From: Gammaproteobacteria bacterium
Lineage (GTDB): Bacteria; Pseudomonadota; Gammaproteobacteria; Steroidobacterales; Steroidobacteraceae
Direction: 5' to 3'
DNA length: 64,000 nucleotides
Assembly: GCA_018970145.1 (NCBI GenBank)
Contig: JAGWWY010000001.1
Location: 310,001-374,000 of the forward strand
Below, in pieces: positions 1 through 64,000 of the stretch (position 1 is the stretch's first letter; every line of letters starts with the position of its first letter). The translations under genes and the position numbers were made by a program. The notes beneath the pieces were generated by a model, which was not told the DNA's origin, made no database searches, and saw nothing but the letters and a program-made list of their open reading frames with translations.

Positions 1-22
1 CATCCTCCTTATGGAGACATGC

Positions 23-2176
23 ATGACCTTCACGAAAGTTTCATCCTTTGTTCAATTTGCGCTGGCTTCGAGCCTCGTTGCGGCAGCTTCATCGGCCGCT
101 TCTGCGCAGCAGGCCAATGACGAGGCCGTTGCGCTCGAAGAAATCACCGTTACGGCTCAGCGGCGCGAGGAGAGCCTGCAAACCTCGCCGATTGCAATCA
201 CGGCGATCGATCCGACGATCATCGAACGTCGTCAGATGCTCGACACCAAGCAGGTGGTATTCAACGTTCCCAACCTGACGGGTAACAGCAACGTTGGCCA
301 AACGACGGCGACGACGTTCTTCATGCGTGCCGTCGGCACCACGGAAAATCTCGCTACGGCCGACACCTCGGTGGGTCTCTACGTCGATGACATCTACGTC
401 GCTCGTCAAGCGGTCAACAATTTCAATCTCGCGGACATCGAGCGGATTGAGGTGCTGCGCGGCCCTCAAGGCACGCTCTACGGTCGCAACACCAACGGCG
501 GTGCCATCAAGATCGTCACCAAGAAGCCCTCGGGCGATAGCGAGCTGAACCTGCGTGCCGGCATCGGCAACTACGGTCGTTCCGAGTTCCGCTTGTCGGG
601 CAACGGTGCGCTCGGTGGTGATCTTTTCGGTCGCGTGAACGTGCTCGTTCAACAAGGCGACGGCATCATCCGCAACACCACGCTCGGTACCGACGTCAAC
701 GACATGGAGTACCAGGGTGCACGAGTGGCGCTTCGCTACGCGCCGGAAGGCGGCTTCGAAGCGAACTTCGCGTACGATTTCAGCCGAGACGAGACCAACG
801 GCGGTTATGCCTCGGATATCGCGGGCATCATCCGCCCACGCACGAACAGCTTGTTCAATGTCGTTTCGAGCTACGACAACAAAGGTTTGGCCAAGACCAA
901 CGGTGGTCATCTGAACTTGAGCTGGCAGCTCGACAACGGCTTCTCGGTGCAGTCCGTCACGGGTTATCGCGATACCTCACAAGACCTGCGCTTGGATCTC
1001 TCCGATCAAGCGCCGACCCGCTACAACTTGTTGCAGCGTCAGGAAAACGATCAGATCTCGCAAGAAGTGCAGACTTCGGGCAATGTCACGGACGCATTGC
1101 GCGTGACGGCGGGCGTCTATTACTTCTCCGAATCGACCGACGTCGTGATGACTGACATCATCGCGCCGAACACTTTCGCCAAGGTGTTCAATGTCGACTC
1201 CTCGAGCACGGCGGCCTTCGGTCAGGTGGAATACACGATCGGTTCGGTCACGCTGCTCGCTGCCGCGCGATACACCAAAGACGAGCGTGACCTCGAGATT
1301 CGTCAGACGAGCTCGATCGCAGGTCCGTTGTTCAACTTCGACACCGCGGCTCTGGTCGCGCGTGGTGCGGCCGGTGCGAACATCAGCCCGAACCGCCGCT
1401 TCAGCGAAGTGACTCCCAAGATCGGTGTGAACTGGGAGATTAATGAAGACCTCTTCGCGTATGCCTCCTACACCGAGGGTTTCCGCTCGGGTGGTTGGTC
1501 AGGTCGTGCGGTGCGCTCGGATCAGTACGTCAACTTCAACCCGGAGAACGTCGAGTCGTGGGAGATTGGTGTCAAAGCCACTCTCGCGGATGGACGCGCC
1601 CGTTGGAATAGCTCGGTCTTCCGCATGGATTACACCGATCTGTTTAACACCCTCGTTGTGAATAACATTTGGGCGGTGCAGACAGCTGATGCGCAGATCC
1701 AAGGTCTCGAAAGCGAGTTGACGGTTCGCGCCAATGCGAACCTCGACCTGTTCGCCAACGTCGGTATTCTCGACACGGAGTACGTCGGCACCAAGCCGGT
1801 GAACCTCGCGAGTGATCTGCAACGTGCGCCGAAGTTTCAGGGCAAGGTGGGTGCGTCATTCAACTACCCGCTCTCGGGCGGCACGTTGCTCATCAACGGC
1901 GATGTGTTCGTCACGGATGACTACATCGTCTCGCCCGCCAATCTGTCGTTCACCGCGCCGGCGCTGCCGAAGGGCGTGAGCTTGGTGAAGGCCTTTGAAC
2001 TCGTCAACGCGTCGGTGGGTTACCGCTGGAGCGACGATCGCTACGAAGTGGCCGCCTCGTGCACGAACTGTCTCGATAAGGAGTATTTCGAAGCAGGCAC
2101 CTATACGGCGAGCTTTGCGGCTGTGTACCCGGGTGCTCCGCGCTTGTACCGTCTGACGGTATCGGCGAAGCTCTGA
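23..2176 (+). CDS. TonB-dependent outer-membrane receptor
   Basis: Outer-membrane TonB-dependent receptor of 717 residues; ligand unknown. A signal peptide ending near ASAQQ is followed by a TonB-box-like EEITVTAQRRE. The plug contains the typical VDDIY and IEVLRGPQGTLYGRN motifs with the conserved TNGGAI turn. A long beta-barrel follows and ends in VSAKL. I chose the ATG at 23 because GGAG lies 6 bases upstream. An in-frame ATG at 11 has no ribosome site. A strong intrinsic terminator follows. The neighbours (hydrolase, dipeptidase, LD-carboxypeptidase) make an oligomeric peptide or cell-wall fragment a reasonable ligand guess, but nothing in the protein proves it. Confidence 0.93.
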   Translation: MTFTKVSSFVQFALASSLVAAASSAASAQQANDEAVALEEITVTAQRREESLQTSPIAITAIDPTIIERRQMLDTKQVVFNVPNLTGNSNVGQTTATTFFMRAVGTTENLATADTSVGLYVDDIYVARQAVNNFNLADIERIEVLRGPQGTLYGRNTNGGAIKIVTKKPSGDSELNLRAGIGNYGRSEFRLSGNGALGGDLFGRVNVLVQQGDGIIRNTTLGTDVNDMEYQGARVALRYAPEGGFEANFAYDFSRDETNGGYASDIAGIIRPRTNSLFNVVSSYDNKGLAKTNGGHLNLSWQLDNGFSVQSVTGYRDTSQDLRLDLSDQAPTRYNLLQRQENDQISQEVQTSGNVTDALRVTAGVYYFSESTDVVMTDIIAPNTFAKVFNVDSSSTAAFGQVEYTIGSVTLLAAARYTKDERDLEIRQTSSIAGPLFNFDTAALVARGAAGANISPNRRFSEVTPKIGVNWEINEDLFAYASYTEGFRSGGWSGRAVRSDQYVNFNPENVESWEIGVKATLADGRARWNSSVFRMDYTDLFNTLVVNNIWAVQTADAQIQGLESELTVRANANLDLFANVGILDTEYVGTKPVNLASDLQRAPKFQGKVGASFNYPLSGGTLLINGDVFVTDDYIVSPANLSFTAPALPKGVSLVKAFELVNASVGYRWSDDRYEVAASCTNCLDKEYFEAGTYTASFAAVYPGAPRLYRLTVSAKL

Positions 2177-2207
2177 GTTCAAGTCGTCGGTTACTTGTCC
2201 GATCATG

Positions 2208-2241
2208 CGGCGGCGGTAGTAATACCGCCGCCGTTTCTTTC
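2208..2241 (+). terminator. Rho-independent terminator after the TonB receptor
   Basis: A perfect 11-bp stem (2208-2218 with 2223-2233) closes a GTAA loop and is followed by TTTCTTTC. It lies 31 bases after the receptor stop and just before the hydrolase start, so the hydrolase probably needs its own promoter or read-through. Confidence 0.85.
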
Positions 2242-2246
2242 TCGCC

Positions 2247-3737
2247 ATGCTGAACAATCGATACCCAACCCAAATCGCCCACCGTCGAATCCTGATCTCT
2301 GTGCAAGGCCGCCAAGTAATGGCTCGGGTGGCGGGCAGCGGTCCGGCGGTGTTGGCTTTACATGAGTCGCCGCGGTCCTCCCATTCGTTGTTGCCGCTGA
2401 TCGACACGCTGGCAAATCGATATACCGTGATCACGTTGGACACACCGGGTTATGGCGAATCCGATCCGCTCGAGCCGACGAGGCCGGACGCGAACGATTT
2501 CGTCGCCGTGATCGGCGGGGTGCTCGATGCGTTGCAGATTCGCAAGGTGTTGCTATATGGAACGCATACCGGCGCGGCACTTGCTGTGTCGTTCGCTCTG
2601 ATGCATCCGCAGCGTGTGGCCGCGCTGGTGCTCGATGGTTTCGCGGCCTTCGATGCCGAAGAGCAGCGCGACTTCAATGATCGGTACCTCTGTCCTTTCG
2701 AGCCCGCGTGGGATGGCTCGCATCTGGCCGAACTTTGGTCGCGCGTTCGCGATCTGTACATGTGGTTCCCTTACCATCATCGCGATGCGGCGCACCGATT
2801 GCGGACCGAGTTGCCGTCCGTCGGCGCGCTGTACGGTACCGTACGCGGGTTTCTCGCCAGTGGCGCCGGGTATTGGCGCGGCTATCGCTGTGCAGGCGCG
2901 ATCGATGCGCCAGCGGCCGCCCAGGCTTTACGTGTTCCGACTTTGTTGACCGCGCGACCACACGATCTCATCGCGGCCCACTTGCAACGTATCCAATCGT
3001 CAAACCACGTACAGGTGCAGACGCTCGGTCCTTCGATCGAAGAGTGGGCTGGAGCGATCGCTGCGCACTTCGCTAGTCACGAATCGGATGTTGCGATGGT
3101 ATCGACCCGTAGCGGCGAGCGTCGTTTGGCGTATCTCGGGCAAGGTGCGCTGCATTTTCGCGAAGCGGAAGGAGTGGGGCGCCCTCTGGTTGTCATACCC
3201 GATCTGCCGACCGGCACAATCGATACACCCTGGACATCCGAAAGACCCTGCTGGGTGATCGATCCACCCGGCTGCGGCTATTCCGATCCGCTCGCCGAAG
3301 GGCAAGAGTCGATCGGCAACTGGGTCGCGGCGCTCGTTTGGTTAATGAGCGAGCGGGGCATCGACGCCTACGACGTCACCGGTTCTGGATTCGGGGCGGT
3401 ATTCGCTCGACACCTCGCCGCGCTTGATCGTCGTGCCCGCCTAGCCCCGTTGCAAGCGGAGCCGGTCTGGTCTGCAACCGGTGTCGGTACAACCGGCGAG
3501 CGGCTTGTACCGAAGCCGTGGGCAGACCCTGACGGTGGCGCGTTGTTCGCAACTTGGTATCGGTTGCGCGACCTGCGCTACTACGATGAGATTGCGCAAG
3601 GTATCCCGCGATCGCGGCGCGAAGGCGCCGTAAGCGAATTCGACACGCAGCGCCTCTACGCGGCGCATAAGGGCTTGTGGCTCGCGCCGGAGTCTTCAGA
3701 CCTCATCACGCTGCTGCAAGCCGCGCGATTCGCGTAG
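2247..3737 (+). CDS. Tandem alpha/beta-hydrolase-fold protein without nucleophile serines
   Basis: 496 residues that read as two consecutive alpha/beta-hydrolase-fold units. Unit 1 (about 1-280) has an HESP loop near 39, a DTPGYGESD strand-turn near 65-73, and a nucleophile elbow at GTHTG (105-109), with His107 where a Ser, Asp or Cys normally sits. Unit 2 (about 290-496) repeats the layout, with DPPGCGYSD near 339 and the elbow GSGFG (379-383), where Gly381 replaces the nucleophile. No signal peptide is evident. Some alpha/beta-hydrolase relatives carry a His-Thr-Gly elbow, so unit 1 may not be inactive; I cannot assign a reaction. The 3' end overlaps the opposing dipeptidase gene by 42 bases. 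Confidence 0.7.
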   Translation: MLNNRYPTQIAHRRILISVQGRQVMARVAGSGPAVLALHESPRSSHSLLPLIDTLANRYTVITLDTPGYGESDPLEPTRPDANDFVAVIGGVLDALQIRKVLLYGTHTGAALAVSFALMHPQRVAALVLDGFAAFDAEEQRDFNDRYLCPFEPAWDGSHLAELWSRVRDLYMWFPYHHRDAAHRLRTELPSVGALYGTVRGFLASGAGYWRGYRCAGAIDAPAAAQALRVPTLLTARPHDLIAAHLQRIQSSNHVQVQTLGPSIEEWAGAIAAHFASHESDVAMVSTRSGERRLAYLGQGALHFREAEGVGRPLVVIPDLPTGTIDTPWTSERPCWVIDPPGCGYSDPLAEGQESIGNWVAALVWLMSERGIDAYDVTGSGFGAVFARHLAALDRRARLAPLQAEPVWSATGVGTTGERLVPKPWADPDGGALFATWYRLRDLRYYDEIAQGIPRSRREGAVSEFDTQRLYAAHKGLWLAPESSDLITLLQAARFA

Positions 3738-4955
3738 TCTTATCGCTACCCGCTCGGTTTGTTCCCAAGCTCGCAACACGTTTTCGCCAGCAAGCTTGCG
3801 CAGCTCGGCGTCTGTCCAACCGCGGCGGATGAGCTCGGCGAAGAGGCGCGGATAGCTCGATACATCGTCGAGCCCCTCTGGCCAATTTGGGTTACCGTCA
3901 AAGTCGCCACCGATACCGACATGGTCGACACCGGCCACACGGCGTACATGCTCGATGTGATCGGCCACCATGCCGATGGTCGTGACGGGAGTTTTGATGG
4001 CGGCCATGCCTTCACGCATGATCCGCTCGCGTTCCTCGGGAGTCGCTGCGGCGCGAGCGCGCAAGGCGAGCTCAGCCATGGCCGGTTGCACGATACGTCC
4101 CACTTCGCAGTTCACGAAACCGGCGACGAAGGTGATCATCACGACGCCGCCATTGCGCGGTAACCCGCGCAGGATGTCATCGGGTACGTTGCGTGGTACG
4201 TCGCACACGCCCCGCGCGGAGGAATGCGAAAAAATCACCGGGGCTTCGCTGATACGCAGTGTGGCAGCCATCGTGGCCGGAGACGCATGTGACAGGTCGA
4301 TCAGCATGCCGAGGCGATTCATTTCACGGACGACTTCCTCGCCAAACGACGTGAGACCGTTGTGACGCGGTGGTAGCTGCGCGGCTGCGTCGGCCCAGTC
4401 CGTGTGCGCGTTATGCGTGAGCGCCATGTATCGAACGCCGAGCGCGTAGTAAGCGCGCAGCACGCCCAAAGAATTCTCGATCCCGTAGCCACCCTCCATG
4501 CCCAACATTGAGGCGATACGCCCCGCGCGTTTGGCTGCGCGAACATCCGCCACGCTGGTGGCAAATTGGAAAGTGTCCGGATAGCGCTCGATGATGCGAC
4601 GGGCGAGCTCGATTTGCTCGAGTTGGGGGCGAGCGAAAGGGCCGCGACCTTCACCGGGGATGTAGACCGACCAGAATTGAGCGCCGAGCCTGCCCTCGCG
4701 AAGCCGCGCAATGTCGGTGTCGCCCTCGGTGGGTTGTCGCAAGTCGTACGCCGCCACGTCGCCCGGCGCTTTGCTGTACTGCCGGATCGCCATGGGCAGA
4801 TCGTTATGACCATCGACGAGGATGGTCGACTCGAGCACCGCGATCGCGCGTTTGAGCGAGTCGTCTGGTTCAGCCGTCGAAGCGGGCGCGACAGCGTGGG
4901 CAAGGGCGAGCAGTGCGGCGCTCGTGGCGAGCCGGGCGGAGCGAGTGGTCTTCAT
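3696..4955 (-). CDS. Membrane dipeptidase (peptidase family M19), secreted
   Basis: Zinc dipeptidase of the renal-dipeptidase family (M19), which cleaves dipeptides and often tolerates a D-residue at the C-terminal position. About 419 residues. An N-terminal signal peptide (MKTTRSARLA, then an Ala-rich core ending near AST-AE) places it in the periplasm. Family motifs seen in order: DGHNDLP (metal-binding HxD), LGMEGG, LTHNAHTDWADAA, DLSHAS, FSHSSARGVCDVPRN and GIGGDFDG. The ATG at 4955 begins the signal peptide; an in-frame TTG at 4961 sits better relative to an AAGGGA site and is an alternative. The gene is divergent from the LD-carboxypeptidase. Together they could trim cell-wall peptides to free amino acids. 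Confidence 0.9.
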   Translation of the reverse strand: MKTTRSARLATSAALLALAHAVAPASTAEPDDSLKRAIAVLESTILVDGHNDLPMAIRQYSKAPGDVAAYDLRQPTEGDTDIARLREGRLGAQFWSVYIPGEGRGPFARPQLEQIELARRIIERYPDTFQFATSVADVRAAKRAGRIASMLGMEGGYGIENSLGVLRAYYALGVRYMALTHNAHTDWADAAAQLPPRHNGLTSFGEEVVREMNRLGMLIDLSHASPATMAATLRISEAPVIFSHSSARGVCDVPRNVPDDILRGLPRNGGVVMITFVAGFVNCEVGRIVQPAMAELALRARAAATPEERERIMREGMAAIKTPVTTIGMVADHIEHVRRVAGVDHVGIGGDFDGNPNWPEGLDDVSSYPRLFAELIRRGWTDAELRKLAGENVLRAWEQTERVAIRLRESRGLQQRDEV

Positions 4956-5009
4956 GCGCAAAGTGTCATCCCTTCGTAGCGCCTTGCGCAAGCGCGCGCC
5001 GGTGGCACG

Positions 5010-5015
5010 TATACT
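5010..5015 (+). promoter_or_regulatory. Candidate -10 element for the LD-carboxypeptidase gene
   Basis: TATACT lies 30 bases before the ATG at 5045 in the divergent intergenic region. I see no clear -35 at standard spacing, so this is only a candidate. It would give a leader of about 23 bases that contains the GAGGGGGG ribosome site. Confidence 0.35.
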
Positions 5016-5044
5016 CGGTCGATAGATCCAGAGAGGGGGGCATC

Positions 5045-6103
5045 ATGACTAATCGGCGGGAGTGGATTTCGGCCGCAACAGCGGCCGCTTTTGGTGCGCT
5101 CTTGGCGCAGCCGAGTCTCGGTAGCGCGTGGCCTGCGGGCGCCGAACGCCGCCGGCGCAGCGTCAAACCACCGCGCATCCAAGTCGGTGACACGATCGGC
5201 CTCATGATCCCGGCCAGCGCCAATTGGGATCCAAACGATGTCGACGTCCTGCTCGAATCGCTGGCTGCCCTCGGTTTGAAAGGCAAGCTCGGCAAGCACG
5301 TATTTGATCGTTACGGCTATTTGGCGGGTCGCGATGAGGATCGTGCGGCCGATCTCAACACACTGTTTCGCGATCCTGAGGTAAGAGCCATTCATTGCAT
5401 TCGTGGCGGTTGGGGTTCGGCGCGCCTGTTGCCGCTGCTCGACTTCGATGCGATCGCGAAGAATCCGAAGGCACTCATCGGCTACAGCGACATCACCGCC
5501 TTGCTACTCGCGTTGCACGCCAAGACCGGGCTCGTCACGTTTCACGGTCCAAACGGGGCGAGCGAGTGGAATCAGACGAACGTGGAGTGGCTGCAACGGG
5601 TGCTGTGGCAGGGCGAAGCGGTGACTTTCGAAAATCCGCGGGAGGCGGGTGAGTTACTCGCTCCGGTCAAAAATCGCACGCGGACGTTGCGCGCCGGTGT
5701 CGCGCGTGGTCGTCTGCTCGGCGGTAATCTCACGGTCCTCACGGCTCTGCTTGGCTCCTCCTACGTTCCCGATTTCACCGGGGCCATACTCTTTCTTGAG
5801 GACATCGACGAGGCACCGTACCGCATCGATCGAATGCTAGTGCAACTGAAACTCGCTGGCGTGCTCGATAAACTGGCCGGATTTGTTTGGGGCAACTGCA
5901 CCGATTGCGGACCCGGCGAAGGTTATGGGTCGCTGACGATTCCCGACGTCTTGCGTGATCACATCGAACCGCTAGGCATCCCAGCCTACTCGGGCGCGAT
6001 GTTCGGACACATCAACCGGCAGTTCACGCTGCCCGTGGGTGCAGAGGTCGAGCTCGATGCGGTACGCGGTACGCTCCGAATGTTGGAGAGTGCCGTCACG
6101 TAA
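5045..6103 (+). CDS. ldcA: LD-carboxypeptidase (muramoyltetrapeptide carboxypeptidase, S66)
   Basis: Serine peptidase of family S66, which removes the terminal D-Ala from muropeptide tetrapeptides (an L,D-bond). 352 residues. Family landmarks: IRGGWGSARLL, GYSDIT (nucleophile-serine region), FLEDIDEAPYRIDRML (Glu region) and FGHINRQFTLPVG (His region), together the S66 Ser-Glu-His triad. The N-terminus TNRREWISAATAAAFG resembles a twin-arginine signal, so export folded through Tat is likely. Canonical LdcA is cytoplasmic, so export suggests work on external wall fragments. Start at 5045 is set by a GAGGGGGG ribosome site. It lies between a secreted dipeptidase and an Oar-like receptor. Confidence 0.9.
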   Translation: MTNRREWISAATAAAFGALLAQPSLGSAWPAGAERRRRSVKPPRIQVGDTIGLMIPASANWDPNDVDVLLESLAALGLKGKLGKHVFDRYGYLAGRDEDRAADLNTLFRDPEVRAIHCIRGGWGSARLLPLLDFDAIAKNPKALIGYSDITALLLALHAKTGLVTFHGPNGASEWNQTNVEWLQRVLWQGEAVTFENPREAGELLAPVKNRTRTLRAGVARGRLLGGNLTVLTALLGSSYVPDFTGAILFLEDIDEAPYRIDRMLVQLKLAGVLDKLAGFVWGNCTDCGPGEGYGSLTIPDVLRDHIEPLGIPAYSGAMFGHINRQFTLPVGAEVELDAVRGTLRMLESAVT

Positions 6104-6223
6104 CGCGTATTCGCGAGCGCTCGTGGCGCGCGCGCAACACCGAAGGGTTGCGCGCCGCGCCGGAAAGTATTTGAATCACAACATCGTTTGCCCCCGAGAC
6201 AACAAGACCCCGAGGGAGGGAAT

Positions 6224-9199
6224 ATGAAGGGTATCCGGCTAGTCGTTTCCGCGATCATCGCGGGTTCCGTATTGAGTTCGCCGATCATCGCCCAGCAGGT
6301 CGGTGGGATTCGAGGCAAGGTCAGTGCTGAAGCGGCCGGCACCAGCCTCTCGGGTATCACCGTCACGGCCACCTCCGCCGTGATGCCGAAACCGCGTACG
6401 GCCGGCGTGCGCGAAGACGGCAGCTTCAGCTTGCCGTTGCTGCTACCCGGTCGCTACACGCTGACGTTCGCCAATGCGAGCGGCGTGCTACAAAAAGTCG
6501 ATGTCGATGTCCTGCTCGATCAAACGACTACGGCCGATGTGTCGGTCGGTGCGACACGCGGCGATGCGGCTCTCGAAACCGTGCGCATCGTCGCGAGCGG
6601 TTTGTCGCGTGAAGGCAATGCGTCGATCTCGAACTCGTTGGGTTCGGACAATATCGAGCGTCTCCCGGTTGGTCAGGAGTATCGCGATCTCCTCAAGCTG
6701 ATTCCCGGCGTGCAGTACTCCGAGAACAAGACGCTCGGCCCCTCGGCCGGCGGCTCGGGCGTCGACAACAAATACGGTTTCGACGGTGTTGATGTCTCCT
6801 TGCCTTTGTTCGGTAATCTGGCCTCGGATCCCTCGACGCACGATGTCGCCAACGTCTCCATGGAGCGCGGTGGTGCCAAAGCCATCGGCTTCAATCGCGC
6901 GGGCGGATTCTCCATCAACACCACTTCCAAGTCGGGCACGAACGAGTTCAAAGGCTCGGTCGAGTACAAGACCCAACCGAAGAGCATGGTTGCCAAAATT
7001 CGCGGCACAACGAGCTACCAGCTCGAGCAGACCTGGATGAGCGCCGCCTTCGGCGGGCCGATCATCGAAGACTCGCTGTTCTTTTACGCTTCGTACTATC
7101 GACCGGAGGTCAATAAAGACAATCCGGTGACCGCTTACGGCGAGGTCAAAGATTACGAGAGCGTGCGCGACGAATACTTTGGCAAGCTGACCTGGGCACC
7201 GACCGACAATTTGTTGTTCAATTTGAGTTTGCGTACGTCAGATCGTGAGGGTCGAGGCTTTGGCATCGGCGCCTTCGATCCCGATTCTCAAAGTGTGGGT
7301 GAGGCTTCATATCAAGACATTCTCACGCTTGATGGCTCGTGGATCATGGGCGAGAACTCGACCCTGAGCTTCAAGGCTGGCAAGTTCGAGCTCGAGACCG
7401 CCTCGGTTCCGGACGTATTGCTCGGCTTTACGGGCAAGATCGGCGATCGGCTCAACATCGCCGATCTGACCAATCAAGGACGATTCACCGTCCCGACGCT
7501 GATCACGGCGACCACGGCCGCACAGATTGCGCGTAACGCCGCCGCGCAGACCTTGATCAATCAATACGGCTATACCAACTCCTCGGGCGTCAAAGCCGGT
7601 GGTGGGCGAGTGGGTGTGTTCCCCGAAATCAACGACCAGAACTTCTACCGTGATACGGCCGAAGTGGCCTTCGATCACAAGTTCGAAGTTGGGGAGACTC
7701 AGCACAAGCTGCATGTCGGCGCTAAGTACTCCAAAATCACCGAGGAGTTGCTGCGGTCGGCCAACGGTTGGGGCACGATCTCCTTCAACGGCAATCTGAG
7801 TAACACGACCACGCTCGGCACGCGGAACGTACCCTATGCCTATCAGGCTACGTTGTTACAAGCCGGTGCCACAGACTCGGCCGGCAATCCACTGACGCCG
7901 TCGATCGACTCCCAGGTCGAGTCGTACAACCTCGAAATCAACGACACCATCACGGCTGGGGACTTCGAGTACAACCTCGGCGTGCTCCTCAGTCAGGACG
8001 AGCTCTATGGCCAGGGTCTGCGCCCGAAGGCGGGCACGATTTCCGGTTACGAGCTTGCACCGGGCAACCGCTACAAGATGTACACCGTCGACTGGAAGGA
8101 TCTGATCCAGCCGCGCCTGGGTGTGACATGGCGCTATCAGGGCAACGACACGATCTTCGCCAATTTTGCCTCTTACAACCCCGAAGCGTCGTCACTCGCG
8201 CGCGCGGCGTCGTGGGATCGGAGCTTGTTCGGTCGTTTGGTCGACGTGCGCTTCGACAGCGCCGGCAACTTCCTCGAAGCAGCGTATCGCGGCTCATCGA
8301 GCGGTAAGTTTTTCGCGGAGGGTTTGAAGCCGCGTCGGATCGACGAGTTCACGATCGGTACGACGAAGGCTCTGCAGTCTGGGTGGTCGTTGCGCGGTCA
8401 CCTGCGCTACCGTGAGGGCTCGCACTTCTGGGAAGACGTACCGAACGATGCGCGCTTGCGAGTGTACGGACCGAACGGGGGAGCGCCGGCCGACATTCGT
8501 GCCTTGGGCTTGTACGTACCGAATCTCGCTGCGGTTCGAGCCGAGATCGGTGGTTCGAGCTATGTCATTGCCGAGATGGATGGCGCCTACACCAAATACT
8601 ACGAGGCGAGCCTCGAGGCCGAGTGGGTGGGTGAGCGTACCTATCTGAATGCGTCCTACGTTCGCAGCCGATACCGTGGCAACTTCGACCAAGACAACAC
8701 CACGACGGTCAACGACGCCAACACCTTCATCGGCTCGTCGTTCTATGCCGACGATCCGGGCAAGTTCACTTGGGACAATAAGGACGGCACGCTCTCGGGC
8801 GATCGGCCGCACTTGCTCAAAGTATTCGGTCATTACACGACCGATTGGAAAGCCAACCTCGGCGCATACTTCGTGTTTCAGTCGGGTCAGCCGTGGGAGA
8901 AGTGGTCGGGCACGTACTACGGTCTGCGTGTCAACAACTCTTACGACACGACATCCTCTTACGCCGAGCCCGCGGGTAGCCGACGCAGCGCGAGCCACTG
9001 GCAGCTCGATCTGAACTATACGCAGGAATTCCAGATGGCTTCTTTGCCTACCCTGAAGTTCCGCGCCGATCTCTTCAACGTGTTCGATCGTCAGACGGGA
9101 TACAACATCGATCCAGTTGACTACAGCCCGCAGTTTGGTCAAGCCCGCAGCTTCTTCTTGCCGCGGCGTGTACAGATCTCGTTGCGCGTCGATTTCTGA
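6224..9199 (+). CDS. Oar-like TonB-dependent receptor with carboxypeptidase-regulatory domain
   Basis: Large (991 residues) Oar-type outer-membrane receptor. A signal peptide ends near IIAQQ. An N-terminal carboxypeptidase-regulatory-like beta-sandwich follows (about 22-115: GGIRGKVSAE, SGITVTATS, DGSFSLPLLLPGRYTL). A plug contains GFDGVDVSLPLFG and RGGAKAIGFNRAGGFSINTTSKSGTN. The long barrel ends in VQISLRVDF with a C-terminal Phe. Oar-like proteins are associated with uptake or export of large or peptide-linked substrates; the ligand here is unknown. ATG at 6224 has a strong GAGGGAGGGA site; an upstream TTG at 6188 lacks one. An intrinsic terminator follows. The setting suggests uptake of wall-derived peptides or glycopeptides, by inference only. 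Confidence 0.92.
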   Translation: MKGIRLVVSAIIAGSVLSSPIIAQQVGGIRGKVSAEAAGTSLSGITVTATSAVMPKPRTAGVREDGSFSLPLLLPGRYTLTFANASGVLQKVDVDVLLDQTTTADVSVGATRGDAALETVRIVASGLSREGNASISNSLGSDNIERLPVGQEYRDLLKLIPGVQYSENKTLGPSAGGSGVDNKYGFDGVDVSLPLFGNLASDPSTHDVANVSMERGGAKAIGFNRAGGFSINTTSKSGTNEFKGSVEYKTQPKSMVAKIRGTTSYQLEQTWMSAAFGGPIIEDSLFFYASYYRPEVNKDNPVTAYGEVKDYESVRDEYFGKLTWAPTDNLLFNLSLRTSDREGRGFGIGAFDPDSQSVGEASYQDILTLDGSWIMGENSTLSFKAGKFELETASVPDVLLGFTGKIGDRLNIADLTNQGRFTVPTLITATTAAQIARNAAAQTLINQYGYTNSSGVKAGGGRVGVFPEINDQNFYRDTAEVAFDHKFEVGETQHKLHVGAKYSKITEELLRSANGWGTISFNGNLSNTTTLGTRNVPYAYQATLLQAGATDSAGNPLTPSIDSQVESYNLEINDTITAGDFEYNLGVLLSQDELYGQGLRPKAGTISGYELAPGNRYKMYTVDWKDLIQPRLGVTWRYQGNDTIFANFASYNPEASSLARAASWDRSLFGRLVDVRFDSAGNFLEAAYRGSSSGKFFAEGLKPRRIDEFTIGTTKALQSGWSLRGHLRYREGSHFWEDVPNDARLRVYGPNGGAPADIRALGLYVPNLAAVRAEIGGSSYVIAEMDGAYTKYYEASLEAEWVGERTYLNASYVRSRYRGNFDQDNTTTVNDANTFIGSSFYADDPGKFTWDNKDGTLSGDRPHLLKVFGHYTTDWKANLGAYFVFQSGQPWEKWSGTYYGLRVNNSYDTTSSYAEPAGSRRSASHWQLDLNYTQEFQMASLPTLKFRADLFNVFDRQTGYNIDPVDYSPQFGQARSFFLPRRVQISLRVDF

Positions 9200-9220
9200 T
9201 CGGTACACGAACGACGAAAC

Positions 9221-9243
9221 AACCCGCTTCGGCGGGTTTTTTC
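9221..9243 (+). terminator. Rho-independent terminator after the Oar-like receptor
   Basis: Stem AACCCGC/GCGGGTT (9221-9227 with 9232-9238) around a stable TTCG tetraloop, with a run of six T at 9237-9242. It lies 21 bases after the receptor stop and 30 before the next start. It separates the receptor transcript from the five-gene operon unless read through. Confidence 0.92.
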
Positions 9244-9272
9244 GTCCAGCGGGTCCACAAGCGGGGTATTCG

Positions 9273-11660
9273 ATGTTGGAGGGCGGCCCGATACGTGTGC
9301 TGGCATTGGTCGTGTTCATGATGTTTGGCTCAGTCGTATCCGCAGCGGGATCCGACTGGACCGACAAGGTGGATGCGGCGATCGAGGATGCCATCACGAA
9401 GCAGCAGATCCCCGGTGCGGTGGTGTGGATCGGGCGTGGTGATCAAACGGTCTATCGCAAGGCCTACGGGTTTCGCGCCGTACAGCCGACACCCGAGCCG
9501 ATGACGCTCGAGACCGTCTTCGACCTGGCGTCGCTGACCAAAGGCATCGCGACTGCGACATCGGTCATGATCCTCGTCGAGGAGGGCAAGCTGCGGCTCT
9601 CCGACAAAGTCGTCCAATACCTGCCTGAGTTCGCGCGGCACGGTAAAGATCAGATCACCTTGCGTCATCTGCTCACGCACACATCAGGATTGCGTCCGAG
9701 TCTCGATTTGCGTAGCGATTGGTCGGGGGCCGACGAAGCGGTTGAACGAGCCGCCGACGAGCTTCCGCACTCGGCACCGGGCGAGCGATTCGTCTACAGC
9801 GATATCGGCTATATCATCCTCGGTGACATCGTTGCGAGAGTTGCCACCCAACCGCTGCAGACGTTCGTGCAGCAGCGCATCCTCGATCCGACGCGGATGA
9901 GATCGGCTGGATTCACGCCGATGAAGGCACAACACCCTCTCATCGCGCCAACCCAGTTCTGCACCGCTTATGGATGGCCATGCGATGGCCCGAATCAAAT
10001 ACTGCTGCGAGGCATCGTGCACGACCCGACCGCTCGTCGCATGGGCGGAGTCGCCGGCCACGCGGGTTTATTTGGCTCTGCCGAAGACTTGTCGAGATAT
10101 GCGCGAATGTTGCTGCGCGGCGGCGAGCTCGATGGTCAGCGAGTATTGTCGCCCGCCGGTGTGACTCGCATGACCTCGACGGCAACGCCGCCAACGCTGC
10201 CGGTACAGCGCGGACTCGGCTGGGATATCGACAGCGGTTATTCCGCCAATCGCGGTGACTTGTATCCGATCGGGTCCTTCGGCCACACCGGTTTCACCGG
10301 CACGTCGATCTGGATCGATCCACTCACTCGATCCTATGTCGTGCTGCTCACCAACCGGGTGCATCCTGATGGCAAGGGTGACGCGACGCCCCTGCGATCC
10401 AAAGTCGCCAACATTGTTGCGGCGGAGTTCTCCACCGCCGTGCCGGCGGATCGATGGCGCGGACAGCGCTACGCATCGCCCGAGTTCGCTGCGGCGCCCC
10501 TCACGCGCTCGGTCAGCGCGAGTGAGGTACGACAAGGGATCGACGTGTTGAGGGCGAACGGATTCGCGCCGCTGCAGGGCAAACGCGTCGGGCTGCTGAC
10601 CAATCAGACCGGCCGATCGCACGATGGGTTGGCGACCATCGATTTGTTGGCGCGAGCTGACGGCGTGATTTTGGCGGCGCTGTTCAGCCCGGAGCACGGC
10701 ATTCGGGGAGAGCTCGATGACAAGGTTCCCTCATCGCGCGATCCTAAGACGGGTCTCGTCATCCACTCCCTTTATGGAGAAACTCGGCGACCGACTGAGA
10801 CGATGTTGGCGAATCTGGACGTCATCGTCATCGATTTGCAGGACGTGGGCGCGCGTTTTTATACCTATGCCACCAGCATGGCGTACATGCTCGAGGCGGC
10901 AGCGGCACGTAAGCTACCGGTGATCGTGCTAGATCGAATCAACCCGATCGATGGTGTGAGTGTCGAGGGCCCGAGTCTCGATCCGACCGAGTTGTCGTTC
11001 ACGGCGTATCAACCGATGCCGATTCGACATGGTTTGACGATCGGTGAACTGGCTCGGTATTTCAATCAAAGAGCGAGCGCAGCGCTGACGGTCATTCCCG
11101 TGCAGGGATGGGACCGTCGAAGCTGGTTCGACGAGTCCGCTCTGACTTGGGTCAATCCGTCGCCGAATCTTCGAAATCTCGTCGCGGCGAGTCTCTATCC
11201 CGGGGTTGCCACGATCGAAGGCGCGAACGTCTCGGTGGGTCGCGGTACCGATACTCCGTTCCAGCTCATCGGTGCACCGTGGATCGATGCGACTCAACTT
11301 GCGCGAGAGCTCAATTCGAGGCAGCTGGCGGGGTTGCGTGTTTATCCGGTCAGCTTCACGCCGTCGAGCAGCCGATTCGCGGGCGAAGTGTGTCACGGGG
11401 TGTTCTTTGTCGTAACCGATCGCGAGGCCTTGAAGCCGGTGCGACTGGGTGTCGAGCTAGCTCATGCGCTACAGCGTTTGTATCCGCGTGAATTCGAGCT
11501 GGATCGAATCGCAGGTTTGTTCGGGCGTCAAATGGTCGGGCAGCTTCGATCGGGCTCATCGGTGGATGCCATCGTCGAAACGTGGCGCAGGGCGGAGAGC
11601 GACTGGCGACAGTCGCGGCGAGAATTTTTGCTTTACGAAGCGATGGATTCATCGCGATGA
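9273..11660 (+). CDS. Fusion of class-C beta-lactamase-fold (AmiE-like) hydrolase and NamZ exo-muramidase
   Basis: 795 residues with a signal peptide (about 1-25). Domain 1 (about 28-390) has the serine beta-lactamase/D-peptidase fold: SLTK at 87-90 (SxxK), YSD at 175-177, HTG at 338-340 (KTG position). Domain 2 (about 415-795) is DUF1343/NamZ: GLLTNQTGR, FSPEHGIRG, DLQDVGARFYTY, DRINPI, PSPNLRN and EGANVSVGRGTD. In Bacillus, AmiE (a beta-lactamase-fold N-acetylmuramyl-L-alanine amidase) and NamZ (exo-beta-N-acetylmuramidase, GH171) are separate proteins of one muropeptide-rescue cluster. Here the folds are joined, suggesting a bifunctional periplasmic enzyme that removes the stem peptide and then MurNAc. 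ATG 9273 has GCGGGG 6 bases upstream; GTG 9297 is an alternative. Its stop overlaps the next start (ATGA). Confidence 0.88.
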   Translation: MLEGGPIRVLALVVFMMFGSVVSAAGSDWTDKVDAAIEDAITKQQIPGAVVWIGRGDQTVYRKAYGFRAVQPTPEPMTLETVFDLASLTKGIATATSVMILVEEGKLRLSDKVVQYLPEFARHGKDQITLRHLLTHTSGLRPSLDLRSDWSGADEAVERAADELPHSAPGERFVYSDIGYIILGDIVARVATQPLQTFVQQRILDPTRMRSAGFTPMKAQHPLIAPTQFCTAYGWPCDGPNQILLRGIVHDPTARRMGGVAGHAGLFGSAEDLSRYARMLLRGGELDGQRVLSPAGVTRMTSTATPPTLPVQRGLGWDIDSGYSANRGDLYPIGSFGHTGFTGTSIWIDPLTRSYVVLLTNRVHPDGKGDATPLRSKVANIVAAEFSTAVPADRWRGQRYASPEFAAAPLTRSVSASEVRQGIDVLRANGFAPLQGKRVGLLTNQTGRSHDGLATIDLLARADGVILAALFSPEHGIRGELDDKVPSSRDPKTGLVIHSLYGETRRPTETMLANLDVIVIDLQDVGARFYTYATSMAYMLEAAAARKLPVIVLDRINPIDGVSVEGPSLDPTELSFTAYQPMPIRHGLTIGELARYFNQRASAALTVIPVQGWDRRSWFDESALTWVNPSPNLRNLVAASLYPGVATIEGANVSVGRGTDTPFQLIGAPWIDATQLARELNSRQLAGLRVYPVSFTPSSSRFAGEVCHGVFFVVTDREALKPVRLGVELAHALQRLYPREFELDRIAGLFGRQMVGQLRSGSSVDAIVETWRRAESDWRQSRREFLLYEAMDSSR

Positions 11661-12448
11661 AGTGGTCGACGGCACAGGTTGCTGAGTTTTTCGAGCAAGG
11701 CTGGGTGGTCATTCCAGCCTTATTTTCTGCGCACGAGATGGCGTGCGCCCGCGAGGCGTTCGAGCGCTTGTATGTCACCGCACAGCAATTACGCACAACG
11801 CAAAATCACGCTGGCGCGTATTTCGTCTTGGATGCGCCGCCGCAGGGTGAGGTGGTGGTCAAACGCGTGGTTTGGGCTGGTGGAGCGGAGTCCGCTTTGC
11901 TCGATTTGTCAGCCGATAGTCGACTGGTTGAGCCAGCCCTGCAGTTGTTGGGTAGCGACCACTGCGAGCAGTTGCTGTGTCAGGCCCACTTCAAGATGCC
12001 AGGAGATGGCGTTTCGTTTGATTGGCACCAAGATATCCAGCACCGCGATAAGGGGCCTGGCACCTGGCAGGACTTGAACGGTCGAGGTTCGTATGTTCAG
12101 ACGATCATGCTGATCGACGACATGACGGCGAAGAACGGACCGCTCAAGTTCATTCCTCGTGAGTCGGTCCGCGGCGATGCAGAGGGGCGCATATTTTCCT
12201 CGCACTACGACTATGGCACGCCGATGGAGGCTGCAACTGCGGCGACGCAGTTCGACGAGTCGGCGGCGGTTACGATCACCGGTGAGCGTGGTTCAGTGCT
12301 GTTTTTCGGTCCTTATGCCGTGCATGGCAGCACGTCCAACGAGTCAAAGAATTCGCGTCGAGTGCTCATCAATGGCTACGCCTACCCGGGAGCCAACGGA
12401 CGGGTTTACCCCGGTGAAGGCGCGGGCCGCAGATTACCGCGCGCATGA
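11657..12448 (+). CDS. Phytanoyl-CoA dioxygenase (PhyH) family Fe(II)/2-oxoglutarate oxygenase
   Basis: 263 residues of the PhyH family, non-heme Fe(II)/2-oxoglutarate oxygenases. Visible iron ligands are His124 and Asp126 in FDWHQD and His223 in YAVHGS; an Arg pair near 234-235 (SRRVLING) is the likely 2-oxoglutarate anchor. No signal peptide, so cytoplasmic. The start at 11657 makes an ATGA overlap with the fusion gene and the stop makes another with the symporter, so it is translated as part of this operon. PhyH relatives hydroxylate diverse small molecules, including amino acids and aminophosphonates; the substrate here is unknown. A role in modifying a wall-derived amino acid is inferred only from position. 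Confidence 0.85.
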   Translation: MKWSTAQVAEFFEQGWVVIPALFSAHEMACAREAFERLYVTAQQLRTTQNHAGAYFVLDAPPQGEVVVKRVVWAGGAESALLDLSADSRLVEPALQLLGSDHCEQLLCQAHFKMPGDGVSFDWHQDIQHRDKGPGTWQDLNGRGSYVQTIMLIDDMTAKNGPLKFIPRESVRGDAEGRIFSSHYDYGTPMEAATAATQFDESAAVTITGERGSVLFFGPYAVHGSTSNESKNSRRVLINGYAYPGANGRVYPGEGAGRRLPRA

Positions 12449-13941
12449 CGTATTTCGGCACTCTCGACTGGTTGGTGGTGGCCGCGTATTTCGCGCTCGT
12501 CACCTTCATCGGTCATCGCCTGAGCGCTCGTCAATCTAACGTACACGAGTATTTCCTCGGCTCGCGCAGCTTGCCGTGGTACGCGGTGTCCGCGTCGATC
12601 ATTTCGACGACGGTCAGCGGCGTGACCTTCATCGGTGTTCCTGCACTCGTATTTGCTGACGGCGGCGATTTCCGCTATCTGCAATTCTGTGTCGCCGGGT
12701 TTATCTCGAAGTGGATATTCGGCCACTGGATCATGCCCAAGCTGTACGCGGGCTCGTATGCCAGTCCGTACGACTACATACGCGATCGGCTGGGCTCGCG
12801 CTTCGGTCAGTTGTCGGCGCTGTTGTTCTTCGTGGGAGCGATTCTGGGTCAAGGCGTGCGTATCTTTGCGGTCTCGCTGGTGCTGGAGTTATTGACCGGT
12901 CTCGGTTTCAGTTGGTGTGTGTGCTTGAGTGTCGGTGTGGCTGTGATCAGCACGTGGCTCGGTGGAGTAAGAGCGGTCGTGTGGACTGACGTTGTTCAGT
13001 TCTTGATGTTGATTGCCGGTGGTTTGATCGCTGTCGGATATGTCGCGACGGAGTATCCGGGTGGGTTCAGTGCGCTGCTCGGTGCAGCGGACAACGCTGG
13101 AAAAACGCGCATCTTCGACTTTTCGACCGACCCGCTCGTGAGCTTTACCTTCTGGGCCGGTGTCTTCGCGATGCCGTTTCAGAATCTCGCTGCCTACGGT
13201 ACCGATCAACTGAACACGCAACGCATGTTGTGTTGTCGATCCGTGACCGAGGCGCGTCGTGCGCTCTACGCGAGTAATATTGGCGAGGGCGTCGTGGTGC
13301 TGTTCTTGTTGGTGGGTGTATCGCTGTGGGGTTTTTACGGTCGCGAGGTCATCGACCCGGCTTTCGCGAGCATGGTGGCGGAAAACACTGATCGGATTTT
13401 TCCGGCGTTCATACTCTCCGAGTTGCCGAGTGGATTGCGCGGTTTCATGGTCGCGGCGCTCTTTGCGGCTGCCATGTCGAGTCCCGTCTTGTCGGCCCTC
13501 GCCGAGACCAGTCTCACGATGTTCCATGAGGGGCATCGTCGTGGAACCCTCGCTGATGCCGATGCCGTGTGGCTGTCGCGTTTGCTCGTTGCACTCTGGG
13601 GGCTTGCGCTCGGTGGCTTTGCCATCCTACTCGGCGGAACCGACGAGCGACTCATCCCGCTCGCGTTCGCCATGACGGCCTACACGTATGGATCGATGTT
13701 GGGTTTGTTCCTGATGGCGTTGTTCATCCCGAAGCGATACATCCGACAGCCCGCGCTGGGCGTCGTGGCCTCGATCAGCGGGGTGCTCGTGATCGATAAC
13801 GCGTCGATGTTTGGTTTGGTCGAAAGCGGCGAGCTGGTCGCCTTCCCGTGGCTGTTTCCGCTCGGTTTGGGGTTATGTCTCGGCGTTGCCTTACTGCCTC
13901 TCGGTAAGCGTTACGACGCGGGACAAAGGAGCGCGATATGA
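12445..13941 (+). CDS. Sodium:solute symporter (SSS family)
   Basis: 498-residue inner-membrane transporter of the SSS family with about 13 hydrophobic segments. N-terminal signature HEYFLGSRSLPWYAVSAS and the following STTVSGVTFIG stretch are typical of sodium-coupled sugar, sialic-acid and amino-acid symporters. GTDQLNTQRMLCCRS and SSPVLSALAETS match the conserved TM8 region. No fused kinase domain. It overlaps its neighbours on both sides by 4 bases (12445-12448 and 13938-13941). It probably imports what the secreted hydrolases release, either MurNAc or a short or single amino acid; sequence alone does not decide. Confidence 0.9.
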   Translation: MTYFGTLDWLVVAAYFALVTFIGHRLSARQSNVHEYFLGSRSLPWYAVSASIISTTVSGVTFIGVPALVFADGGDFRYLQFCVAGFISKWIFGHWIMPKLYAGSYASPYDYIRDRLGSRFGQLSALLFFVGAILGQGVRIFAVSLVLELLTGLGFSWCVCLSVGVAVISTWLGGVRAVVWTDVVQFLMLIAGGLIAVGYVATEYPGGFSALLGAADNAGKTRIFDFSTDPLVSFTFWAGVFAMPFQNLAAYGTDQLNTQRMLCCRSVTEARRALYASNIGEGVVVLFLLVGVSLWGFYGREVIDPAFASMVAENTDRIFPAFILSELPSGLRGFMVAALFAAAMSSPVLSALAETSLTMFHEGHRRGTLADADAVWLSRLLVALWGLALGGFAILLGGTDERLIPLAFAMTAYTYGSMLGLFLMALFIPKRYIRQPALGVVASISGVLVIDNASMFGLVESGELVAFPWLFPLGLGLCLGVALLPLGKRYDAGQRSAI

Positions 13942-14840
13942 GAGTCCGACCGTTCGTTACAGCGTTGCTGTTGATCATCGGTATTCATTCATTACCGGCT
14001 TCCGCCGATGATCTTGAGGCGCGCTTACGCGAGATGTCGCAGCAGATCGATGGGCGGGTCTCGCTGTATGCGCGTAACCTCGACTCGGGACGCGATGTGG
14101 CGATTAACGCGGACGAGCCAGTGCGCACCGCCAGTACCATCAAATTGCCGATCGCCTGCGCGGTCGCCAAGTTCGTCGCCGATGGTCGGCACGCTTGGTC
14201 TGATCGGTTGACCATTCGGGCCGAAGATAAGGTATCGGGATCCGGTGTCTTGGCCGACTTCAGCGACGGCGAGTCGATCTCGCTGCGCGATGCCACGACG
14301 CTGATGATCATCGTCAGTGATAACACGGCCACCAACCTCATTCTGGATCGTGTGGGTGGTGATCCGGTCAACGAGTACCTGGCGTCACTCGGCCTCGAGC
14401 GCACCCGCGTGATGCGCAAGATTCGAGGTGACGGCAACCAACTCAAACCCGCGCAGGGTTGGACGCGCGAGGGGAGTCGCCCCGAGAACCAGCGCTTTGG
14501 CATCGGTGTGTCGACCCCGCGAGAAATGGTTCGTTTACTTGAGCTACTCGAGCAGGGGAAGCTCGTCGATCGCCATTCGTCGCAAGTTGTATTGCAGATG
14601 CTCGAGCGCCAGCAATACAAGGACGGCATCGGCCGTAAGGCCGATCCGTTTCGGGTGGTGAGCAAGTCGGGCTCACTCGATGCGCTGCGCAGTGATGTCG
14701 GCATCGTCTATACCGCGCACGGCCGCGTAGCGATGGCTATTACGATCGATGGTCTGCCACAGATAGACTATTCGCCCGATAACGTCGCTCAAAAATGGAT
14801 TGCCGACGTGTCGCTCGTGTTGTTGGAGGCGCTGCGATGA
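13938..14840 (+). CDS. Class-A beta-lactamase-fold serine hydrolase, periplasmic
   Basis: 300 residues with a signal peptide ending near ASADD. Catalytic motifs: STIK at 66-69 (SxxK), SDN at 127-129, KSG at 243-245 (KTG). The segment between SDN and KSG has no ExxLN motif, the usual site of the deacylating Glu166 of true class-A beta-lactamases. This favours a peptidase, esterase or amidase role over antibiotic resistance. Embedded in the muropeptide-like operon through ATGA overlaps on both sides, it could be a D,D-peptidase or amidase acting on wall fragments. Substrate unproven. Confidence 0.83.
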   Translation: MRVRPFVTALLLIIGIHSLPASADDLEARLREMSQQIDGRVSLYARNLDSGRDVAINADEPVRTASTIKLPIACAVAKFVADGRHAWSDRLTIRAEDKVSGSGVLADFSDGESISLRDATTLMIIVSDNTATNLILDRVGGDPVNEYLASLGLERTRVMRKIRGDGNQLKPAQGWTREGSRPENQRFGIGVSTPREMVRLLELLEQGKLVDRHSSQVVLQMLERQQYKDGIGRKADPFRVVSKSGSLDALRSDVGIVYTAHGRVAMAITIDGLPQIDYSPDNVAQKWIADVSLVLLEALR

Positions 14841-15835
14841 TCATTCACAAGCCATACTTGTTGTTCCTTGGCGATGCGCACGATGATCTTGCGGCCAAGA
14901 CCGCCATCGGCGTTTGGCAATGGCGACCCGAGGAGTGTGTCGGTCAGTTGCGTCTGCCGGGTTGCGTCCCGCGGTTGCCGATGGATGAAATCGATCTTGA
15001 GGAGGGTCGTCGTCGCGGTGCGCGCACGCTGCTCATTGGTGTGGCGAATCGCGGCGGCACGATCGCAGCGAGCTGGGTTTCGGTGCTCGTGCGTGCGCTG
15101 GAGCTTGGTTACGACCTTTGTAATGGTTTGCACACCCGTCTCGCCACGATCGAGCCCATTCGCGAGGCGGCTGCGCGATCCGGCGCTCGCATCATCGAAG
15201 TGCGCGAGCCGGGGCAATATCCGATCGCCAACGCGCAGCCTCGCACAGGGCGCCGTCTGCTCGCGGTGGGCACCGACTGCTCGGTTGGCAAGATGTATAC
15301 GACTTTGGCTTTGGAGCGCGAGTTGCGCGAGCGTGGCGTGTCCGCTGATTTTCGGGCAACCGGGCAGACCGGCATCATGATCGCGGGCGGCGGTGTCCCG
15401 GTCGACGCGGTGGTGTCGGATTTCGTGGCTGGCTCCGTCGAGCAGTTGTGTCCTGCCAATTCGCCTCGTCATTGGGATTTGATCGAAGGACAGGGGTCGC
15501 TCTTTCATCCCTCGTATTCGGGAGTCAGTCTCGGGCTCCTCCACGGCGCAGCGCCCGATACCTTGGTCATGTGCCATGAACCAACCCGCCGACATCTCCG
15601 CGGTTTGTCGCACTGGCCGATTCCGTCGCTTGAAGAGTGCTTCGAACTGCACTTGCGCTGCGCGCGGATGATGAACCCCGCCGCGCGTTTCGTCGGCATG
15701 GCGATCAATACTTCGGCGCTAGCGGAGGAGGCGGCGCGCCGTTTGCTCGGCGAACTCGAGCAGCGTTTCAGCCTTCCTGCCTCGGATCCCGTTCGCTACG
15801 GCGTTGCTTCGATCGTCGATGAAATGCTGCGCTGA
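14837..15835 (+). CDS. DUF1611 protein, DgcN-like (D-glutamate N-acetyltransferase family)
   Basis: 332 residues of the DUF1611 family. An N-terminal Rossmann-like half (LLFLGDA, LLIGVANRGG, DLCNGLHTRL) precedes a C-terminal P-loop half with GTDCSVGKMYTT at about 150-161 and IEGQGSLFHPSYSG. In marine Proteobacteria, DgcN of this family acts with the racemase DgcA to convert D-glutamate through an N-acetyl intermediate. D-Glu is a peptidoglycan stem residue, so its place at the end of this operon fits wall-peptide salvage. The usual partner DgcA is not adjacent here. ATG 14837 gives an ATGA overlap with the preceding gene; an upstream in-frame start at 14795 is inside that gene. Confidence 0.85.
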   Translation: MIIHKPYLLFLGDAHDDLAAKTAIGVWQWRPEECVGQLRLPGCVPRLPMDEIDLEEGRRRGARTLLIGVANRGGTIAASWVSVLVRALELGYDLCNGLHTRLATIEPIREAAARSGARIIEVREPGQYPIANAQPRTGRRLLAVGTDCSVGKMYTTLALERELRERGVSADFRATGQTGIMIAGGGVPVDAVVSDFVAGSVEQLCPANSPRHWDLIEGQGSLFHPSYSGVSLGLLHGAAPDTLVMCHEPTRRHLRGLSHWPIPSLEECFELHLRCARMMNPAARFVGMAINTSALAEEAARRLLGELEQRFSLPASDPVRYGVASIVDEMLR

Positions 15836-15850
15836 GTTCGGCGCCACGAT

Positions 15851-16453
15851 TTAGCGGCAGAGCGCGGGTTGCTGCTCGATCAAGCGGCGCGTCGCGGCGA
15901 ACTGCCGCAACGTCGCCGTCGTCGGTGTGTGTCCCTCGCCGGGCAGATACACCCCAAAGGCAATGTCTCCCTGCTTGTCGTAGAACAGTACGCCGCGCTG
16001 CGTTTCATCGCCGATGGCGAGCTCCATCACGTAGATGGTCGAAAGCAAATCGGGACGCAGATGGCCGTGCATGCCCTCGGCAACGGACTTCAGGTTGAAG
16101 AACTGGCTGCGCTTGGATGGCTCTCCCTCCGGGATGCGACCATGCGTTTCAAAGATATGACCGCCTTTCATGACGACGGTGACCGCCTCGTCCCACGTGG
16201 TGAGGCTACTCCAAATGCTGCGGAAATGACGCGCGTCGATACCGTAGCTCGCCGGCGCCAATGCGCTCTGCACGGTTGCCTCCGGCAACGAGAGTTTCGC
16301 GGCGACCCGGAACGGTGCCGGCTTGGCAGGATCCGCCATCGCCGTTTGGATGGCGGAGCGTTGCTCGTTCGTTGCGCACCATGGCGTGGCCGCATCAAGC
16401 GGTGCCGTCGAAGCGACGCAGAGACCGACTGTCAGCAGGAGTTGTTTTCCCAT
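15851..16453 (-). CDS. Exported ChuX/HutX-like heme-utilisation-fold protein
   Basis: 200 residues, not certain. After a clear signal peptide (MGKQLLLTVGLCVASTAPLDAA), the body resembles the ChuX/HutX intracellular heme-carrier family: LSLPEATVQSAL, then a W-containing TTWDEAVTVVMKGGHIFETHG, PEGEPSKRSQFFNL, GHLRPDLLSTIYVM and GVLFYDKQGDIAFGVYLPGE. These match in order the family's W...VTxIV, FNL, GHLR.D and FF/D.dG...YL landmarks. Known ChuX/HutX proteins are cytosolic, so an exported version would be unusual. Convergent with the DgcN-like gene (15 bases apart) and divergent from the next gene. It could instead be a distant paralogue with another ligand. Confidence 0.6.
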   Translation of the reverse strand: MGKQLLLTVGLCVASTAPLDAATPWCATNEQRSAIQTAMADPAKPAPFRVAAKLSLPEATVQSALAPASYGIDARHFRSIWSSLTTWDEAVTVVMKGGHIFETHGRIPEGEPSKRSQFFNLKSVAEGMHGHLRPDLLSTIYVMELAIGDETQRGVLFYDKQGDIAFGVYLPGEGHTPTTATLRQFAATRRLIEQQPALCR

Positions 16454-16497
16454 GTTGTGTTTCCTGAGTGATGAAAAACGAGGCTACACTCGATCGC

Positions 16498-17526
16498 ATG
16501 ATTAGGTGGCACCCATCTAGGCTCCGAGGCATCGCGCTCGGGTGCCTCCTCCTGAGCGGATTCACGCCGCGCTTAATTGCGGGCGAAATTACACCAGCCA
16601 TCATCGAAATTCGACCATCTCGTATCGATATCGACCGCTTGGTCGACGAACCGACCGAGGCGCCGTCTCGTCTCGATACTTGGCATAACCGACTCTTCCT
16701 CGGCGTGCAGCGGCGGTTGCTCTCGTTTGATCGTCGCTTTCTCGATGCGTCGGAGGAGGCTGCGCCGGTGCCGGTTTCGCCGTTCCGGCTCGGCTTGGAT
16801 CTGACCGCTCTTCGTCGCGACGGATCTGTTGCTGCGGATATGGCAGCCGACTTCGATATTTCTTTGAATCTTCCAAATCTCGAGCAGAGCTTGGATGTAT
16901 TCATCACGACGGATGCGCTCTCCGAAAGTACGCTTGAGCAGGCGCCCGAGGCTCTGCGTGCAGGTCTGCGCTACGATCCGTTTAGGCTGCTGAATTTCGA
17001 AGTGGGCGCCGAGTTGGCAGCACCACCGGTCGGTTTCCTCGCCCTGCGAACCGGCCGAGTATTTTCACAGGGGAGTTGGCGTATCGAGCCTTTCCTCAAG
17101 GTTTTCGCCGAGACGGATGCGGGCTTTGGGCTAGCCGGCAGCGTCCTAGCCGATCGTTGGGATGAGGGCCGCCTGCTTCGATCTTCGTTGTCGGTACGCT
17201 GGTTGCACGAGACGGCGCAGACCGGGTGGTCGTACCAATTCGTCTCAGCTCACGCGAAAGCGGTGATCAGCCCTGATCGTCAGTTATCGCAGGTTCGTAA
17301 TCGCGATCTTGGTGATGCCGCTGGCTTGCGGCTCGAGGCGGGGGGACGTAGTACGGACGGCGCCGATTTCTATGAGGCGGGATTTTTTTGGAAGAAGCCT
17401 CTGCATGGGCGCTGGCTCTTTCTGAGCATCGAACCGTTGGTGCGTTTCGATCGTGAGCGCCAGTGGTCCGCCGATCCCGGGCTGCGGATCGGTGTGGATG
17501 CGCTTTTTTGGGATGTCGCTCGCTAA
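16498..17526 (+). CDS. Uncharacterised exported protein, possible outer-membrane barrel
   Basis: 342 residues; I do not recognise a family. A signal peptide (MIRWHPSRLRG, hydrophobic core, cleavage near IAG-E) is followed by a region rich in Arg and acidic residues and then alternating polar/hydrophobic strands rich in Leu, Phe and Trp (FLALRTGRVFSQGSWRIEPF, SLSVRWLHETAQTGWSYQF), suggesting a beta-rich envelope protein. The C-terminus (FWDVAR) lacks the terminal Phe of classic barrels. GTG 16468 and ATG 16471 are alternative starts but would add acidic residues ahead of the signal. Divergent from the ChuX-like gene; the 3' end is 3 bases from the opposing PhzF gene. Confidence 0.6.
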   Translation: MIRWHPSRLRGIALGCLLLSGFTPRLIAGEITPAIIEIRPSRIDIDRLVDEPTEAPSRLDTWHNRLFLGVQRRLLSFDRRFLDASEEAAPVPVSPFRLGLDLTALRRDGSVAADMAADFDISLNLPNLEQSLDVFITTDALSESTLEQAPEALRAGLRYDPFRLLNFEVGAELAAPPVGFLALRTGRVFSQGSWRIEPFLKVFAETDAGFGLAGSVLADRWDEGRLLRSSLSVRWLHETAQTGWSYQFVSAHAKAVISPDRQLSQVRNRDLGDAAGLRLEAGGRSTDGADFYEAGFFWKKPLHGRWLFLSIEPLVRFDRERQWSADPGLRIGVDALFWDVAR

Positions 17527-17529
17527 CGG

Positions 17530-18438
17530 TTAGGACAGCGTGATCGTGGTTTCGAAGACCATCGCCGCGCTACCGACGATCCACACACCTGCGAGACGAC
17601 CGTCCTCGAACTCCAACTCGACGTCGACCCGACCGGGACGATTTTGGAATTGACCTTGAGCACCTGAGAACTCGACCTTGGTGCCGTTGCGTTCGAGCAG
17701 CCCGTGGTGCAAAAGGTAGGCACCGAGCAGACCGTGTGCGTTACCGCTGACCGGATCTTCGGGAATGCCGATCGCCGGACAAAACATGCGTGAGAGCGTG
17801 AGACAGTCCGGCTGACCGGATTCTGTCGTGAATACGAAGTGCCCCGACGCTCCGAGCTGGGCCGAGAGCGTGGTCAAACGGCCAAAGTCCGGTTTCATCT
17901 GCTTCAATTGTTGACTGCCGCGCACGCCGATCAGCAGTCGATTGCCGGCCCCACCGACAATCCGCATTTCACAACGCGGATCGAGATCGGCGCTCGAAAG
18001 TGCGAGGGCATCGAGTACGGCCAGTCGCTCACGCTCATTCAGTTCGCGACCCAACGGGGGTGCCGGCTGTCGGACGGCGATACGGCGATCAGCGCCGGAG
18101 CCGCGGATTTCGACATCGACCCGACCGGCTTTGTGCTTTTGACGCACTCGTCCCGGGTGTGGCGCCGCATCACGCGAGAGCACGTAGTGCGTTGCGATGG
18201 TGGCGTGGCCGACGAACGCCGATTCCGTTCGCGGTGTGAAAAACCGGACGCGCAAATCGTGATCGTCGCCCTCGGGCGGCAACACGAAAGCAGTGTCACC
18301 GTTGTTGAGTTCACGGGCGATGGCGAGCATCTCCTCGTCGCTCAATACTTCGGCACCGAGCACCACGCCCGCGGGGTTTCCGGTGAAAAGTTGCCGCGTG
18401 AACGCGTCGACCTGAAAGACCTTGACGGTTCTCGACAT
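17530..18438 (-). CDS. PhzF-family isomerase/epimerase-like protein
   Basis: 302 residues of the PhzF family (diaminopimelate-epimerase-like double fold). VFQVDAFT and FTGNPAGVV open the N-terminal half. The catalytic-acid site reads NNGDTAFVLPP, with Asp48 where PhzF itself has Glu in NLSET; an Asp version appears typical of one PhzF-like subgroup. FVGHATIATHYVL and the C-terminal PEDPVSGNAHGLLGAYL complete the family pattern. ATG 18438 is fixed by GGAGGGGAGG just upstream. Substrate unknown; no phenazine genes are nearby. Divergent from the thiamine operon, with the two transcripts starting within about 120 bases. Confidence 0.9.
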   Translation of the reverse strand: MSRTVKVFQVDAFTRQLFTGNPAGVVLGAEVLSDEEMLAIARELNNGDTAFVLPPEGDDHDLRVRFFTPRTESAFVGHATIATHYVLSRDAAPHPGRVRQKHKAGRVDVEIRGSGADRRIAVRQPAPPLGRELNERERLAVLDALALSSADLDPRCEMRIVGGAGNRLLIGVRGSQQLKQMKPDFGRLTTLSAQLGASGHFVFTTESGQPDCLTLSRMFCPAIGIPEDPVSGNAHGLLGAYLLHHGLLERNGTKVEFSGAQGQFQNRPGRVDVELEFEDGRLAGVWIVGSAAMVFETTITLS

Positions 18439-18524
18439 GATCTGCCTCCCCTCCGGCGAGGGCCCCATTGGCTGACGCTCGGGCCGCGATTGTAGGCAAG
18501 TCGGTCGCCAACTGCACCCCGCAC

Positions 18525-18552
18525 TTGCAACCGGCTGATTTTCAAGCAAAAT
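18525..18552 (+). promoter_or_regulatory. Candidate promoter of the thiamine-uptake operon
   Basis: TTGCAA (18525-18530) and CAAAAT (18547-18552) are separated by 16 bases, a plausible sigma-70 promoter. Initiation would fall near 18559, immediately before the riboswitch, which is where an aptamer-led transcript should begin. Confidence 0.5.
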
Positions 18553-18561
18553 GGCGACTTA

Positions 18562-18647
18562 CCTTGGGGTGGCCTTCGGGCCTGAGACGTCGCATGGGGC
18601 GGCGAACCCGTTGAACCTGATCCGGTTAGTACCGGCGGAGGGAGCAG
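18562..18647 (+). promoter_or_regulatory. TPP riboswitch (THI element)
   Basis: The segment carries the hallmark THI-box blocks in order: GGGGTG (from 18566), CTGAGA (18581-18586), ACCCGTTGAACCTGATC (18606 on), then a GG-TTAGTACC-GG helix and GGAGGGA. Thiamine pyrophosphate binds this aptamer and represses downstream genes. The 3' end carries GGAGGGAG (18637-18644), which is also the ribosome site of the GTG start at 18648. No poly-T terminator follows, so control is most likely translational, by ribosome-site sequestration. Confidence 0.93.
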
Positions 18648-20708
18648 GTGTATCTAGTGCGTCTGTCGCGTTTTTTATCGGTCCAATTCGTTCTGCTTGG
18701 GTTGGCAGTCGCGCAAACCGCGGCTGCGGCCGAGCCCACGCCCGATGCAGTCCCCGTGCTTGATGAAGTCATCGTGACGGCGACCTTGCGGCCCACGCCC
18801 TCTCTCGAGCTGCCCGCGAGTGTCACCGTGCTCGAGCGCGGCACGCTTCAGCAGGCCGGTTTGCAGCATCTGCAAGACGTATTGCCTTTGGTGCCCAATC
18901 TCAACTGGGCCTCCGGCAGCTCTCGGCCTCGTTACTTTCAGCTGCGCGGTATCGGCGAGACGGACCAGTGGCAAGGGGCTCCGAATCCCTCGGTTGGATT
19001 TTTGATCGACGGGATGGATTTCTCTGGCATCGGGATGCCGGCGATGTTGCTCGATCTCGAACAGGTCGAAGTGTTGCGGGGGCCGCAAGGAACCACCTTT
19101 GGTGCGAACGCGCTGGCGGGCTTGCTGCATGCGCGTAGCCCAAAACCCAGCCGAGAGCCGCAGCAGCGTTGGGAGGCCAGTTGGGGCGAGGCGGGTGTGG
19201 CGTCGCTTGCGCTGGTTGGGGGCGGCGCATTGGGTGAGCAGTCCGCTTGGCGAATTGCCGCGCAGCGCTATCGCGCCGATGGCGCGCGCGACAACGAATT
19301 CTTGGGTCGCGATGACACCAACGGGTTATCCGAGGACAGCTTGCGTTGGCGCAGCACGCATCGCTTTTCATCGCGATGGCAGGCAGATTGGTCGCTGCTC
19401 GCCGTGGATCAGGATAATGGCTTCGATGCGTTCTCCATCGATAACTCACGACGGACTCGCTCGGATGATCCGGGGCGTGATCGCCAGCGCTCTTACGGTA
19501 TGTCGCTGCAGTTGCTGCGCGAGGGGGCGGTCGAGTTTCGCAGCGTGACCGCGCTTGTCGATGCAGACATTCTCTATTCGTTCGACGGCGACTGGGGTTT
19601 CGATCCGAATTACGACTTCACCTCGCGCTTTTTGCGCGAACGTCAAACACTCAGTCAGGACTGGCGTTGGTCATCGAACGAGGGCGGCTGGATCGTCGGC
19701 CTCTACGGTCTCGATACCCGCGAGCGTAACGACCAGCTCGATCTCTACGGCGGTGACGTCTATCGAAGCTTGAAAAGCGACTATCGAGCCCGGCACGCGG
19801 CGCTCTACGGGTCTCTGGAGCGGGCGCTGTCGAGTCGCTGGACACTCACGGTGGGCGCCCGTCTCGAGCATCGCGACGCCGATTACACCGACACCGACGG
19901 CACGGACCTCGCGCCGGGCGAGAGCATGTGGGGTGGTAATCTCTCGCTAGGCTATCGACTCGATACCCATCGACGTGTTTATGTTTCGCTCGCGCGCGGC
20001 TACAAAGCCGGAGGTTTCAATATCGGTGCCGTGATCCCGCGCGATCGTCGCGAGTTTGCGCAAGAGGGGTTGAACTCGATCGAGCTCGGCTACAAGGCGC
20101 TCGATCCAAATCGCCGATGGCGCCTCGAAGCCAATCTGTTCCTGATGCGACGCGCCGATCAGCAGGTGAGCACCTCAGCCCAACTCGATCCGGGCGATCC
20201 GCTGTCGTTCATCTACCTCACGGGCAACGCCGCGCGTGGTGAGAATGCGGGTCTCGAGGCTAGCTTCAGCCGCCGGTTGTCGACGCGTTGGCAGCTGTCG
20301 GCAGCGGTCGGTGTGTTGCGTACGCGCTTTTTGGATTACGTCACGGTCGATCGCAATCTCGCCGGTCGCGAGCAGGCGCATGCCCCCGCACGACAAGCGA
20401 CCTTGAGTGCCGAATACCGTCACGAGCAGGGTTGGTTCGCGAGGGCCGATCTGCAACGGGTTGCTGCGTTCTACTTCAGCGACAGTCACGATGAGAGATC
20501 GCGGTCTTACAGTTTGCTTAATCTTCGCGCGGGCTACGAGAGTTCACGTTGGCGGATCGATGTCTGGGCTCGCAATGCGCTCGATGACGATTATGCCCAG
20601 CGCGGTTTTTTCTTTGGTAATGAGCCGCCGGATTTTCCCAATAAGTTGTATGTGCAGTTGGCGGATCCGCGTCGCGTTGGACTCAACGTGAATTGGACGG
20701 TGCACTGA
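18648..20708 (+). CDS. TonB-dependent receptor, probable thiamine uptake
   Basis: 686-residue outer-membrane receptor directly under a TPP riboswitch, so thiamine or a derivative is the expected ligand (inference from regulation). A signal peptide ends near AAAAE; the TonB box is VLDEVIVTAT; the plug has SRPRYFQLRGIGE, VGFLIDGMDFSG and VEVLRGPQGTTFGANALAG; the barrel ends in RVGLNVNWTVH. The GTG at 18648 is chosen because its ribosome site is the last part of the aptamer; a second GTG at 18657 is possible. The next gene begins immediately after the stop. Confidence 0.92.
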   Translation: MYLVRLSRFLSVQFVLLGLAVAQTAAAAEPTPDAVPVLDEVIVTATLRPTPSLELPASVTVLERGTLQQAGLQHLQDVLPLVPNLNWASGSSRPRYFQLRGIGETDQWQGAPNPSVGFLIDGMDFSGIGMPAMLLDLEQVEVLRGPQGTTFGANALAGLLHARSPKPSREPQQRWEASWGEAGVASLALVGGGALGEQSAWRIAAQRYRADGARDNEFLGRDDTNGLSEDSLRWRSTHRFSSRWQADWSLLAVDQDNGFDAFSIDNSRRTRSDDPGRDRQRSYGMSLQLLREGAVEFRSVTALVDADILYSFDGDWGFDPNYDFTSRFLRERQTLSQDWRWSSNEGGWIVGLYGLDTRERNDQLDLYGGDVYRSLKSDYRARHAALYGSLERALSSRWTLTVGARLEHRDADYTDTDGTDLAPGESMWGGNLSLGYRLDTHRRVYVSLARGYKAGGFNIGAVIPRDRREFAQEGLNSIELGYKALDPNRRWRLEANLFLMRRADQQVSTSAQLDPGDPLSFIYLTGNAARGENAGLEASFSRRLSTRWQLSAAVGVLRTRFLDYVTVDRNLAGREQAHAPARQATLSAEYRHEQGWFARADLQRVAAFYFSDSHDERSRSYSLLNLRAGYESSRWRIDVWARNALDDDYAQRGFFFGNEPPDFPNKLYVQLADPRRVGLNVNWTVH

Positions 20709-21293
20709 GTGCAGATCTGGCTTGATCAATTTCTCGCCACCCATTGGGCCGAGCACGCGGCACTGCTGTGCGGCGTTACGTACGCCGTACTCGCCGTTAA
20801 GCGGATCCGCTGGGCTTGGGTTTTTGGCGCGGCCTCGTCGGCCGTGTTGGTGTGGTTGGCCGCCGGCGCGGCACTGCCGCTGCAGGCAGTGCTGCAGGCT
20901 GTTTATGTGTTGATGGCCATGTACGGCTTTTGGCACTGGTCGAAGGTCGCACCGGGTGAGACGGTCATCGCCGTGACGATGTGGCGTTGGCAGCGGCACC
21001 TCGTTGCGTGGGTCGTGATCGCCGCTGCGGTTTGGTTCGGTGCGCCGCTGTTGCAGCAGCATACGGCAGCGGCGTGGCCGCACTTGGATGTGCTCGTCAC
21101 GGGTCTCAGTCTGCTCGCCACTTGGATGACCGCCCGAGCGATTCTCGAGAACTGGCTTTATTGGCTGTTGGTCGACGCCTTGTCGTTTTACATGTACTCG
21201 GCGCAGGGCCTCATGTTCGTCGCGATGCTGTATTCGATTTATTTCGTGATCGCGATTTTCGGATTGCGCAGTTGGTGGCAACAGCGCACATGA
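20709..21293 (+). CDS. pnuT: PnuC-family transporter, probable thiamine transporter PnuT
   Basis: 194-residue inner-membrane protein with about seven hydrophobic helices and the PnuC-family pattern (MAMYGFWHW near 75, ENWLYWLLVDALS near 150). PnuC-type proteins are facilitated transporters for vitamins that are trapped by phosphorylation; members under TPP riboswitches are called PnuT. GTG at 20709 abuts the receptor stop, and the kinase-like gene overlaps its end by 4 bases. Outer receptor, inner carrier and trapping kinase therefore form one unit. Confidence 0.88.
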   Translation: MQIWLDQFLATHWAEHAALLCGVTYAVLAVKRIRWAWVFGAASSAVLVWLAAGAALPLQAVLQAVYVLMAMYGFWHWSKVAPGETVIAVTMWRWQRHLVAWVVIAAAVWFGAPLLQQHTAAAWPHLDVLVTGLSLLATWMTARAILENWLYWLLVDALSFYMYSAQGLMFVAMLYSIYFVIAIFGLRSWWQQRT

Positions 21294-22120
21294 GTGCGTC
21301 CAGGCGCAACTCGCTCGCCGGTAACCAGCTCACCGGCAACCAGATCGAGTTTCGGCAGATCGAGGGTCGATGCGTCGTTCGTCGGCACTGGAGCAGTGTG
21401 GCGCGGGCAGCTTGGTTGGGTGCGAGCCCGGATGCGGAATTGGCAGCACATCGCTTGGGCAGCGAAGTCGGTATCGCCCCACGGATCATCACTGTGGATT
21501 GGGTATCGCGCTGGATGGATATAGAGCAAGTCGAAGGCATACCCATCGTTTTGGACGAGCTCCTTGACTCGTCGTTGCGATCGGCGCTCGTGGCGCTGCT
21601 CGATCGCTTACGAAGCCTAGCCGCGGCGGATGTTCCGAGACTCGACCTTGCACGTCGCATCGATGAACTGCTCGATCGACTCAGTCGGGTCGACTCGACT
21701 GCGTGGCTGACGTGGCAGAGGCAGTGGCGCGCGCTTCGCGCAGATGCAGTAGAGAGCGACGCATTGCCGAGCCGATCGTGTCTCGTGCATGGTGATTTGC
21801 ATTCGGGCAACCTGTTGGGCGACGCGGATGGACGTCTGCTTTGCATCGACTGGGAGTATGCCCACAGAGGTCATCCTCTTGAGGACTTGGCGGGTTTGTT
21901 GCTCGCCTCGTCGAGATGGCAGAGCGAGTGGCAGCGCGCGCAGCGGGCGTCGGCGCCGCGTCCCGATTGGTGGCCGCAGGATGTGTTCGATGCGCTGGGT
22001 TGCCTAGGGCATGCCGAGCGGGTGCGGCGCCTCGGTTGGTGGATGGATGCGCGCCGTATTCTCGATGGGGTCTGGATGGCACTGGCGGTGCATTCTGCTG
22101 GAAACGGGCCCGACGCCTAG
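21290..22120 (+). CDS. Thiamine-kinase-like phosphotransferase (APH fold)
   Basis: 276 residues with the aminoglycoside-phosphotransferase/choline-kinase fold. LVHGDLHSGNLL is the catalytic HGDxHxxN loop and CIDWEYAHRGHPLEDLAGL holds the metal-binding DWE. The start at 21290 gives an ATGA overlap with PnuT and lies far inside a longer open frame. In a TPP-riboswitch operon with PnuT, the natural substrate is thiamine, phosphorylated to trap it after entry (as ThiK does). Sequence alone would also allow another small alcohol. Confidence 0.82.
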   Translation: MSASRRNSLAGNQLTGNQIEFRQIEGRCVVRRHWSSVARAAWLGASPDAELAAHRLGSEVGIAPRIITVDWVSRWMDIEQVEGIPIVLDELLDSSLRSALVALLDRLRSLAAADVPRLDLARRIDELLDRLSRVDSTAWLTWQRQWRALRADAVESDALPSRSCLVHGDLHSGNLLGDADGRLLCIDWEYAHRGHPLEDLAGLLLASSRWQSEWQRAQRASAPRPDWWPQDVFDALGCLGHAERVRRLGWWMDARRILDGVWMALAVHSAGNGPDA

Positions 22121-22164
22121 GCAAACTAGGCAGCTTCGTTTCAGGTTGAACACAGGATGCGCGA

Positions 22165-22479
22165 ATGCCTACTTTGAAGGTCATCGACCGTGACGGTGTG
22201 GAGCACGACGTGCCCGCCCGAGCCGGCGTTAAATTAATGGAAACACTGCGCGAACTCGACTACGGCATTTCGGCGATCTGCGGCGGTATGTGCTCCTGTG
22301 CAACCTGCCATGTCTATATCGATCCGTCGTGGGCCGCGAAGATTCCCGCGCCGATGTCGGACGAGCGTGAATTGATCGAAGAGTTGGCGCATCACCAAGC
22401 GGGCTCTCGTCTCTCGTGTCAGATCGACATGACCGAAGCGCTTGACGGCTTGCGCGTCACCATTGCGCCGGACGAGTGA
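22165..22479 (+). CDS. [2Fe-2S] ferredoxin, adrenodoxin/ISC type
   Basis: 104-residue electron carrier. Cluster cysteines follow C-x5-C-x2-C (CGGMCSCATC) with a distal Cys in SRLSCQI, the adrenodoxin/putidaredoxin/Fdx pattern; the extra Cys inside CGGMC is a known variation. An AGGAT-like site precedes the ATG. No reductase or partner cytochrome P450 is adjacent, so it may serve Fe-S assembly or an oxygenase elsewhere. It lies 44 bases after the thiamine kinase and 12 before the RraB-like gene. Confidence 0.93.
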   Translation: MPTLKVIDRDGVEHDVPARAGVKLMETLRELDYGISAICGGMCSCATCHVYIDPSWAAKIPAPMSDERELIEELAHHQAGSRLSCQIDMTEALDGLRVTIAPDE

Positions 22480-22491
22480 CGGGCACTCGCG

Positions 22492-22899
22492 GTGGATTGG
22501 TTCGTTCTGTTTCTCGTGGCGGCCGCTAGTATCGCGGTTGCGCGCATCGTCTATCAGGTACGTCGAACGGCGACGCATCGAGCAGATGATTGGGATGCCA
22601 AGCTGATCGAGCGACTTCGTCGCGGCGGGATCGATCCGTTCCAGCCTCTCTCGATCGACTTCTTCATCGCCATGCCCACGATGGAAGCGGCCGAAGCGGT
22701 GGCGGGTCAGTTGGCCGCCGATGGGTATTCCATCGAGATGCGTGAGTCGACCGAGGGTGGTGCGCACCCGGTGAGCGTTCATGCGGCCAAGGCGATGCAT
22801 CTGCATGTCCCGATAATCCGGGCGGCCTCGCAGCGTTTGCGCGAGTTAGCCGAAGCGTCGGGCGGTCGCTACGACGGTTGGGCGCCGGGCAAGGCTTAA
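22492..22899 (+). CDS. RraB-like protein with N-terminal membrane anchor
   Basis: 135 residues. A single hydrophobic helix (about 2-20, [18 protein letters not shown]) is followed by a basic stretch and then a domain resembling RraB, the ribonuclease E activity regulator: [43 protein letters not shown]. coli RraB is soluble and lacks the anchor. A membrane-tethered version could act on membrane-associated RNase E, but function is unproven. GTG at 22492 has a weak ribosome site. The stop overlaps the opposing gpmA gene by 4 bases. Confidence 0.72.
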
Positions 22900-23645
22900 C
22901 GTTTCTCGGTCTGACGCCGGACCGCGTCGGCGGCAGCTGCGATAGCGGCCTGATCGCCGAGATAGCGGCGACTCCGTGGCTGCAGATCGGCGTCGAGGTC
23001 ATACAGCAAAGGCACGCCGGTCGGAATGTTGAACTCGACGATGTCTTGCTCGGGTACGTCATCGAGCATTTTGACCATCGCACGCAGGCTGTTGCCGTGG
23101 GCTGTCACCAAGACGTTCTTGCCAGCGCGTAGTTGCGGCGCGATATCGCTCTCCCAGAGCGGTTTCACACGCGCCAAAGTATCTTTGAGCGACTCGGTCG
23201 CGGGCAGCAAGGCAGGATCCATCCCGGCGTAGCGACCATCGAAACGCGGATGTCTCGGGTCGTCTACCGATAGGGCGGGCGGTGGAATATCGTAGCTGCG
23301 GCGCCAGATTTTCACCTGGGCTTCGCCGTGTTCCGCTACCGTCTGCGCCTTGTTGAGGCCTTGCAAGGCACCGTAGTGACGTTCGTTCAGGCGCCAGTGG
23401 GTTTCGATCGGCACCCACATACGATCCATCTCGTCGAGCATGATCCACAGCGTGCGAATCGCACGCTTCAGAACCGAGGTGAAGGCGACCTCAACCTCGA
23501 TACCGGTCTGCTGGATTTCGCGGCCGGCGTTCGCCGCCTCGAGACGTCCCTGCGCCGAGAGGTCCACATCCGTCCAACCAGTGAACAGATTCTCCACGTT
23601 CCAGACGCTTTGACCGTGACGGACGAGGACCAGTTTTCCCGCCAT
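22896..23645 (-). CDS. gpmA: 2,3-bisphosphoglycerate-dependent phosphoglycerate mutase
   Basis: Glycolytic enzyme interconverting 3- and 2-phosphoglycerate; 249 residues, the normal GpmA length. [10 protein letters not shown] carries the phospho-accepting His, RRSYDIPPP is a GpmA signature, and [11 protein letters not shown] carries the second His. The ATG at 23645 fits family length and has GGGAG 10 bases upstream; an extended frame to 23699 would add about 18 unrelated residues. Monocistronic between convergent and divergent neighbours. Confidence 0.97.
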
Positions 23646-23787
23646 TTTTACCGTGCTCCCGCGAGTTTGGGGTGAATTTGAGGGCGCAGATGCTAGCACA
23701 GGGCTCTGTTGTCCTCGTCCGCAGGCGAGGCATAGACTCGGCCCGGACGGGGATCACATCGCGACGTCAGATCGCGGGGGAGACAAC

Positions 23788-24714
23788 ATGAGCGCGAATC
23801 TCGAGCCTGCGACCTCGGGCGATGGCGGTTTGAAGAGCCTGCTTCATCGACCACCCTACATCGGCTTGGTGGCGTTTTTGATCGTCTTCGTGGTGCAGGC
23901 ACTCGGTCACACCGTGATGATCATGATGGAAGAGATCTGGCCTGGGCCCGGATACGTGTTCGAGTCCGCTTTTGCTCTCGGGGCGTTGGGAGCACTCTTG
24001 CTGTGGATCGGCATGCGCAATCCGAATGAAGTGTCGGCAACGTGGTACGGTTTTTGGGCGGGCACTTTCTTGTGGACGGGTTGGGTGGAATTCGCGTTCG
24101 TCTGGTCTGGTGAGGATCTCGGTGTTCCCGATTTGATGGATCCTTTCAAGCCCGGCGTCATTGCGACGAAAGCCGAGTATCTCGTGATGATGTCGTCGAT
24201 CGGTGTACTCGGATCGACCCTCGTCTATTTTCTCTTCAACAAAGAAACCAAGTGTAATTTTTTTATCTGGTTTCAGCGCCACTTGGGCCTGAAGACGGGC
24301 AAACCCAATCCGCACCATGAGCGCAACTTCGCAGCGATCACGGCACTCGAGACGGTTTACGTGATCTGGTTTTTTTATCTCCTCCTGCTGTTTCTGTATC
24401 ACAAAGATTTCGTGGGTGACCGCCATCCTGTGACCTATGCCGTATTTTTCTTCAATGTCATTTGGGCGGTTTATCTATTCCGTCGACTGATGTTGTTCTG
24501 GCGGGTGACGACCGCGATACGCTACGGCATTCCGACGGCGATCATCGCTTGGAACGCGGTCGAACTCGGCGGGCGCTGGCACTGGTTCACTGAGTTCTGG
24601 GAACACCCGGAGGAGTACGCTTGGCAACTGTCGGCGTTGGCCATCGGTATCGTGGCGGCAGCCTGGTTAGCGGCTCGCACGCCGATGCACACGAAGGCCA
24701 ATCGCGACAGTTGA
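23788..24714 (+). CDS. Uncharacterised multipass membrane protein
   Basis: 308 residues, family not recognised. I count about eight hydrophobic segments with many Trp and Phe residues. Several His/acid clusters lie at membrane edges: ALGHTVMIMMEE near 40, PNPHHERN near 175, LYHKDFVGDRHP near 215 and HWFTEFWEHPEE near 270. These could bind metal or a cofactor, but no catalytic motif is established. ATG 23788 is preceded by GGGGGAGA. Divergent from gpmA; its 3' end faces the glutamate dehydrogenase gene with 10 bases between. Confidence 0.6.
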   Translation: MSANLEPATSGDGGLKSLLHRPPYIGLVAFLIVFVVQALGHTVMIMMEEIWPGPGYVFESAFALGALGALLLWIGMRNPNEVSATWYGFWAGTFLWTGWVEFAFVWSGEDLGVPDLMDPFKPGVIATKAEYLVMMSSIGVLGSTLVYFLFNKETKCNFFIWFQRHLGLKTGKPNPHHERNFAAITALETVYVIWFFYLLLLFLYHKDFVGDRHPVTYAVFFFNVIWAVYLFRRLMLFWRVTTAIRYGIPTAIIAWNAVELGGRWHWFTEFWEHPEEYAWQLSALAIGIVAAAWLAARTPMHTKANRDS

Positions 24715-24724
24715 AGGGAACGGC

Positions 24725-27700
24725 TCAGTCGGTGAGGCTGCGCAAACTGTCGACGCACACCGACAAGGCGGCGAAGTCGCTCGAACCGCCTGCCGATACG
24801 TCTGCCAAAGTGCGCTCCCAGCGTGCCAGCGCCTCTGATCGACTCGCAGACCAGCGCACGTAGTCCTGTTTGGCCACTGCAGTGACGATCGCGCGGTGCA
24901 GTTTGCGCACGGCCTCGCGTAACCCGGAGCGCGCGATGGCCTGTAATGGCCCGTCCACGGCCAGGCGGTCGATTCGGGACCCCAGCCAATCGAGTTGCAG
25001 TGTCTCGCCGATTGCAAACCAGTCGGCTGCTACCGCAGGGACTGGGCGCTGCTGCAGTTTGGCGAGCTCCGCCACATCGAAAGCGGCATCGCGCGAGGTT
25101 CCGTTGGCTAGTCGACTGGCGAGCGCTGCAGGCAGACCTGCATCAAGGTAACGCTGCTCGACCGATCTGAACTCGCGCTGTAGATCACCACTGAGACTTC
25201 GTTGGAAGATGTGCTCGAAGGTGCTGACGGCTGCGCTGAGCTCGGACACGGTATCGGCCACGACCAACTCACGCTGCCGTCGCAGCAGCCACAAGGTGGC
25301 GTGACGCAAAGATCTCGCGGTGTCTGCGTATGCCTCGTATTGCGCTGCGCACGGGATACGATTGTCGAGCGCTTCTATGTTGCTCCAGATGTCGCGCGCC
25401 TGCAGCAACTCACGCGCAATACTGTAGGCGCGAGCGACGTCTGCTGCGGAGGCACCGGTTTCCTCGCAGGCGCGCATCACGAAGCTCGGTCCCATGCGGT
25501 TGACCAAACTATTGGTCACGGCGGTGGTGACGATCTCTCGTCGGAGTTGGTGGTAGCGAACGTCCTTGCCAAAGCGCTGCGTCACGGCAGACGGGAAGTA
25601 TCGCTCGACCTCCCGGGCGAAATAGCTGTCGTCCGGCAAATTGGTGTCGATCAATTGACGATAAAGCGAGATTTTTGAGTAGGCGAGCACGACGGCCAAT
25701 TCAGGGCGCGTCAGACCGAGTCCTTGTTTGCGACGCGCCGCGAGGGCCTCGTCGTTCGGCAGATTCTCGACTTGGCGATCCAACTCGCCTTTGCGCTCGA
25801 GATGTTTGATCAGACTCTGCAATTCCGGCAGACGCGCGACCGATTGCAACTCGAGCGTCGAGAGGGCTTGGCTTTGCAAGTAGTTGTTGCGAAGCACGAG
25901 CTTTGCAACCTCGCCAGTCAGGCGCGCGAGCAGCCGATCGCGCTCCGCTCGACGCAAGCCGCCGCGTGATTCGATGGCCGAGGTCAAAATCTTCAGGTTG
26001 ACTTCGACGTCGGAGGTGTTGACGCCTGCCGAGTTGTCTATGAAGTCGGTGTTGATACGTCCACCACGCAGGGCGTATTCGACGCGACCGCGTTGGGTAC
26101 AGCCGAGATTCCCGCCCTCACCGACGACCTTCGCGCGCAAATCGCAGCCATCGACACGCACGGCATCATTACTGCGATCGCCGGCCGCGGATTGCGCTTC
26201 GTCACTCGCTTTGACGTAGGTGCCGATACCGCCGTTCCAAAGTAGATCAACCGGCATGCGCAGAATGGCGCGAATCACCTCGTTAGGAGTGGCGGCAGTG
26301 GCGTCGATGCCGAGCAGGGCACGAGCCTCGGCGCTGAGTGCAATGGCCTTGGCGCTACGCTCGTAGATGCCACCGCCCTTGGAAATGAAACGAGCGTTGT
26401 AGTCCGTCCATGCGGAGCGCGGCAGCGCGAACAGGCGCGCTCGCTCGGCGAAGCTTGTGCGCGTGTCAGGGGTGGGATCAATGAAAATGTGTTGATGATT
26501 GAAGGCGGCCACGAGTTTGATCTGCTTCGATAGCAGCATGCCGTTACCGAAGACGTCGCCGGACATATCGCCGATCCCGGCAACCGTGAAGGGCTCGTGT
26601 TGAATGTCTCGGCCTTGCTCGCGGAAGTGTCGCTTGACGCATTCCCAAGCACCGCGTGCCGTGATGCCCATTTTCTTGTGGTCGTAGCCAGCCGACCCAC
26701 CGGAGGCGAAGGCGTCGCCGAGCCAAAAGCCGCGCTCGACCGCAATCGCATTGGCAATATCCGAGAAGGTTGCCGTACCTTTGTCGGCCGCGACGACGAG
26801 ATAGGGATCGTCGCCGTCGCGACGATGCAGACTCGGCGGTGGTGCGATGCGCCCGGTGACGATGTTGTCCGTGAGATCCAGCAGGGCGTTGATGTATTGA
26901 CGGTACGCCGCGACACCCTCAGCCTGGATGGCATCGCGTGGCCCGCTCGGCAACTGCCGGGCAACGAAGCCGCCTTTGGCGCCGACCGGAACGATGACCG
27001 TGTTCTTGACGTTCTGCGCCTTCATCAACCCGAGCACTTCCGTGCGGAAGTCTTCGCGGCGGTCCGACCAACGCAGCCCGCCGCGAGCGACGTCACCCAT
27101 GCGCAGGTGCACACCCTCCACGCGCGGACCAAGCACGTAGATCTCGTATCTTGGACGCGGCAGCGGCAATTCGGGGATCGCCTTTGGATCGAGCTTGATG
27201 GCCAGCACCGGACGATGACTGCCGTCCGGTTCTCGTTGGAAGAAATTGCAACGCAGGACGGCGAGGATGACTGCTTGGAATCGTCGCAGGATACGATCCT
27301 CGTCCGCATTCACGATGCCATCGAGTTGCTTCGCGAGACGAGTGAGAAGCGATGCTTCGATTTTTTCGCGTGTCGATGCGCGCAGTTTCGGGTCGTGACG
27401 CGCTGCGAAGAGTTGGAACAAGTCGTTCGCAACAGCTGCGTTCGACTCCACTGTGCGCTCCATATAACGCTGACTGAAGGGGATACCCGCTTGCAGCAGG
27501 TAGCGACAGCAGGCGCGCAGTACATTGATTTGGTGGATATCCAGTGGAGTCGCGAGCAACAGACGGTTGAAGCCGTCGTTGTCGATCAAACCATCGCGAA
27601 CGCACTGTAAGCCCGCCAGGAGTCGATTGCCGTCAACGTCGACTCGGAACTCGGCGTCAGGTCTCAGCTCGATCTCGAAGTCCTGGATGGCGTTTTTCTG

Positions 27701-29494
27701 CGAGCTTGTTTCTCCGACCATCCAAGCTTGTTCGCCTAACAGTCGTAATCCGAAGTTTTCGAACAGGGGGACCAGATCGGCGATCGGCAGACTCGAGCCA
27801 CGTCGAACCAGACGAAGATGTAAACGAGGCGCCGTCGTACTGTCATCACCCTCCGGGTGGTGTACGCGCCAGTGCATCGTGGTGTTCGAGGTGGTCAACT
27901 GCTCCATCGCGTTGATGTCGCGCAGTGCCGTCGATGGCGAGACCGCCGTTTGATAGGGCAGCGGAAAAAGCGGTGCATAGCGCTGGAAGAGTCGCGCGGC
28001 GATCGCCGGCGCGAGCGCGCCTTGCAAGGTCGTACGCAAGTGATCGGTCCACGTGGCGACGGCATCGGCCACTTCGCGCTCGAGCGCTGCAAGTTGCGTA
28101 GCCGACAGCGTCTCGATGCCACCGCGAATCATCACGTGCAAGCGCGCGTGATTGGACAAGGCGATTTGTACCTGCGACTCGAGATCACCGCCGCCACAGT
28201 GGCGTGTCAACAGTGCCTCGATGCGATGCCGAACTTCGGTCGTGTAGCGATCGCGGGGGATGAACGCCATACAGGACCAGAATCGACCGAGGGGGTCGTG
28301 TCGCAGCATCACGCGGGTCGTCGGACGATCGTAAAGGTTGACGACGCCGCGGACAAAGTCGACGAGCTCGGACGGACTGGACTGAAACAGCTCGTCGCGA
28401 GGCCAAGTCTCGAGTACGGCAAGCACAGCCTTGCCGTCATGACTGCGGGGGTCGAGACCGAAACGGGCGATGACCTCGGAGACTTTGCGACGCACGACCG
28501 GAATATCGTTGGGCGAGGCGAAATACGCCGTGGCGGTCCAGAGACCTAGGAATCGATGTTCACCTCGGACACGGCCTTGCGTATCGAAATCTTTGACGGT
28601 CAGATGATCGAGGTGTCCACTGCGATGGACCGTGGAACGTAATGCCGATTTGGTGATGATCAGTGGCTCGGTGCTGCGCATGGCGTTGCGCAGTTCGCCT
28701 TGCAAAACTTCGGCACTCACGGTTGCGAATGCTCCGGCACGCAAAATCCCGAGCCCACTGCGTGGATCGGCTTGTAAACGATCGCGATGCGCGCCGCGGA
28801 CCAAGCGCTGATATCGATAACCAAGGAAGACGAAGTGGGCGCCCTCCATCCAGTCGAGCAGTGCGATCGCTTCGTCGCGCTGCTGACCGCGCTCGCCGCG
28901 CAAGGGGATTTTTGCCAGCTGCTCGATAGCTCGACGAACCTGGGTGCGCATGGCCATCCAGTCGGCGACTGCGAGCTGCACCTGCTCGAGTGCCGCATGC
29001 AGACGCGACTCGAGCCCTGCGATCGACTCGGTGTCCCAAAGTCGATCGATTTCGTACAACTGCCACGATTCGGCGTGGCTGCGTGCATCGGCCACCTCAT
29101 GGGTGGCGAGCAGCCGACCCCGCTTGTCTCGTCTGACGTGCAGCACGGGATGAACCAGCATCCGTACGGCGACACCCGTTTCCGCAAAGGCGATTCCGAG
29201 GGATTCGACGAGGAACGGACGATCGTCGGTGGCGATTAAGACCAGACTGCTCGAGTCGGACACATGCACGATCTTCAGCAAGGTTTGGTCGGCGCGACGT
29301 TTCGCAGCCATGCCGTAATGCAAGGCGGCGATACCAGCCAGATAGGCGGCATCGCGCGCTGCGAGGTCTTCTTCGCCGACGCCGCTGAAATAACGGCGCA
29401 GTAACTCGATCGACAGTTGATCGGCTTGGCGCTTGGCCGCTTTGATGATCCGTTCGATGAGCTGGAGACGACGCTTGGGCAGTTGGGTCGGCAT
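24725..29494 (-). CDS. gdhB: NAD-specific glutamate dehydrogenase, large (180 kDa) type
   Basis: 1589 residues, the size of the L-180 class of NAD-dependent glutamate dehydrogenases, which deaminate glutamate to 2-oxoglutarate. Catalytic core: RMGDVARGGLRWSDRREDF near residue 800, then PVGAKGGFVAR near 840 with the substrate-binding Lys, and VGEGGNLGCTQ further on. A long N-terminal regulatory half and a C-terminal helical part flank the core, as in the family. ATG 29494 lies 1 base past the marR stop, so it is probably co-transcribed with the tyrosine genes, where it would dispose of transaminated glutamate. Confidence 0.96.
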   Translation of the reverse strand: MPTQLPKRRLQLIERIIKAAKRQADQLSIELLRRYFSGVGEEDLAARDAAYLAGIAALHYGMAAKRRADQTLLKIVHVSDSSSLVLIATDDRPFLVESLGIAFAETGVAVRMLVHPVLHVRRDKRGRLLATHEVADARSHAESWQLYEIDRLWDTESIAGLESRLHAALEQVQLAVADWMAMRTQVRRAIEQLAKIPLRGERGQQRDEAIALLDWMEGAHFVFLGYRYQRLVRGAHRDRLQADPRSGLGILRAGAFATVSAEVLQGELRNAMRSTEPLIITKSALRSTVHRSGHLDHLTVKDFDTQGRVRGEHRFLGLWTATAYFASPNDIPVVRRKVSEVIARFGLDPRSHDGKAVLAVLETWPRDELFQSSPSELVDFVRGVVNLYDRPTTRVMLRHDPLGRFWSCMAFIPRDRYTTEVRHRIEALLTRHCGGGDLESQVQIALSNHARLHVMIRGGIETLSATQLAALEREVADAVATWTDHLRTTLQGALAPAIAARLFQRYAPLFPLPYQTAVSPSTALRDINAMEQLTTSNTTMHWRVHHPEGDDSTTAPRLHLRLVRRGSSLPIADLVPLFENFGLRLLGEQAWMVGETSSQKNAIQDFEIELRPDAEFRVDVDGNRLLAGLQCVRDGLIDNDGFNRLLLATPLDIHQINVLRACCRYLLQAGIPFSQRYMERTVESNAAVANDLFQLFAARHDPKLRASTREKIEASLLTRLAKQLDGIVNADEDRILRRFQAVILAVLRCNFFQREPDGSHRPVLAIKLDPKAIPELPLPRPRYEIYVLGPRVEGVHLRMGDVARGGLRWSDRREDFRTEVLGLMKAQNVKNTVIVPVGAKGGFVARQLPSGPRDAIQAEGVAAYRQYINALLDLTDNIVTGRIAPPPSLHRRDGDDPYLVVAADKGTATFSDIANAIAVERGFWLGDAFASGGSAGYDHKKMGITARGAWECVKRHFREQGRDIQHEPFTVAGIGDMSGDVFGNGMLLSKQIKLVAAFNHQHIFIDPTPDTRTSFAERARLFALPRSAWTDYNARFISKGGGIYERSAKAIALSAEARALLGIDATAATPNEVIRAILRMPVDLLWNGGIGTYVKASDEAQSAAGDRSNDAVRVDGCDLRAKVVGEGGNLGCTQRGRVEYALRGGRINTDFIDNSAGVNTSDVEVNLKILTSAIESRGGLRRAERDRLLARLTGEVAKLVLRNNYLQSQALSTLELQSVARLPELQSLIKHLERKGELDRQVENLPNDEALAARRKQGLGLTRPELAVVLAYSKISLYRQLIDTNLPDDSYFAREVERYFPSAVTQRFGKDVRYHQLRREIVTTAVTNSLVNRMGPSFVMRACEETGASAADVARAYSIARELLQARDIWSNIEALDNRIPCAAQYEAYADTARSLRHATLWLLRRQRELVVADTVSELSAAVSTFEHIFQRSLSGDLQREFRSVEQRYLDAGLPAALASRLANGTSRDAAFDVAELAKLQQRPVPAVAADWFAIGETLQLDWLGSRIDRLAVDGPLQAIARSGLREAVRKLHRAIVTAVAKQDYVRWSASRSEALARWERTLADVSAGGSSDFAALSVCVDSLRSLTD

Positions 29495-29495
29495 G

Positions 29496-29966
29496 TCACA
29501 TCTCGCCTTGATTCGGAGGTTGAATGGTCAACAGCTTGGCTCGCTCGGTCAGCAGTTGCAGCAGGCGATCGAGCTCGAGGCGTTGAGTTTGATCGAGACC
29601 TTCGAGCAGGGTGCGCTCGTATGCTTGTGCAATGGGAGCGATGTCTTGGTAGACGCGCTGACCTTGAGCCGATAATCGAAGCTCGGAGCGACGACGATCC
29701 TGCGAGGTGTAGCGGCGTTCGAGTCGCTCTTGTTTGATCAGTCGCGTGACGGCACGACTGACGGCCACGGCATCCATCGCCGTTCTCGCCGCGACTTCGG
29801 CGGCGGACAGGCCCGGTTGCATCCCGAGGACCGCTAGGACCCGCCATTCAGGGATGCGCAGGTCGAAGCGCTCGGTGTAGCGATGCGCAATCGCCGTACT
29901 GACCGTGTTGCTGAGCACCGAGAGCCGATACGGTAAAAACCGATCGAGTATCAGCAGGTCATTCAT
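29496..29966 (-). CDS. MarR-family transcriptional regulator
   Basis: 156-residue winged-helix regulator. The DNA-binding region LSAAEVAARTAMDAVAVSRAVTRL and wing RRYTSQDRRRSELRLS are typical of MarR. The start overlaps the fumarylacetoacetase-like gene by 4 bases, so it is part of the hpd operon. Its best candidate operator is the perfect 9+2+9 palindrome upstream of hpd (32623-32642), which would make it an autoregulated repressor of tyrosine catabolism. MarR proteins of this setting usually sense an aromatic intermediate; not shown here. Confidence 0.88.
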   Translation of the reverse strand: MNDLLILDRFLPYRLSVLSNTVSTAIAHRYTERFDLRIPEWRVLAVLGMQPGLSAAEVAARTAMDAVAVSRAVTRLIKQERLERRYTSQDRRRSELRLSAQGQRVYQDIAPIAQAYERTLLEGLDQTQRLELDRLLQLLTERAKLLTIQPPNQGEM

Positions 29967-30982
29967 GATCTTTCGACGGCAACGACGCGCTGGTCGATCG
30001 ACCCGAAGATCGATCGACCCTCGGCGTCGAGCATGGTTATTTTGACCTGATCACCCGCTGACAGAAATGGCGTTGACGTGGCGCCGGTGCGCAGCTGCTC
30101 GACCGTGCGTTGTTCGGCGATACAGCTATAACCGAGTCCATCCTCGGCAATCGGGCGACCCGGACCACCGTCGGCGTCGCGGTTTGACACCGTGCCGGAC
30201 CCGATGATGGTCCCGGCTGCGAGGTTGCGGGTCTTCGCCGCGTGAGCGATGAGCGCCGGGAAGTCAAACGTCATATCGACGCCGGCGTTGGCGCGTCCAA
30301 AGTCTCGGCCATTCAGATGAACGAGTAGCGGCAAGTGCAGGCGTCCGCCATCCCATGCAGTCCCAAGCTCGTCGGGCGTGACGGCGATGGGTGAGAACGC
30401 TGAGGCAGGTTTTGACTGGAAGAAACCAAATCCTTTGGCCAGTTCGCCCGGGATCAAGCCGCGCAACGAGACATCATTCACGAGCATCAAAAGCCGGACG
30501 TGCTCACGGGCCGTTCGTGTATCGCAGGCTTGCGGCACATCATCGGTGATGACGGCGATCTCGGCCTCGAAGTCGAGACCCCATTGTGGATCTGCGAGCG
30601 GAATATCTTCGGTCGGAGCCAAGAATCCGTCCGAGCCGCCTTGGTACATCAACGGATCGCTCCAGAAAGATGGCGGCAGCTCGGCGCCGCGGGCTTGTCG
30701 GACCAGCGCGACGTGATTCACATACGCAGAACCGTCGGCCCATTGATACGCGCGTGGTAGCGGCGAGAGGCAGTCGGCCGGATCGAAAGCCCTGCCTTCG
30801 CCCGCGTTGACTCGCGTGCTCAGCGCTCGAAGCGATGGCTCGATCTGCGCCCAATCGTCGAGCGCTGCTTGCAGTGTCGGTGCAATCGACTGCGCGTCGA
30901 TGCAGCGAGTCAGATCGCGTGATACGACGACAAGGCGTCCGTCGCGACGCGCATTGGCCTCGCGTACGCTTGCGAGCTTCAT
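29963..30982 (-). CDS. Fumarylacetoacetate hydrolase family protein
   Basis: 339 residues of the FAH family. Metal and catalytic landmarks: DFEAEIAVITDD (acidic metal ligands), GFGFFQSKPASAFSP, and GTIIGSGTVSNRDADGG near the C-terminus. Fumarylacetoacetase performs the last step of tyrosine degradation, giving fumarate and acetoacetate. Overlaps of 4 bases on both sides place it between a VOC protein and marR in the hpd operon. The length (339) is short of classical eukaryote-type FAH (about 420) and matches the shorter bacterial type found with hpd. Confidence 0.9.
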   Translation of the reverse strand: MKLASVREANARRDGRLVVVSRDLTRCIDAQSIAPTLQAALDDWAQIEPSLRALSTRVNAGEGRAFDPADCLSPLPRAYQWADGSAYVNHVALVRQARGAELPPSFWSDPLMYQGGSDGFLAPTEDIPLADPQWGLDFEAEIAVITDDVPQACDTRTAREHVRLLMLVNDVSLRGLIPGELAKGFGFFQSKPASAFSPIAVTPDELGTAWDGGRLHLPLLVHLNGRDFGRANAGVDMTFDFPALIAHAAKTRNLAAGTIIGSGTVSNRDADGGPGRPIAEDGLGYSCIAEQRTVEQLRTGATSTPFLSAGDQVKITMLDAEGRSIFGSIDQRVVAVERS

Positions 30983-31521
30983 GTTTCATGCTCCGCGGAT
31001 GAGTGCAGCCACGCATTGTGTTTGGGTGCCTGTTTCGTGCGGCTCCACTCGGCCAACATCGGCTCGGCGTTGGCGCGCGCCTTGGCCGTTTCTGCGGCGC
31101 TGGCGGTGTTGCAGGTCAACTCGAGGCGATGGCCATTCGGATCGAAGAAATAGATCGAACAAAACAGGCCATGGTCCGTGGGTCCAACGACCTCGATGTC
31201 ACGCTCGAGTAAGCGTGCTCGCGCGAGACTCAGCGTGGCGAGATCGACGACCTCGAAGGCAATGTGCTGCACCCACTGCGGCGTGTTCGGATCGCGACCC
31301 ATCGGTGGGCGCGTCGGCAACTCGAAGAAGGCGAGCACATTGCCACCGCCTGCATCCAAAAAGACATGCATGTAGGGGTCGGGTTCGCCCGTGGAGGGAA
31401 CTCGATCCTCTGCAAAAGCGACAGTGAACTCCATACCGAGCACATCGCGATAGAACTCGACGGTCTCGCGGGCGTCGTTGCAGCGGTAGGCTACGTGATG
31501 AATGCGTTGTACGAGACTCAT
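30979..31521 (-). CDS. VOC-superfamily protein (glyoxalase/extradiol-dioxygenase fold)
   Basis: 180 residues with one VOC module pair. Candidate metal ligands form a His-His-Glu set: IHHVAY near residue 8, VQHIAFEV near 85, HRLELTCN near 133. This set occurs in both glyoxalase I and type-I extradiol dioxygenases. A C-terminal tail of about 40 charged residues has no clear fold. It overlaps hpd and the FAH-like gene by 4 bases each. No homogentisate dioxygenase (hmgA) or maleylacetoacetate isomerase is seen here, so this protein occupies the place where a ring-cleavage or isomerising enzyme would be expected. Function unproven. Confidence 0.8.
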
Positions 31522-32612
31522 GTCACCGCGACCTCGGTTCTCAAAGCGCCTCGACGCAGTTGGTCTCGCTCCAAGGATTCGAACAAGGCCTTGAAGTTAC
31601 CCTCACCGAACCCTTCATCGCGCTCGCGCTGGATGAATTCAAAGAAAAGCGGGCCTACCATGCATTCAGAGAAGATCTGCAGCAGCAACCGCTTCTCACC
31701 GCGTGTGTCGCCATCGAGCAGGATGCCGCGTTCCTGTAACTGGGCGACGGGCTGCCCATGCCCGGGTAGACGATCTTCCAGCGCGTCGTAGTAAGTTGCG
31801 GGCGGCGCCGACATCAACGGCACGCCGCGCGCTCGCAGTCGATCGACCGTGGCGCACAAATCAGGGGTCGCCAAGGCGATGTGTTGGATGCCCTCGCCAT
31901 TGAAGCGCATCAGGAATTCTTCGATCTGTCCGCCGCCTTTGCCATCTTCCTCGTTCAGGGGAATACGAATGCGATTATCCGGTGCCGTCATTGCGCGAGA
32001 CTGCAGACCGGTATGTGCACCCTGAATATCGAAGTGACGGATCTCGCGAAAGTTGAATAGTCGCTCGTAGAACCCCGCCCAGTGGGCCATGCGTCCGCGA
32101 TAGACGTTGTGGGTCAGGTGATCGATGTGTGTGAGGCCGACACCCGCGGGCGTGCGATCGGCTCCCGGCAAAAACGTGAAGTCGATGTCGTAGATACTGC
32201 TGCCGTCGTGATACCGATCGATGAGGTACAGCGCGGCGCCACCAATCGCGCGGACGGCCGGCAAGCGCAGCTCCATCGGGCCCGTCGGGACCTCGATGGG
32301 CTGGGCGCCGAGTTTCAGCGCCCGCGAGTAAGCGTGATGGGCATCGCGAACTCGAAAGGCCATCCCGCAGGCGCCGGGCCCATGTTCCTCGGCGAAATAG
32401 GCCGCTTGGCTGGCGGGTTCGTTGTTGAGGATGAAATGGATTCCGCCTTGGCGGAACAAAGTGACCTGCTTGGAACGGTGATGGGCGACCACGCTGAAGC
32501 CCATAGCTTCGAATACCGGCTCGAGGACGCCCGGTCGTGGGGAGGCAAACTCGACGAACTCGAAGCCGTCGAGGCCCATGGGGTTATCGCGAGGCGAGGT
32601 GGGTGCAGTCAT
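31518..32612 (-). CDS. hpd: 4-hydroxyphenylpyruvate dioxygenase
   Basis: 364-residue Fe(II) enzyme converting 4-hydroxyphenylpyruvate to homogentisate in tyrosine catabolism. Two VOC repeats; iron-ligand regions [10 protein letters not shown] (His), [12 protein letters not shown] (His) and [11 protein letters not shown] (Glu), with the diagnostic C-terminal [15 protein letters not shown]. First gene of the operon. A TATAAT element ends only 7 bases before the ATG at 32612 and I see no ribosome site, so the mRNA may be leaderless. A second in-frame ATG at 32579 also lacks one. Confidence 0.96.
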
Positions 32613-32619
32613 GGCCGCT

Positions 32620-32625
32620 ATTATA
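32620..32625 (-). promoter_or_regulatory. -10 element of the hpd operon
   Basis: A consensus TATAAT on the minus strand ends 7 bases upstream of the hpd ATG, predicting initiation at or within a base or two of the start codon. A good -35 is not evident at 17 bases, which suits an operator-controlled or activator-assisted promoter. Confidence 0.6.
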
Positions 32626-32642
32626 GTTTCACTTGAAACTAT
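32623..32642. promoter_or_regulatory. Perfect palindromic operator in the hpd promoter
   Basis: ATAGTTTCA and TGAAACTAT are perfect inverted 9-mers separated by CT. Size and symmetry suit a MarR dimer. The palindrome overlaps half of the hpd -10 element and the spacer behind it, so a bound protein would block RNA polymerase. It lies 45 bases before the divergent ArsR gene, so it may affect that promoter less. Confidence 0.75.
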
Positions 32643-32687
32643 TTCGCTCGGTAGACAGGCTTGGCATTGATCCCATAGACTTATGCA

Positions 32688-38346
<5,659 letters not shown>

Positions 38347-38352
38347 TGACGA

Positions 38353-39042
38353 TCAGCGCGGTTCGGCGTCGTCGAGTTGGCGCAGGTAGGCCGCACCGCC
38401 AAGCGCGCGCATCTGTCCCATGATGCGCTCGCTGCGTCGCAGCACGTAGGGCGAGGGCGCTGCGGCGCGCAGTTTGATCGGGTTCGGCAGAACGGCTGCG
38501 AGCAGAGCGGACTGTCGGCGAGTCAGTTTGGCCGCATCCTTGTCAAAGAATTCCTTCGAAGCGGCTTGCACGCCGTAAATGCCGCGACCGAACTGCGCGA
38601 GGTTGAGGTACACCTCGAGGATTCGATCCTTCGGCCATAACGCCTCGATGAGGACGGTGAAGTACACCTCTAGCCCTTTGCGCACCCAGCTGCGGCCTGA
38701 CCACAAAAAGAGATTCTTGGCGGTTTGCTGCGTGATGGTGCTCGCACCACGTACGCGTCGTCCTTTGGCGTTGTGCTTGACGGCTTTGCGGATCGATTCA
38801 AAGTCGAAACCGGTGTGGAACGGAAACAGCTGGTCCTCGGCGGCGATCGCGGCCATTGCCGCATGGGGTGAGATGGCTTCGAGAGGAACCCAGTTGTACT
38901 CGTTACGGTAGCGGAAGTCGCCACCGAAGACCGCTTGGGCTCGTGCCGCGATCATGAATGCCGACGTGGGTGGCGGCAGCCAGCGTAAAAGCAGCACCAA
39001 CACGATCGAGCTTGCGATCGTGATCAGCAAAGCCCGCAGCAC
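38353..39042 (-). CDS. mtgA: Monofunctional biosynthetic peptidoglycan transglycosylase
   Basis: 229-residue GT51 glycosyltransferase that polymerises lipid II into glycan strands. One N-terminal membrane helix (LLITIASSIVLVLLL), then AAEDQLFPFHTGFD (catalytic Glu), GASTITQQTAKNLFL and ILEVYLNLAQFGRGIYGVQAAS (family signature). No transpeptidase domain. Third gene in a minus-strand run prmC, cyclophilin, mtgA; its 3' end faces metH with 6 bases between. Confidence 0.96.
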   Translation of the reverse strand: MLRALLITIASSIVLVLLLRWLPPPTSAFMIAARAQAVFGGDFRYRNEYNWVPLEAISPHAAMAAIAAEDQLFPFHTGFDFESIRKAVKHNAKGRRVRGASTITQQTAKNLFLWSGRSWVRKGLEVYFTVLIEALWPKDRILEVYLNLAQFGRGIYGVQAASKEFFDKDAAKLTRRQSALLAAVLPNPIKLRAAAPSPYVLRRSERIMGQMRALGGAAYLRQLDDAEPR

Positions 39043-39065
39043 GCGACGGGCGATGCCAGCGAGTG

Positions 39066-39557
39066 TCAGGCGGTTGTCTCGCGGGTGACGGTCAGTATCA
39101 CCACATCATCAGTCGGTACGTCGGAGTGACCCCGACGGCGCGTCGTCGGTACTTCCGAGATAGCGTCGATGACATCCATACCGTTCGTCACGCGTCCAAA
39201 TACGGCATAGCCGTAGTTACCGGGACTGTGGTTCAGGAAATCGTTGTCGACCAAATTGATAAAGAACTGCGCCGTGGCGCTGTCGATGTCGTTGGTTCGA
39301 GCCATGGCGAGGGTGCCACGCAAATTCTCGACACCGTTGGTCGCCTCGTTGCGGATCGGCTCATGGGTTTCCTTCTGCTCGAGGCCCGATGCGAAACCAC
39401 CACCCTGAATCATGAAGCCCGGGATCACCCGATGGAACAGCGTGCCATCGTAGTGACCCTCATCCACATAGCGCAGGAAATTGACGCAGCTTTCCGGTGC
39501 TTCCTTCTCGAAGAGTTCAACGGTGAATTCACCGGCGGTGGTTTTGAAACGCAGCAT
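39066..39557 (-). CDS. ppiB: Peptidyl-prolyl cis-trans isomerase, cyclophilin type
   Basis: 163-residue cyclophilin. Active-site pattern [16 protein letters not shown] (catalytic Arg), [21 protein letters not shown] and [15 protein letters not shown]. No signal peptide, so cytoplasmic PpiB rather than periplasmic PpiA. ATG at 39557 begins at the family N-terminus (MLRFKTTAG) with AGGAT upstream; the frame is open upstream to 39599 but that part overlaps prmC. 23 bases separate it from mtgA. Confidence 0.94.
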
Positions 39558-39564
39558 TGAAAAA

Positions 39565-40488
39565 TCATCCTGAGGTGAGATCTGATGTTCGATTGCCATC
39601 GGGCAACCATTGGCCTTCGGTCACACGTTCGTGGCCGGCTAAATCGCGATGCGAGACTACGTGAGCATAGCCCCTCGCTACAAGTCGCTCGCGTACTGCC
39701 GCGGCTTGATCGGCCCCATGCTCGAGACAGAGCCAGCCACCGCTAGCGAGATACCGTGGCGCCTCTTCGACGAGGTGCTTGAGTGCCGCGAGGGCATCGG
39801 GGCCTGCGGTGAGGGCGAGCAGCGGTTCGAAGGCCAGCGAATCCGCCTTCAGCACGGGATCATTCGCCTCGACATAGGGCGGATTCGAAGCGATGAGCTC
39901 GAAGTGTTGATCTGCGAGCGGCTCGAACCATGAGCCCGTTCGATACGTCACTCGACCCGCAACGAGCTCGCGAGCATTCTGAGCCGCGATGGCCAGCGCC
40001 CGTGCCGACAGGTCCACGGCCGTGCACAGCCACGGCGGGCGTTCATGCGCCACCGCGATAGCGATGATCCCTGAGCCGGTGCCGAGATCAGCCACTCGGA
40101 TGGGGGAAGCGGGCTGATTCACGCGCTGACTTGCGAGGCTATCGCCATGGTGCAGGACACGCTCGACCAAGAGCTCTGTTTCCGGACGCGGGATCAGCAC
40201 GTCGGGCGTGACAGCGAATTCGAGTGACCAAAACTCGCGTCGGCCGGTGAGATACGCCAGCGGTTCCCCTGCGGCGCGGCGCCTAGACCAGTCGCGCAGC
40301 TTGTCGATTTGCGCCGCGTCGATCGTACGCTGAGGTTCGGTAAGTTGCGCGATGGGCGAAATACCAAGACACGCGCTGAGCAGCACTTGGGCCTCTCGCG
40401 CGGCATCTGCACCGAGCGCGACGAGTGTTTCGCGAGTCTCCCTCAGTGCCGTTTGCAACGACACGCCGTTCAACAGCACCGGTTCCAT
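39565..40488 (-). CDS. prmC: Release-factor glutamine N5-methyltransferase
   Basis: SAM-dependent enzyme that methylates the GGQ glutamine of release factors. About 307 residues. [12 protein letters not shown] is the SAM-binding loop, SNPPY the catalytic NPPY, with the substrate-specific [12 protein letters not shown] before them. ATG 40488 suits the family N-terminus; 40515 is an alternative and neither has a good ribosome site. Its usual partner prfA lies upstream but is separated here by a membrane-protein gene on the other strand. Confidence 0.94.
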
Positions 40489-40564
40489 GGGTAGAAGTGT
40501 GACACGAGCGGTCATGGCTCGGCAGCGGCAGCGTTCTTTGCCGAGGGTTTGGTACAGTGCGGTT

Positions 40565-41281
40565 GTGAGCGCCTCAACCCAGTCCGCACTGCCGCCGGTC
40601 GGAGACGTCGTCGCCGTCGCCTTTGAGCGTTTTCGCGCGACCTTGCCTCGTTGTTTGCCGTTTTCATTGCTCGCTGTGCTACTCGGTCAGTGGCCGTCGG
40701 TCTACCTATTGCAAGGCGGCGAGTCTTTGCAGTTGTTCGCGCCGAAGTCGCCAGGCTGGTGGATCGTCATGCTGCTCGCGAGTGTCGGTACTCTTTGGTG
40801 TTGGCTGGTGGTTGCGCGGCGGCAATGGCGTCTCGATCCACTCGTCGTCGATATCCGCGAGGCGACACGCGCCTTGCCGCGGGCGCTGCTCATTTTGCTG
40901 ATGTCGATTGGCGTCGTGAGTTTGGGTGCGCTGGTGTTGGTGATCCCGGGAATCTATCTGCTCGTGGCGCTGTGGCCTGCGCTCGCGGTGTCGCTCGCTG
41001 AAAATGTGTCGGCGCGTGCGAGCCTTGATCGGGCGCTGCTGCTCGTTCGTGGTGCGTGGTGGCAGAGTTTGAGCGTGCTCGTCGTGATGCTCGTACTCGT
41101 GCTCGGTTTTTTCGTCTGCGGTGCAATCGCGGCTTTCGCGTTAGCAAACCTCTTGCCCATGTCGGTGGTAACCGCGCTCTTGGCGGCTTTTTTCCAACCG
41201 TTCGTGACCGCCACCGGTTGGGCGCAGTATGAGGCGCTGCGTGAGCGTCAGGCCTCTTCCTCGGCCAGCAACTCGCTCTGA
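40565..41281 (+). CDS. Uncharacterised inner-membrane protein inserted between prfA and prmC
   Basis: About 238 residues with five to six hydrophobic helices ([78 protein letters not shown] and the last near 220). It resembles small glycerophosphodiesterase-membrane or YciC-like integral proteins in layout, but I cannot assign a family. GTG 40565 is favoured because the conserved-looking part starts at once ([16 protein letters not shown]); ATG 40514 is possible. The last 34 bases overlap the end of prfA, tail to tail. Confidence 0.65.
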
Positions 41282-42330
41282 TATTCCTGCGAGAGCGGTT
41301 CGATCAAGTCGTCCAATCGCCCCTCGATGATTTGTTCGAGTTGGTAGAGCGTCAGGTTGATACGGTGGTCGGTGACGCGACCCTGCGGGAAGTTGTAGGT
41401 TCGGATCCGCTCGGATCGATCGCCGCTGCCGACTTGGAGTTTGCGGGTTCGAGCTTGGGTGGCCTCACGTTTTTCGCGCTCACTCGCCAATAGTTTCGCT
41501 TTCAACAACGACATCGCGCGACTGCGATTCTTGTGCTGCGAGCGCTCGTCTTGACACTCCACCACAATGCCCGTCGGCAAATGGGTCATGCGGACGGCCG
41601 AGTCGGTTTTGTTGACGTGCTGACCGCCCGCTCCGGATGCACGAAAGGTGTCGATTCGCAGATCGGCGGGGTTGATTTCGATGTCTTCGACTTCGTCCAT
41701 CTCCGGCAGGATGGCGACAGTGACCGCCGAGGTGTGGACGCGGCCTTGGGCCTCCGTAGCCGGGACGCGTTGCACGCGATGGGTGCCAGACTCGAACTTC
41801 AGTTTCGAGAAAACACCCTGACCGATGACGCGACAGATCACTTCGCGAAAGCCGCCGTGCTCTCCCGGACTCTCGCTCAAAGTTTCGATCTGCCAACCTT
41901 GCTTCTCACCGTAGCGAGCGTACATACGTAGCAAATCCCCGGCGAAGATCGCGGCTTCGTCGCCGCCCGTGCCAGCGCGGATCTCGAGGAACACATTGCG
42001 CGCCTCGCGCGGATCGACAGGGATCAGCGAGCGTCGTATCTCCAGCTCAAGATCACCAAGCAAGCGTTCGAGTCGTCGTACTTCGTCCTCACCCATCGCC
42101 CTCATGTCGGGGTCGGCATCGCTCACCAAGAGTGAGGCTGCGCGCAGTTCTTTTTCGCAGCGAAGGTAGGCCTCGAAGCGCTCGGCCATCGGCGTCAATC
42201 GCGCGTACTCCATCGACAGTTCACGGAACTGATTCGAGCCACCGTCGATATCGGGTGCGGCGAGCAGGCGTCCGACCTCCTCGTAACGGTCGACCTGTTT
42301 TTCTAATCGCTGCCTGATGCTGTCTTTCAT
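41248..42330 (-). CDS. prfA: Peptide chain release factor 1
   Basis: 360 residues, the normal RF1 length. [20 protein letters not shown] holds the GGQ that enters the peptidyl-transferase centre; the upstream [18 protein letters not shown] and [13 protein letters not shown] (PxT codon-recognition region) mark RF1 rather than RF2. [10 protein letters not shown] at 42330 is the family start. The frame is open for a further 600 bases upstream, but that part is low-complexity Arg/Ala and overlaps the divergent TPR gene. prmC follows after the inserted membrane-protein gene. Confidence 0.97.
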
Positions 42331-42403
42331 ATTCGATCCGTGACGCCCGCGGCTGGCCGGGGCAGCGCGATTCTCGGGGTCGCGCCAGTTGCTGACAAGC
42401 AGG

Positions 42404-42446
42404 TTGCTGACAGAAGAGCGGCGCGACGGGCTATAGTGTCTGCAAG
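42404..42446 (+). promoter_or_regulatory. Candidate promoter of the TPR-lolB-ispE operon
   Basis: CTGACA and TATAGT, 19 bases apart, lie in the prfA-TPR divergent gap. TATAGT ends 9 bases before the ATG at 42447, so the transcript would start almost at the first codon. Spacing is longer than ideal. Confidence 0.35.
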
Positions 42447-44111
42447 ATGATTGGGTCGCGCTGCGGGATATGGGTTGCGATGCTCTGGTTGCTGACCGGG
42501 GCCGTGTCCGCATCGGCTGATCCCAACCAGCCAGCGCCAGTCGAGCCGTCGAATGCGAAGCAAACCGATTGTCGGATGGCGGTCGAGTCGCTCGTGCTGG
42601 AGGCCTCGGCTGCGCGAGACCCGCGGCGCACTGATCGTGCGCTCGATTTGGCCCTCGCGTGTCATCACATCCCCGCCGCTTGGCAGATGGCCTCGCGCCT
42701 TTGGTTGTTAGACCCCGAAAACCCCGAGGCACTACAGCGGGTCGGCATGGTCGCCCTGCAGGCCTGGAAACTGACCGAAGCGCGCGACGCGTATGCCTCA
42801 CTACTCGCCAAGCCAGACGTCGAGCCAAGCCGGGCCTTGGCCGACATCCTGCCGCCTTTGTCGGAAGGGCCGCTCGCGCCGGCCGCGTGGCGAGTCTTCG
42901 GTCCCATGCTCGATCGCGAGACGCTGACACCACAAACGATCGCTACGCTCGGGCGCATGGCCTGCAACTCGGATGATCTTGCTGCCTGCGCTTCGCTGAT
43001 CTCGCTCGCACGCGCTCGCGGTGGTGGTCGAGACGTACGTACGATTCGATTGGCCGCTGCCGCGGCAGCGGCGCTCGGTGAAGAGAGCACCGCGCTCGAG
43101 GAAGCTTCGTTGGTGGCACAGGGAGATCCAGCCAATCATCGGTTCGCACAGATCGAGACTTGGATCACGCTGGATCGTCTGGATGAGGCTCGTGCTGAAC
43201 TTCAAAAAATAGCTGCGGCCGATGATGCATCACCGGATACGCCATTTCGACGTGAAGCGGAGCGACGACTCGCGCTGCTCGCTCTGTCGCAGGGTGAATT
43301 ATCGGAGGCCGAGCGATTGTTCAGCGAGCGCTTGCGTGCCGATCGGAGTTCGGCGGAATCTTTGTACTACCTCGCGGTGATCGCCGAGCGAGAGGGCCGC
43401 GTTGACTCGGCCTTGAAGGCGTATTTGCAACTCAGTGCGGCGGGTGCGGGACTACCACCGCGCGTGCGCGCCGCACGCTTGCTTTTCGCGCAAGGCCGGC
43501 GTGATGAGGCACTGGCGTTATTCGATGCGATCCGGCATCCAGCGCGTGGCAATACCATCGAGATCGAAATCGCCCGCTCTCGCGCCTTGGCGGAGTCGAG
43601 TTTCGGTGACGAGGCGATCGCGAGCATCGAGGCTGCGCTGCAACGTCACCCCGATCACCCGGAGTTGCTCTATCACAAAGCAGTGCTCCTAGATGGGATG
43701 GGCAGCACCGCTGCAGGCATTCGTGTGTTCGAGGCATTACTGCGGCAGCGGCCGGATGAGGCCAACGTCATGAATGCGCTGGGTTACACCTTGGCGGATC
43801 GCAAGCGTCAACTGCCGCGTGCCGAGCGACTGGTGCGCGCCGCGCTTGAGCAGCGACCTGACAACGCAGCCTATCTCGACAGTCTAGGTTGGGTGCTGTT
43901 TCGTCGAGGAAAAACCCGCGATGCGTTGCCCTTGCTCGAGCGCGCGTGGCGACTATCCAAGGAAGCCGAGATCGCCGCGCATTGGGGCGAAGCGCTGTGG
44001 ACAAGTGGCGATCGCGCGGCCGCGCGACGTGTCTGGACGCAGGCACTCGTGTTGTCCCCCGAGTCGAAGCCGTTGCGCGATGTCATCGAGCGGTTCGCCG
44101 AGCGAAGGTAA
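42447..44111 (+). CDS. Periplasmic tetratricopeptide-repeat protein upstream of lolB
   Basis: 554 residues with a signal peptide ([24 protein letters not shown]). TPR-like helical repeats fill the protein, clearest at [40 protein letters not shown] and [18 protein letters not shown]. Pseudomonads carry a similar TPR protein just before lolB, so the association is conserved; its role is unknown but likely in the envelope. The stop is followed directly by the lolB ATG. If the TATAGT promoter is right, translation may start at 42447 without a leader or at an inner ATG (42480). Confidence 0.88.
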
Positions 44112-44699
44112 ATGCCTCGTATTTCGCTGTGGAGATGCTTCGCCCTGTTCATCCTGTCGTCACTGACAGCTTGCGTCAGCGTTCCGCGCCTCTCACTGCC
44201 AGCGGTCGATCTGCCAGCGGAGTGGACGGCTCGTCAAACCACGTTGCAATCTTGGGCGCGCTTTGACTTGCGCGGCAAAGTGTCGATCGTGCGCGGTGAG
44301 CAGAGCATGGTGGCGGGCGTTCGCTGGCGTCAACGGGGCGATGCGCTGCGCCTTGGGCTAGAGGGTCCGCTCGGTACGGCAGCATCGGAATGGTCGTTCG
44401 ATTCGGCTCGATCTGACGCGACGCTCGCTGATCTCGAAGGTCGCCTCGGCGTTGCGCTGCCGATCGCTTCGGTGCGGTATTGGGCTCTCGGTGTGCCCGA
44501 TCCTGCGCTGGAGGTCCAATCGATCGAGATCATCGCCAATCGCCTGCATGCTTTGCAGCAGCAGGGATGGTCCATTCGGTATCTGGACTACGCGCCCGTT
44601 CCTGGCGCGCGCTTCGAGTTGCCGCGCCGCTTGCAACTCGAATCGTCCGAAGTGCGTGTGCGGATGTTCATCGAAAGTTGGGAGTCACTGGGCCCATGA
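44112..44699 (+). CDS. lolB: Outer-membrane lipoprotein receptor LolB
   Basis: 195 residues. The lipobox LTAC places the lipidated Cys at about 21. The mature part (RFDLRGKVSIVRG, VAGVRWRQRGDALRL, LEGPLG) matches LolB, which takes lipoproteins from LolA and inserts them into the outer membrane. It starts directly after the TPR stop and overlaps ispE by 4 bases, the usual gammaproteobacterial arrangement. Confidence 0.93.
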   Translation: MPRISLWRCFALFILSSLTACVSVPRLSLPAVDLPAEWTARQTTLQSWARFDLRGKVSIVRGEQSMVAGVRWRQRGDALRLGLEGPLGTAASEWSFDSARSDATLADLEGRLGVALPIASVRYWALGVPDPALEVQSIEIIANRLHALQQQGWSIRYLDYAPVPGARFELPRRLQLESSEVRVRMFIESWESLGP

Positions 44700-45562
44700 T
44701 CGTCTCGGACCCGCAACGTTGGTGGCCAGCGCCAGCCAAGCTCAATCTGTGTCTGCACGTGACGAGCCGACGCGCAGATGGTTACCACGAATTGCAGACG
44801 ATTTTTCAGCTGATATCTTTGACTGATCAATTGTCCTTCGAACTGCGTGATGATGGTCGGATCGTCCGGCTCGACTACGAGGGCGCCGCGGCGGATGCGT
44901 TGAGTGGCGTCGGTGAGGATCAGGATTTGTCGGTTCGCGCGGCGCGGGCGCTGCAGCTACGCACGGGCACCACGAGCGGTGTTGCGATTCGAATTCGCAA
45001 AAATATTCCCGTCGGTGGCGGTCTGGGCGGCGGCAGCTCTGATGCGGCGACGACCCTCGTGGTGCTGAACGCGCTTTGGCACGGCGGCCTCTCGAGTGAC
45101 GAGTTGGCCGAGATCGGCATGGGGCTCGGGGCGGATGTGCCGGTGTTCGTACGGGGGTTTTCCGGGCTCGGCGAGGGGGTAGGCGAGCGTCTGATGCCGC
45201 TCGAGCTGCCGGATTCGTGGTTTCTGGTCATTCATCCAAGGGTCTCGATACCCACTCGGGATGTCTTCCAGGCTCCTGAATTGACACGAAATTCCCCCGT
45301 CCTCACAATACCCGCCCTTTTGGCTTTCGGGGGTCGTAACGACTGCGAACCGGTGGTGCGTCAGCACTATCCGGAAGTTGCAGCCGCGCTCGACTGGCTC
45401 GGTCGGTACGCCCCCGCGCGACTGACCGGCACCGGGTCCTGCCTTTTCGCCCGATTCGCCTCGGCCGCCGAGGCAGAGCGAATCGCCGCGAGAGTGCCGG
45501 ATGTCTGGCGGGCTTATGTGGTGCAGGGGCTGGCAGAATCGCCGCTTCGGCAGAGTTTGTAA
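44696..45562 (+). CDS. ispE: 4-diphosphocytidyl-2-C-methyl-D-erythritol kinase
   Basis: 288-residue GHMP kinase of the MEP isoprenoid pathway. APAKLNLCLHVTSRRADGYHELQT is the IspE N-terminal signature, IPVGGGLGGGSSDAATTL the ATP-binding GHMP loop, and RLTGTGSCLFARF the C-terminal GHMP motif. ATG 44696 overlaps the lolB stop as ATGA. A tRNA-Gln gene follows 4 bases after the stop. Confidence 0.97.
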   Translation: MIVSDPQRWWPAPAKLNLCLHVTSRRADGYHELQTIFQLISLTDQLSFELRDDGRIVRLDYEGAAADALSGVGEDQDLSVRAARALQLRTGTTSGVAIRIRKNIPVGGGLGGGSSDAATTLVVLNALWHGGLSSDELAEIGMGLGADVPVFVRGFSGLGEGVGERLMPLELPDSWFLVIHPRVSIPTRDVFQAPELTRNSPVLTIPALLAFGGRNDCEPVVRQHYPEVAAALDWLGRYAPARLTGTGSCLFARFASAAEAERIAARVPDVWRAYVVQGLAESPLRQSL

Positions 45563-45566
45563 CGGT

Positions 45567-45641
45567 TGGGGTGTCGCCAAGTGGTAAGGCAGCGGGTTTT
45601 GATCCCGCCATTCGGAGGTTCGAATCCTTCCACCCCAGCCA
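45567..45641 (+). tRNA. tRNA-Gln (anticodon TTG)
   Basis: 75 nt cloverleaf. The acceptor TGGGGTG pairs with CACCCCA, followed by discriminator G and an encoded CCA. The anticodon arm GCGGG-TTTTGAT-CCCGC gives TTG. The T arm has GGTTCGAATCC. The ispE-tRNAGln-prs order is shared with pseudomonads. The gene is probably read with the flanking genes and released by processing. Confidence 0.97.
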
Positions 45642-45676
45642 CTCGATAAGGTTCCCCGTCATCGGGGGAGGGTCGC

Positions 45677-46630
45677 TTGGACAGTCCGACGTTTGCGCTC
45701 TTTACCGGGAATGCCAATCCCGCACTGGCGCAGGAAATCGCCCGTCATCTGAAGGTACCGCTCGGGCGAGCCATGGTGTCTCGCTTCAGTGATGCCGAGG
45801 TCAACGTCGAACTGATCGAGAACGTGCGTGGCCGCGACGTGTTTCTGGTGCAGCCGACCTGTCCGCCGGTCAATGACCACCTCATGGAACTGCTGATCAT
45901 GGCGGATGCCTGCCGACGCGGTTCTGCCCGCAGCGTCACGGCCGTCGTTCCGTATATGGGCTACTCGCGACAGGATCGTCGTCCGCGAGCCACCCGCTCG
46001 GCCATCTCGGCCAAGGTCGTTGCCAACATGATGGTCGGTGCGGGCATCGATCGTATGCTCACCGTCGATCTGCACGCCGAGCAAATACAAGGCTTTTTCG
46101 ATATCCCCGTCGATAACGTCTACGCCTCGCCTGTGTTGCTCGGTGACGCTTGGCGACAGCGCTACGAGAACATGATCGTGGTCTCGCCGGATGTCGGTGG
46201 TGTGGTGCGAGCACGCGCACTCGCCAAGCGACTCGATGACGTCGAGCTCGCCATCATCGACAAGCGTCGGCCGCGCCCGAACGAGTCGAAGGTGATGAAC
46301 ATCATCGGTGAGGTGACAGATAAGACTTGTGTGCTGATCGACGACATCGTCGATACAGCAGGCACGCTGTGCCTCGCCGCGCAGGCGCTCAAAGACGAGG
46401 GCGCTCGTAAGGTGGTAGCCTACATCACGCATCCCATCCTGTCGGGGCCTGCGGTGGAGCGAATTGCGAACTCGGCGCTCGACCAGTTGGTCGTCACCGA
46501 CACGATTCCTTTGAGTGCAGAGGCGCAACAATGCCCGCGGATTCGCCAGCTTTCGGTGGCGGGTCTGCTTGGTGAGACGATACGACGAATTCGCGACGAA
46601 GAGTCGGTGAGTTCGTTGTACGTCGATTGA
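45677..46630 (+). CDS. prs: Ribose-phosphate pyrophosphokinase
   Basis: 317 residues, making PRPP from ribose-5-phosphate and [14 protein letters not shown] opens the protein; [14 protein letters not shown] and the PRPP loop [13 protein letters not shown] are diagnostic; [17 protein letters not shown] is the PRPP synthetase signature. The only start that keeps the family N-terminus is TTG at 45677, with GGGGGAGGG upstream. Confidence 0.97.
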
Positions 46631-46680
46631 GTCCGTTCTGGTCGCGGAACGGAATAACGTTAAATCAGGAGTTGAATATC

Positions 46681-47349
46681 ATGAAGATCTCTTTCGAACT
46701 TGCGGCGGAAGCCCGCAATGACGAGGGCAAAGGTGCGAGCCGCCGCCTCCGTCATGCTGGCCGAGTCCCCGCGATCCTTTACGGCGGTAAGGATGAACCG
46801 CAGTCGCTGTCCTTTAACCACGAGAAGCTGCTGACGCTGATCGAGAACGAAAAGTTCTACTCGACGATCGTCGGTATCAACGTCGGTGGTAAGGTGCACC
46901 CGGTCGTAGTCAAAGATTTGCAGATGCATCCAGCGAAGAACCAGGTTCTGCATCTCGATCTGCAACGCGTGCTCGATAACGAGAAGATTCGTCTGCGCTT
47001 GCCGATCCACTTCAAGGGAGAGTCGGTTGCTCCGGGCGTCAAGACGCAAGGCGGCATCGTCTCGCACCGCTTGGCCGACATCGAAGTCCAGTGTCTCGCG
47101 AAGGATCTGCCGGAGGAACTTGTCCTCGATCTGTCGGAGATGAAGCTCAACGACACCAAGCACGTCTCGGATATCGCACTGCCGGCGGGTGTCGTGGCGA
47201 CCTTGGTGGTTCAGGGTAAGGATCAGGTCGTGGTTTCGATCCACAGCCCGCGCGCCGAAGAGCCAGAGGCGACTCCGACGGCGGATGTTGCGGCGCCGGC
47301 GGCTGATGCCAAGAAGGAAGAGGCCAAGAAGGAACCTGCGAAGAAGTAA
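46681..47349 (+). CDS. rplY: Ribosomal protein L25, Ctc form
   Basis: 222 residues. The N-terminal 5S-rRNA-binding domain (about 1-95: GKGASRRLRHAGRVPAILYGG, HPVVVKDLQMHP) is followed by the TL5/Ctc domain (to about 185) and a charged Ala/Glu/Lys tail. The long Ctc form is the usual one outside enterics. ATG 46681 has CAGGAG upstream. A strong terminator follows 23 bases after the stop. Confidence 0.95.
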   Translation: MKISFELAAEARNDEGKGASRRLRHAGRVPAILYGGKDEPQSLSFNHEKLLTLIENEKFYSTIVGINVGGKVHPVVVKDLQMHPAKNQVLHLDLQRVLDNEKIRLRLPIHFKGESVAPGVKTQGGIVSHRLADIEVQCLAKDLPEELVLDLSEMKLNDTKHVSDIALPAGVVATLVVQGKDQVVVSIHSPRAEEPEATPTADVAAPAADAKKEEAKKEPAKK

Positions 47350-47371
47350 TTTCGCGGTGTTTTTTCATGAT

Positions 47372-47402
47372 GGAGGCCGCCCCCGTGGCGGCCTCCGTTT
47401 TT
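47372..47402 (+). terminator. Rho-independent terminator after rplY
   Basis: A perfect 10-bp stem GGAGGCCGCC/GGCGGCCTCC (47372-47381 with 47387-47396) with a 5-base loop, then GTTTTT. It ends the prs-rplY transcript; pth must then be served by read-through or its own promoter in the short gap. Confidence 0.95.
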
Positions 47403-47413
47403 GAGGAGCTCGA

Positions 47414-48007
47414 GTGGGCGCGCAATCGATCCTGTTGGTCGTGGGCTTGGGTAACCCGGGCGAGAAGTACGCTCGCACGCGTCATAACGCGGGTTTCTGG
47501 TTTGTCGACGAACTGGCGCGTCGTCATGGCGGTTCGTTCCGCGCCGAATCCAAGCACCAAGGTGAGCTAGCGCGTATCAGTTTGGCCTTCGCAGGATCCA
47601 GACAGGAGCTGTGGTTGTTGAAGCCGACCACGTTCATGAACCGCAGCGGTGGATCGATCGCGTCCATGAGCCATTTCTACAAGATCTTGCCTGGCTCGAT
47701 TCTGGTCGCTCACGATGAGCTCGATCTCGCCGCGGGTACGGTCCGACTCAAACTCGCCGGCGGCCACGGCGGACATAACGGCTTGCGCGATACGATCGCT
47801 GCCATCGGCGCTGATTTTTGGCGCTTGCGGCTCGGTATCGGACATCCAGGACACAAGGATCTCGTGCTCGACTACGTTTTGCAGCGCGCCGCGGCTGCCG
47901 AGGAACATGCGATCGAGAACGCCATCGGCAAAGCGGCCGATGTTTTACCGCTGCTGCTCGAGCAGGGCGGGGAGAAGGCGATGAATCGTCTGCACACCAC
48001 GAATTAA
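47414..48007 (+). CDS. pth: Peptidyl-tRNA hydrolase
   Basis: 197 residues, recycling peptidyl-tRNA dropped by ribosomes. VGLGNPGEKYARTRHNAGFW contains the catalytic His; LLKPTTFMNRSGG and HDELDLAAGTVRLKLAGGHGGHNGLRD are further Pth signatures. GTG at 47414 is preceded by GAGGAG. Followed by ychF after 15 bases. Confidence 0.97.
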   Translation: MGAQSILLVVGLGNPGEKYARTRHNAGFWFVDELARRHGGSFRAESKHQGELARISLAFAGSRQELWLLKPTTFMNRSGGSIASMSHFYKILPGSILVAHDELDLAAGTVRLKLAGGHGGHNGLRDTIAAIGADFWRLRLGIGHPGHKDLVLDYVLQRAAAAEEHAIENAIGKAADVLPLLLEQGGEKAMNRLHTTN

Positions 48008-48022
48008 TACGGGAACACACTC

Positions 48023-49114
48023 ATGGGAATCAAATGCGGAATTGTCGGCTTACCCAACGTGGGTAAGTCCACTCTCTTTAACGCGCTAACGCGCTCGGCA
48101 ATCGCAGCGGAGAACTATCCGTTCTGCACCATCGATCCCAACGTCGGTATTGTGCCGGTACCGGATCCGCGGCTAGATCTCTTGGCTGCCATCGTGAAGC
48201 CCGAACGCGTGGTACCAACGACCGTAGAGTTCGTCGATATCGCGGGCATCGTCAAAGGTGCCTCGACGGGTGAAGGGCTCGGTAACAAGTTTTTGGCCAA
48301 TATTCGCGAGGTCGATGCGATCACTCATGTGGTGCGCTGCTTCGTCAACGACGATGTGATCCACGTTTCCGGTAAGGTCGATCCACTAGCCGATGTCGAG
48401 ACGATCAACACGGAGCTTGCGCTCGCCGATCTCGAGACGATCGAAAAAGCGCTGCAGCGCGCCGAGAAGGCGGCCAAGGCGCAGGACAAAGAAGCCATGA
48501 AGGCGCGCGACGTCATCAAGCGGGTACGCGATGCGCTCAACGAGGGCATACCGGCGCGCGCTGTGGCGCTCGATGAAACGGAGCGGCCAGTGGTGCGTGA
48601 TCTGCAACTGATGACCTACAAGCCCGTGCTGTATGTCGCCAACGTGCAGGAGAGCGGTTTCACCGATAACCCGATGCTAGCTGCCGTCGAGGCGCTTGCG
48701 GCGCGCGAGGGCTCGCAGGTGGTGCCGGTGTGTGCGGCGATCGAAGCGGAGATTTCGCAGCTCGATGATGCCGATCGTGCCGAGTTCCTCAAAGATTTGG
48801 GTCTCGAGGAGCCGGGTCTCAATCGCGTGATTCGTGCTGGCTACACTTTGCTTGGTCTACAAACGTATTTTACGGCAGGCGTCAAAGAAGTCCGTGCCTG
48901 GACGGTCAAAAAGGGCGCGACGGCACCGCAGGCAGCGGGTGTCATTCATACCGATTTCGAACGAGGATTCATCCGAGCCGAAGTGATCGGGTTCGAGGAC
49001 TACATCGCGCTCAAGGGCGAGCAGGGTGCCAAGGAGGCCGGAAAACTGCGTCTCGAGGGTAAGGAATACCTCGTGCGAGAGGGCGATGTGATGCACTTCC
49101 GATTCAACGTCTAA
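48023..49114 (+). CDS. ychF: Ribosome-associated ATPase/GTPase YchF
   Basis: 363 residues of the OBG family. [14 protein letters not shown] is the P-loop, [23 protein letters not shown] the switch region, and the C-terminal TGS domain ends [13 protein letters not shown]. YchF prefers ATP and binds ribosomes. Follows pth in the standard order. Confidence 0.97.
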
Positions 49115-49136
49115 TTCCGATCCGAGACCCAACACG

Positions 49137-49694
49137 GTGCTGGAAGCTTTTTGGATATCGACGGGGATCGTGGCGCTCGCCGAAATTGGCGACAAGACAC
49201 AGCTGCTCGCACTCGTGCTGGCAGCGAAATATCGCAAGCCGGTGCCGATCATTCTCGGCATTTTGGTAGCGACGCTGCTGAACCATGCCGTTGCGGGCTA
49301 TTTCGGTGCGTGGTTGGCGGCGACGATCGGCGAGCAAATGCTGAAGTGGATCCTCGGCGTCTCTTTCATTGCCATGGCGGGATGGATGTTGATCCCGGAT
49401 AAGCTCGACGACGAAGAGGAGAGGCCTGCGCGCTTCGGTGTGTTTCTCACCACGCTAATCGCGTTCTTCATCGTCGAGATCGGTGATAAGACCCAAGTCG
49501 CGACGGTATTTTTGGCGGCAAAATATGTTGATGTCGTCGCCGTTGTCGCAGGGACCACGGTCGGCATGATGGTGGCCAATGTGCCGGCCGTGTTGCTCGG
49601 TGAGGTCGCTGCCAAGAAATTGCCGATGCGCTTGGTGCACAGCGTCGTTGCGATCGTCTTCCTCATGCTCGGGCTCGTCATCCTCCTCAATTGA
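49137..49694 (+). CDS. GDT1/TMEM165-family cation transporter
   Basis: 185 residues with about six hydrophobic helices. Two family signatures ExGDKT are visible: AEIGDKTQLLAL near residue 15 and VEIGDKTQVATV near 110, showing the internal duplication. Bacterial members export Mn2+ and related ones move Ca2+ or H+. GTG at 49137 lies 22 bases past ychF. No manganese riboswitch is seen in that short gap. Confidence 0.93.
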   Translation: MLEAFWISTGIVALAEIGDKTQLLALVLAAKYRKPVPIILGILVATLLNHAVAGYFGAWLAATIGEQMLKWILGVSFIAMAGWMLIPDKLDDEEERPARFGVFLTTLIAFFIVEIGDKTQVATVFLAAKYVDVVAVVAGTTVGMMVANVPAVLLGEVAAKKLPMRLVHSVVAIVFLMLGLVILLN

Positions 49695-49727
49695 TCCGAC
49701 TCGCGGTTCGAACGGTGCGATTTGGAT

Positions 49728-50195
49728 TTAAACCAAGCCTAGCGGCAACTCCGTCGTATTCTTGGTCTCTTCGATCACGATGCGAGAGTCGATCGACTGC
49801 ACCCCGGGAATTTGTGCGAGTTTGTTCTGCACGAAGCGGTTGTAGTCTTCGATGGTGCGCGTTGCGACCAGCAGGATGAAGTCGATGTCGCCCATCACGA
49901 GAAAGCATTGCAGCACCTCGGGAAAGCTCACGACTTTTTGCTTGAACTTGGGCAGCGATTGCCAACCGTGACTTGCGAGCTTGACGTTCACGAACACCAG
50001 CACGTCGATACCGAGTTTCTTGCGAGCGAGCAGGGCGACCCGTCGCTGGATGACGCCGGCTTCCTCGAGTTGATTGATGCGACGCCAGCAGGGAGATTGC
50101 GATAGTCCGACTCGCTCGGCGAGCTCGGTGCTCGACACGTTGGCGTCATGCTGGAGTTCTTTGAGGATCGCAACATCATGGGGATCGAGCTTCAT
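49728..50195 (-). CDS. Lrp/AsnC-family regulator, probable BkdR
   Basis: 155 residues. The helix-turn-helix (DVAILKELQHDANVSSTELAERVGLSQSPCWRRI) is followed by the ligand-sensing domain (LVMGDIDFILLVATRTIEDY). Divergent from the branched-chain ketoacid dehydrogenase operon, the classic position of the activator BkdR, which senses branched-chain amino acids. The intergenic inverted repeat at 50202-50233 is its likely site. Confidence 0.9.
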   Translation of the reverse strand: MKLDPHDVAILKELQHDANVSSTELAERVGLSQSPCWRRINQLEEAGVIQRRVALLARKKLGIDVLVFVNVKLASHGWQSLPKFKQKVVSFPEVLQCFLVMGDIDFILLVATRTIEDYNRFVQNKLAQIPGVQSIDSRIVIEETKNTTELPLGLV

Positions 50196-50201
50196 GGCTA
50201 G

Positions 50202-50233
50202 GTTATTCTCCAGATAGGGCCATCAAGAATAAC
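50202..50233. promoter_or_regulatory. Inverted repeat, candidate Lrp/BkdR site
   Basis: GTTATTCT (50202-50209) and AGAATAAC (50226-50233) are perfect inverted 8-mers with a 16-base spacer, just upstream of the lrp start and 73 bases before bkdA1. The left arm contains the lrp ribosome-site region, suggesting autoregulation. Confidence 0.55.
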
Positions 50234-50296
50234 TTATTTTTGAAGCGGCGCTCCGGCGCGCTTAACAGCCATCCCATCGGTAAGGTGCTGCCGTAG

Positions 50297-52551
<2,255 letters not shown>

Positions 52552-52556
52552 CCATC

Positions 52557-53750
52557 ATGGCCAGATACACCATGCGGTTGCCCGATCTTGGTGAGGGCAC
52601 GGTTTCGGCAGAGGTGATTGCGTGGCGAGTCGCGGCGGGCGATTTCATCACCGAAGATGCGCCGCTCGTCGAGATGGCAACCGATAAAGCCGTTGTCGAG
52701 GTCCCATCGCCCGTGACCGGACGCGTGGTCTCCGTTTCAGGCAACCCAGGCGAGAGCATCGCTGTCGGCGCTGAGCTTGCGGTGTTTGAGACGGCGGCCG
52801 TCTCGATCGAGGCAAGCAGCGCGGCTGCCGGTGCAGCCGGTGCAAGCCAGTCCGTTCCTGCCGCGCCGACGTCGGCGTTGAGCGGCATACCGATAGCGCG
52901 CGTTCGGGCATCGCCAGCAACGCGGCGCCGCGCCTTCGAAGCCGGTATCGATCTCACCCGAATCCGCGGTAGCGGGCCTAACGGGCGAGTGCTGTGCCGC
53001 GATCTCGTTACCGAGGCGGCCGTCGCTCCGGCAGTGGTCGCTCCGGCAGTGGAATACGATGAGGTGCCGGTCATCGGTATCCGCCGCGTGATCGCACAGC
53101 GCATGACTGAGGCGAAACGCGAGGCGCCGCATTTTGCGTACGTCGAGGAGGTCGATGTCACCGAGCTCGAGTGGCTGCGCCAGCGTCTGAATGCCGAGCG
53201 GCGCGCCGAGCGTCACACCGAGTGGAGCTATCTGCCGCTCATCGCGCGCGCACTCATCCAAGTGCTGCCGCAGTTCCCACAATGCAACGCGCATTACGAT
53301 GCCGAGCGCAACGTGCTCAAGCGCTTTCGGGCTGTCCATCTGGGCATCGCCACGCAAACCCCCGACGGCCTGAAAGTACCTGTCATCCGCAACGCGGGTC
53401 AGCACGACTTGGCTGCACTCGCCGCCGAGATCGGTCGCGTAACCGGGGCGGCGCGCGCGGGCCGGGCGAGCCGAGCGGAGCTCGCTGGCTCGACCATCAC
53501 CATCACGAGCTTGGGTAAGCTCGGTGGGATCGTCTCTACGCCGATTCTGAATCTGCCGGAGGTCGCCATCATCGGCGTCAACAAGGCCACGGAGCGGGTG
53601 GTCGTGCGCGACGGAAAGATCGCGATTCGTCGTATGATGAACCTGTCTTCTTCGTTCGATCATCGCTTCGTCGACGGCTACGATGCTGCCGCCATGATCC
53701 AAGCGCTGAAGGCGCAGTTGGAATACCCGGAAACGATTCTTGCGGAGTGA
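52557..53750 (+). CDS. bkdB: Branched-chain 2-oxoacid dehydrogenase E2 (lipoyl acyltransferase)
   Basis: 397 residues. One lipoyl domain (EMATDKAVVEVPSP, with the lipoylated Lys near 42), an Ala/Pro linker, a peripheral-subunit-binding domain (RASPATRRRAFEAGIDLTRIRGSGPNGR), a second linker with a 15-bp tandem duplication, then the catalytic trimer-forming domain with SSSFDHRFVDG (catalytic His and Asp). No E3 gene follows, so dihydrolipoamide dehydrogenase must come from elsewhere. Confidence 0.96.
   Translation: MARYTMRLPDLGEGTVSAEVIAWRVAAGDFITEDAPLVEMATDKAVVEVPSPVTGRVVSVSGNPGESIAVGAELAVFETAAVSIEASSAAAGAAGASQSVPAAPTSALSGIPIARVRASPATRRRAFEAGIDLTRIRGSGPNGRVLCRDLVTEAAVAPAVVAPAVEYDEVPVIGIRRVIAQRMTEAKREAPHFAYVEEVDVTELEWLRQRLNAERRAERHTEWSYLPLIARALIQVLPQFPQCNAHYDAERNVLKRFRAVHLGIATQTPDGLKVPVIRNAGQHDLAALAAEIGRVTGAARAGRASRAELAGSTITITSLGKLGGIVSTPILNLPEVAIIGVNKATERVVVRDGKIAIRRMMNLSSSFDHRFVDGYDAAAMIQALKAQLEYPETILAE
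53022..53051 (+). repeat. Perfect 15-bp tandem duplication in the bkdB linker
   Basis: GTCGCTCCGGCAGTG occurs twice head to tail, in frame, encoding two copies of VAPAV in the flexible linker of E2. The identity at third positions suggests a recent slippage event. Confidence 0.9.
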
Positions 53751-53753
53751 GTG

Positions 53754-54761
53754 ATGAGTGCGAGTCCCGTGAATGCGCCCTTCGGTAGTGTGCTGGCCGG
53801 TCAGATGGCCGTGGCATGGTATCGCGGGGGACGCTGGTCGCCGACCGAGATCCGGCCCTTGGGTCCACTCGAGATCCATCCGGCCGCGCACGTGCTGCAC
53901 TACGGAAGCGAGTGTTTCGAGGGCTTCAAAGCCTATCGCCATGCAGACGATTCGGTACACGTCTTTCGCATGGATCGCCACCTGGCGCGTATGCAACAAA
54001 GCGCTCGCGCGTTGATTTTGCCGGAGCCGGACACCGCACAGCTTGCGGCGGCGGTGACCACGCTGATCGATCGCGTGCGCGCGGATGTGCCGGCTGCGCC
54101 TGCAGCGCTTTACCTGCGTCCGTTGTTGTTCGGAACGATGGCCAACATCGGTGCGGCAGCGCAACCATCGAACGAAGCCTGTCTCGTGGTGCTCGCGAGC
54201 CCGGTGGGTGATTACTTTGCCGGTGGCGCGAAGCCGCTGAAGATCCTGATCGAGGAACACGCGCAGCGCTGCGCACCGCACTTGGGCGTGGTGAAGACGG
54301 GCGGCAATTATGCGGCGGCAATGGGTCCGACGCTCGCTGCAAAGAAGGCCTTCGGCGTCGATCAAGTGCTGTTCTGCCCGGGTGGCGAGGTTCAAGAGAC
54401 GGGCGCCGCGAATTTCCTGCTGATCAAACCCGGCCATATCCTCACTCGCGCGCTCGACAGCACGTTTTTGCACGGAGTCACCCGCGATTCGGTCTTGGCG
54501 CTGGCACGCGATCTGGGTTACCGAATCGAGGAGCGGGTTTTTGGTGTACCGGAGATGCTCGATTGGGTGCAGGGTGGTGAAGCGGCGCTCTCGGGCACGG
54601 CGGCGGTTCTCTCGGGCGTCGGCACCCTCGTGCACGACGGTCAGGAGATGCGGGTCGGCAACGGAGCCATCGGTCCGGAGACCACCCGCTTGCGCGATGC
54701 GCTCGTGGCGATCCAGCAGGGCCGGGCGCCTGATCGGCACGGCTGGCTGCAGCGGGTCTGA
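53754..54761 (+). CDS. ilvE: Branched-chain amino-acid aminotransferase
   Basis: 335-residue fold-IV PLP enzyme. The PLP-Lys region VKTGGNYAAAMGPTLAAKKAFG and downstream QETGAANFLLIK match bacterial BCATs. As last gene of the bkd operon it makes the ketoacids that the dehydrogenase consumes. ATG 53754 is preceded by GGAG 7 bases upstream; the adjoining GTG at 53751 is less likely. Confidence 0.94.
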   Translation: MSASPVNAPFGSVLAGQMAVAWYRGGRWSPTEIRPLGPLEIHPAAHVLHYGSECFEGFKAYRHADDSVHVFRMDRHLARMQQSARALILPEPDTAQLAAAVTTLIDRVRADVPAAPAALYLRPLLFGTMANIGAAAQPSNEACLVVLASPVGDYFAGGAKPLKILIEEHAQRCAPHLGVVKTGGNYAAAMGPTLAAKKAFGVDQVLFCPGGEVQETGAANFLLIKPGHILTRALDSTFLHGVTRDSVLALARDLGYRIEERVFGVPEMLDWVQGGEAALSGTAAVLSGVGTLVHDGQEMRVGNGAIGPETTRLRDALVAIQQGRAPDRHGWLQRV

Positions 54762-54790
54762 GCGCTGCCGCGTCAACTTGACAGGTTTCG

Positions 54791-54815
54791 GGGCGCCGCC
54801 CAAACTTCGGCGCCC
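54791..54815 (+). terminator. Hairpin after the bkd operon, possible terminator
   Basis: An 8-bp stem GGGCGCCG/CGGCGCCC with a 9-base loop lies 29 bases after ilvE. It is followed by TTGAGGG rather than a T run, so it may be a weak terminator or mRNA-end structure. A TTGACA at 54778 could be the -35 of the tRNA-Met promoter, though its -10 is weak. Confidence 0.45.
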
Positions 54816-54851
54816 TTGAGGGTCGGGCGTCTGCCCCGGCACCACCGGATC

Positions 54852-54928
54852 GGAAAGGTAGCTCAGCTGGTTAGAGCACGGCACTCATAATGCCGGGGTC
54901 GAGGGTTCGATTCCCTCCCTTTCCACCA
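54852..54928 (+). tRNA. tRNA-Met (anticodon CAT, elongator)
   Basis: 77 nt cloverleaf with encoded CCA. The acceptor GGAAAGG pairs with CCTTTCC. The anticodon arm CGGCA-CTCATAA-TGCCG gives CAT. The D-arm GCTCAGCTGGTTAGAGC and variable GGGGTC match elongator Met tRNA. The fully paired first acceptor pair excludes initiator tRNA; tRNA-Ile2 (lysidine) cannot be fully excluded. Confidence 0.93.
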
Positions 54929-54937
54929 ATCCACGCA

Positions 54938-56455
54938 TCACAAATCCAGTGCCAACTGCGGCAGAGGCTCTTTGGGCTTTTTCTGGCGTCGCTCGCTCGG
55001 TCGGTTGCGACTACCGAGCTTGCGATAAACCTCCGCGGCCTCGGTTCGAAACTCGTCACCGCGTCGATACGCAGCCATGCGCTGTTTCGCCAATCGGGCC
55101 GCTGCCTCGTGCTCGACGAGTGGTGCCGGGTAGGACTTGGGTGGAGTCGGCATCAGCCAAGGCTCGTGTATAACTTCTTCGGGCACATCGCGAAGTTCGG
55201 GCAGGTATCTGCGGATAAATCGTCCGTCGGGATCGTGATCACACGATTGCTTGACGGGGTTGTAGATACGAATCGCATTGATACCCGTCACGCCCGATTG
55301 CATCTGGAATTGGCTGTAGTGGATGCCGGGCTCATAGTCGGTGAACAGGCGCGCCATGAAGGGCGCGGTGCGCCGCCAATCGAGCCACAAGTGATAACTC
55401 GCAAAAGCCACCAGCATCGCGCGCATACGAAAGGTGATCCAGCCGTTGGCATGTAATGAGCGCATGCAGGCATCGACCAAGGGGTAGCCGGTGTGTCCCT
55501 CGCACCAAGCGTCGAACCAGTCCTGCCTGAAGTCGTTTTCACGCATCCCCTCGAAGGCCGAGTGCATGCAGTGCGTTTCGATGGCCGGTTGTTGTTCCAG
55601 TTTTTGCACGAAGTGACAGCGCCAGGCGAGACGTGAGCCAAAGGCTCGCAGTTGTCGGAGCCAGCGCAAACTCGCGGGATCGCCGAGGCCCTCGAGGTGA
55701 TCGAGGCGTCGTCGCAGCGCGTGTTCGATCTCGCGAACCGACAGTGTGCCGTACGCGATGTGAGCGCTCAGGCGCGAGCAATGCCGCGCCGAGACCCCCG
55801 GTTTGGAGATCGTCGTCATGTAGCGCTCTGAGCGATCGTCGAGAAAGCTCGCGAGCACTTTCAGCGCTTCGGTGCGACCACCACGCTGCACGCGCGGCGT
55901 GCTTGCGCCAAAGCGCGTGTCGGTAACCTCGGGTATCGGTATCGCGGAGAGAGTGTTCGGTATCGATGCAAAAGAAATGACGGTCGGTAGTGACACTAGA
56001 GGCCTTGCCATCGTCGCATTGCGCAGCGCAGCCCAGCGATCTCGATTACCGAGACGACGGACAACGCCATTCGATGGGTACTCGTGCCAGATGACGCCGT
56101 TCGCAGCGCACCACTTGGCAACGTGCAGGTCACGCGCGTAGGTCCACGCGTTGCCGGTCTCCTCGTGGGAGTGCAGTTCGAAGGCGCCGCAGGTCTGTCG
56201 CAGCTGCTGTAGAACCTGCGTCAGACCGCCAATTTGTATGACGAGCTCGCCACCCAAGCGTCGCAACGCGTGCGAGAGATCGATCAGGCTCTCACGAATG
56301 AATTGCCAGTGGCGCGACGAACTATCGGGTTGTCGCCATAAGTCCGGTTCGATCACGTACAACGCGAGCACGGGCCCGCGCGCCGCAGCGGCCGCGAGCG
56401 GCCCATGATCGTGCCACCGCAGGTCACGCTTGAACCAAACGACCTGGATCGTCAA
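54938..56455 (-). CDS. Cryptochrome/DNA photolyase family protein
   Basis: 505 residues. The N-terminal Rossmann antenna half begins VVWFKRDLRWHDHGPL. The C-terminal FAD half has LSAHIAYGTLSVREIEHAL, GHTGYPLVDACMRSLHANGWI, MRAMLVAFASYHL and FTDYEPGIHYSQFQMQSGVTG, as in photolyases. In place of the usual WREF is LAWRCHFVQKLEQ, so it belongs to a less-studied branch; repair activity is not assured. It overlaps czcA by 4 bases and ends 9 bases from the opposing tRNA-Met. Confidence 0.88.
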   Translation of the reverse strand: MTIQVVWFKRDLRWHDHGPLAAAAARGPVLALYVIEPDLWRQPDSSSRHWQFIRESLIDLSHALRRLGGELVIQIGGLTQVLQQLRQTCGAFELHSHEETGNAWTYARDLHVAKWCAANGVIWHEYPSNGVVRRLGNRDRWAALRNATMARPLVSLPTVISFASIPNTLSAIPIPEVTDTRFGASTPRVQRGGRTEALKVLASFLDDRSERYMTTISKPGVSARHCSRLSAHIAYGTLSVREIEHALRRRLDHLEGLGDPASLRWLRQLRAFGSRLAWRCHFVQKLEQQPAIETHCMHSAFEGMRENDFRQDWFDAWCEGHTGYPLVDACMRSLHANGWITFRMRAMLVAFASYHLWLDWRRTAPFMARLFTDYEPGIHYSQFQMQSGVTGINAIRIYNPVKQSCDHDPDGRFIRRYLPELRDVPEEVIHEPWLMPTPPKSYPAPLVEHEAAARLAKQRMAAYRRGDEFRTEAAEVYRKLGSRNRPSERRQKKPKEPLPQLALDL

Positions 56456-59400
56456 CTCCCGGGTGCCTCTTTGCCGTGCAGCATTCGATAAAGCGCGGGT
56501 AGCACGAGCAGCGTCAACAGGGTTGACGAGACGATACCGCCGATCACGACCGTCGCGAGGGGCATCTGCACCTCGCTACCGATCCCCGTGTTGAAAGCCA
56601 TAGGTGCGAAGCCGAGCGCTGCCACGAGAGCGGTCATCATGACGGGCCGCAAGCGCGTGAGGGCGCCATAGACGATCGCCTCGTGTACGGACTTGCCGTC
56701 CTCGCGCAGGCGGCGGATGAAGCTCATCATCACGAGTCCGTTGAGAACCGCCACTCCTGAGAGTGCGATGAAGCCCACCGCCGCGCTGATCGAGAGCGGG
56801 ATACCGCGCACCCACAGCGCCAGAATACCGCCTGTTAGAGCCAGCGGCACGCCGCTGAAGATGATGAGTGCATCTTTGAGCGAGCGGAAGGCGAGCAGCA
56901 ACAATCCTACGATCAACAATAGTGTGGCGGGCACGACGATCAACAGGCGTTGACTCGCTGATTCGAGTTGTTCGAAGGTCCCACCGAAATCGAGCCAATA
57001 CCCGTCGGGCAGCGTGATGTCGGTGTCGATTTTTTGCTGTGCTTCAGCCACGAGACTGCCAAGGTCACGACCGCGCGCGTTGGCGGTGATCACCACACGA
57101 CGTTTGCCTTGTTCGCGTTGGATCTGGTTCGGGCCAGGGGCGATCGTGATATCGGCGACTTCCCGCAAGGGGACGTAACCACCATCGGGCAGCGGAACGG
57201 TGATTTGTCCGACGGTCGTGAGGTCTGAACGCAAGACTTCCGGCAGGCGTACGACGATACCGTAGCGGCGATCGCCTTCGTAAAAGGTCCCGGCGTTTGC
57301 GCCGCCGAAGTAGGTCGCCACGACCGCTTGCACATCGGTGATCGACAGGTCGTAACGCGCTAGCACGTCGCGCTTGGGCACGACGCTCATGATCGGTAAT
57401 CCGGATATCTGCTCGGTTTTGACATCGGCAGCGCCTGGAATTTCGACGAGTAGTCTCTCGATGCGTTCGGCTTGTGCGGCTAGCACATCCAGATCGTCGC
57501 CATAGATTTTGATCGCCAGATCAGAGCGTACACCCGAGATCAGCTCGTTGAAACGCATCTGGATCGGTTGGGTGAATTCATAGTTGTTACCAGGCACCTT
57601 CGACAAGGCTAGTTCGAGTTCTGCAACGAATTCGGCCTTCGGTTTGTTCGGGTTCGGCCACTCGTCACGATCTTTGAGAATGACATAGGCATCTGCGACC
57701 GAAGGCGGCATCGGATCGGTGGCGACCTCAGCGGTGCCGATCTTAGCCAGCACACGTTCCACTTCGGGCAGTTTGCGTATCTCGTCTTCGAGTGCGCCTT
57801 GCATACTGACAGCTTGAGTCAACGAGGTATCCGGAATGCGCATCGCGTGCAATGCGACATCGCCCTCATCAAGACTGGGCACAAACTCGCGGCCCATCCG
57901 GGTGGCGATCAGCAAACAGATGACGACGAGTCCTGCAGCAGCGGCTATCACGATGCGTCGGCTCTGAATCGCCCAAGTGAGCAGCGGTGCATAACGATCG
58001 CTGGCCCATTGCATCACCGGATTGGGCTTTTCTGTGATCTTGCCGGTCAGCAGTATGGCGACCGCGGCTGGGACGAAGGTCAAAGACAACACCAGCGCTG
58101 CGATGAGTGCCATCACGACGGTGATCGCCATGGGCTCGAACATCTTGCCCTCGACCCCCGTCAGTGCAAACAGCGGGAAGTAGACGACCGTGATGATGGC
58201 GACGCCGAACAAACTCGGGCGGATGACTTCGTTGGTCGACTCGTACACGGTTTCGAGTCGCTCGCGCAGCGAGAGCGGCGAGTCACGATGCTGCTGGGCT
58301 TCGGCCAAGCGCCTGATACCGTTTTCGACGATGATCACAGCACCATCGACGATTAGGCCAAAGTCGAGCGCGCCGAGCGACAGGAGATTGGCACTGACCT
58401 GGTTTTGCACCATCCCCGTCACCGTGGCGAGCATCGCGAGCGGAATCACCAGCGCCGTGATCAACGCAGCTCGAAGATTGCCGAGTAACACGAACAGTAC
58501 GACGATGACGAGCAGAGCACCCTCAATTAGGTTTTTCTGGATCGTCTGCAGCGTTTTATCGACAAGACGCGTGCGATCGTAAACCGCGCGCACTTCGATG
58601 CCGGCAGGCAGGCTGCGTTGGATCTCGACAAGTTTGTCGCCAACGGCTCGCGCCACCTCGCGCGAGTTTTCGCCAATCAACATGAAGACCGTGCCGAGTA
58701 CGACCTCACGACCGTTCATGGTGGCCGCACCGGTGCGCAGCGCACTTCCCCAGCCAACTTCGGCGACTTCCCCGAGCGTGACGGCTGCGCCGTCAACGCG
58801 TCGGATCACGACACGCTTGACCTCATCCACTCGGGTGAATTGGCCCGGTGAGCGTATGAGCACCTGAGCGCCCTGCTGTTCGATGTATCCGGCGCCGCGA
58901 TTGGCGTTGTTCGCTTCCAGCGCATCGGTCAGATCCTTCAAGCTCAGGCCGTAGGCCAACAGCCTGCTCGGTTGCGGCGCGACCACGAGTTGGCGTTCGT
59001 AGCCGCCGATGCTGTTCACCTCGGTAACGCCGTCAACTTGCGCAAGCTGCGGTTTCACGATCCATTGCATGGCATCGTGCAAATCGTAGGCATCGTACGG
59101 CTTACCATCGGCGCGCCGAGCCGCGGGGTCGGCATCGACCGTGAACATGAAGATTTCGCCCAGCCCCGTCGCGATCGGACCCATTTCCGGTGACAAGCCG
59201 GAGGGTAGTGCGTTTTTGACCTTTTCGATGCGCTCGGCGACCAGTTGCCTTGCAAAGTAAATGTCCGTTCCGTCTTCGAACACCACCGTGACTTGCGAGA
59301 GACCGTAACGCGATAGCGAGCGGGTGTAGTCGAGTTGCGGCAGACCGGCCATCGCGTTTTCGACGATGTAGCTCACCCGTTGCTCGGCTTCGACGGGGGA

Positions 59401-59568
59401 GTATCCGGGTGCTACCGTGTTGATTTGGATCTGGACGTTGGTGATGTCGGGCACGGCATCGATCGGCAGCTTGAAAGCGTCGTAGACGCCAAGCGCCGCA
59501 AATGCCGACACCAACCCGATGACCAGCCATCGTTGAGTGAGCGAGAAACGCAGCAGGGTTTCGAGCAT
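56452..59568 (-). CDS. czcA: Heavy-metal efflux RND pump, CzcA type
   Basis: 1038-residue inner-membrane proton-driven pump. Twelve helices and two large periplasmic loops. The TM4 motif DFGLIVDGAVIIVEN (near residue 400) is the HME class associated with Co/Zn/Cd rather than the Cu/Ag pattern. It is the third gene of a czcC-czcB-czcA operon, 11 bases after czcB. The C-terminus is short and lacks a long His tail. Confidence 0.96.
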   Translation of the reverse strand: MLETLLRFSLTQRWLVIGLVSAFAALGVYDAFKLPIDAVPDITNVQIQINTVAPGYSPVEAEQRVSYIVENAMAGLPQLDYTRSLSRYGLSQVTVVFEDGTDIYFARQLVAERIEKVKNALPSGLSPEMGPIATGLGEIFMFTVDADPAARRADGKPYDAYDLHDAMQWIVKPQLAQVDGVTEVNSIGGYERQLVVAPQPSRLLAYGLSLKDLTDALEANNANRGAGYIEQQGAQVLIRSPGQFTRVDEVKRVVIRRVDGAAVTLGEVAEVGWGSALRTGAATMNGREVVLGTVFMLIGENSREVARAVGDKLVEIQRSLPAGIEVRAVYDRTRLVDKTLQTIQKNLIEGALLVIVVLFVLLGNLRAALITALVIPLAMLATVTGMVQNQVSANLLSLGALDFGLIVDGAVIIVENGIRRLAEAQQHRDSPLSLRERLETVYESTNEVIRPSLFGVAIITVVYFPLFALTGVEGKMFEPMAITVVMALIAALVLSLTFVPAAVAILLTGKITEKPNPVMQWASDRYAPLLTWAIQSRRIVIAAAAGLVVICLLIATRMGREFVPSLDEGDVALHAMRIPDTSLTQAVSMQGALEDEIRKLPEVERVLAKIGTAEVATDPMPPSVADAYVILKDRDEWPNPNKPKAEFVAELELALSKVPGNNYEFTQPIQMRFNELISGVRSDLAIKIYGDDLDVLAAQAERIERLLVEIPGAADVKTEQISGLPIMSVVPKRDVLARYDLSITDVQAVVATYFGGANAGTFYEGDRRYGIVVRLPEVLRSDLTTVGQITVPLPDGGYVPLREVADITIAPGPNQIQREQGKRRVVITANARGRDLGSLVAEAQQKIDTDITLPDGYWLDFGGTFEQLESASQRLLIVVPATLLLIVGLLLLAFRSLKDALIIFSGVPLALTGGILALWVRGIPLSISAAVGFIALSGVAVLNGLVMMSFIRRLREDGKSVHEAIVYGALTRLRPVMMTALVAALGFAPMAFNTGIGSEVQMPLATVVIGGIVSSTLLTLLVLPALYRMLHGKEAPGS

Positions 59569-59579
59569 GAAATGCCGCC

Positions 59580-60851
59580 TCAGTGCTCGTGCGCCGCGCC
59601 AGACTTTTCGATGTCGGCTTTGATCAGAAATGAGTTGCGCGTGACGATACGCGCACCGTTCGCAAGCCCCCTCAACACCTCGACGCGTTCGCTATCGCGA
59701 CGACCGGTCGAGATGGGCTGTGCTTGATAGCGCTCGCCATCGATCAAAAAAACCACCTCTGCCGTTCCCATCGTCTGCAACGAGGCGATCGGCACGGTCA
59801 GTGCAGCGGGCGATTCGTCGATGGTGATCTCGGCGTTCACGAACTGACCGGGCGTCCAGTTCGCATCACGATTATCGATGACCACGCGTACGCTGGCAGC
59901 GGGGCCCGTGATCGAGCTCGCGATCAGCGCGACCTTACCGCGAGCGGTGGCGGTTCCGTCGGCGGCACGCAGATACACCGATTGACCGGGTCGCAGTTGG
60001 GCGCGATCGGAGGGGAACGCCGCTAGGTTCGCCCATAACGACTTGAGATCGATAATCTCGAATAGCGCCGCGGTACCGGAGGATTCGCCGGGATTGGTGG
60101 ATCTTTTGATCACCGTGCCACCGATCGGCGCAGTGACGGCGTAGGTTTGCAGACTGTCATCGCTCTCGACGGTGGCCAAGGTTTGGCCCGCCGAGACGAC
60201 ATCGCCGACTTGCACAGCGACGCTGCGTACCGTGCCTGGGAAGCGTGCGCGGACCAAGCGGGTTCGTTCGGCGTTGGGTTCGATGCGTCCGGTAAGTGTC
60301 AGTGTTTCGCGTATCGTGCCGGGGCCGGCTTGACCGAAGGCGATTTGATTCGCGGCGGCCATGGTCGATGCGATCTCGACCTGGGCTTCAGGTGAGTCGA
60401 AGATCCACTCGTAATTTTGGTTTTGGTGACGCGCGCGAACCACCGCTTGATACGAGTGAGGCTCCTCGACGATCGAGGCGCCACGCAGATAAGGGCCTTC
60501 AGCAGAAAACAGGTGCTGATCGACTCGACCACCGCTCAAGCCATTGATGCGACGCAACTCCACGCGCAGTTCAACTTGATCGGGCGGGATCGACTTGCCA
60601 TCGAGGGTCGGATAGGCGCGAAAGTGGGGCTCGACGCCCGTGTCGAAAATCGACAGCTCAAGTGTGAAGGAATTTTGAGACAGTAATCGTCCGCCGTGGG
60701 GTCCACGGCTGGGCTCGACGTGCGTGTGGTCGTCATGCCCGTGGTCGTCATGCCCGCGTTCATCATGATTGTACGACGCCGAAGGGTTGTCACAGGCGCC
60801 GAGCATCAGCGCGAGAGCGATGAGCAGTGAGCCGTTGAGCAGGCGCTTCAT
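59580..60851 (-). CDS. czcB: Metal-efflux periplasmic adaptor lipoprotein, CzcB type
   Basis: 423 residues. Lipobox LGAC (Cys20), then a His/Asp-rich stretch at about 29-45 (NHDERGHDDHGHDDHTHV) suited to metal binding, and a CzcB-type extension before the hairpin, barrel-sandwich and membrane-proximal domains (TGRIEPNAE, VAVQVGDVVSAGQTLATVES, APIGGTVI). It links CzcA to CzcC. Overlaps czcC by 4 bases. Confidence 0.94.
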   Translation of the reverse strand: MKRLLNGSLLIALALMLGACDNPSASYNHDERGHDDHGHDDHTHVEPSRGPHGGRLLSQNSFTLELSIFDTGVEPHFRAYPTLDGKSIPPDQVELRVELRRINGLSGGRVDQHLFSAEGPYLRGASIVEEPHSYQAVVRARHQNQNYEWIFDSPEAQVEIASTMAAANQIAFGQAGPGTIRETLTLTGRIEPNAERTRLVRARFPGTVRSVAVQVGDVVSAGQTLATVESDDSLQTYAVTAPIGGTVIKRSTNPGESSGTAALFEIIDLKSLWANLAAFPSDRAQLRPGQSVYLRAADGTATARGKVALIASSITGPAASVRVVIDNRDANWTPGQFVNAEITIDESPAALTVPIASLQTMGTAEVVFLIDGERYQAQPISTGRRDSERVEVLRGLANGARIVTRNSFLIKADIEKSGAAHEH

Positions 60852-62095
60852 GGTGAGTCTCCCGTCAGTCTTTCAATCTCGATGCGATACAGATGCGCGT
60901 TGGTCGCAGCGCTGACGAGCGCAAGGCGCAGGGCGAGCAGCTCGCGCTGTGCTTCGGTCAGCTCGATATAGCCATAACGTCCACGCTGCCAGGCGTATTC
61001 AGTCGCCTTGACGGCGCTCTCCATACGCGGCAGCAAGTCATGCTGCAGCGTTTGCGCCTCCTCGACGGCGTGCCGCAGACGCGCGGCCACTTCGAAGAGG
61101 CTCGCGCGGGCCTTGATCAGCGCGGCGTCGCGTTCGCGCTCCAATCCTTCGCGACGTGCTCGGGCTTCGGCGATCCGCGGTTCTGCGTAACGCGCGCTGG
61201 CGAGTGGTATGGAAAACCCGGCGATCAAGGCCTGATCGCCCGTTGCCTCAATCCGTCGTATTCCGGCGTTGACGATAATGGTGGCGCGCGCTTGGGCTTT
61301 CGCCAGTTCCACTTCCGCTTGGCGTTGGCGAATTTCCGTGGCGAACAACAGGAAGTCGGCACTGCTGGCGATCTTCTCCGTTCGTTGCTGCAAGTTTTCG
61401 ATCTTGGGCAGCTCGTAGAGATTCGCCTCGATCCGCTCGAAGTCCGGTTCGGCTGCTCCCCACATGGCCGCGAGTTTGCGCTGCGCAATCCGTACGCGAT
61501 CCGCGGCCACTCTTACACCGAGCTCGGCGCGTGACAGATCGATTTGTGCTCGAGCGAGCTCGACTTCGGGATCTCGGGCCGCTTTGACCCGACGCTCGAC
61601 TTCGCTCATCTTGCGTTGGCAGGCGGCGAGCCATTGCGTAGCGAGGATTCGTTGCTGCTCTTCACTGGCGAGTTCGATGTAGCGGCGGGTCGTCTCGGCG
61701 ACGACATCGAGTTGCGCCACGGTTTGCGCAAGCTCCAGCGCATCCATCCCCCCGCGAGCCGCGGCAAGCCGCTGACGACGCTGGTCGCCGAGCTCGATGA
61801 CCTGCGAGAGCGACAGGCTTGTTTCGGCGCCGTCCAAGTCGCGGTAGGGGCCGGAGCCAAGGGCGTTCTCAATCTGTGCTTCAAGCGCCCATGGCTGTCG
61901 CAAGCCAGCTTGTGCGACACGTGCGCTCTGCTCCTGTTTACGAGCGGGCAGTACCGCCAAGTCCGGGTTGCTGCGCAGTGTTTTGTCGACCGCCGTTGCC
62001 AAGGTGAGTGGCTCCGCCGAGCGGCCGACAACCGAGTGGCTGACAACCGACACACTGAAGAACAGTAGGACAGTGAAACCTCTCGAAACTCGCAC
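60848..62095 (-). CDS. czcC: TolC-family outer-membrane channel, CzcC type
   Basis: 415 residues. A signal peptide (VLLFFSVSVVSHSVVGRSA), then long alpha-helical outer-membrane-factor repeats (ARKQEQSARVAQAGLRQPW, EVELARAQIDLSRAELGVR, YAWQRGRYGYIELTEAQREL, the last typical of TolC/CzcC). First gene of the efflux operon. No czcRS or metal-responsive regulator is adjacent. Confidence 0.92.
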   Translation of the reverse strand: MRVSRGFTVLLFFSVSVVSHSVVGRSAEPLTLATAVDKTLRSNPDLAVLPARKQEQSARVAQAGLRQPWALEAQIENALGSGPYRDLDGAETSLSLSQVIELGDQRRQRLAAARGGMDALELAQTVAQLDVVAETTRRYIELASEEQQRILATQWLAACQRKMSEVERRVKAARDPEVELARAQIDLSRAELGVRVAADRVRIAQRKLAAMWGAAEPDFERIEANLYELPKIENLQQRTEKIASSADFLLFATEIRQRQAEVELAKAQARATIIVNAGIRRIEATGDQALIAGFSIPLASARYAEPRIAEARARREGLERERDAALIKARASLFEVAARLRHAVEEAQTLQHDLLPRMESAVKATEYAWQRGRYGYIELTEAQRELLALRLALVSAATNAHLYRIEIERLTGDSP

Positions 62096-62175
62096 CGGCG
62101 TCTCCTCAGTCTTTGCGAGTCGATTGTACGGTCTTCGAATTCACGACGCTTGCGACCTTGACGTTACCTCCGGCG

Positions 62176-62195
62176 CTCCGATCGCGGAGTTTTTT
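62176..62195 (+). terminator. Hairpin plus T run upstream of the isochorismatase gene
   Basis: CTCCG-ATCG-CGGAG followed by six T reads as an intrinsic terminator on the plus strand, but no plus-strand gene ends upstream. It could attenuate transcription into the hydrolase gene or stop antisense reads into czcC. The stem is only 5 bp. Confidence 0.5.
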
Positions 62196-62203
62196 CGGCT
62201 AAC

Positions 62204-62215
62204 ATGTCCGGACAT
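62204..62215. promoter_or_regulatory. Perfect 12-bp palindrome upstream of the isochorismatase gene
   Basis: ATGTCC/GGACAT, a perfect dyad 27 bases before the ATG at 62242 in the czcC-hydrolase divergent gap. A plausible operator for either direction, protein unknown. Confidence 0.4.
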
Positions 62216-62241
62216 TAGGCTAAAACTGAGAGGTCAAGACG

Positions 62242-62922
62242 ATGGCTGCCGTGAATCCTGCCTACATCGACTCCTATACGCGTCAGTTCCGGCTCTCGCC
62301 GGGCGATACGGCCTTGGTAATCGTGGACGTTCAGTACGCAAGCGGCAGTCGTCATCACGGACTCGGGAAATTACTCGCCGCTGCCGGAACTCTCGACAGT
62401 GCCGCTTATCGATTCAACCGGATCGATGATCTGGTCGTGCCGAACACCCAGCGCCTTGCAGAACATTTTCGTCGGGTGGGTGCGCGGGTGATCTATGTGA
62501 CCTACGGTTGCGAACTACCCGATTTCAGCGACGCACCGCTGCACATGCGCGACTGGCTCATTGCCACCAACAACACGGTTGGTCAGCGAGAGCACGAGAT
62601 CGTCGATGAGATCAAACCGCTATCGGGTGATCTCGTTCTCAATAAAAATACGATGGGTGCATTCGGCTCGACGGGTATCGATGCACACCTGCGCAGCATG
62701 GGCATCCGTAATGTTGTCGTTACCGGCGTCTCGACCAATAATTGCGTGGGTATGACGGCCCAGGAGGCGAGCGATCGCCAATATGGCGTCGTCATGGTCA
62801 GTGATGCGACGGGCACCTGCTCGGACGAAATGCAGGAGGCGACTTTGAAGACCTTCCGGCGACTGTGGGGGCGTGTGGCCACGACGGCCGAGGTGATTGC
62901 GGAGCTGCAGCGAACGCCGTGA
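62242..62922 (+). CDS. Isochorismatase-family cysteine hydrolase
   Basis: 226 residues. The catalytic triad is visible: Asp29 in VIVDVQ, Lys135 in VLNKNTMGA and Cys168 in STNNCVGMT. The family covers nicotinamidase, N-carbamoylsarcosine amidase, isochorismatase and biuret hydrolase; no zinc-binding His set of nicotinamidase is clear, so the substrate is open. ATG 62242 has AGAGGTC upstream. It overlaps otsB by 4 bases as GTGA. Confidence 0.9.
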   Translation: MAAVNPAYIDSYTRQFRLSPGDTALVIVDVQYASGSRHHGLGKLLAAAGTLDSAAYRFNRIDDLVVPNTQRLAEHFRRVGARVIYVTYGCELPDFSDAPLHMRDWLIATNNTVGQREHEIVDEIKPLSGDLVLNKNTMGAFGSTGIDAHLRSMGIRNVVVTGVSTNNCVGMTAQEASDRQYGVVMVSDATGTCSDEMQEATLKTFRRLWGRVATTAEVIAELQRTP

Positions 62923-63677
62923 GCGTTTGTCCCGAGAGCATCCCGCCGAAGGCGTGTTTGTTTCTCGATTTCGATGGGACGTTGGTCGACTTCGCACCCG
63001 ATCCGCAGTCGGTGCTCGTCACGCCCGATCTCCTTTGCTTGCTGGCCACTCTGACTCAGCGATTTGAGGGTGCACTGGCGCTGGTCACGGGTCGCGCGTT
63101 GGGTGATGTTGATGGCTTGATTCGCCCTTTGCAGTTGCCGGTGGCAGCCTTGCACGGCACGGTACGGCGTGACGCGAAGGGCACCACGTTGATCGGCACC
63201 AACGCATCGATCGGGGAGTTCGCCGCGTCCAGTCGCCGAATTCGCGAGCACTTCCAGTACTGGGTCGACCAGCAGCCCGGCGTGATGTTGGAAGACAAAG
63301 GACTCGCATTGGCGCTGCATTTTCGCGGCGCGCGGTCACGATGGACGCCCACACGCGACGATCTCGCCGAGCTCGAGTCGATCCTCCCGCCGGAATTGGA
63401 GCTGATCTGCGGTGCGCTCGTTGTCGAGGTTCGTTGCCGAGGTGACGATAAAGGCACGGCCGTCGAGGCGTTTTTGAACGAGGCGCCCTTCCGGGATCGT
63501 GTGCCGATTTATATCGGTGACGACGTAGCCGACGCGCGGGCGATCGAGGTCGTCGAGCGTCGCGGTGGCATCGCGATTGCGGTGGGAGATCGAATCGACG
63601 CTCGATTTCACTTCCCGGACCCGAGTGCACTTCGACACTGGCTTACGCATCTGGCCTTCGGTCGTGAATCGCCATGA
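62919..63677 (+). CDS. otsB: Trehalose-6-phosphate phosphatase
   Basis: 252-residue HAD phosphatase. FLDFDGTLVDFAP is the catalytic DxDGT motif, ALVTGRALGDVD and YIGDDVADARAIEVV the later HAD motifs. It makes trehalose, an osmolyte, from trehalose-6-phosphate. GTG 62919 overlaps the hydrolase stop; the longer frame upstream lies within that gene. ATGA overlap with otsA. Confidence 0.92.
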   Translation: MSVCPESIPPKACLFLDFDGTLVDFAPDPQSVLVTPDLLCLLATLTQRFEGALALVTGRALGDVDGLIRPLQLPVAALHGTVRRDAKGTTLIGTNASIGEFAASSRRIREHFQYWVDQQPGVMLEDKGLALALHFRGARSRWTPTRDDLAELESILPPELELICGALVVEVRCRGDDKGTAVEAFLNEAPFRDRVPIYIGDDVADARAIEVVERRGGIAIAVGDRIDARFHFPDPSALRHWLTHLAFGRESP

Positions 63678-64000
63678 CTCGCTTGGTGGTGGTTTCCAAC
63701 CGAGTTGACCTTCCCCCAGGGGATGCGGCGCCTGGAGGGCTCGCGATCAGTTTAGCCGCGACGCTTGGTAACACTCACAGCCTTTGGTTTGGTTGGAGTG
63801 GCAATGTCGATTCCGGCAGTGATACGCCAAGAAGACATCAAAGAAACGGGATCGACTATGCGATCGTCGATTTATCGAGAGAGGACTATCGCGATTATTA
63901 CCTCGGGTTTTGTAATCAGGTGCTCTGGCCGCTGAGCCATGGACGGCGCCCGGACCCACACGCTGATAGCGATACGTGGTATCGCGCCTATCGCCGTGTA
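63674..64000 (+). CDS. otsA: Trehalose-6-phosphate synthase, 5' part only
   Basis: 109 codons are present and the frame is open to the window edge. The start ATG overlaps the otsB stop as ATGA. Translation gives VVVSNRVDLP and GGLAISLA (N-terminal glucosyltransferase loop), WFGWSGN, and YYLGFCNQVLWPLSHGR, all OtsA landmarks (GT20). It makes trehalose-6-phosphate from UDP- or other NDP-glucose and glucose-6-phosphate for the adjacent phosphatase. Confidence 0.93.
   Translation, partial: MTRLVVVSNRVDLPPGDAAPGGLAISLAATLGNTHSLWFGWSGNVDSGSDTPRRHQRNGIDYAIVDLSREDYRDYYLGFCNQVLWPLSHGRRPDPHADSDTWYRAYRRV

What the first reader, a model, noticed from the sequence alone, without database searches (positions are those of the whole stretch)
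3696..15835. Candidate peptidoglycan-fragment scavenging locus built around a fully coupled five-gene operon
Seen: an M19 dipeptidase, a Tat-type LdcA and an Oar-like receptor stand next to an operon whose four junctions are all ATGA overlaps (11657, 12445, 13938, 14837). The operon encodes an AmiE-like/NamZ fusion, PhyH, an SSS symporter, a class-A-fold hydrolase and a DgcN-like protein. Known: NamZ, AmiE, LdcA and DgcN each act on cell-wall sugars, stem peptides or D-Glu. Inference: together they form an outer-membrane-to-cytoplasm pathway feeding on foreign or self peptidoglycan. I do not know this combination as a described system.
Basis: partly seen in the sequence, partly recalled or inferred. 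Interest (0 to 1): 0.78.

Follow-up and report, generated by a model that had tools for sequence, protein, structure and literature searches.

The report
Bacterial cell-wall scavenging locus with oxygenase
A little-studied bacterium carries a gene cluster that appears to cut up cell-wall fragments and import the pieces, and its most conserved part, a transporter paired with an oxygen-using enzyme, might remove the lactate arm from the wall sugar muramic acid in a way not yet described.

Summary
In detail: five genes (9273-15835) joined by four exact ATGA overlaps, beside an M19 dipeptidase, an S66 LD-carboxypeptidase and an Oar-like receptor. The conserved unit is PhyH-SSS, adjacent in 15 of 15 same-genus carriers. 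NamZ lies within 2.5 kb in 9 of 15 and 13 kb in 12 of 15, and its NamZ partners come from two separate clades, so NamZ was recruited at least twice. LdcA recurs too; DgcN and the class-A-fold hydrolase belong to the locus only in this genome and its three closest relatives. Best mechanism: exported amidase/NamZ/peptidases free MurNAc and peptides; the symporter (as T. forsythia MurT) imports MurNAc; PhyH acts on it. Boldest untested reading: PhyH oxidatively removes the lactyl group (GlcNAc + pyruvate), doing MurQ's job. MurQ, its linked kinase and AnmK were not found in this genome; AmgK-MurU were. Against: PhyH's closest fold is an amino-acid hydroxylase; MurQ is rare in NamZ genomes anyway (1 of 24); the fusion lacks a neighbouring PhyH in three relatives; six PhyH carriers have no NamZ.

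The parts
3696..4955 (-). M19 (membrane/renal-type) dipeptidase with a signal-peptide-like N-terminus (by eye); likely splits L-Xaa-D-Xaa dipeptides (recalled family knowledge)
   Evidence: PF01244 375 bits; next to LdcA-Oar also in L054/L095, which are one genome's locus
5045..6103 (+). S66 LD-carboxypeptidase (LdcA-like), apparently exported
   Evidence: PF02016/PF17676; LdcA-receptor-PhyH-SSS order in L060, L061, L062, L074/L096; signal judged by eye
6188..9199 (+). Oar-like outer-membrane receptor
   Evidence: PF25183 + PF13620; no TonB plug domain matched
9221..9238 (+). intrinsic-terminator-like hairpin followed by T run, between the receptor and the operon
   Evidence: 17 such sites found in the region, 11.6 expected, so a single site is weak evidence
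9273..11660 (+). exported fusion: AmiE/PBP4B-like serine hydrolase (SLTK, YSD, HTG motifs by eye) + NamZ exo-N-acetylmuramidase
   Evidence: PF00144, PF07075, PF20732; same-size fusion in relatives
11657..12448 (+). PhyH-type Fe(II)/2-oxoglutarate dioxygenase, cytosolic (no signal seen); H124/D126/H223 and R234 invariant in 25 homologues
12445..13941 (+). SSS-family sodium:solute symporter, candidate MurNAc importer
   Evidence: PF00474, TIGR00813 184.2 vs 184 bits; MurT precedent PMC5790795
13938..14840 (+). exported class-A-beta-lactamase-fold serine hydrolase (STIK, SDN, KSG motifs by eye), substrate unknown
   Evidence: PF13354 210 bits; all 25 NCBIfam rows shown of 87 are below their cut-offs
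14837..15835 (+). DgcN-type (DUF1611) cytosolic enzyme, D-glutamate N-acetyltransferase family
   Evidence: NF041892 492.6 vs 480 bits; PDB 7xrj E 1.7e-117

Best explanation
An aerobic wall-fragment scavenging locus. Inferred steps: the Oar-like receptor brings wall fragments across the outer membrane; in the periplasm the amidase half of the fusion cuts MurNAc from L-Ala, the NamZ half releases MurNAc from the glycan end, and LdcA and M19 trim the stem peptide; the SSS symporter imports the freed acidic amino sugar MurNAc, as MurT does in Tannerella; in the cytosol MurNAc can be salvaged by AmgK-MurU (both found in the genome). The PhyH dioxygenase, whose gene overlaps the symporter's, acts on the imported solute; the reaction I think most likely is hydroxylation of the lactyl alpha-carbon, whose hemiketal falls apart to GlcNAc and pyruvate, an oxidative counterpart of MurQ. 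DgcN then handles D-Glu from the stem. Shown here: gene content, overlaps, conservation of the PhyH-SSS pair with NamZ or LdcA, intact dioxygenase residues, and no convincing match in this 94.65%-complete genome to MurQ, to the MurQ-linked kinase (E<=1e-8) or to AnmK. Inferred: every substrate and reaction. About 0.6 for MurNAc/wall fragments as the locus substrate; 0.22 for oxidative lactyl removal. The confidences of this and the rival readings overlap, since rival 2 also is wall scavenging.
For: (1) PhyH and SSS adjacent in 15 of 15 genus genomes with PhyH, and in 5 of 13 other carriers: G032, G045-G047, G052. (2) NamZ within 2.5 kb of PhyH in 9 of 15 and within 13 kb in 12 of 15 genus carriers (positions). 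(3) The fusion NamZ falls in a clade of 15 sequences (support 0.97), the standalone NamZ beside PhyH-SSS in the other clade of 36 (0.99), inner clade of 11 (1.0), so NamZ was joined to the pair at least twice. (4) Paraglaciecola L128 has SSS-MurQ-NamZ with an RpiR regulator, HGSNAT-like protein, GH3 and TonB-type receptor: SSS, NamZ, HGSNAT and receptor as in the genus loci, with MurQ where PhyH would be. (5) Of 16 genus genomes with NamZ of the two PhyH-linked types, 13 have PhyH and no MurQ; the 3 without PhyH (G009, G010, G015) are the 3 with MurQ plus the linked kinase; the standalone NamZ of G009/G015 nests among those of PhyH carriers (clade of 7, 0.99; inner node 0.73). (6) SSS precedent: T. 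forsythia murT-murK-murQ (PMC5790795 passages). (7) amiE, ybbC and murQ share one cluster in B. subtilis (PMC5061867 passages; that ybbC is NamZ is recalled).
Confidence: 0.55

Rival explanations
1. PhyH is a free-amino-acid hydroxylase (GriE/proline-hydroxylase-like) and the symporter imports that amino acid; the locus is a stem-peptide locus in which LdcA, M19 and amidase supply the amino acid (for example D-Ala, L-Ala, D-Glu or diaminopimelate).
For: Best sequence and fold matches are GriE and H11 or EctD; LdcA/M19 next to PhyH-SSS where no NamZ is near (L054/L095); Cys/Met PLP enzyme and amino-acid permease next to the pair in L069.
Against: In the five NamZ(-HGSNAT)-PhyH-SSS loci no relative of the window's M19 or LdcA was seen within the 19-20 kb fetched; NamZ joined the pair at least twice; only 22-24% identity to GriE, so substrate is not transferable.
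Confidence: 0.3
2. NamZ and the symporter simply feed the AmgK-MurU salvage route (Pseudomonas-type, entered by MurNAc rather than anhydroMurNAc), and PhyH is a partner with an unrelated role.
For: MurU over cut-off in 23 of 24 genus genomes; AmgK upstream of MurU in the own genome; AnmK in 0 of 24 genus genomes but 14 of 16 others, so MurNAc probably comes from a hydrolase.
Against: PhyH is the symporter's neighbour in 15 of 15 genus carriers and about as conserved as it (73-74% vs 68-71% identity between the main groups), which is unlikely for an incidental gene.
Confidence: 0.2
3. A generic receptor/peptidase/symporter neighbourhood without common substrate; the ATGA operon merely reflects compact gene order.
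For: DgcN, the class-A-fold hydrolase, fusion and M19 come and go between genomes; the fusion stands without PhyH in three genomes.
Against: Repeated association of NamZ (two clades) and LdcA with one rare PhyH subfamily (1 of 369 class genomes at E<=1e-30) is hard to get by chance.
Confidence: 0.12

Closest known systems
Bacillus subtilis murQ-murR-murP-amiE-nagZ-ybbC(namZ) and E. coli murQ-murP-pbp4B clusters
   Same: AmiE/PBP4B-type serine hydrolase and NamZ serve one MurNAc-recovery cluster (PMC5061867 passages; that ybbC is NamZ is recalled)
   Different: Here amidase and NamZ are one protein, no PTS, kinase or MurQ is in the locus, and a 2OG dioxygenase gene overlaps an SSS symporter gene
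Tannerella forsythia murT-murK-murQ
   Same: A sodium-symporter-superfamily protein imports MurNAc (PMC5790795 passages)
   Different: PhyH stands where MurK and MurQ stand; no match to the MurQ-linked kinase of G015 in the own genome at E<=1e-8
Paraglaciecola MAG locus L128 (SSS-MurQ-NamZ / RpiR / HGSNAT / GH3 / TonB-type receptor)
   Same: SSS, NamZ, HGSNAT and a TonB-type receptor together
   Different: Has MurQ at the locus; that genome's own PhyH copy is on another contig
Pseudomonas-type AnmK-AmgK-MurU recycling
   Same: AmgK and MurU found in the genome
   Different: AnmK not found in any of 24 genus genomes
Unidentified lactyl etherase of mycobacteria
   Same: MurNAc use without MurQ, in M. 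bovis BCG only under aeration, with GlcNAc implied (PMC6572805 passages; PMC13041923 abstract and Discussion)
   Different: No actinobacterial record appears among the 28 loci, a pattern-based scan; only the type of chemistry could be shared
DgcN-DgcA D-glutamate pathway
   Same: DgcN model over cut-off
   Different: No DgcA-like gene next to the locus copy; whether the own genome has one elsewhere was not tested

Membership tests
NamZ exo-N-acetylmuramidase | NamZ_N and NamZ_C domains over Pfam gathering score | tested here: met
   253.9 vs 26.9 and 155.1 vs 25 bits
NamZ exo-N-acetylmuramidase | release of MurNAc from non-reducing ends | not testable with these tools
   no assay
AmiE/PBP4B amidase | class-C-type serine hydrolase matching a specific AmiE/PBP4B model over cut-off | tested here: inconclusive
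   PF00144 met; best NCBIfam model PBP4B 144.5 bits, below its cut-off of 385; I know of no AmiE model in these libraries
Fe(II)/2OG dioxygenase (PhyH family) | PF05721 over gathering score, HxD...H triad and 2OG arginine | tested here: met
   83.3 vs 22 bits; H124, D126, H223, R234 invariant in 25 sequences; triad assigned by alignment to GriE, the arginine by position (recalled pattern)
MurQ-type MurNAc catabolism | MurQ etherase in the genome | tested here: not met
   own genome: two weak matches of 24.6 and 20.1 bits against a cut-off of 302, over part of the model; genome 94.65% complete
MurQ-type MurNAc catabolism | MurNAc/GlcNAc kinase of the MurQ-linked BadF type | tested here: not met
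   no own-genome match at E<=1e-8; other kinase families not tested
Pseudomonas-type MurNAc salvage | AmgK and MurU | tested here: met
   MurU 298.7 vs 250 bits; AmgK is the best NCBIfam model for the gene upstream of MurU but scores 266 vs a cut-off of 550
Pseudomonas-type MurNAc salvage | AnmK | tested here: not met
   0 of 24 genus genomes, own included
MurT MurNAc symporter | SSS superfamily membership | tested here: met
   TIGR00813 184.2 vs 184 bits
MurT MurNAc symporter | MurNAc transport | not testable with these tools
   none
DgcN-DgcA D-Glu pathway | DgcN over cut-off | tested here: met
   492.6 vs 480 bits
DgcN-DgcA D-Glu pathway | DgcA (enolase superfamily) gene next to DgcN | tested here: not met
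   flanks of 14837-15835 are the class-A-fold hydrolase and a HutX-like gene; rest of the genome not tested; only 4 of 9 other DgcN copies fetched have such a neighbour, so adjacency is not strictly defining

The most novel reading that the evidence does not exclude
PhyH is an oxygen-dependent MurNAc lactyl etherase: it hydroxylates the alpha-carbon of the D-lactyl ether of MurNAc imported by the partner sodium symporter, giving GlcNAc and pyruvate without prior phosphorylation. It would be a second, oxidative solution to the step for which MurQ was, by a 2019 paper, the only known enzyme, with NamZ recruited to it at least twice in one genus.
Probability: 0.22. Interest if true: 0.87.

Novelty: new variant of a known kind. 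Interest (0 to 1): 0.58.

Why it matters
[quoted passage not shown] a 2026 preprint still speaks of an unidentified lactyl etherase (PMC13041923 abstract and Discussion). This locus offers a concrete, expressible candidate for an oxidative version, with a transporter beside it. Even if PhyH turns out to hydroxylate an amino acid, the locus adds an SSS-oxygenase module to wall scavenging, in a genus where AnmK was found in 0 of 24 genomes and NamZ-like genes in 23 of 24.

Tried and rejected
MurQ absence as evidence: rejected. Among 24 other NamZ-positive genomes of the class only one has MurQ, so absence is the rule.

A class-wide survey of the PhyH subfamily gave one carrier, the own genome, of 369 at E<=1e-30, so wider statistics on neighbours were not possible there. 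Neighbours of PhyH in Myxococcota, Bacteriovoracaceae and other solitary cases were uninformative. Two of the 28 loci (L077, 26% identity; L078, 34 residues matched) were left out of all counts. G052 (L058) is a 4.2 Mb MAG titled Alphaproteobacteria; its 8 kb contig may be misbinned. The match of named loci to G handles rests on contig lengths. Not all NamZ hits went into the tree: 13 further copies, all in genomes already counted as holding a PhyH-linked type, were left out. My ORF picker takes labelled, then longest, ORFs; it missed AmgK, which one search found. The 'MurQ' query label came from a misframed slice; MurQ positions rest, and the query was replaced. Sulfatases and an OatA-like protein near PhyH-SSS in some genomes were not explained. 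In one search no fold was excluded by absence.

Literature on RdpA/SdpA/TfdA chemistry, on NamZ biochemistry and on M19 specificity is recalled, not read here. The DgcN/DgcA primary paper (PMC10030869) is not held. On print: one search found 0 papers; one search found 102 with two or more of its six terms, of which I saw a listing of 20; one search found one (PMC7522526, listing only, one mention of each term, not read); one search found one (PMC13041923). Nothing I saw in them ties MurNAc ether cleavage to an oxygenase, but that is a search of one open-access library, mostly by listings. The odds given in the text for oxidative lactyl removal were made uniform at 0.22 (a draft also said 0.25).
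Full report
Observation. Pfam finds M19, both S66 domains, an Oar-like receptor, a class-C-type beta-lactamase domain fused to NamZ_N/NamZ_C, PhyH, SSF, Beta-lactamase2 and DUF1611 N/C, all over gathering score; NCBIfam names the last protein DgcN over its cut-off. The four junctions are exact ATGA overlaps, and the frames have coding composition. All four overlaps recur in the three nearest relatives with the operon, 3 of 3 (gene ends). A terminator-like hairpin at 9221-9238 separates the receptor gene from the operon, whose first gene I start at ATG 9273.

Host. The genome is an unnamed assembly of 2,431,214 bases in 23 contigs, 94.65% complete, in a genus of which 24 genomes (own included) were searched. 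Named records with the same or related loci are titled Steroidobacteraceae, Gammaproteobacteria and other, partly surely wrong, names. Some titles point to lakes (Erken; recalled as a lake), so a freshwater home is likely but inferred.

What is conserved. I fetched the surroundings of NamZ hits, of PhyH relatives in the named collection and of further genus carriers. PhyH occurs in 15 of 24 genus genomes, and in all 15 the SSS gene is its neighbour. Three arrangements cover 14 of them: (a) fusion-PhyH-SSS-BlaA-DgcN in G000, G004, G006, G023; (b) NamZ, in 4 of 5 with an HGSNAT-like membrane protein, divergent from PhyH-SSS beside pntAB, in G001, G002, G012, G013, G018; (c) LdcA-receptor-PhyH-SSS in G003, G007, G020 and G014, with NamZ 11-13 kb off on the same contig in the first three, and M19-LdcA-Oar-PhyH-SSS in G008. 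G021's contig (11.4 kb) is too short to judge. The G008 order (L095) is the window's own order without the fusion, BlaA and DgcN, so the window reads as an M19-LdcA-Oar-PhyH-SSS core with a fusion gene added in the middle and BlaA-DgcN appended. That order of events is inference. Against a fixed unit: the fusion occurs in 8 genus genomes, with PhyH beside it in 4, without in 3 (G002, G009, G015) and cut by a contig end in 1 (G010).

Two origins of the NamZ link. A tree of NamZ domains from these loci and from other genomes puts the fusion NamZ into a clade of 15 sequences (support 0.97) and the standalone NamZ of arrangements (b) and (c) into the other clade of 36 (0.99), inner clade 1.0. NamZ was thus joined to PhyH-SSS at least twice. 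I regard this as the strongest evidence that the NamZ product and the PhyH-SSS solute are related.

MurNAc fate in the genus. AnmK (PF03702) was found in 0 of 24 genus genomes but in 14 of 16 genomes of other genera. MurU is over cut-off in 23 of 24, and AmgK lies upstream of it in the own genome. MurQ (TIGR00274; no match in the 40 genomes reaches the model's cut-off) is convincing only in G009 and G015 (225 and 234 bits) and, in pieces, G010 within the genus, and in G035 (261 bits) outside it; all other listed matches are 31.3 bits or less over part of the model. A BadF-type kinase next to MurQ (best model NagK_SO3507, below cut-off) occurs in exactly these four of 40 genomes at E<=1e-8. G009, G010 and G015 carry the fusion but no PhyH. 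So, of 16 genus genomes with NamZ of the two PhyH-linked types, 13 have PhyH without MurQ and 3 have MurQ without PhyH. These three are close kin (fusion clade 1.0), so this is perhaps one event, and in G009 and G015 MurQ and NamZ are on different contigs. Outside the genus the pattern is looser: of 13 other carriers, 2 have MurQ (G044, G052) and 7 have NamZ. And MurQ is rare in NamZ genomes of the class at large, 1 of 24. I therefore do not use MurQ absence as evidence, only the swap of partners: MurQ stands with SSS, NamZ, HGSNAT, GH3 and a TonB-type receptor in Paraglaciecola L128, and next to NamZ in G035 and G400, while PhyH stands with SSS, NamZ and HGSNAT in this genus.

The symporter. 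T. [quoted passage not shown] The window SSS reaches only the superfamily model, and its closest solved structure by profile is a bacterial sodium:solute symporter, 5nv9. Its solute is inferred.

DgcN and the class-A-fold protein. Both are confined, as part of the locus, to four genomes (own included). Of 9 DgcN copies fetched elsewhere (L148-L156; L157 is the broken end of G006's locus gene), 4 sit beside an enolase-superfamily gene, as expected for DgcA (L148 by Pfam; L149, L153, L156 by eye); the other 5, and the locus copy, do not show one. A paper calls dgcN the key gene of an irreversible racemisation route for D-acidic amino acids (PMC12363236 passages).

Verdict. Wall scavenging is the best reading of the locus. 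The new element is the PhyH-SSS core. I put 0.22 on the oxidative MurNAc etherase and 0.3 on an amino-acid hydroxylase. The matter is open in print as far as I saw: a 2019 paper calls MurQ the only known lactyl etherase (PMC6572805 passages), a 2026 preprint still seeks the mycobacterial one (PMC13041923 abstract and Discussion), and in four searches of the held library (46: 0 papers; 59: 20 of 102 listed; 89: 1 listed; 90: 1 listed) nothing I saw links MurNAc ether cleavage to an oxygenase.

Noticed in passing
genus of the window genome (G000-G023): AnmK found in 0 of 24 genus genomes yet in 14 of 16 other-genus genomes, while NamZ-like matches at E<=1e-60 occur in 23 of 24 genus genomes and 1 of 16 others (G035 has one below that threshold): an apparent switch from anhydroMurNAc to MurNAc salvage.
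   Followed up: partly
L120, L121, L130: Serine-hydrolase-NamZ fusions also exist in another gammaproteobacterial family (G186, G298; in L120 beside a DUF4015 glycosidase-like gene and a family-5 solute-binding protein) and in a Polyangiaceae MAG (G041).
   Followed up: partly
L059-L062, L096, L097: Sulfatases, and in some an acyltransferase-transglycosylase fusion protein (OatA-like), lie beside LdcA-receptor-PhyH-SSS or PhyH-SSS in several genus genomes; meaning unknown.
   Followed up: no
L069-L071: PhyH-SSS pairs (55-61% / about 50% identity) in genomes without NamZ or MurQ, in L069 beside a Cys/Met PLP enzyme and an amino-acid permease; a clue to the substrate that speaks for amino acids.
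   Followed up: partly
window 24725-29494 (-): Large NAD-dependent glutamate dehydrogenase (1589 aa), which could link glutamate from the locus to 2-oxoglutarate; distance about 9 kb, link speculative.
   Followed up: no
window 15851-16453 (-): HutX/ChuX-like protein (59 bits Pfam; 80 bits against a cut-off of 110 in NCBIfam) just after the operon, followed by an unassigned 352-aa protein.
   Followed up: no
L051, L062 record titles: Two relatives are deposited as Klebsiella pneumoniae MAGs although their loci match this Steroidobacteraceae-like genus; probably mislabelled records.
   Followed up: no
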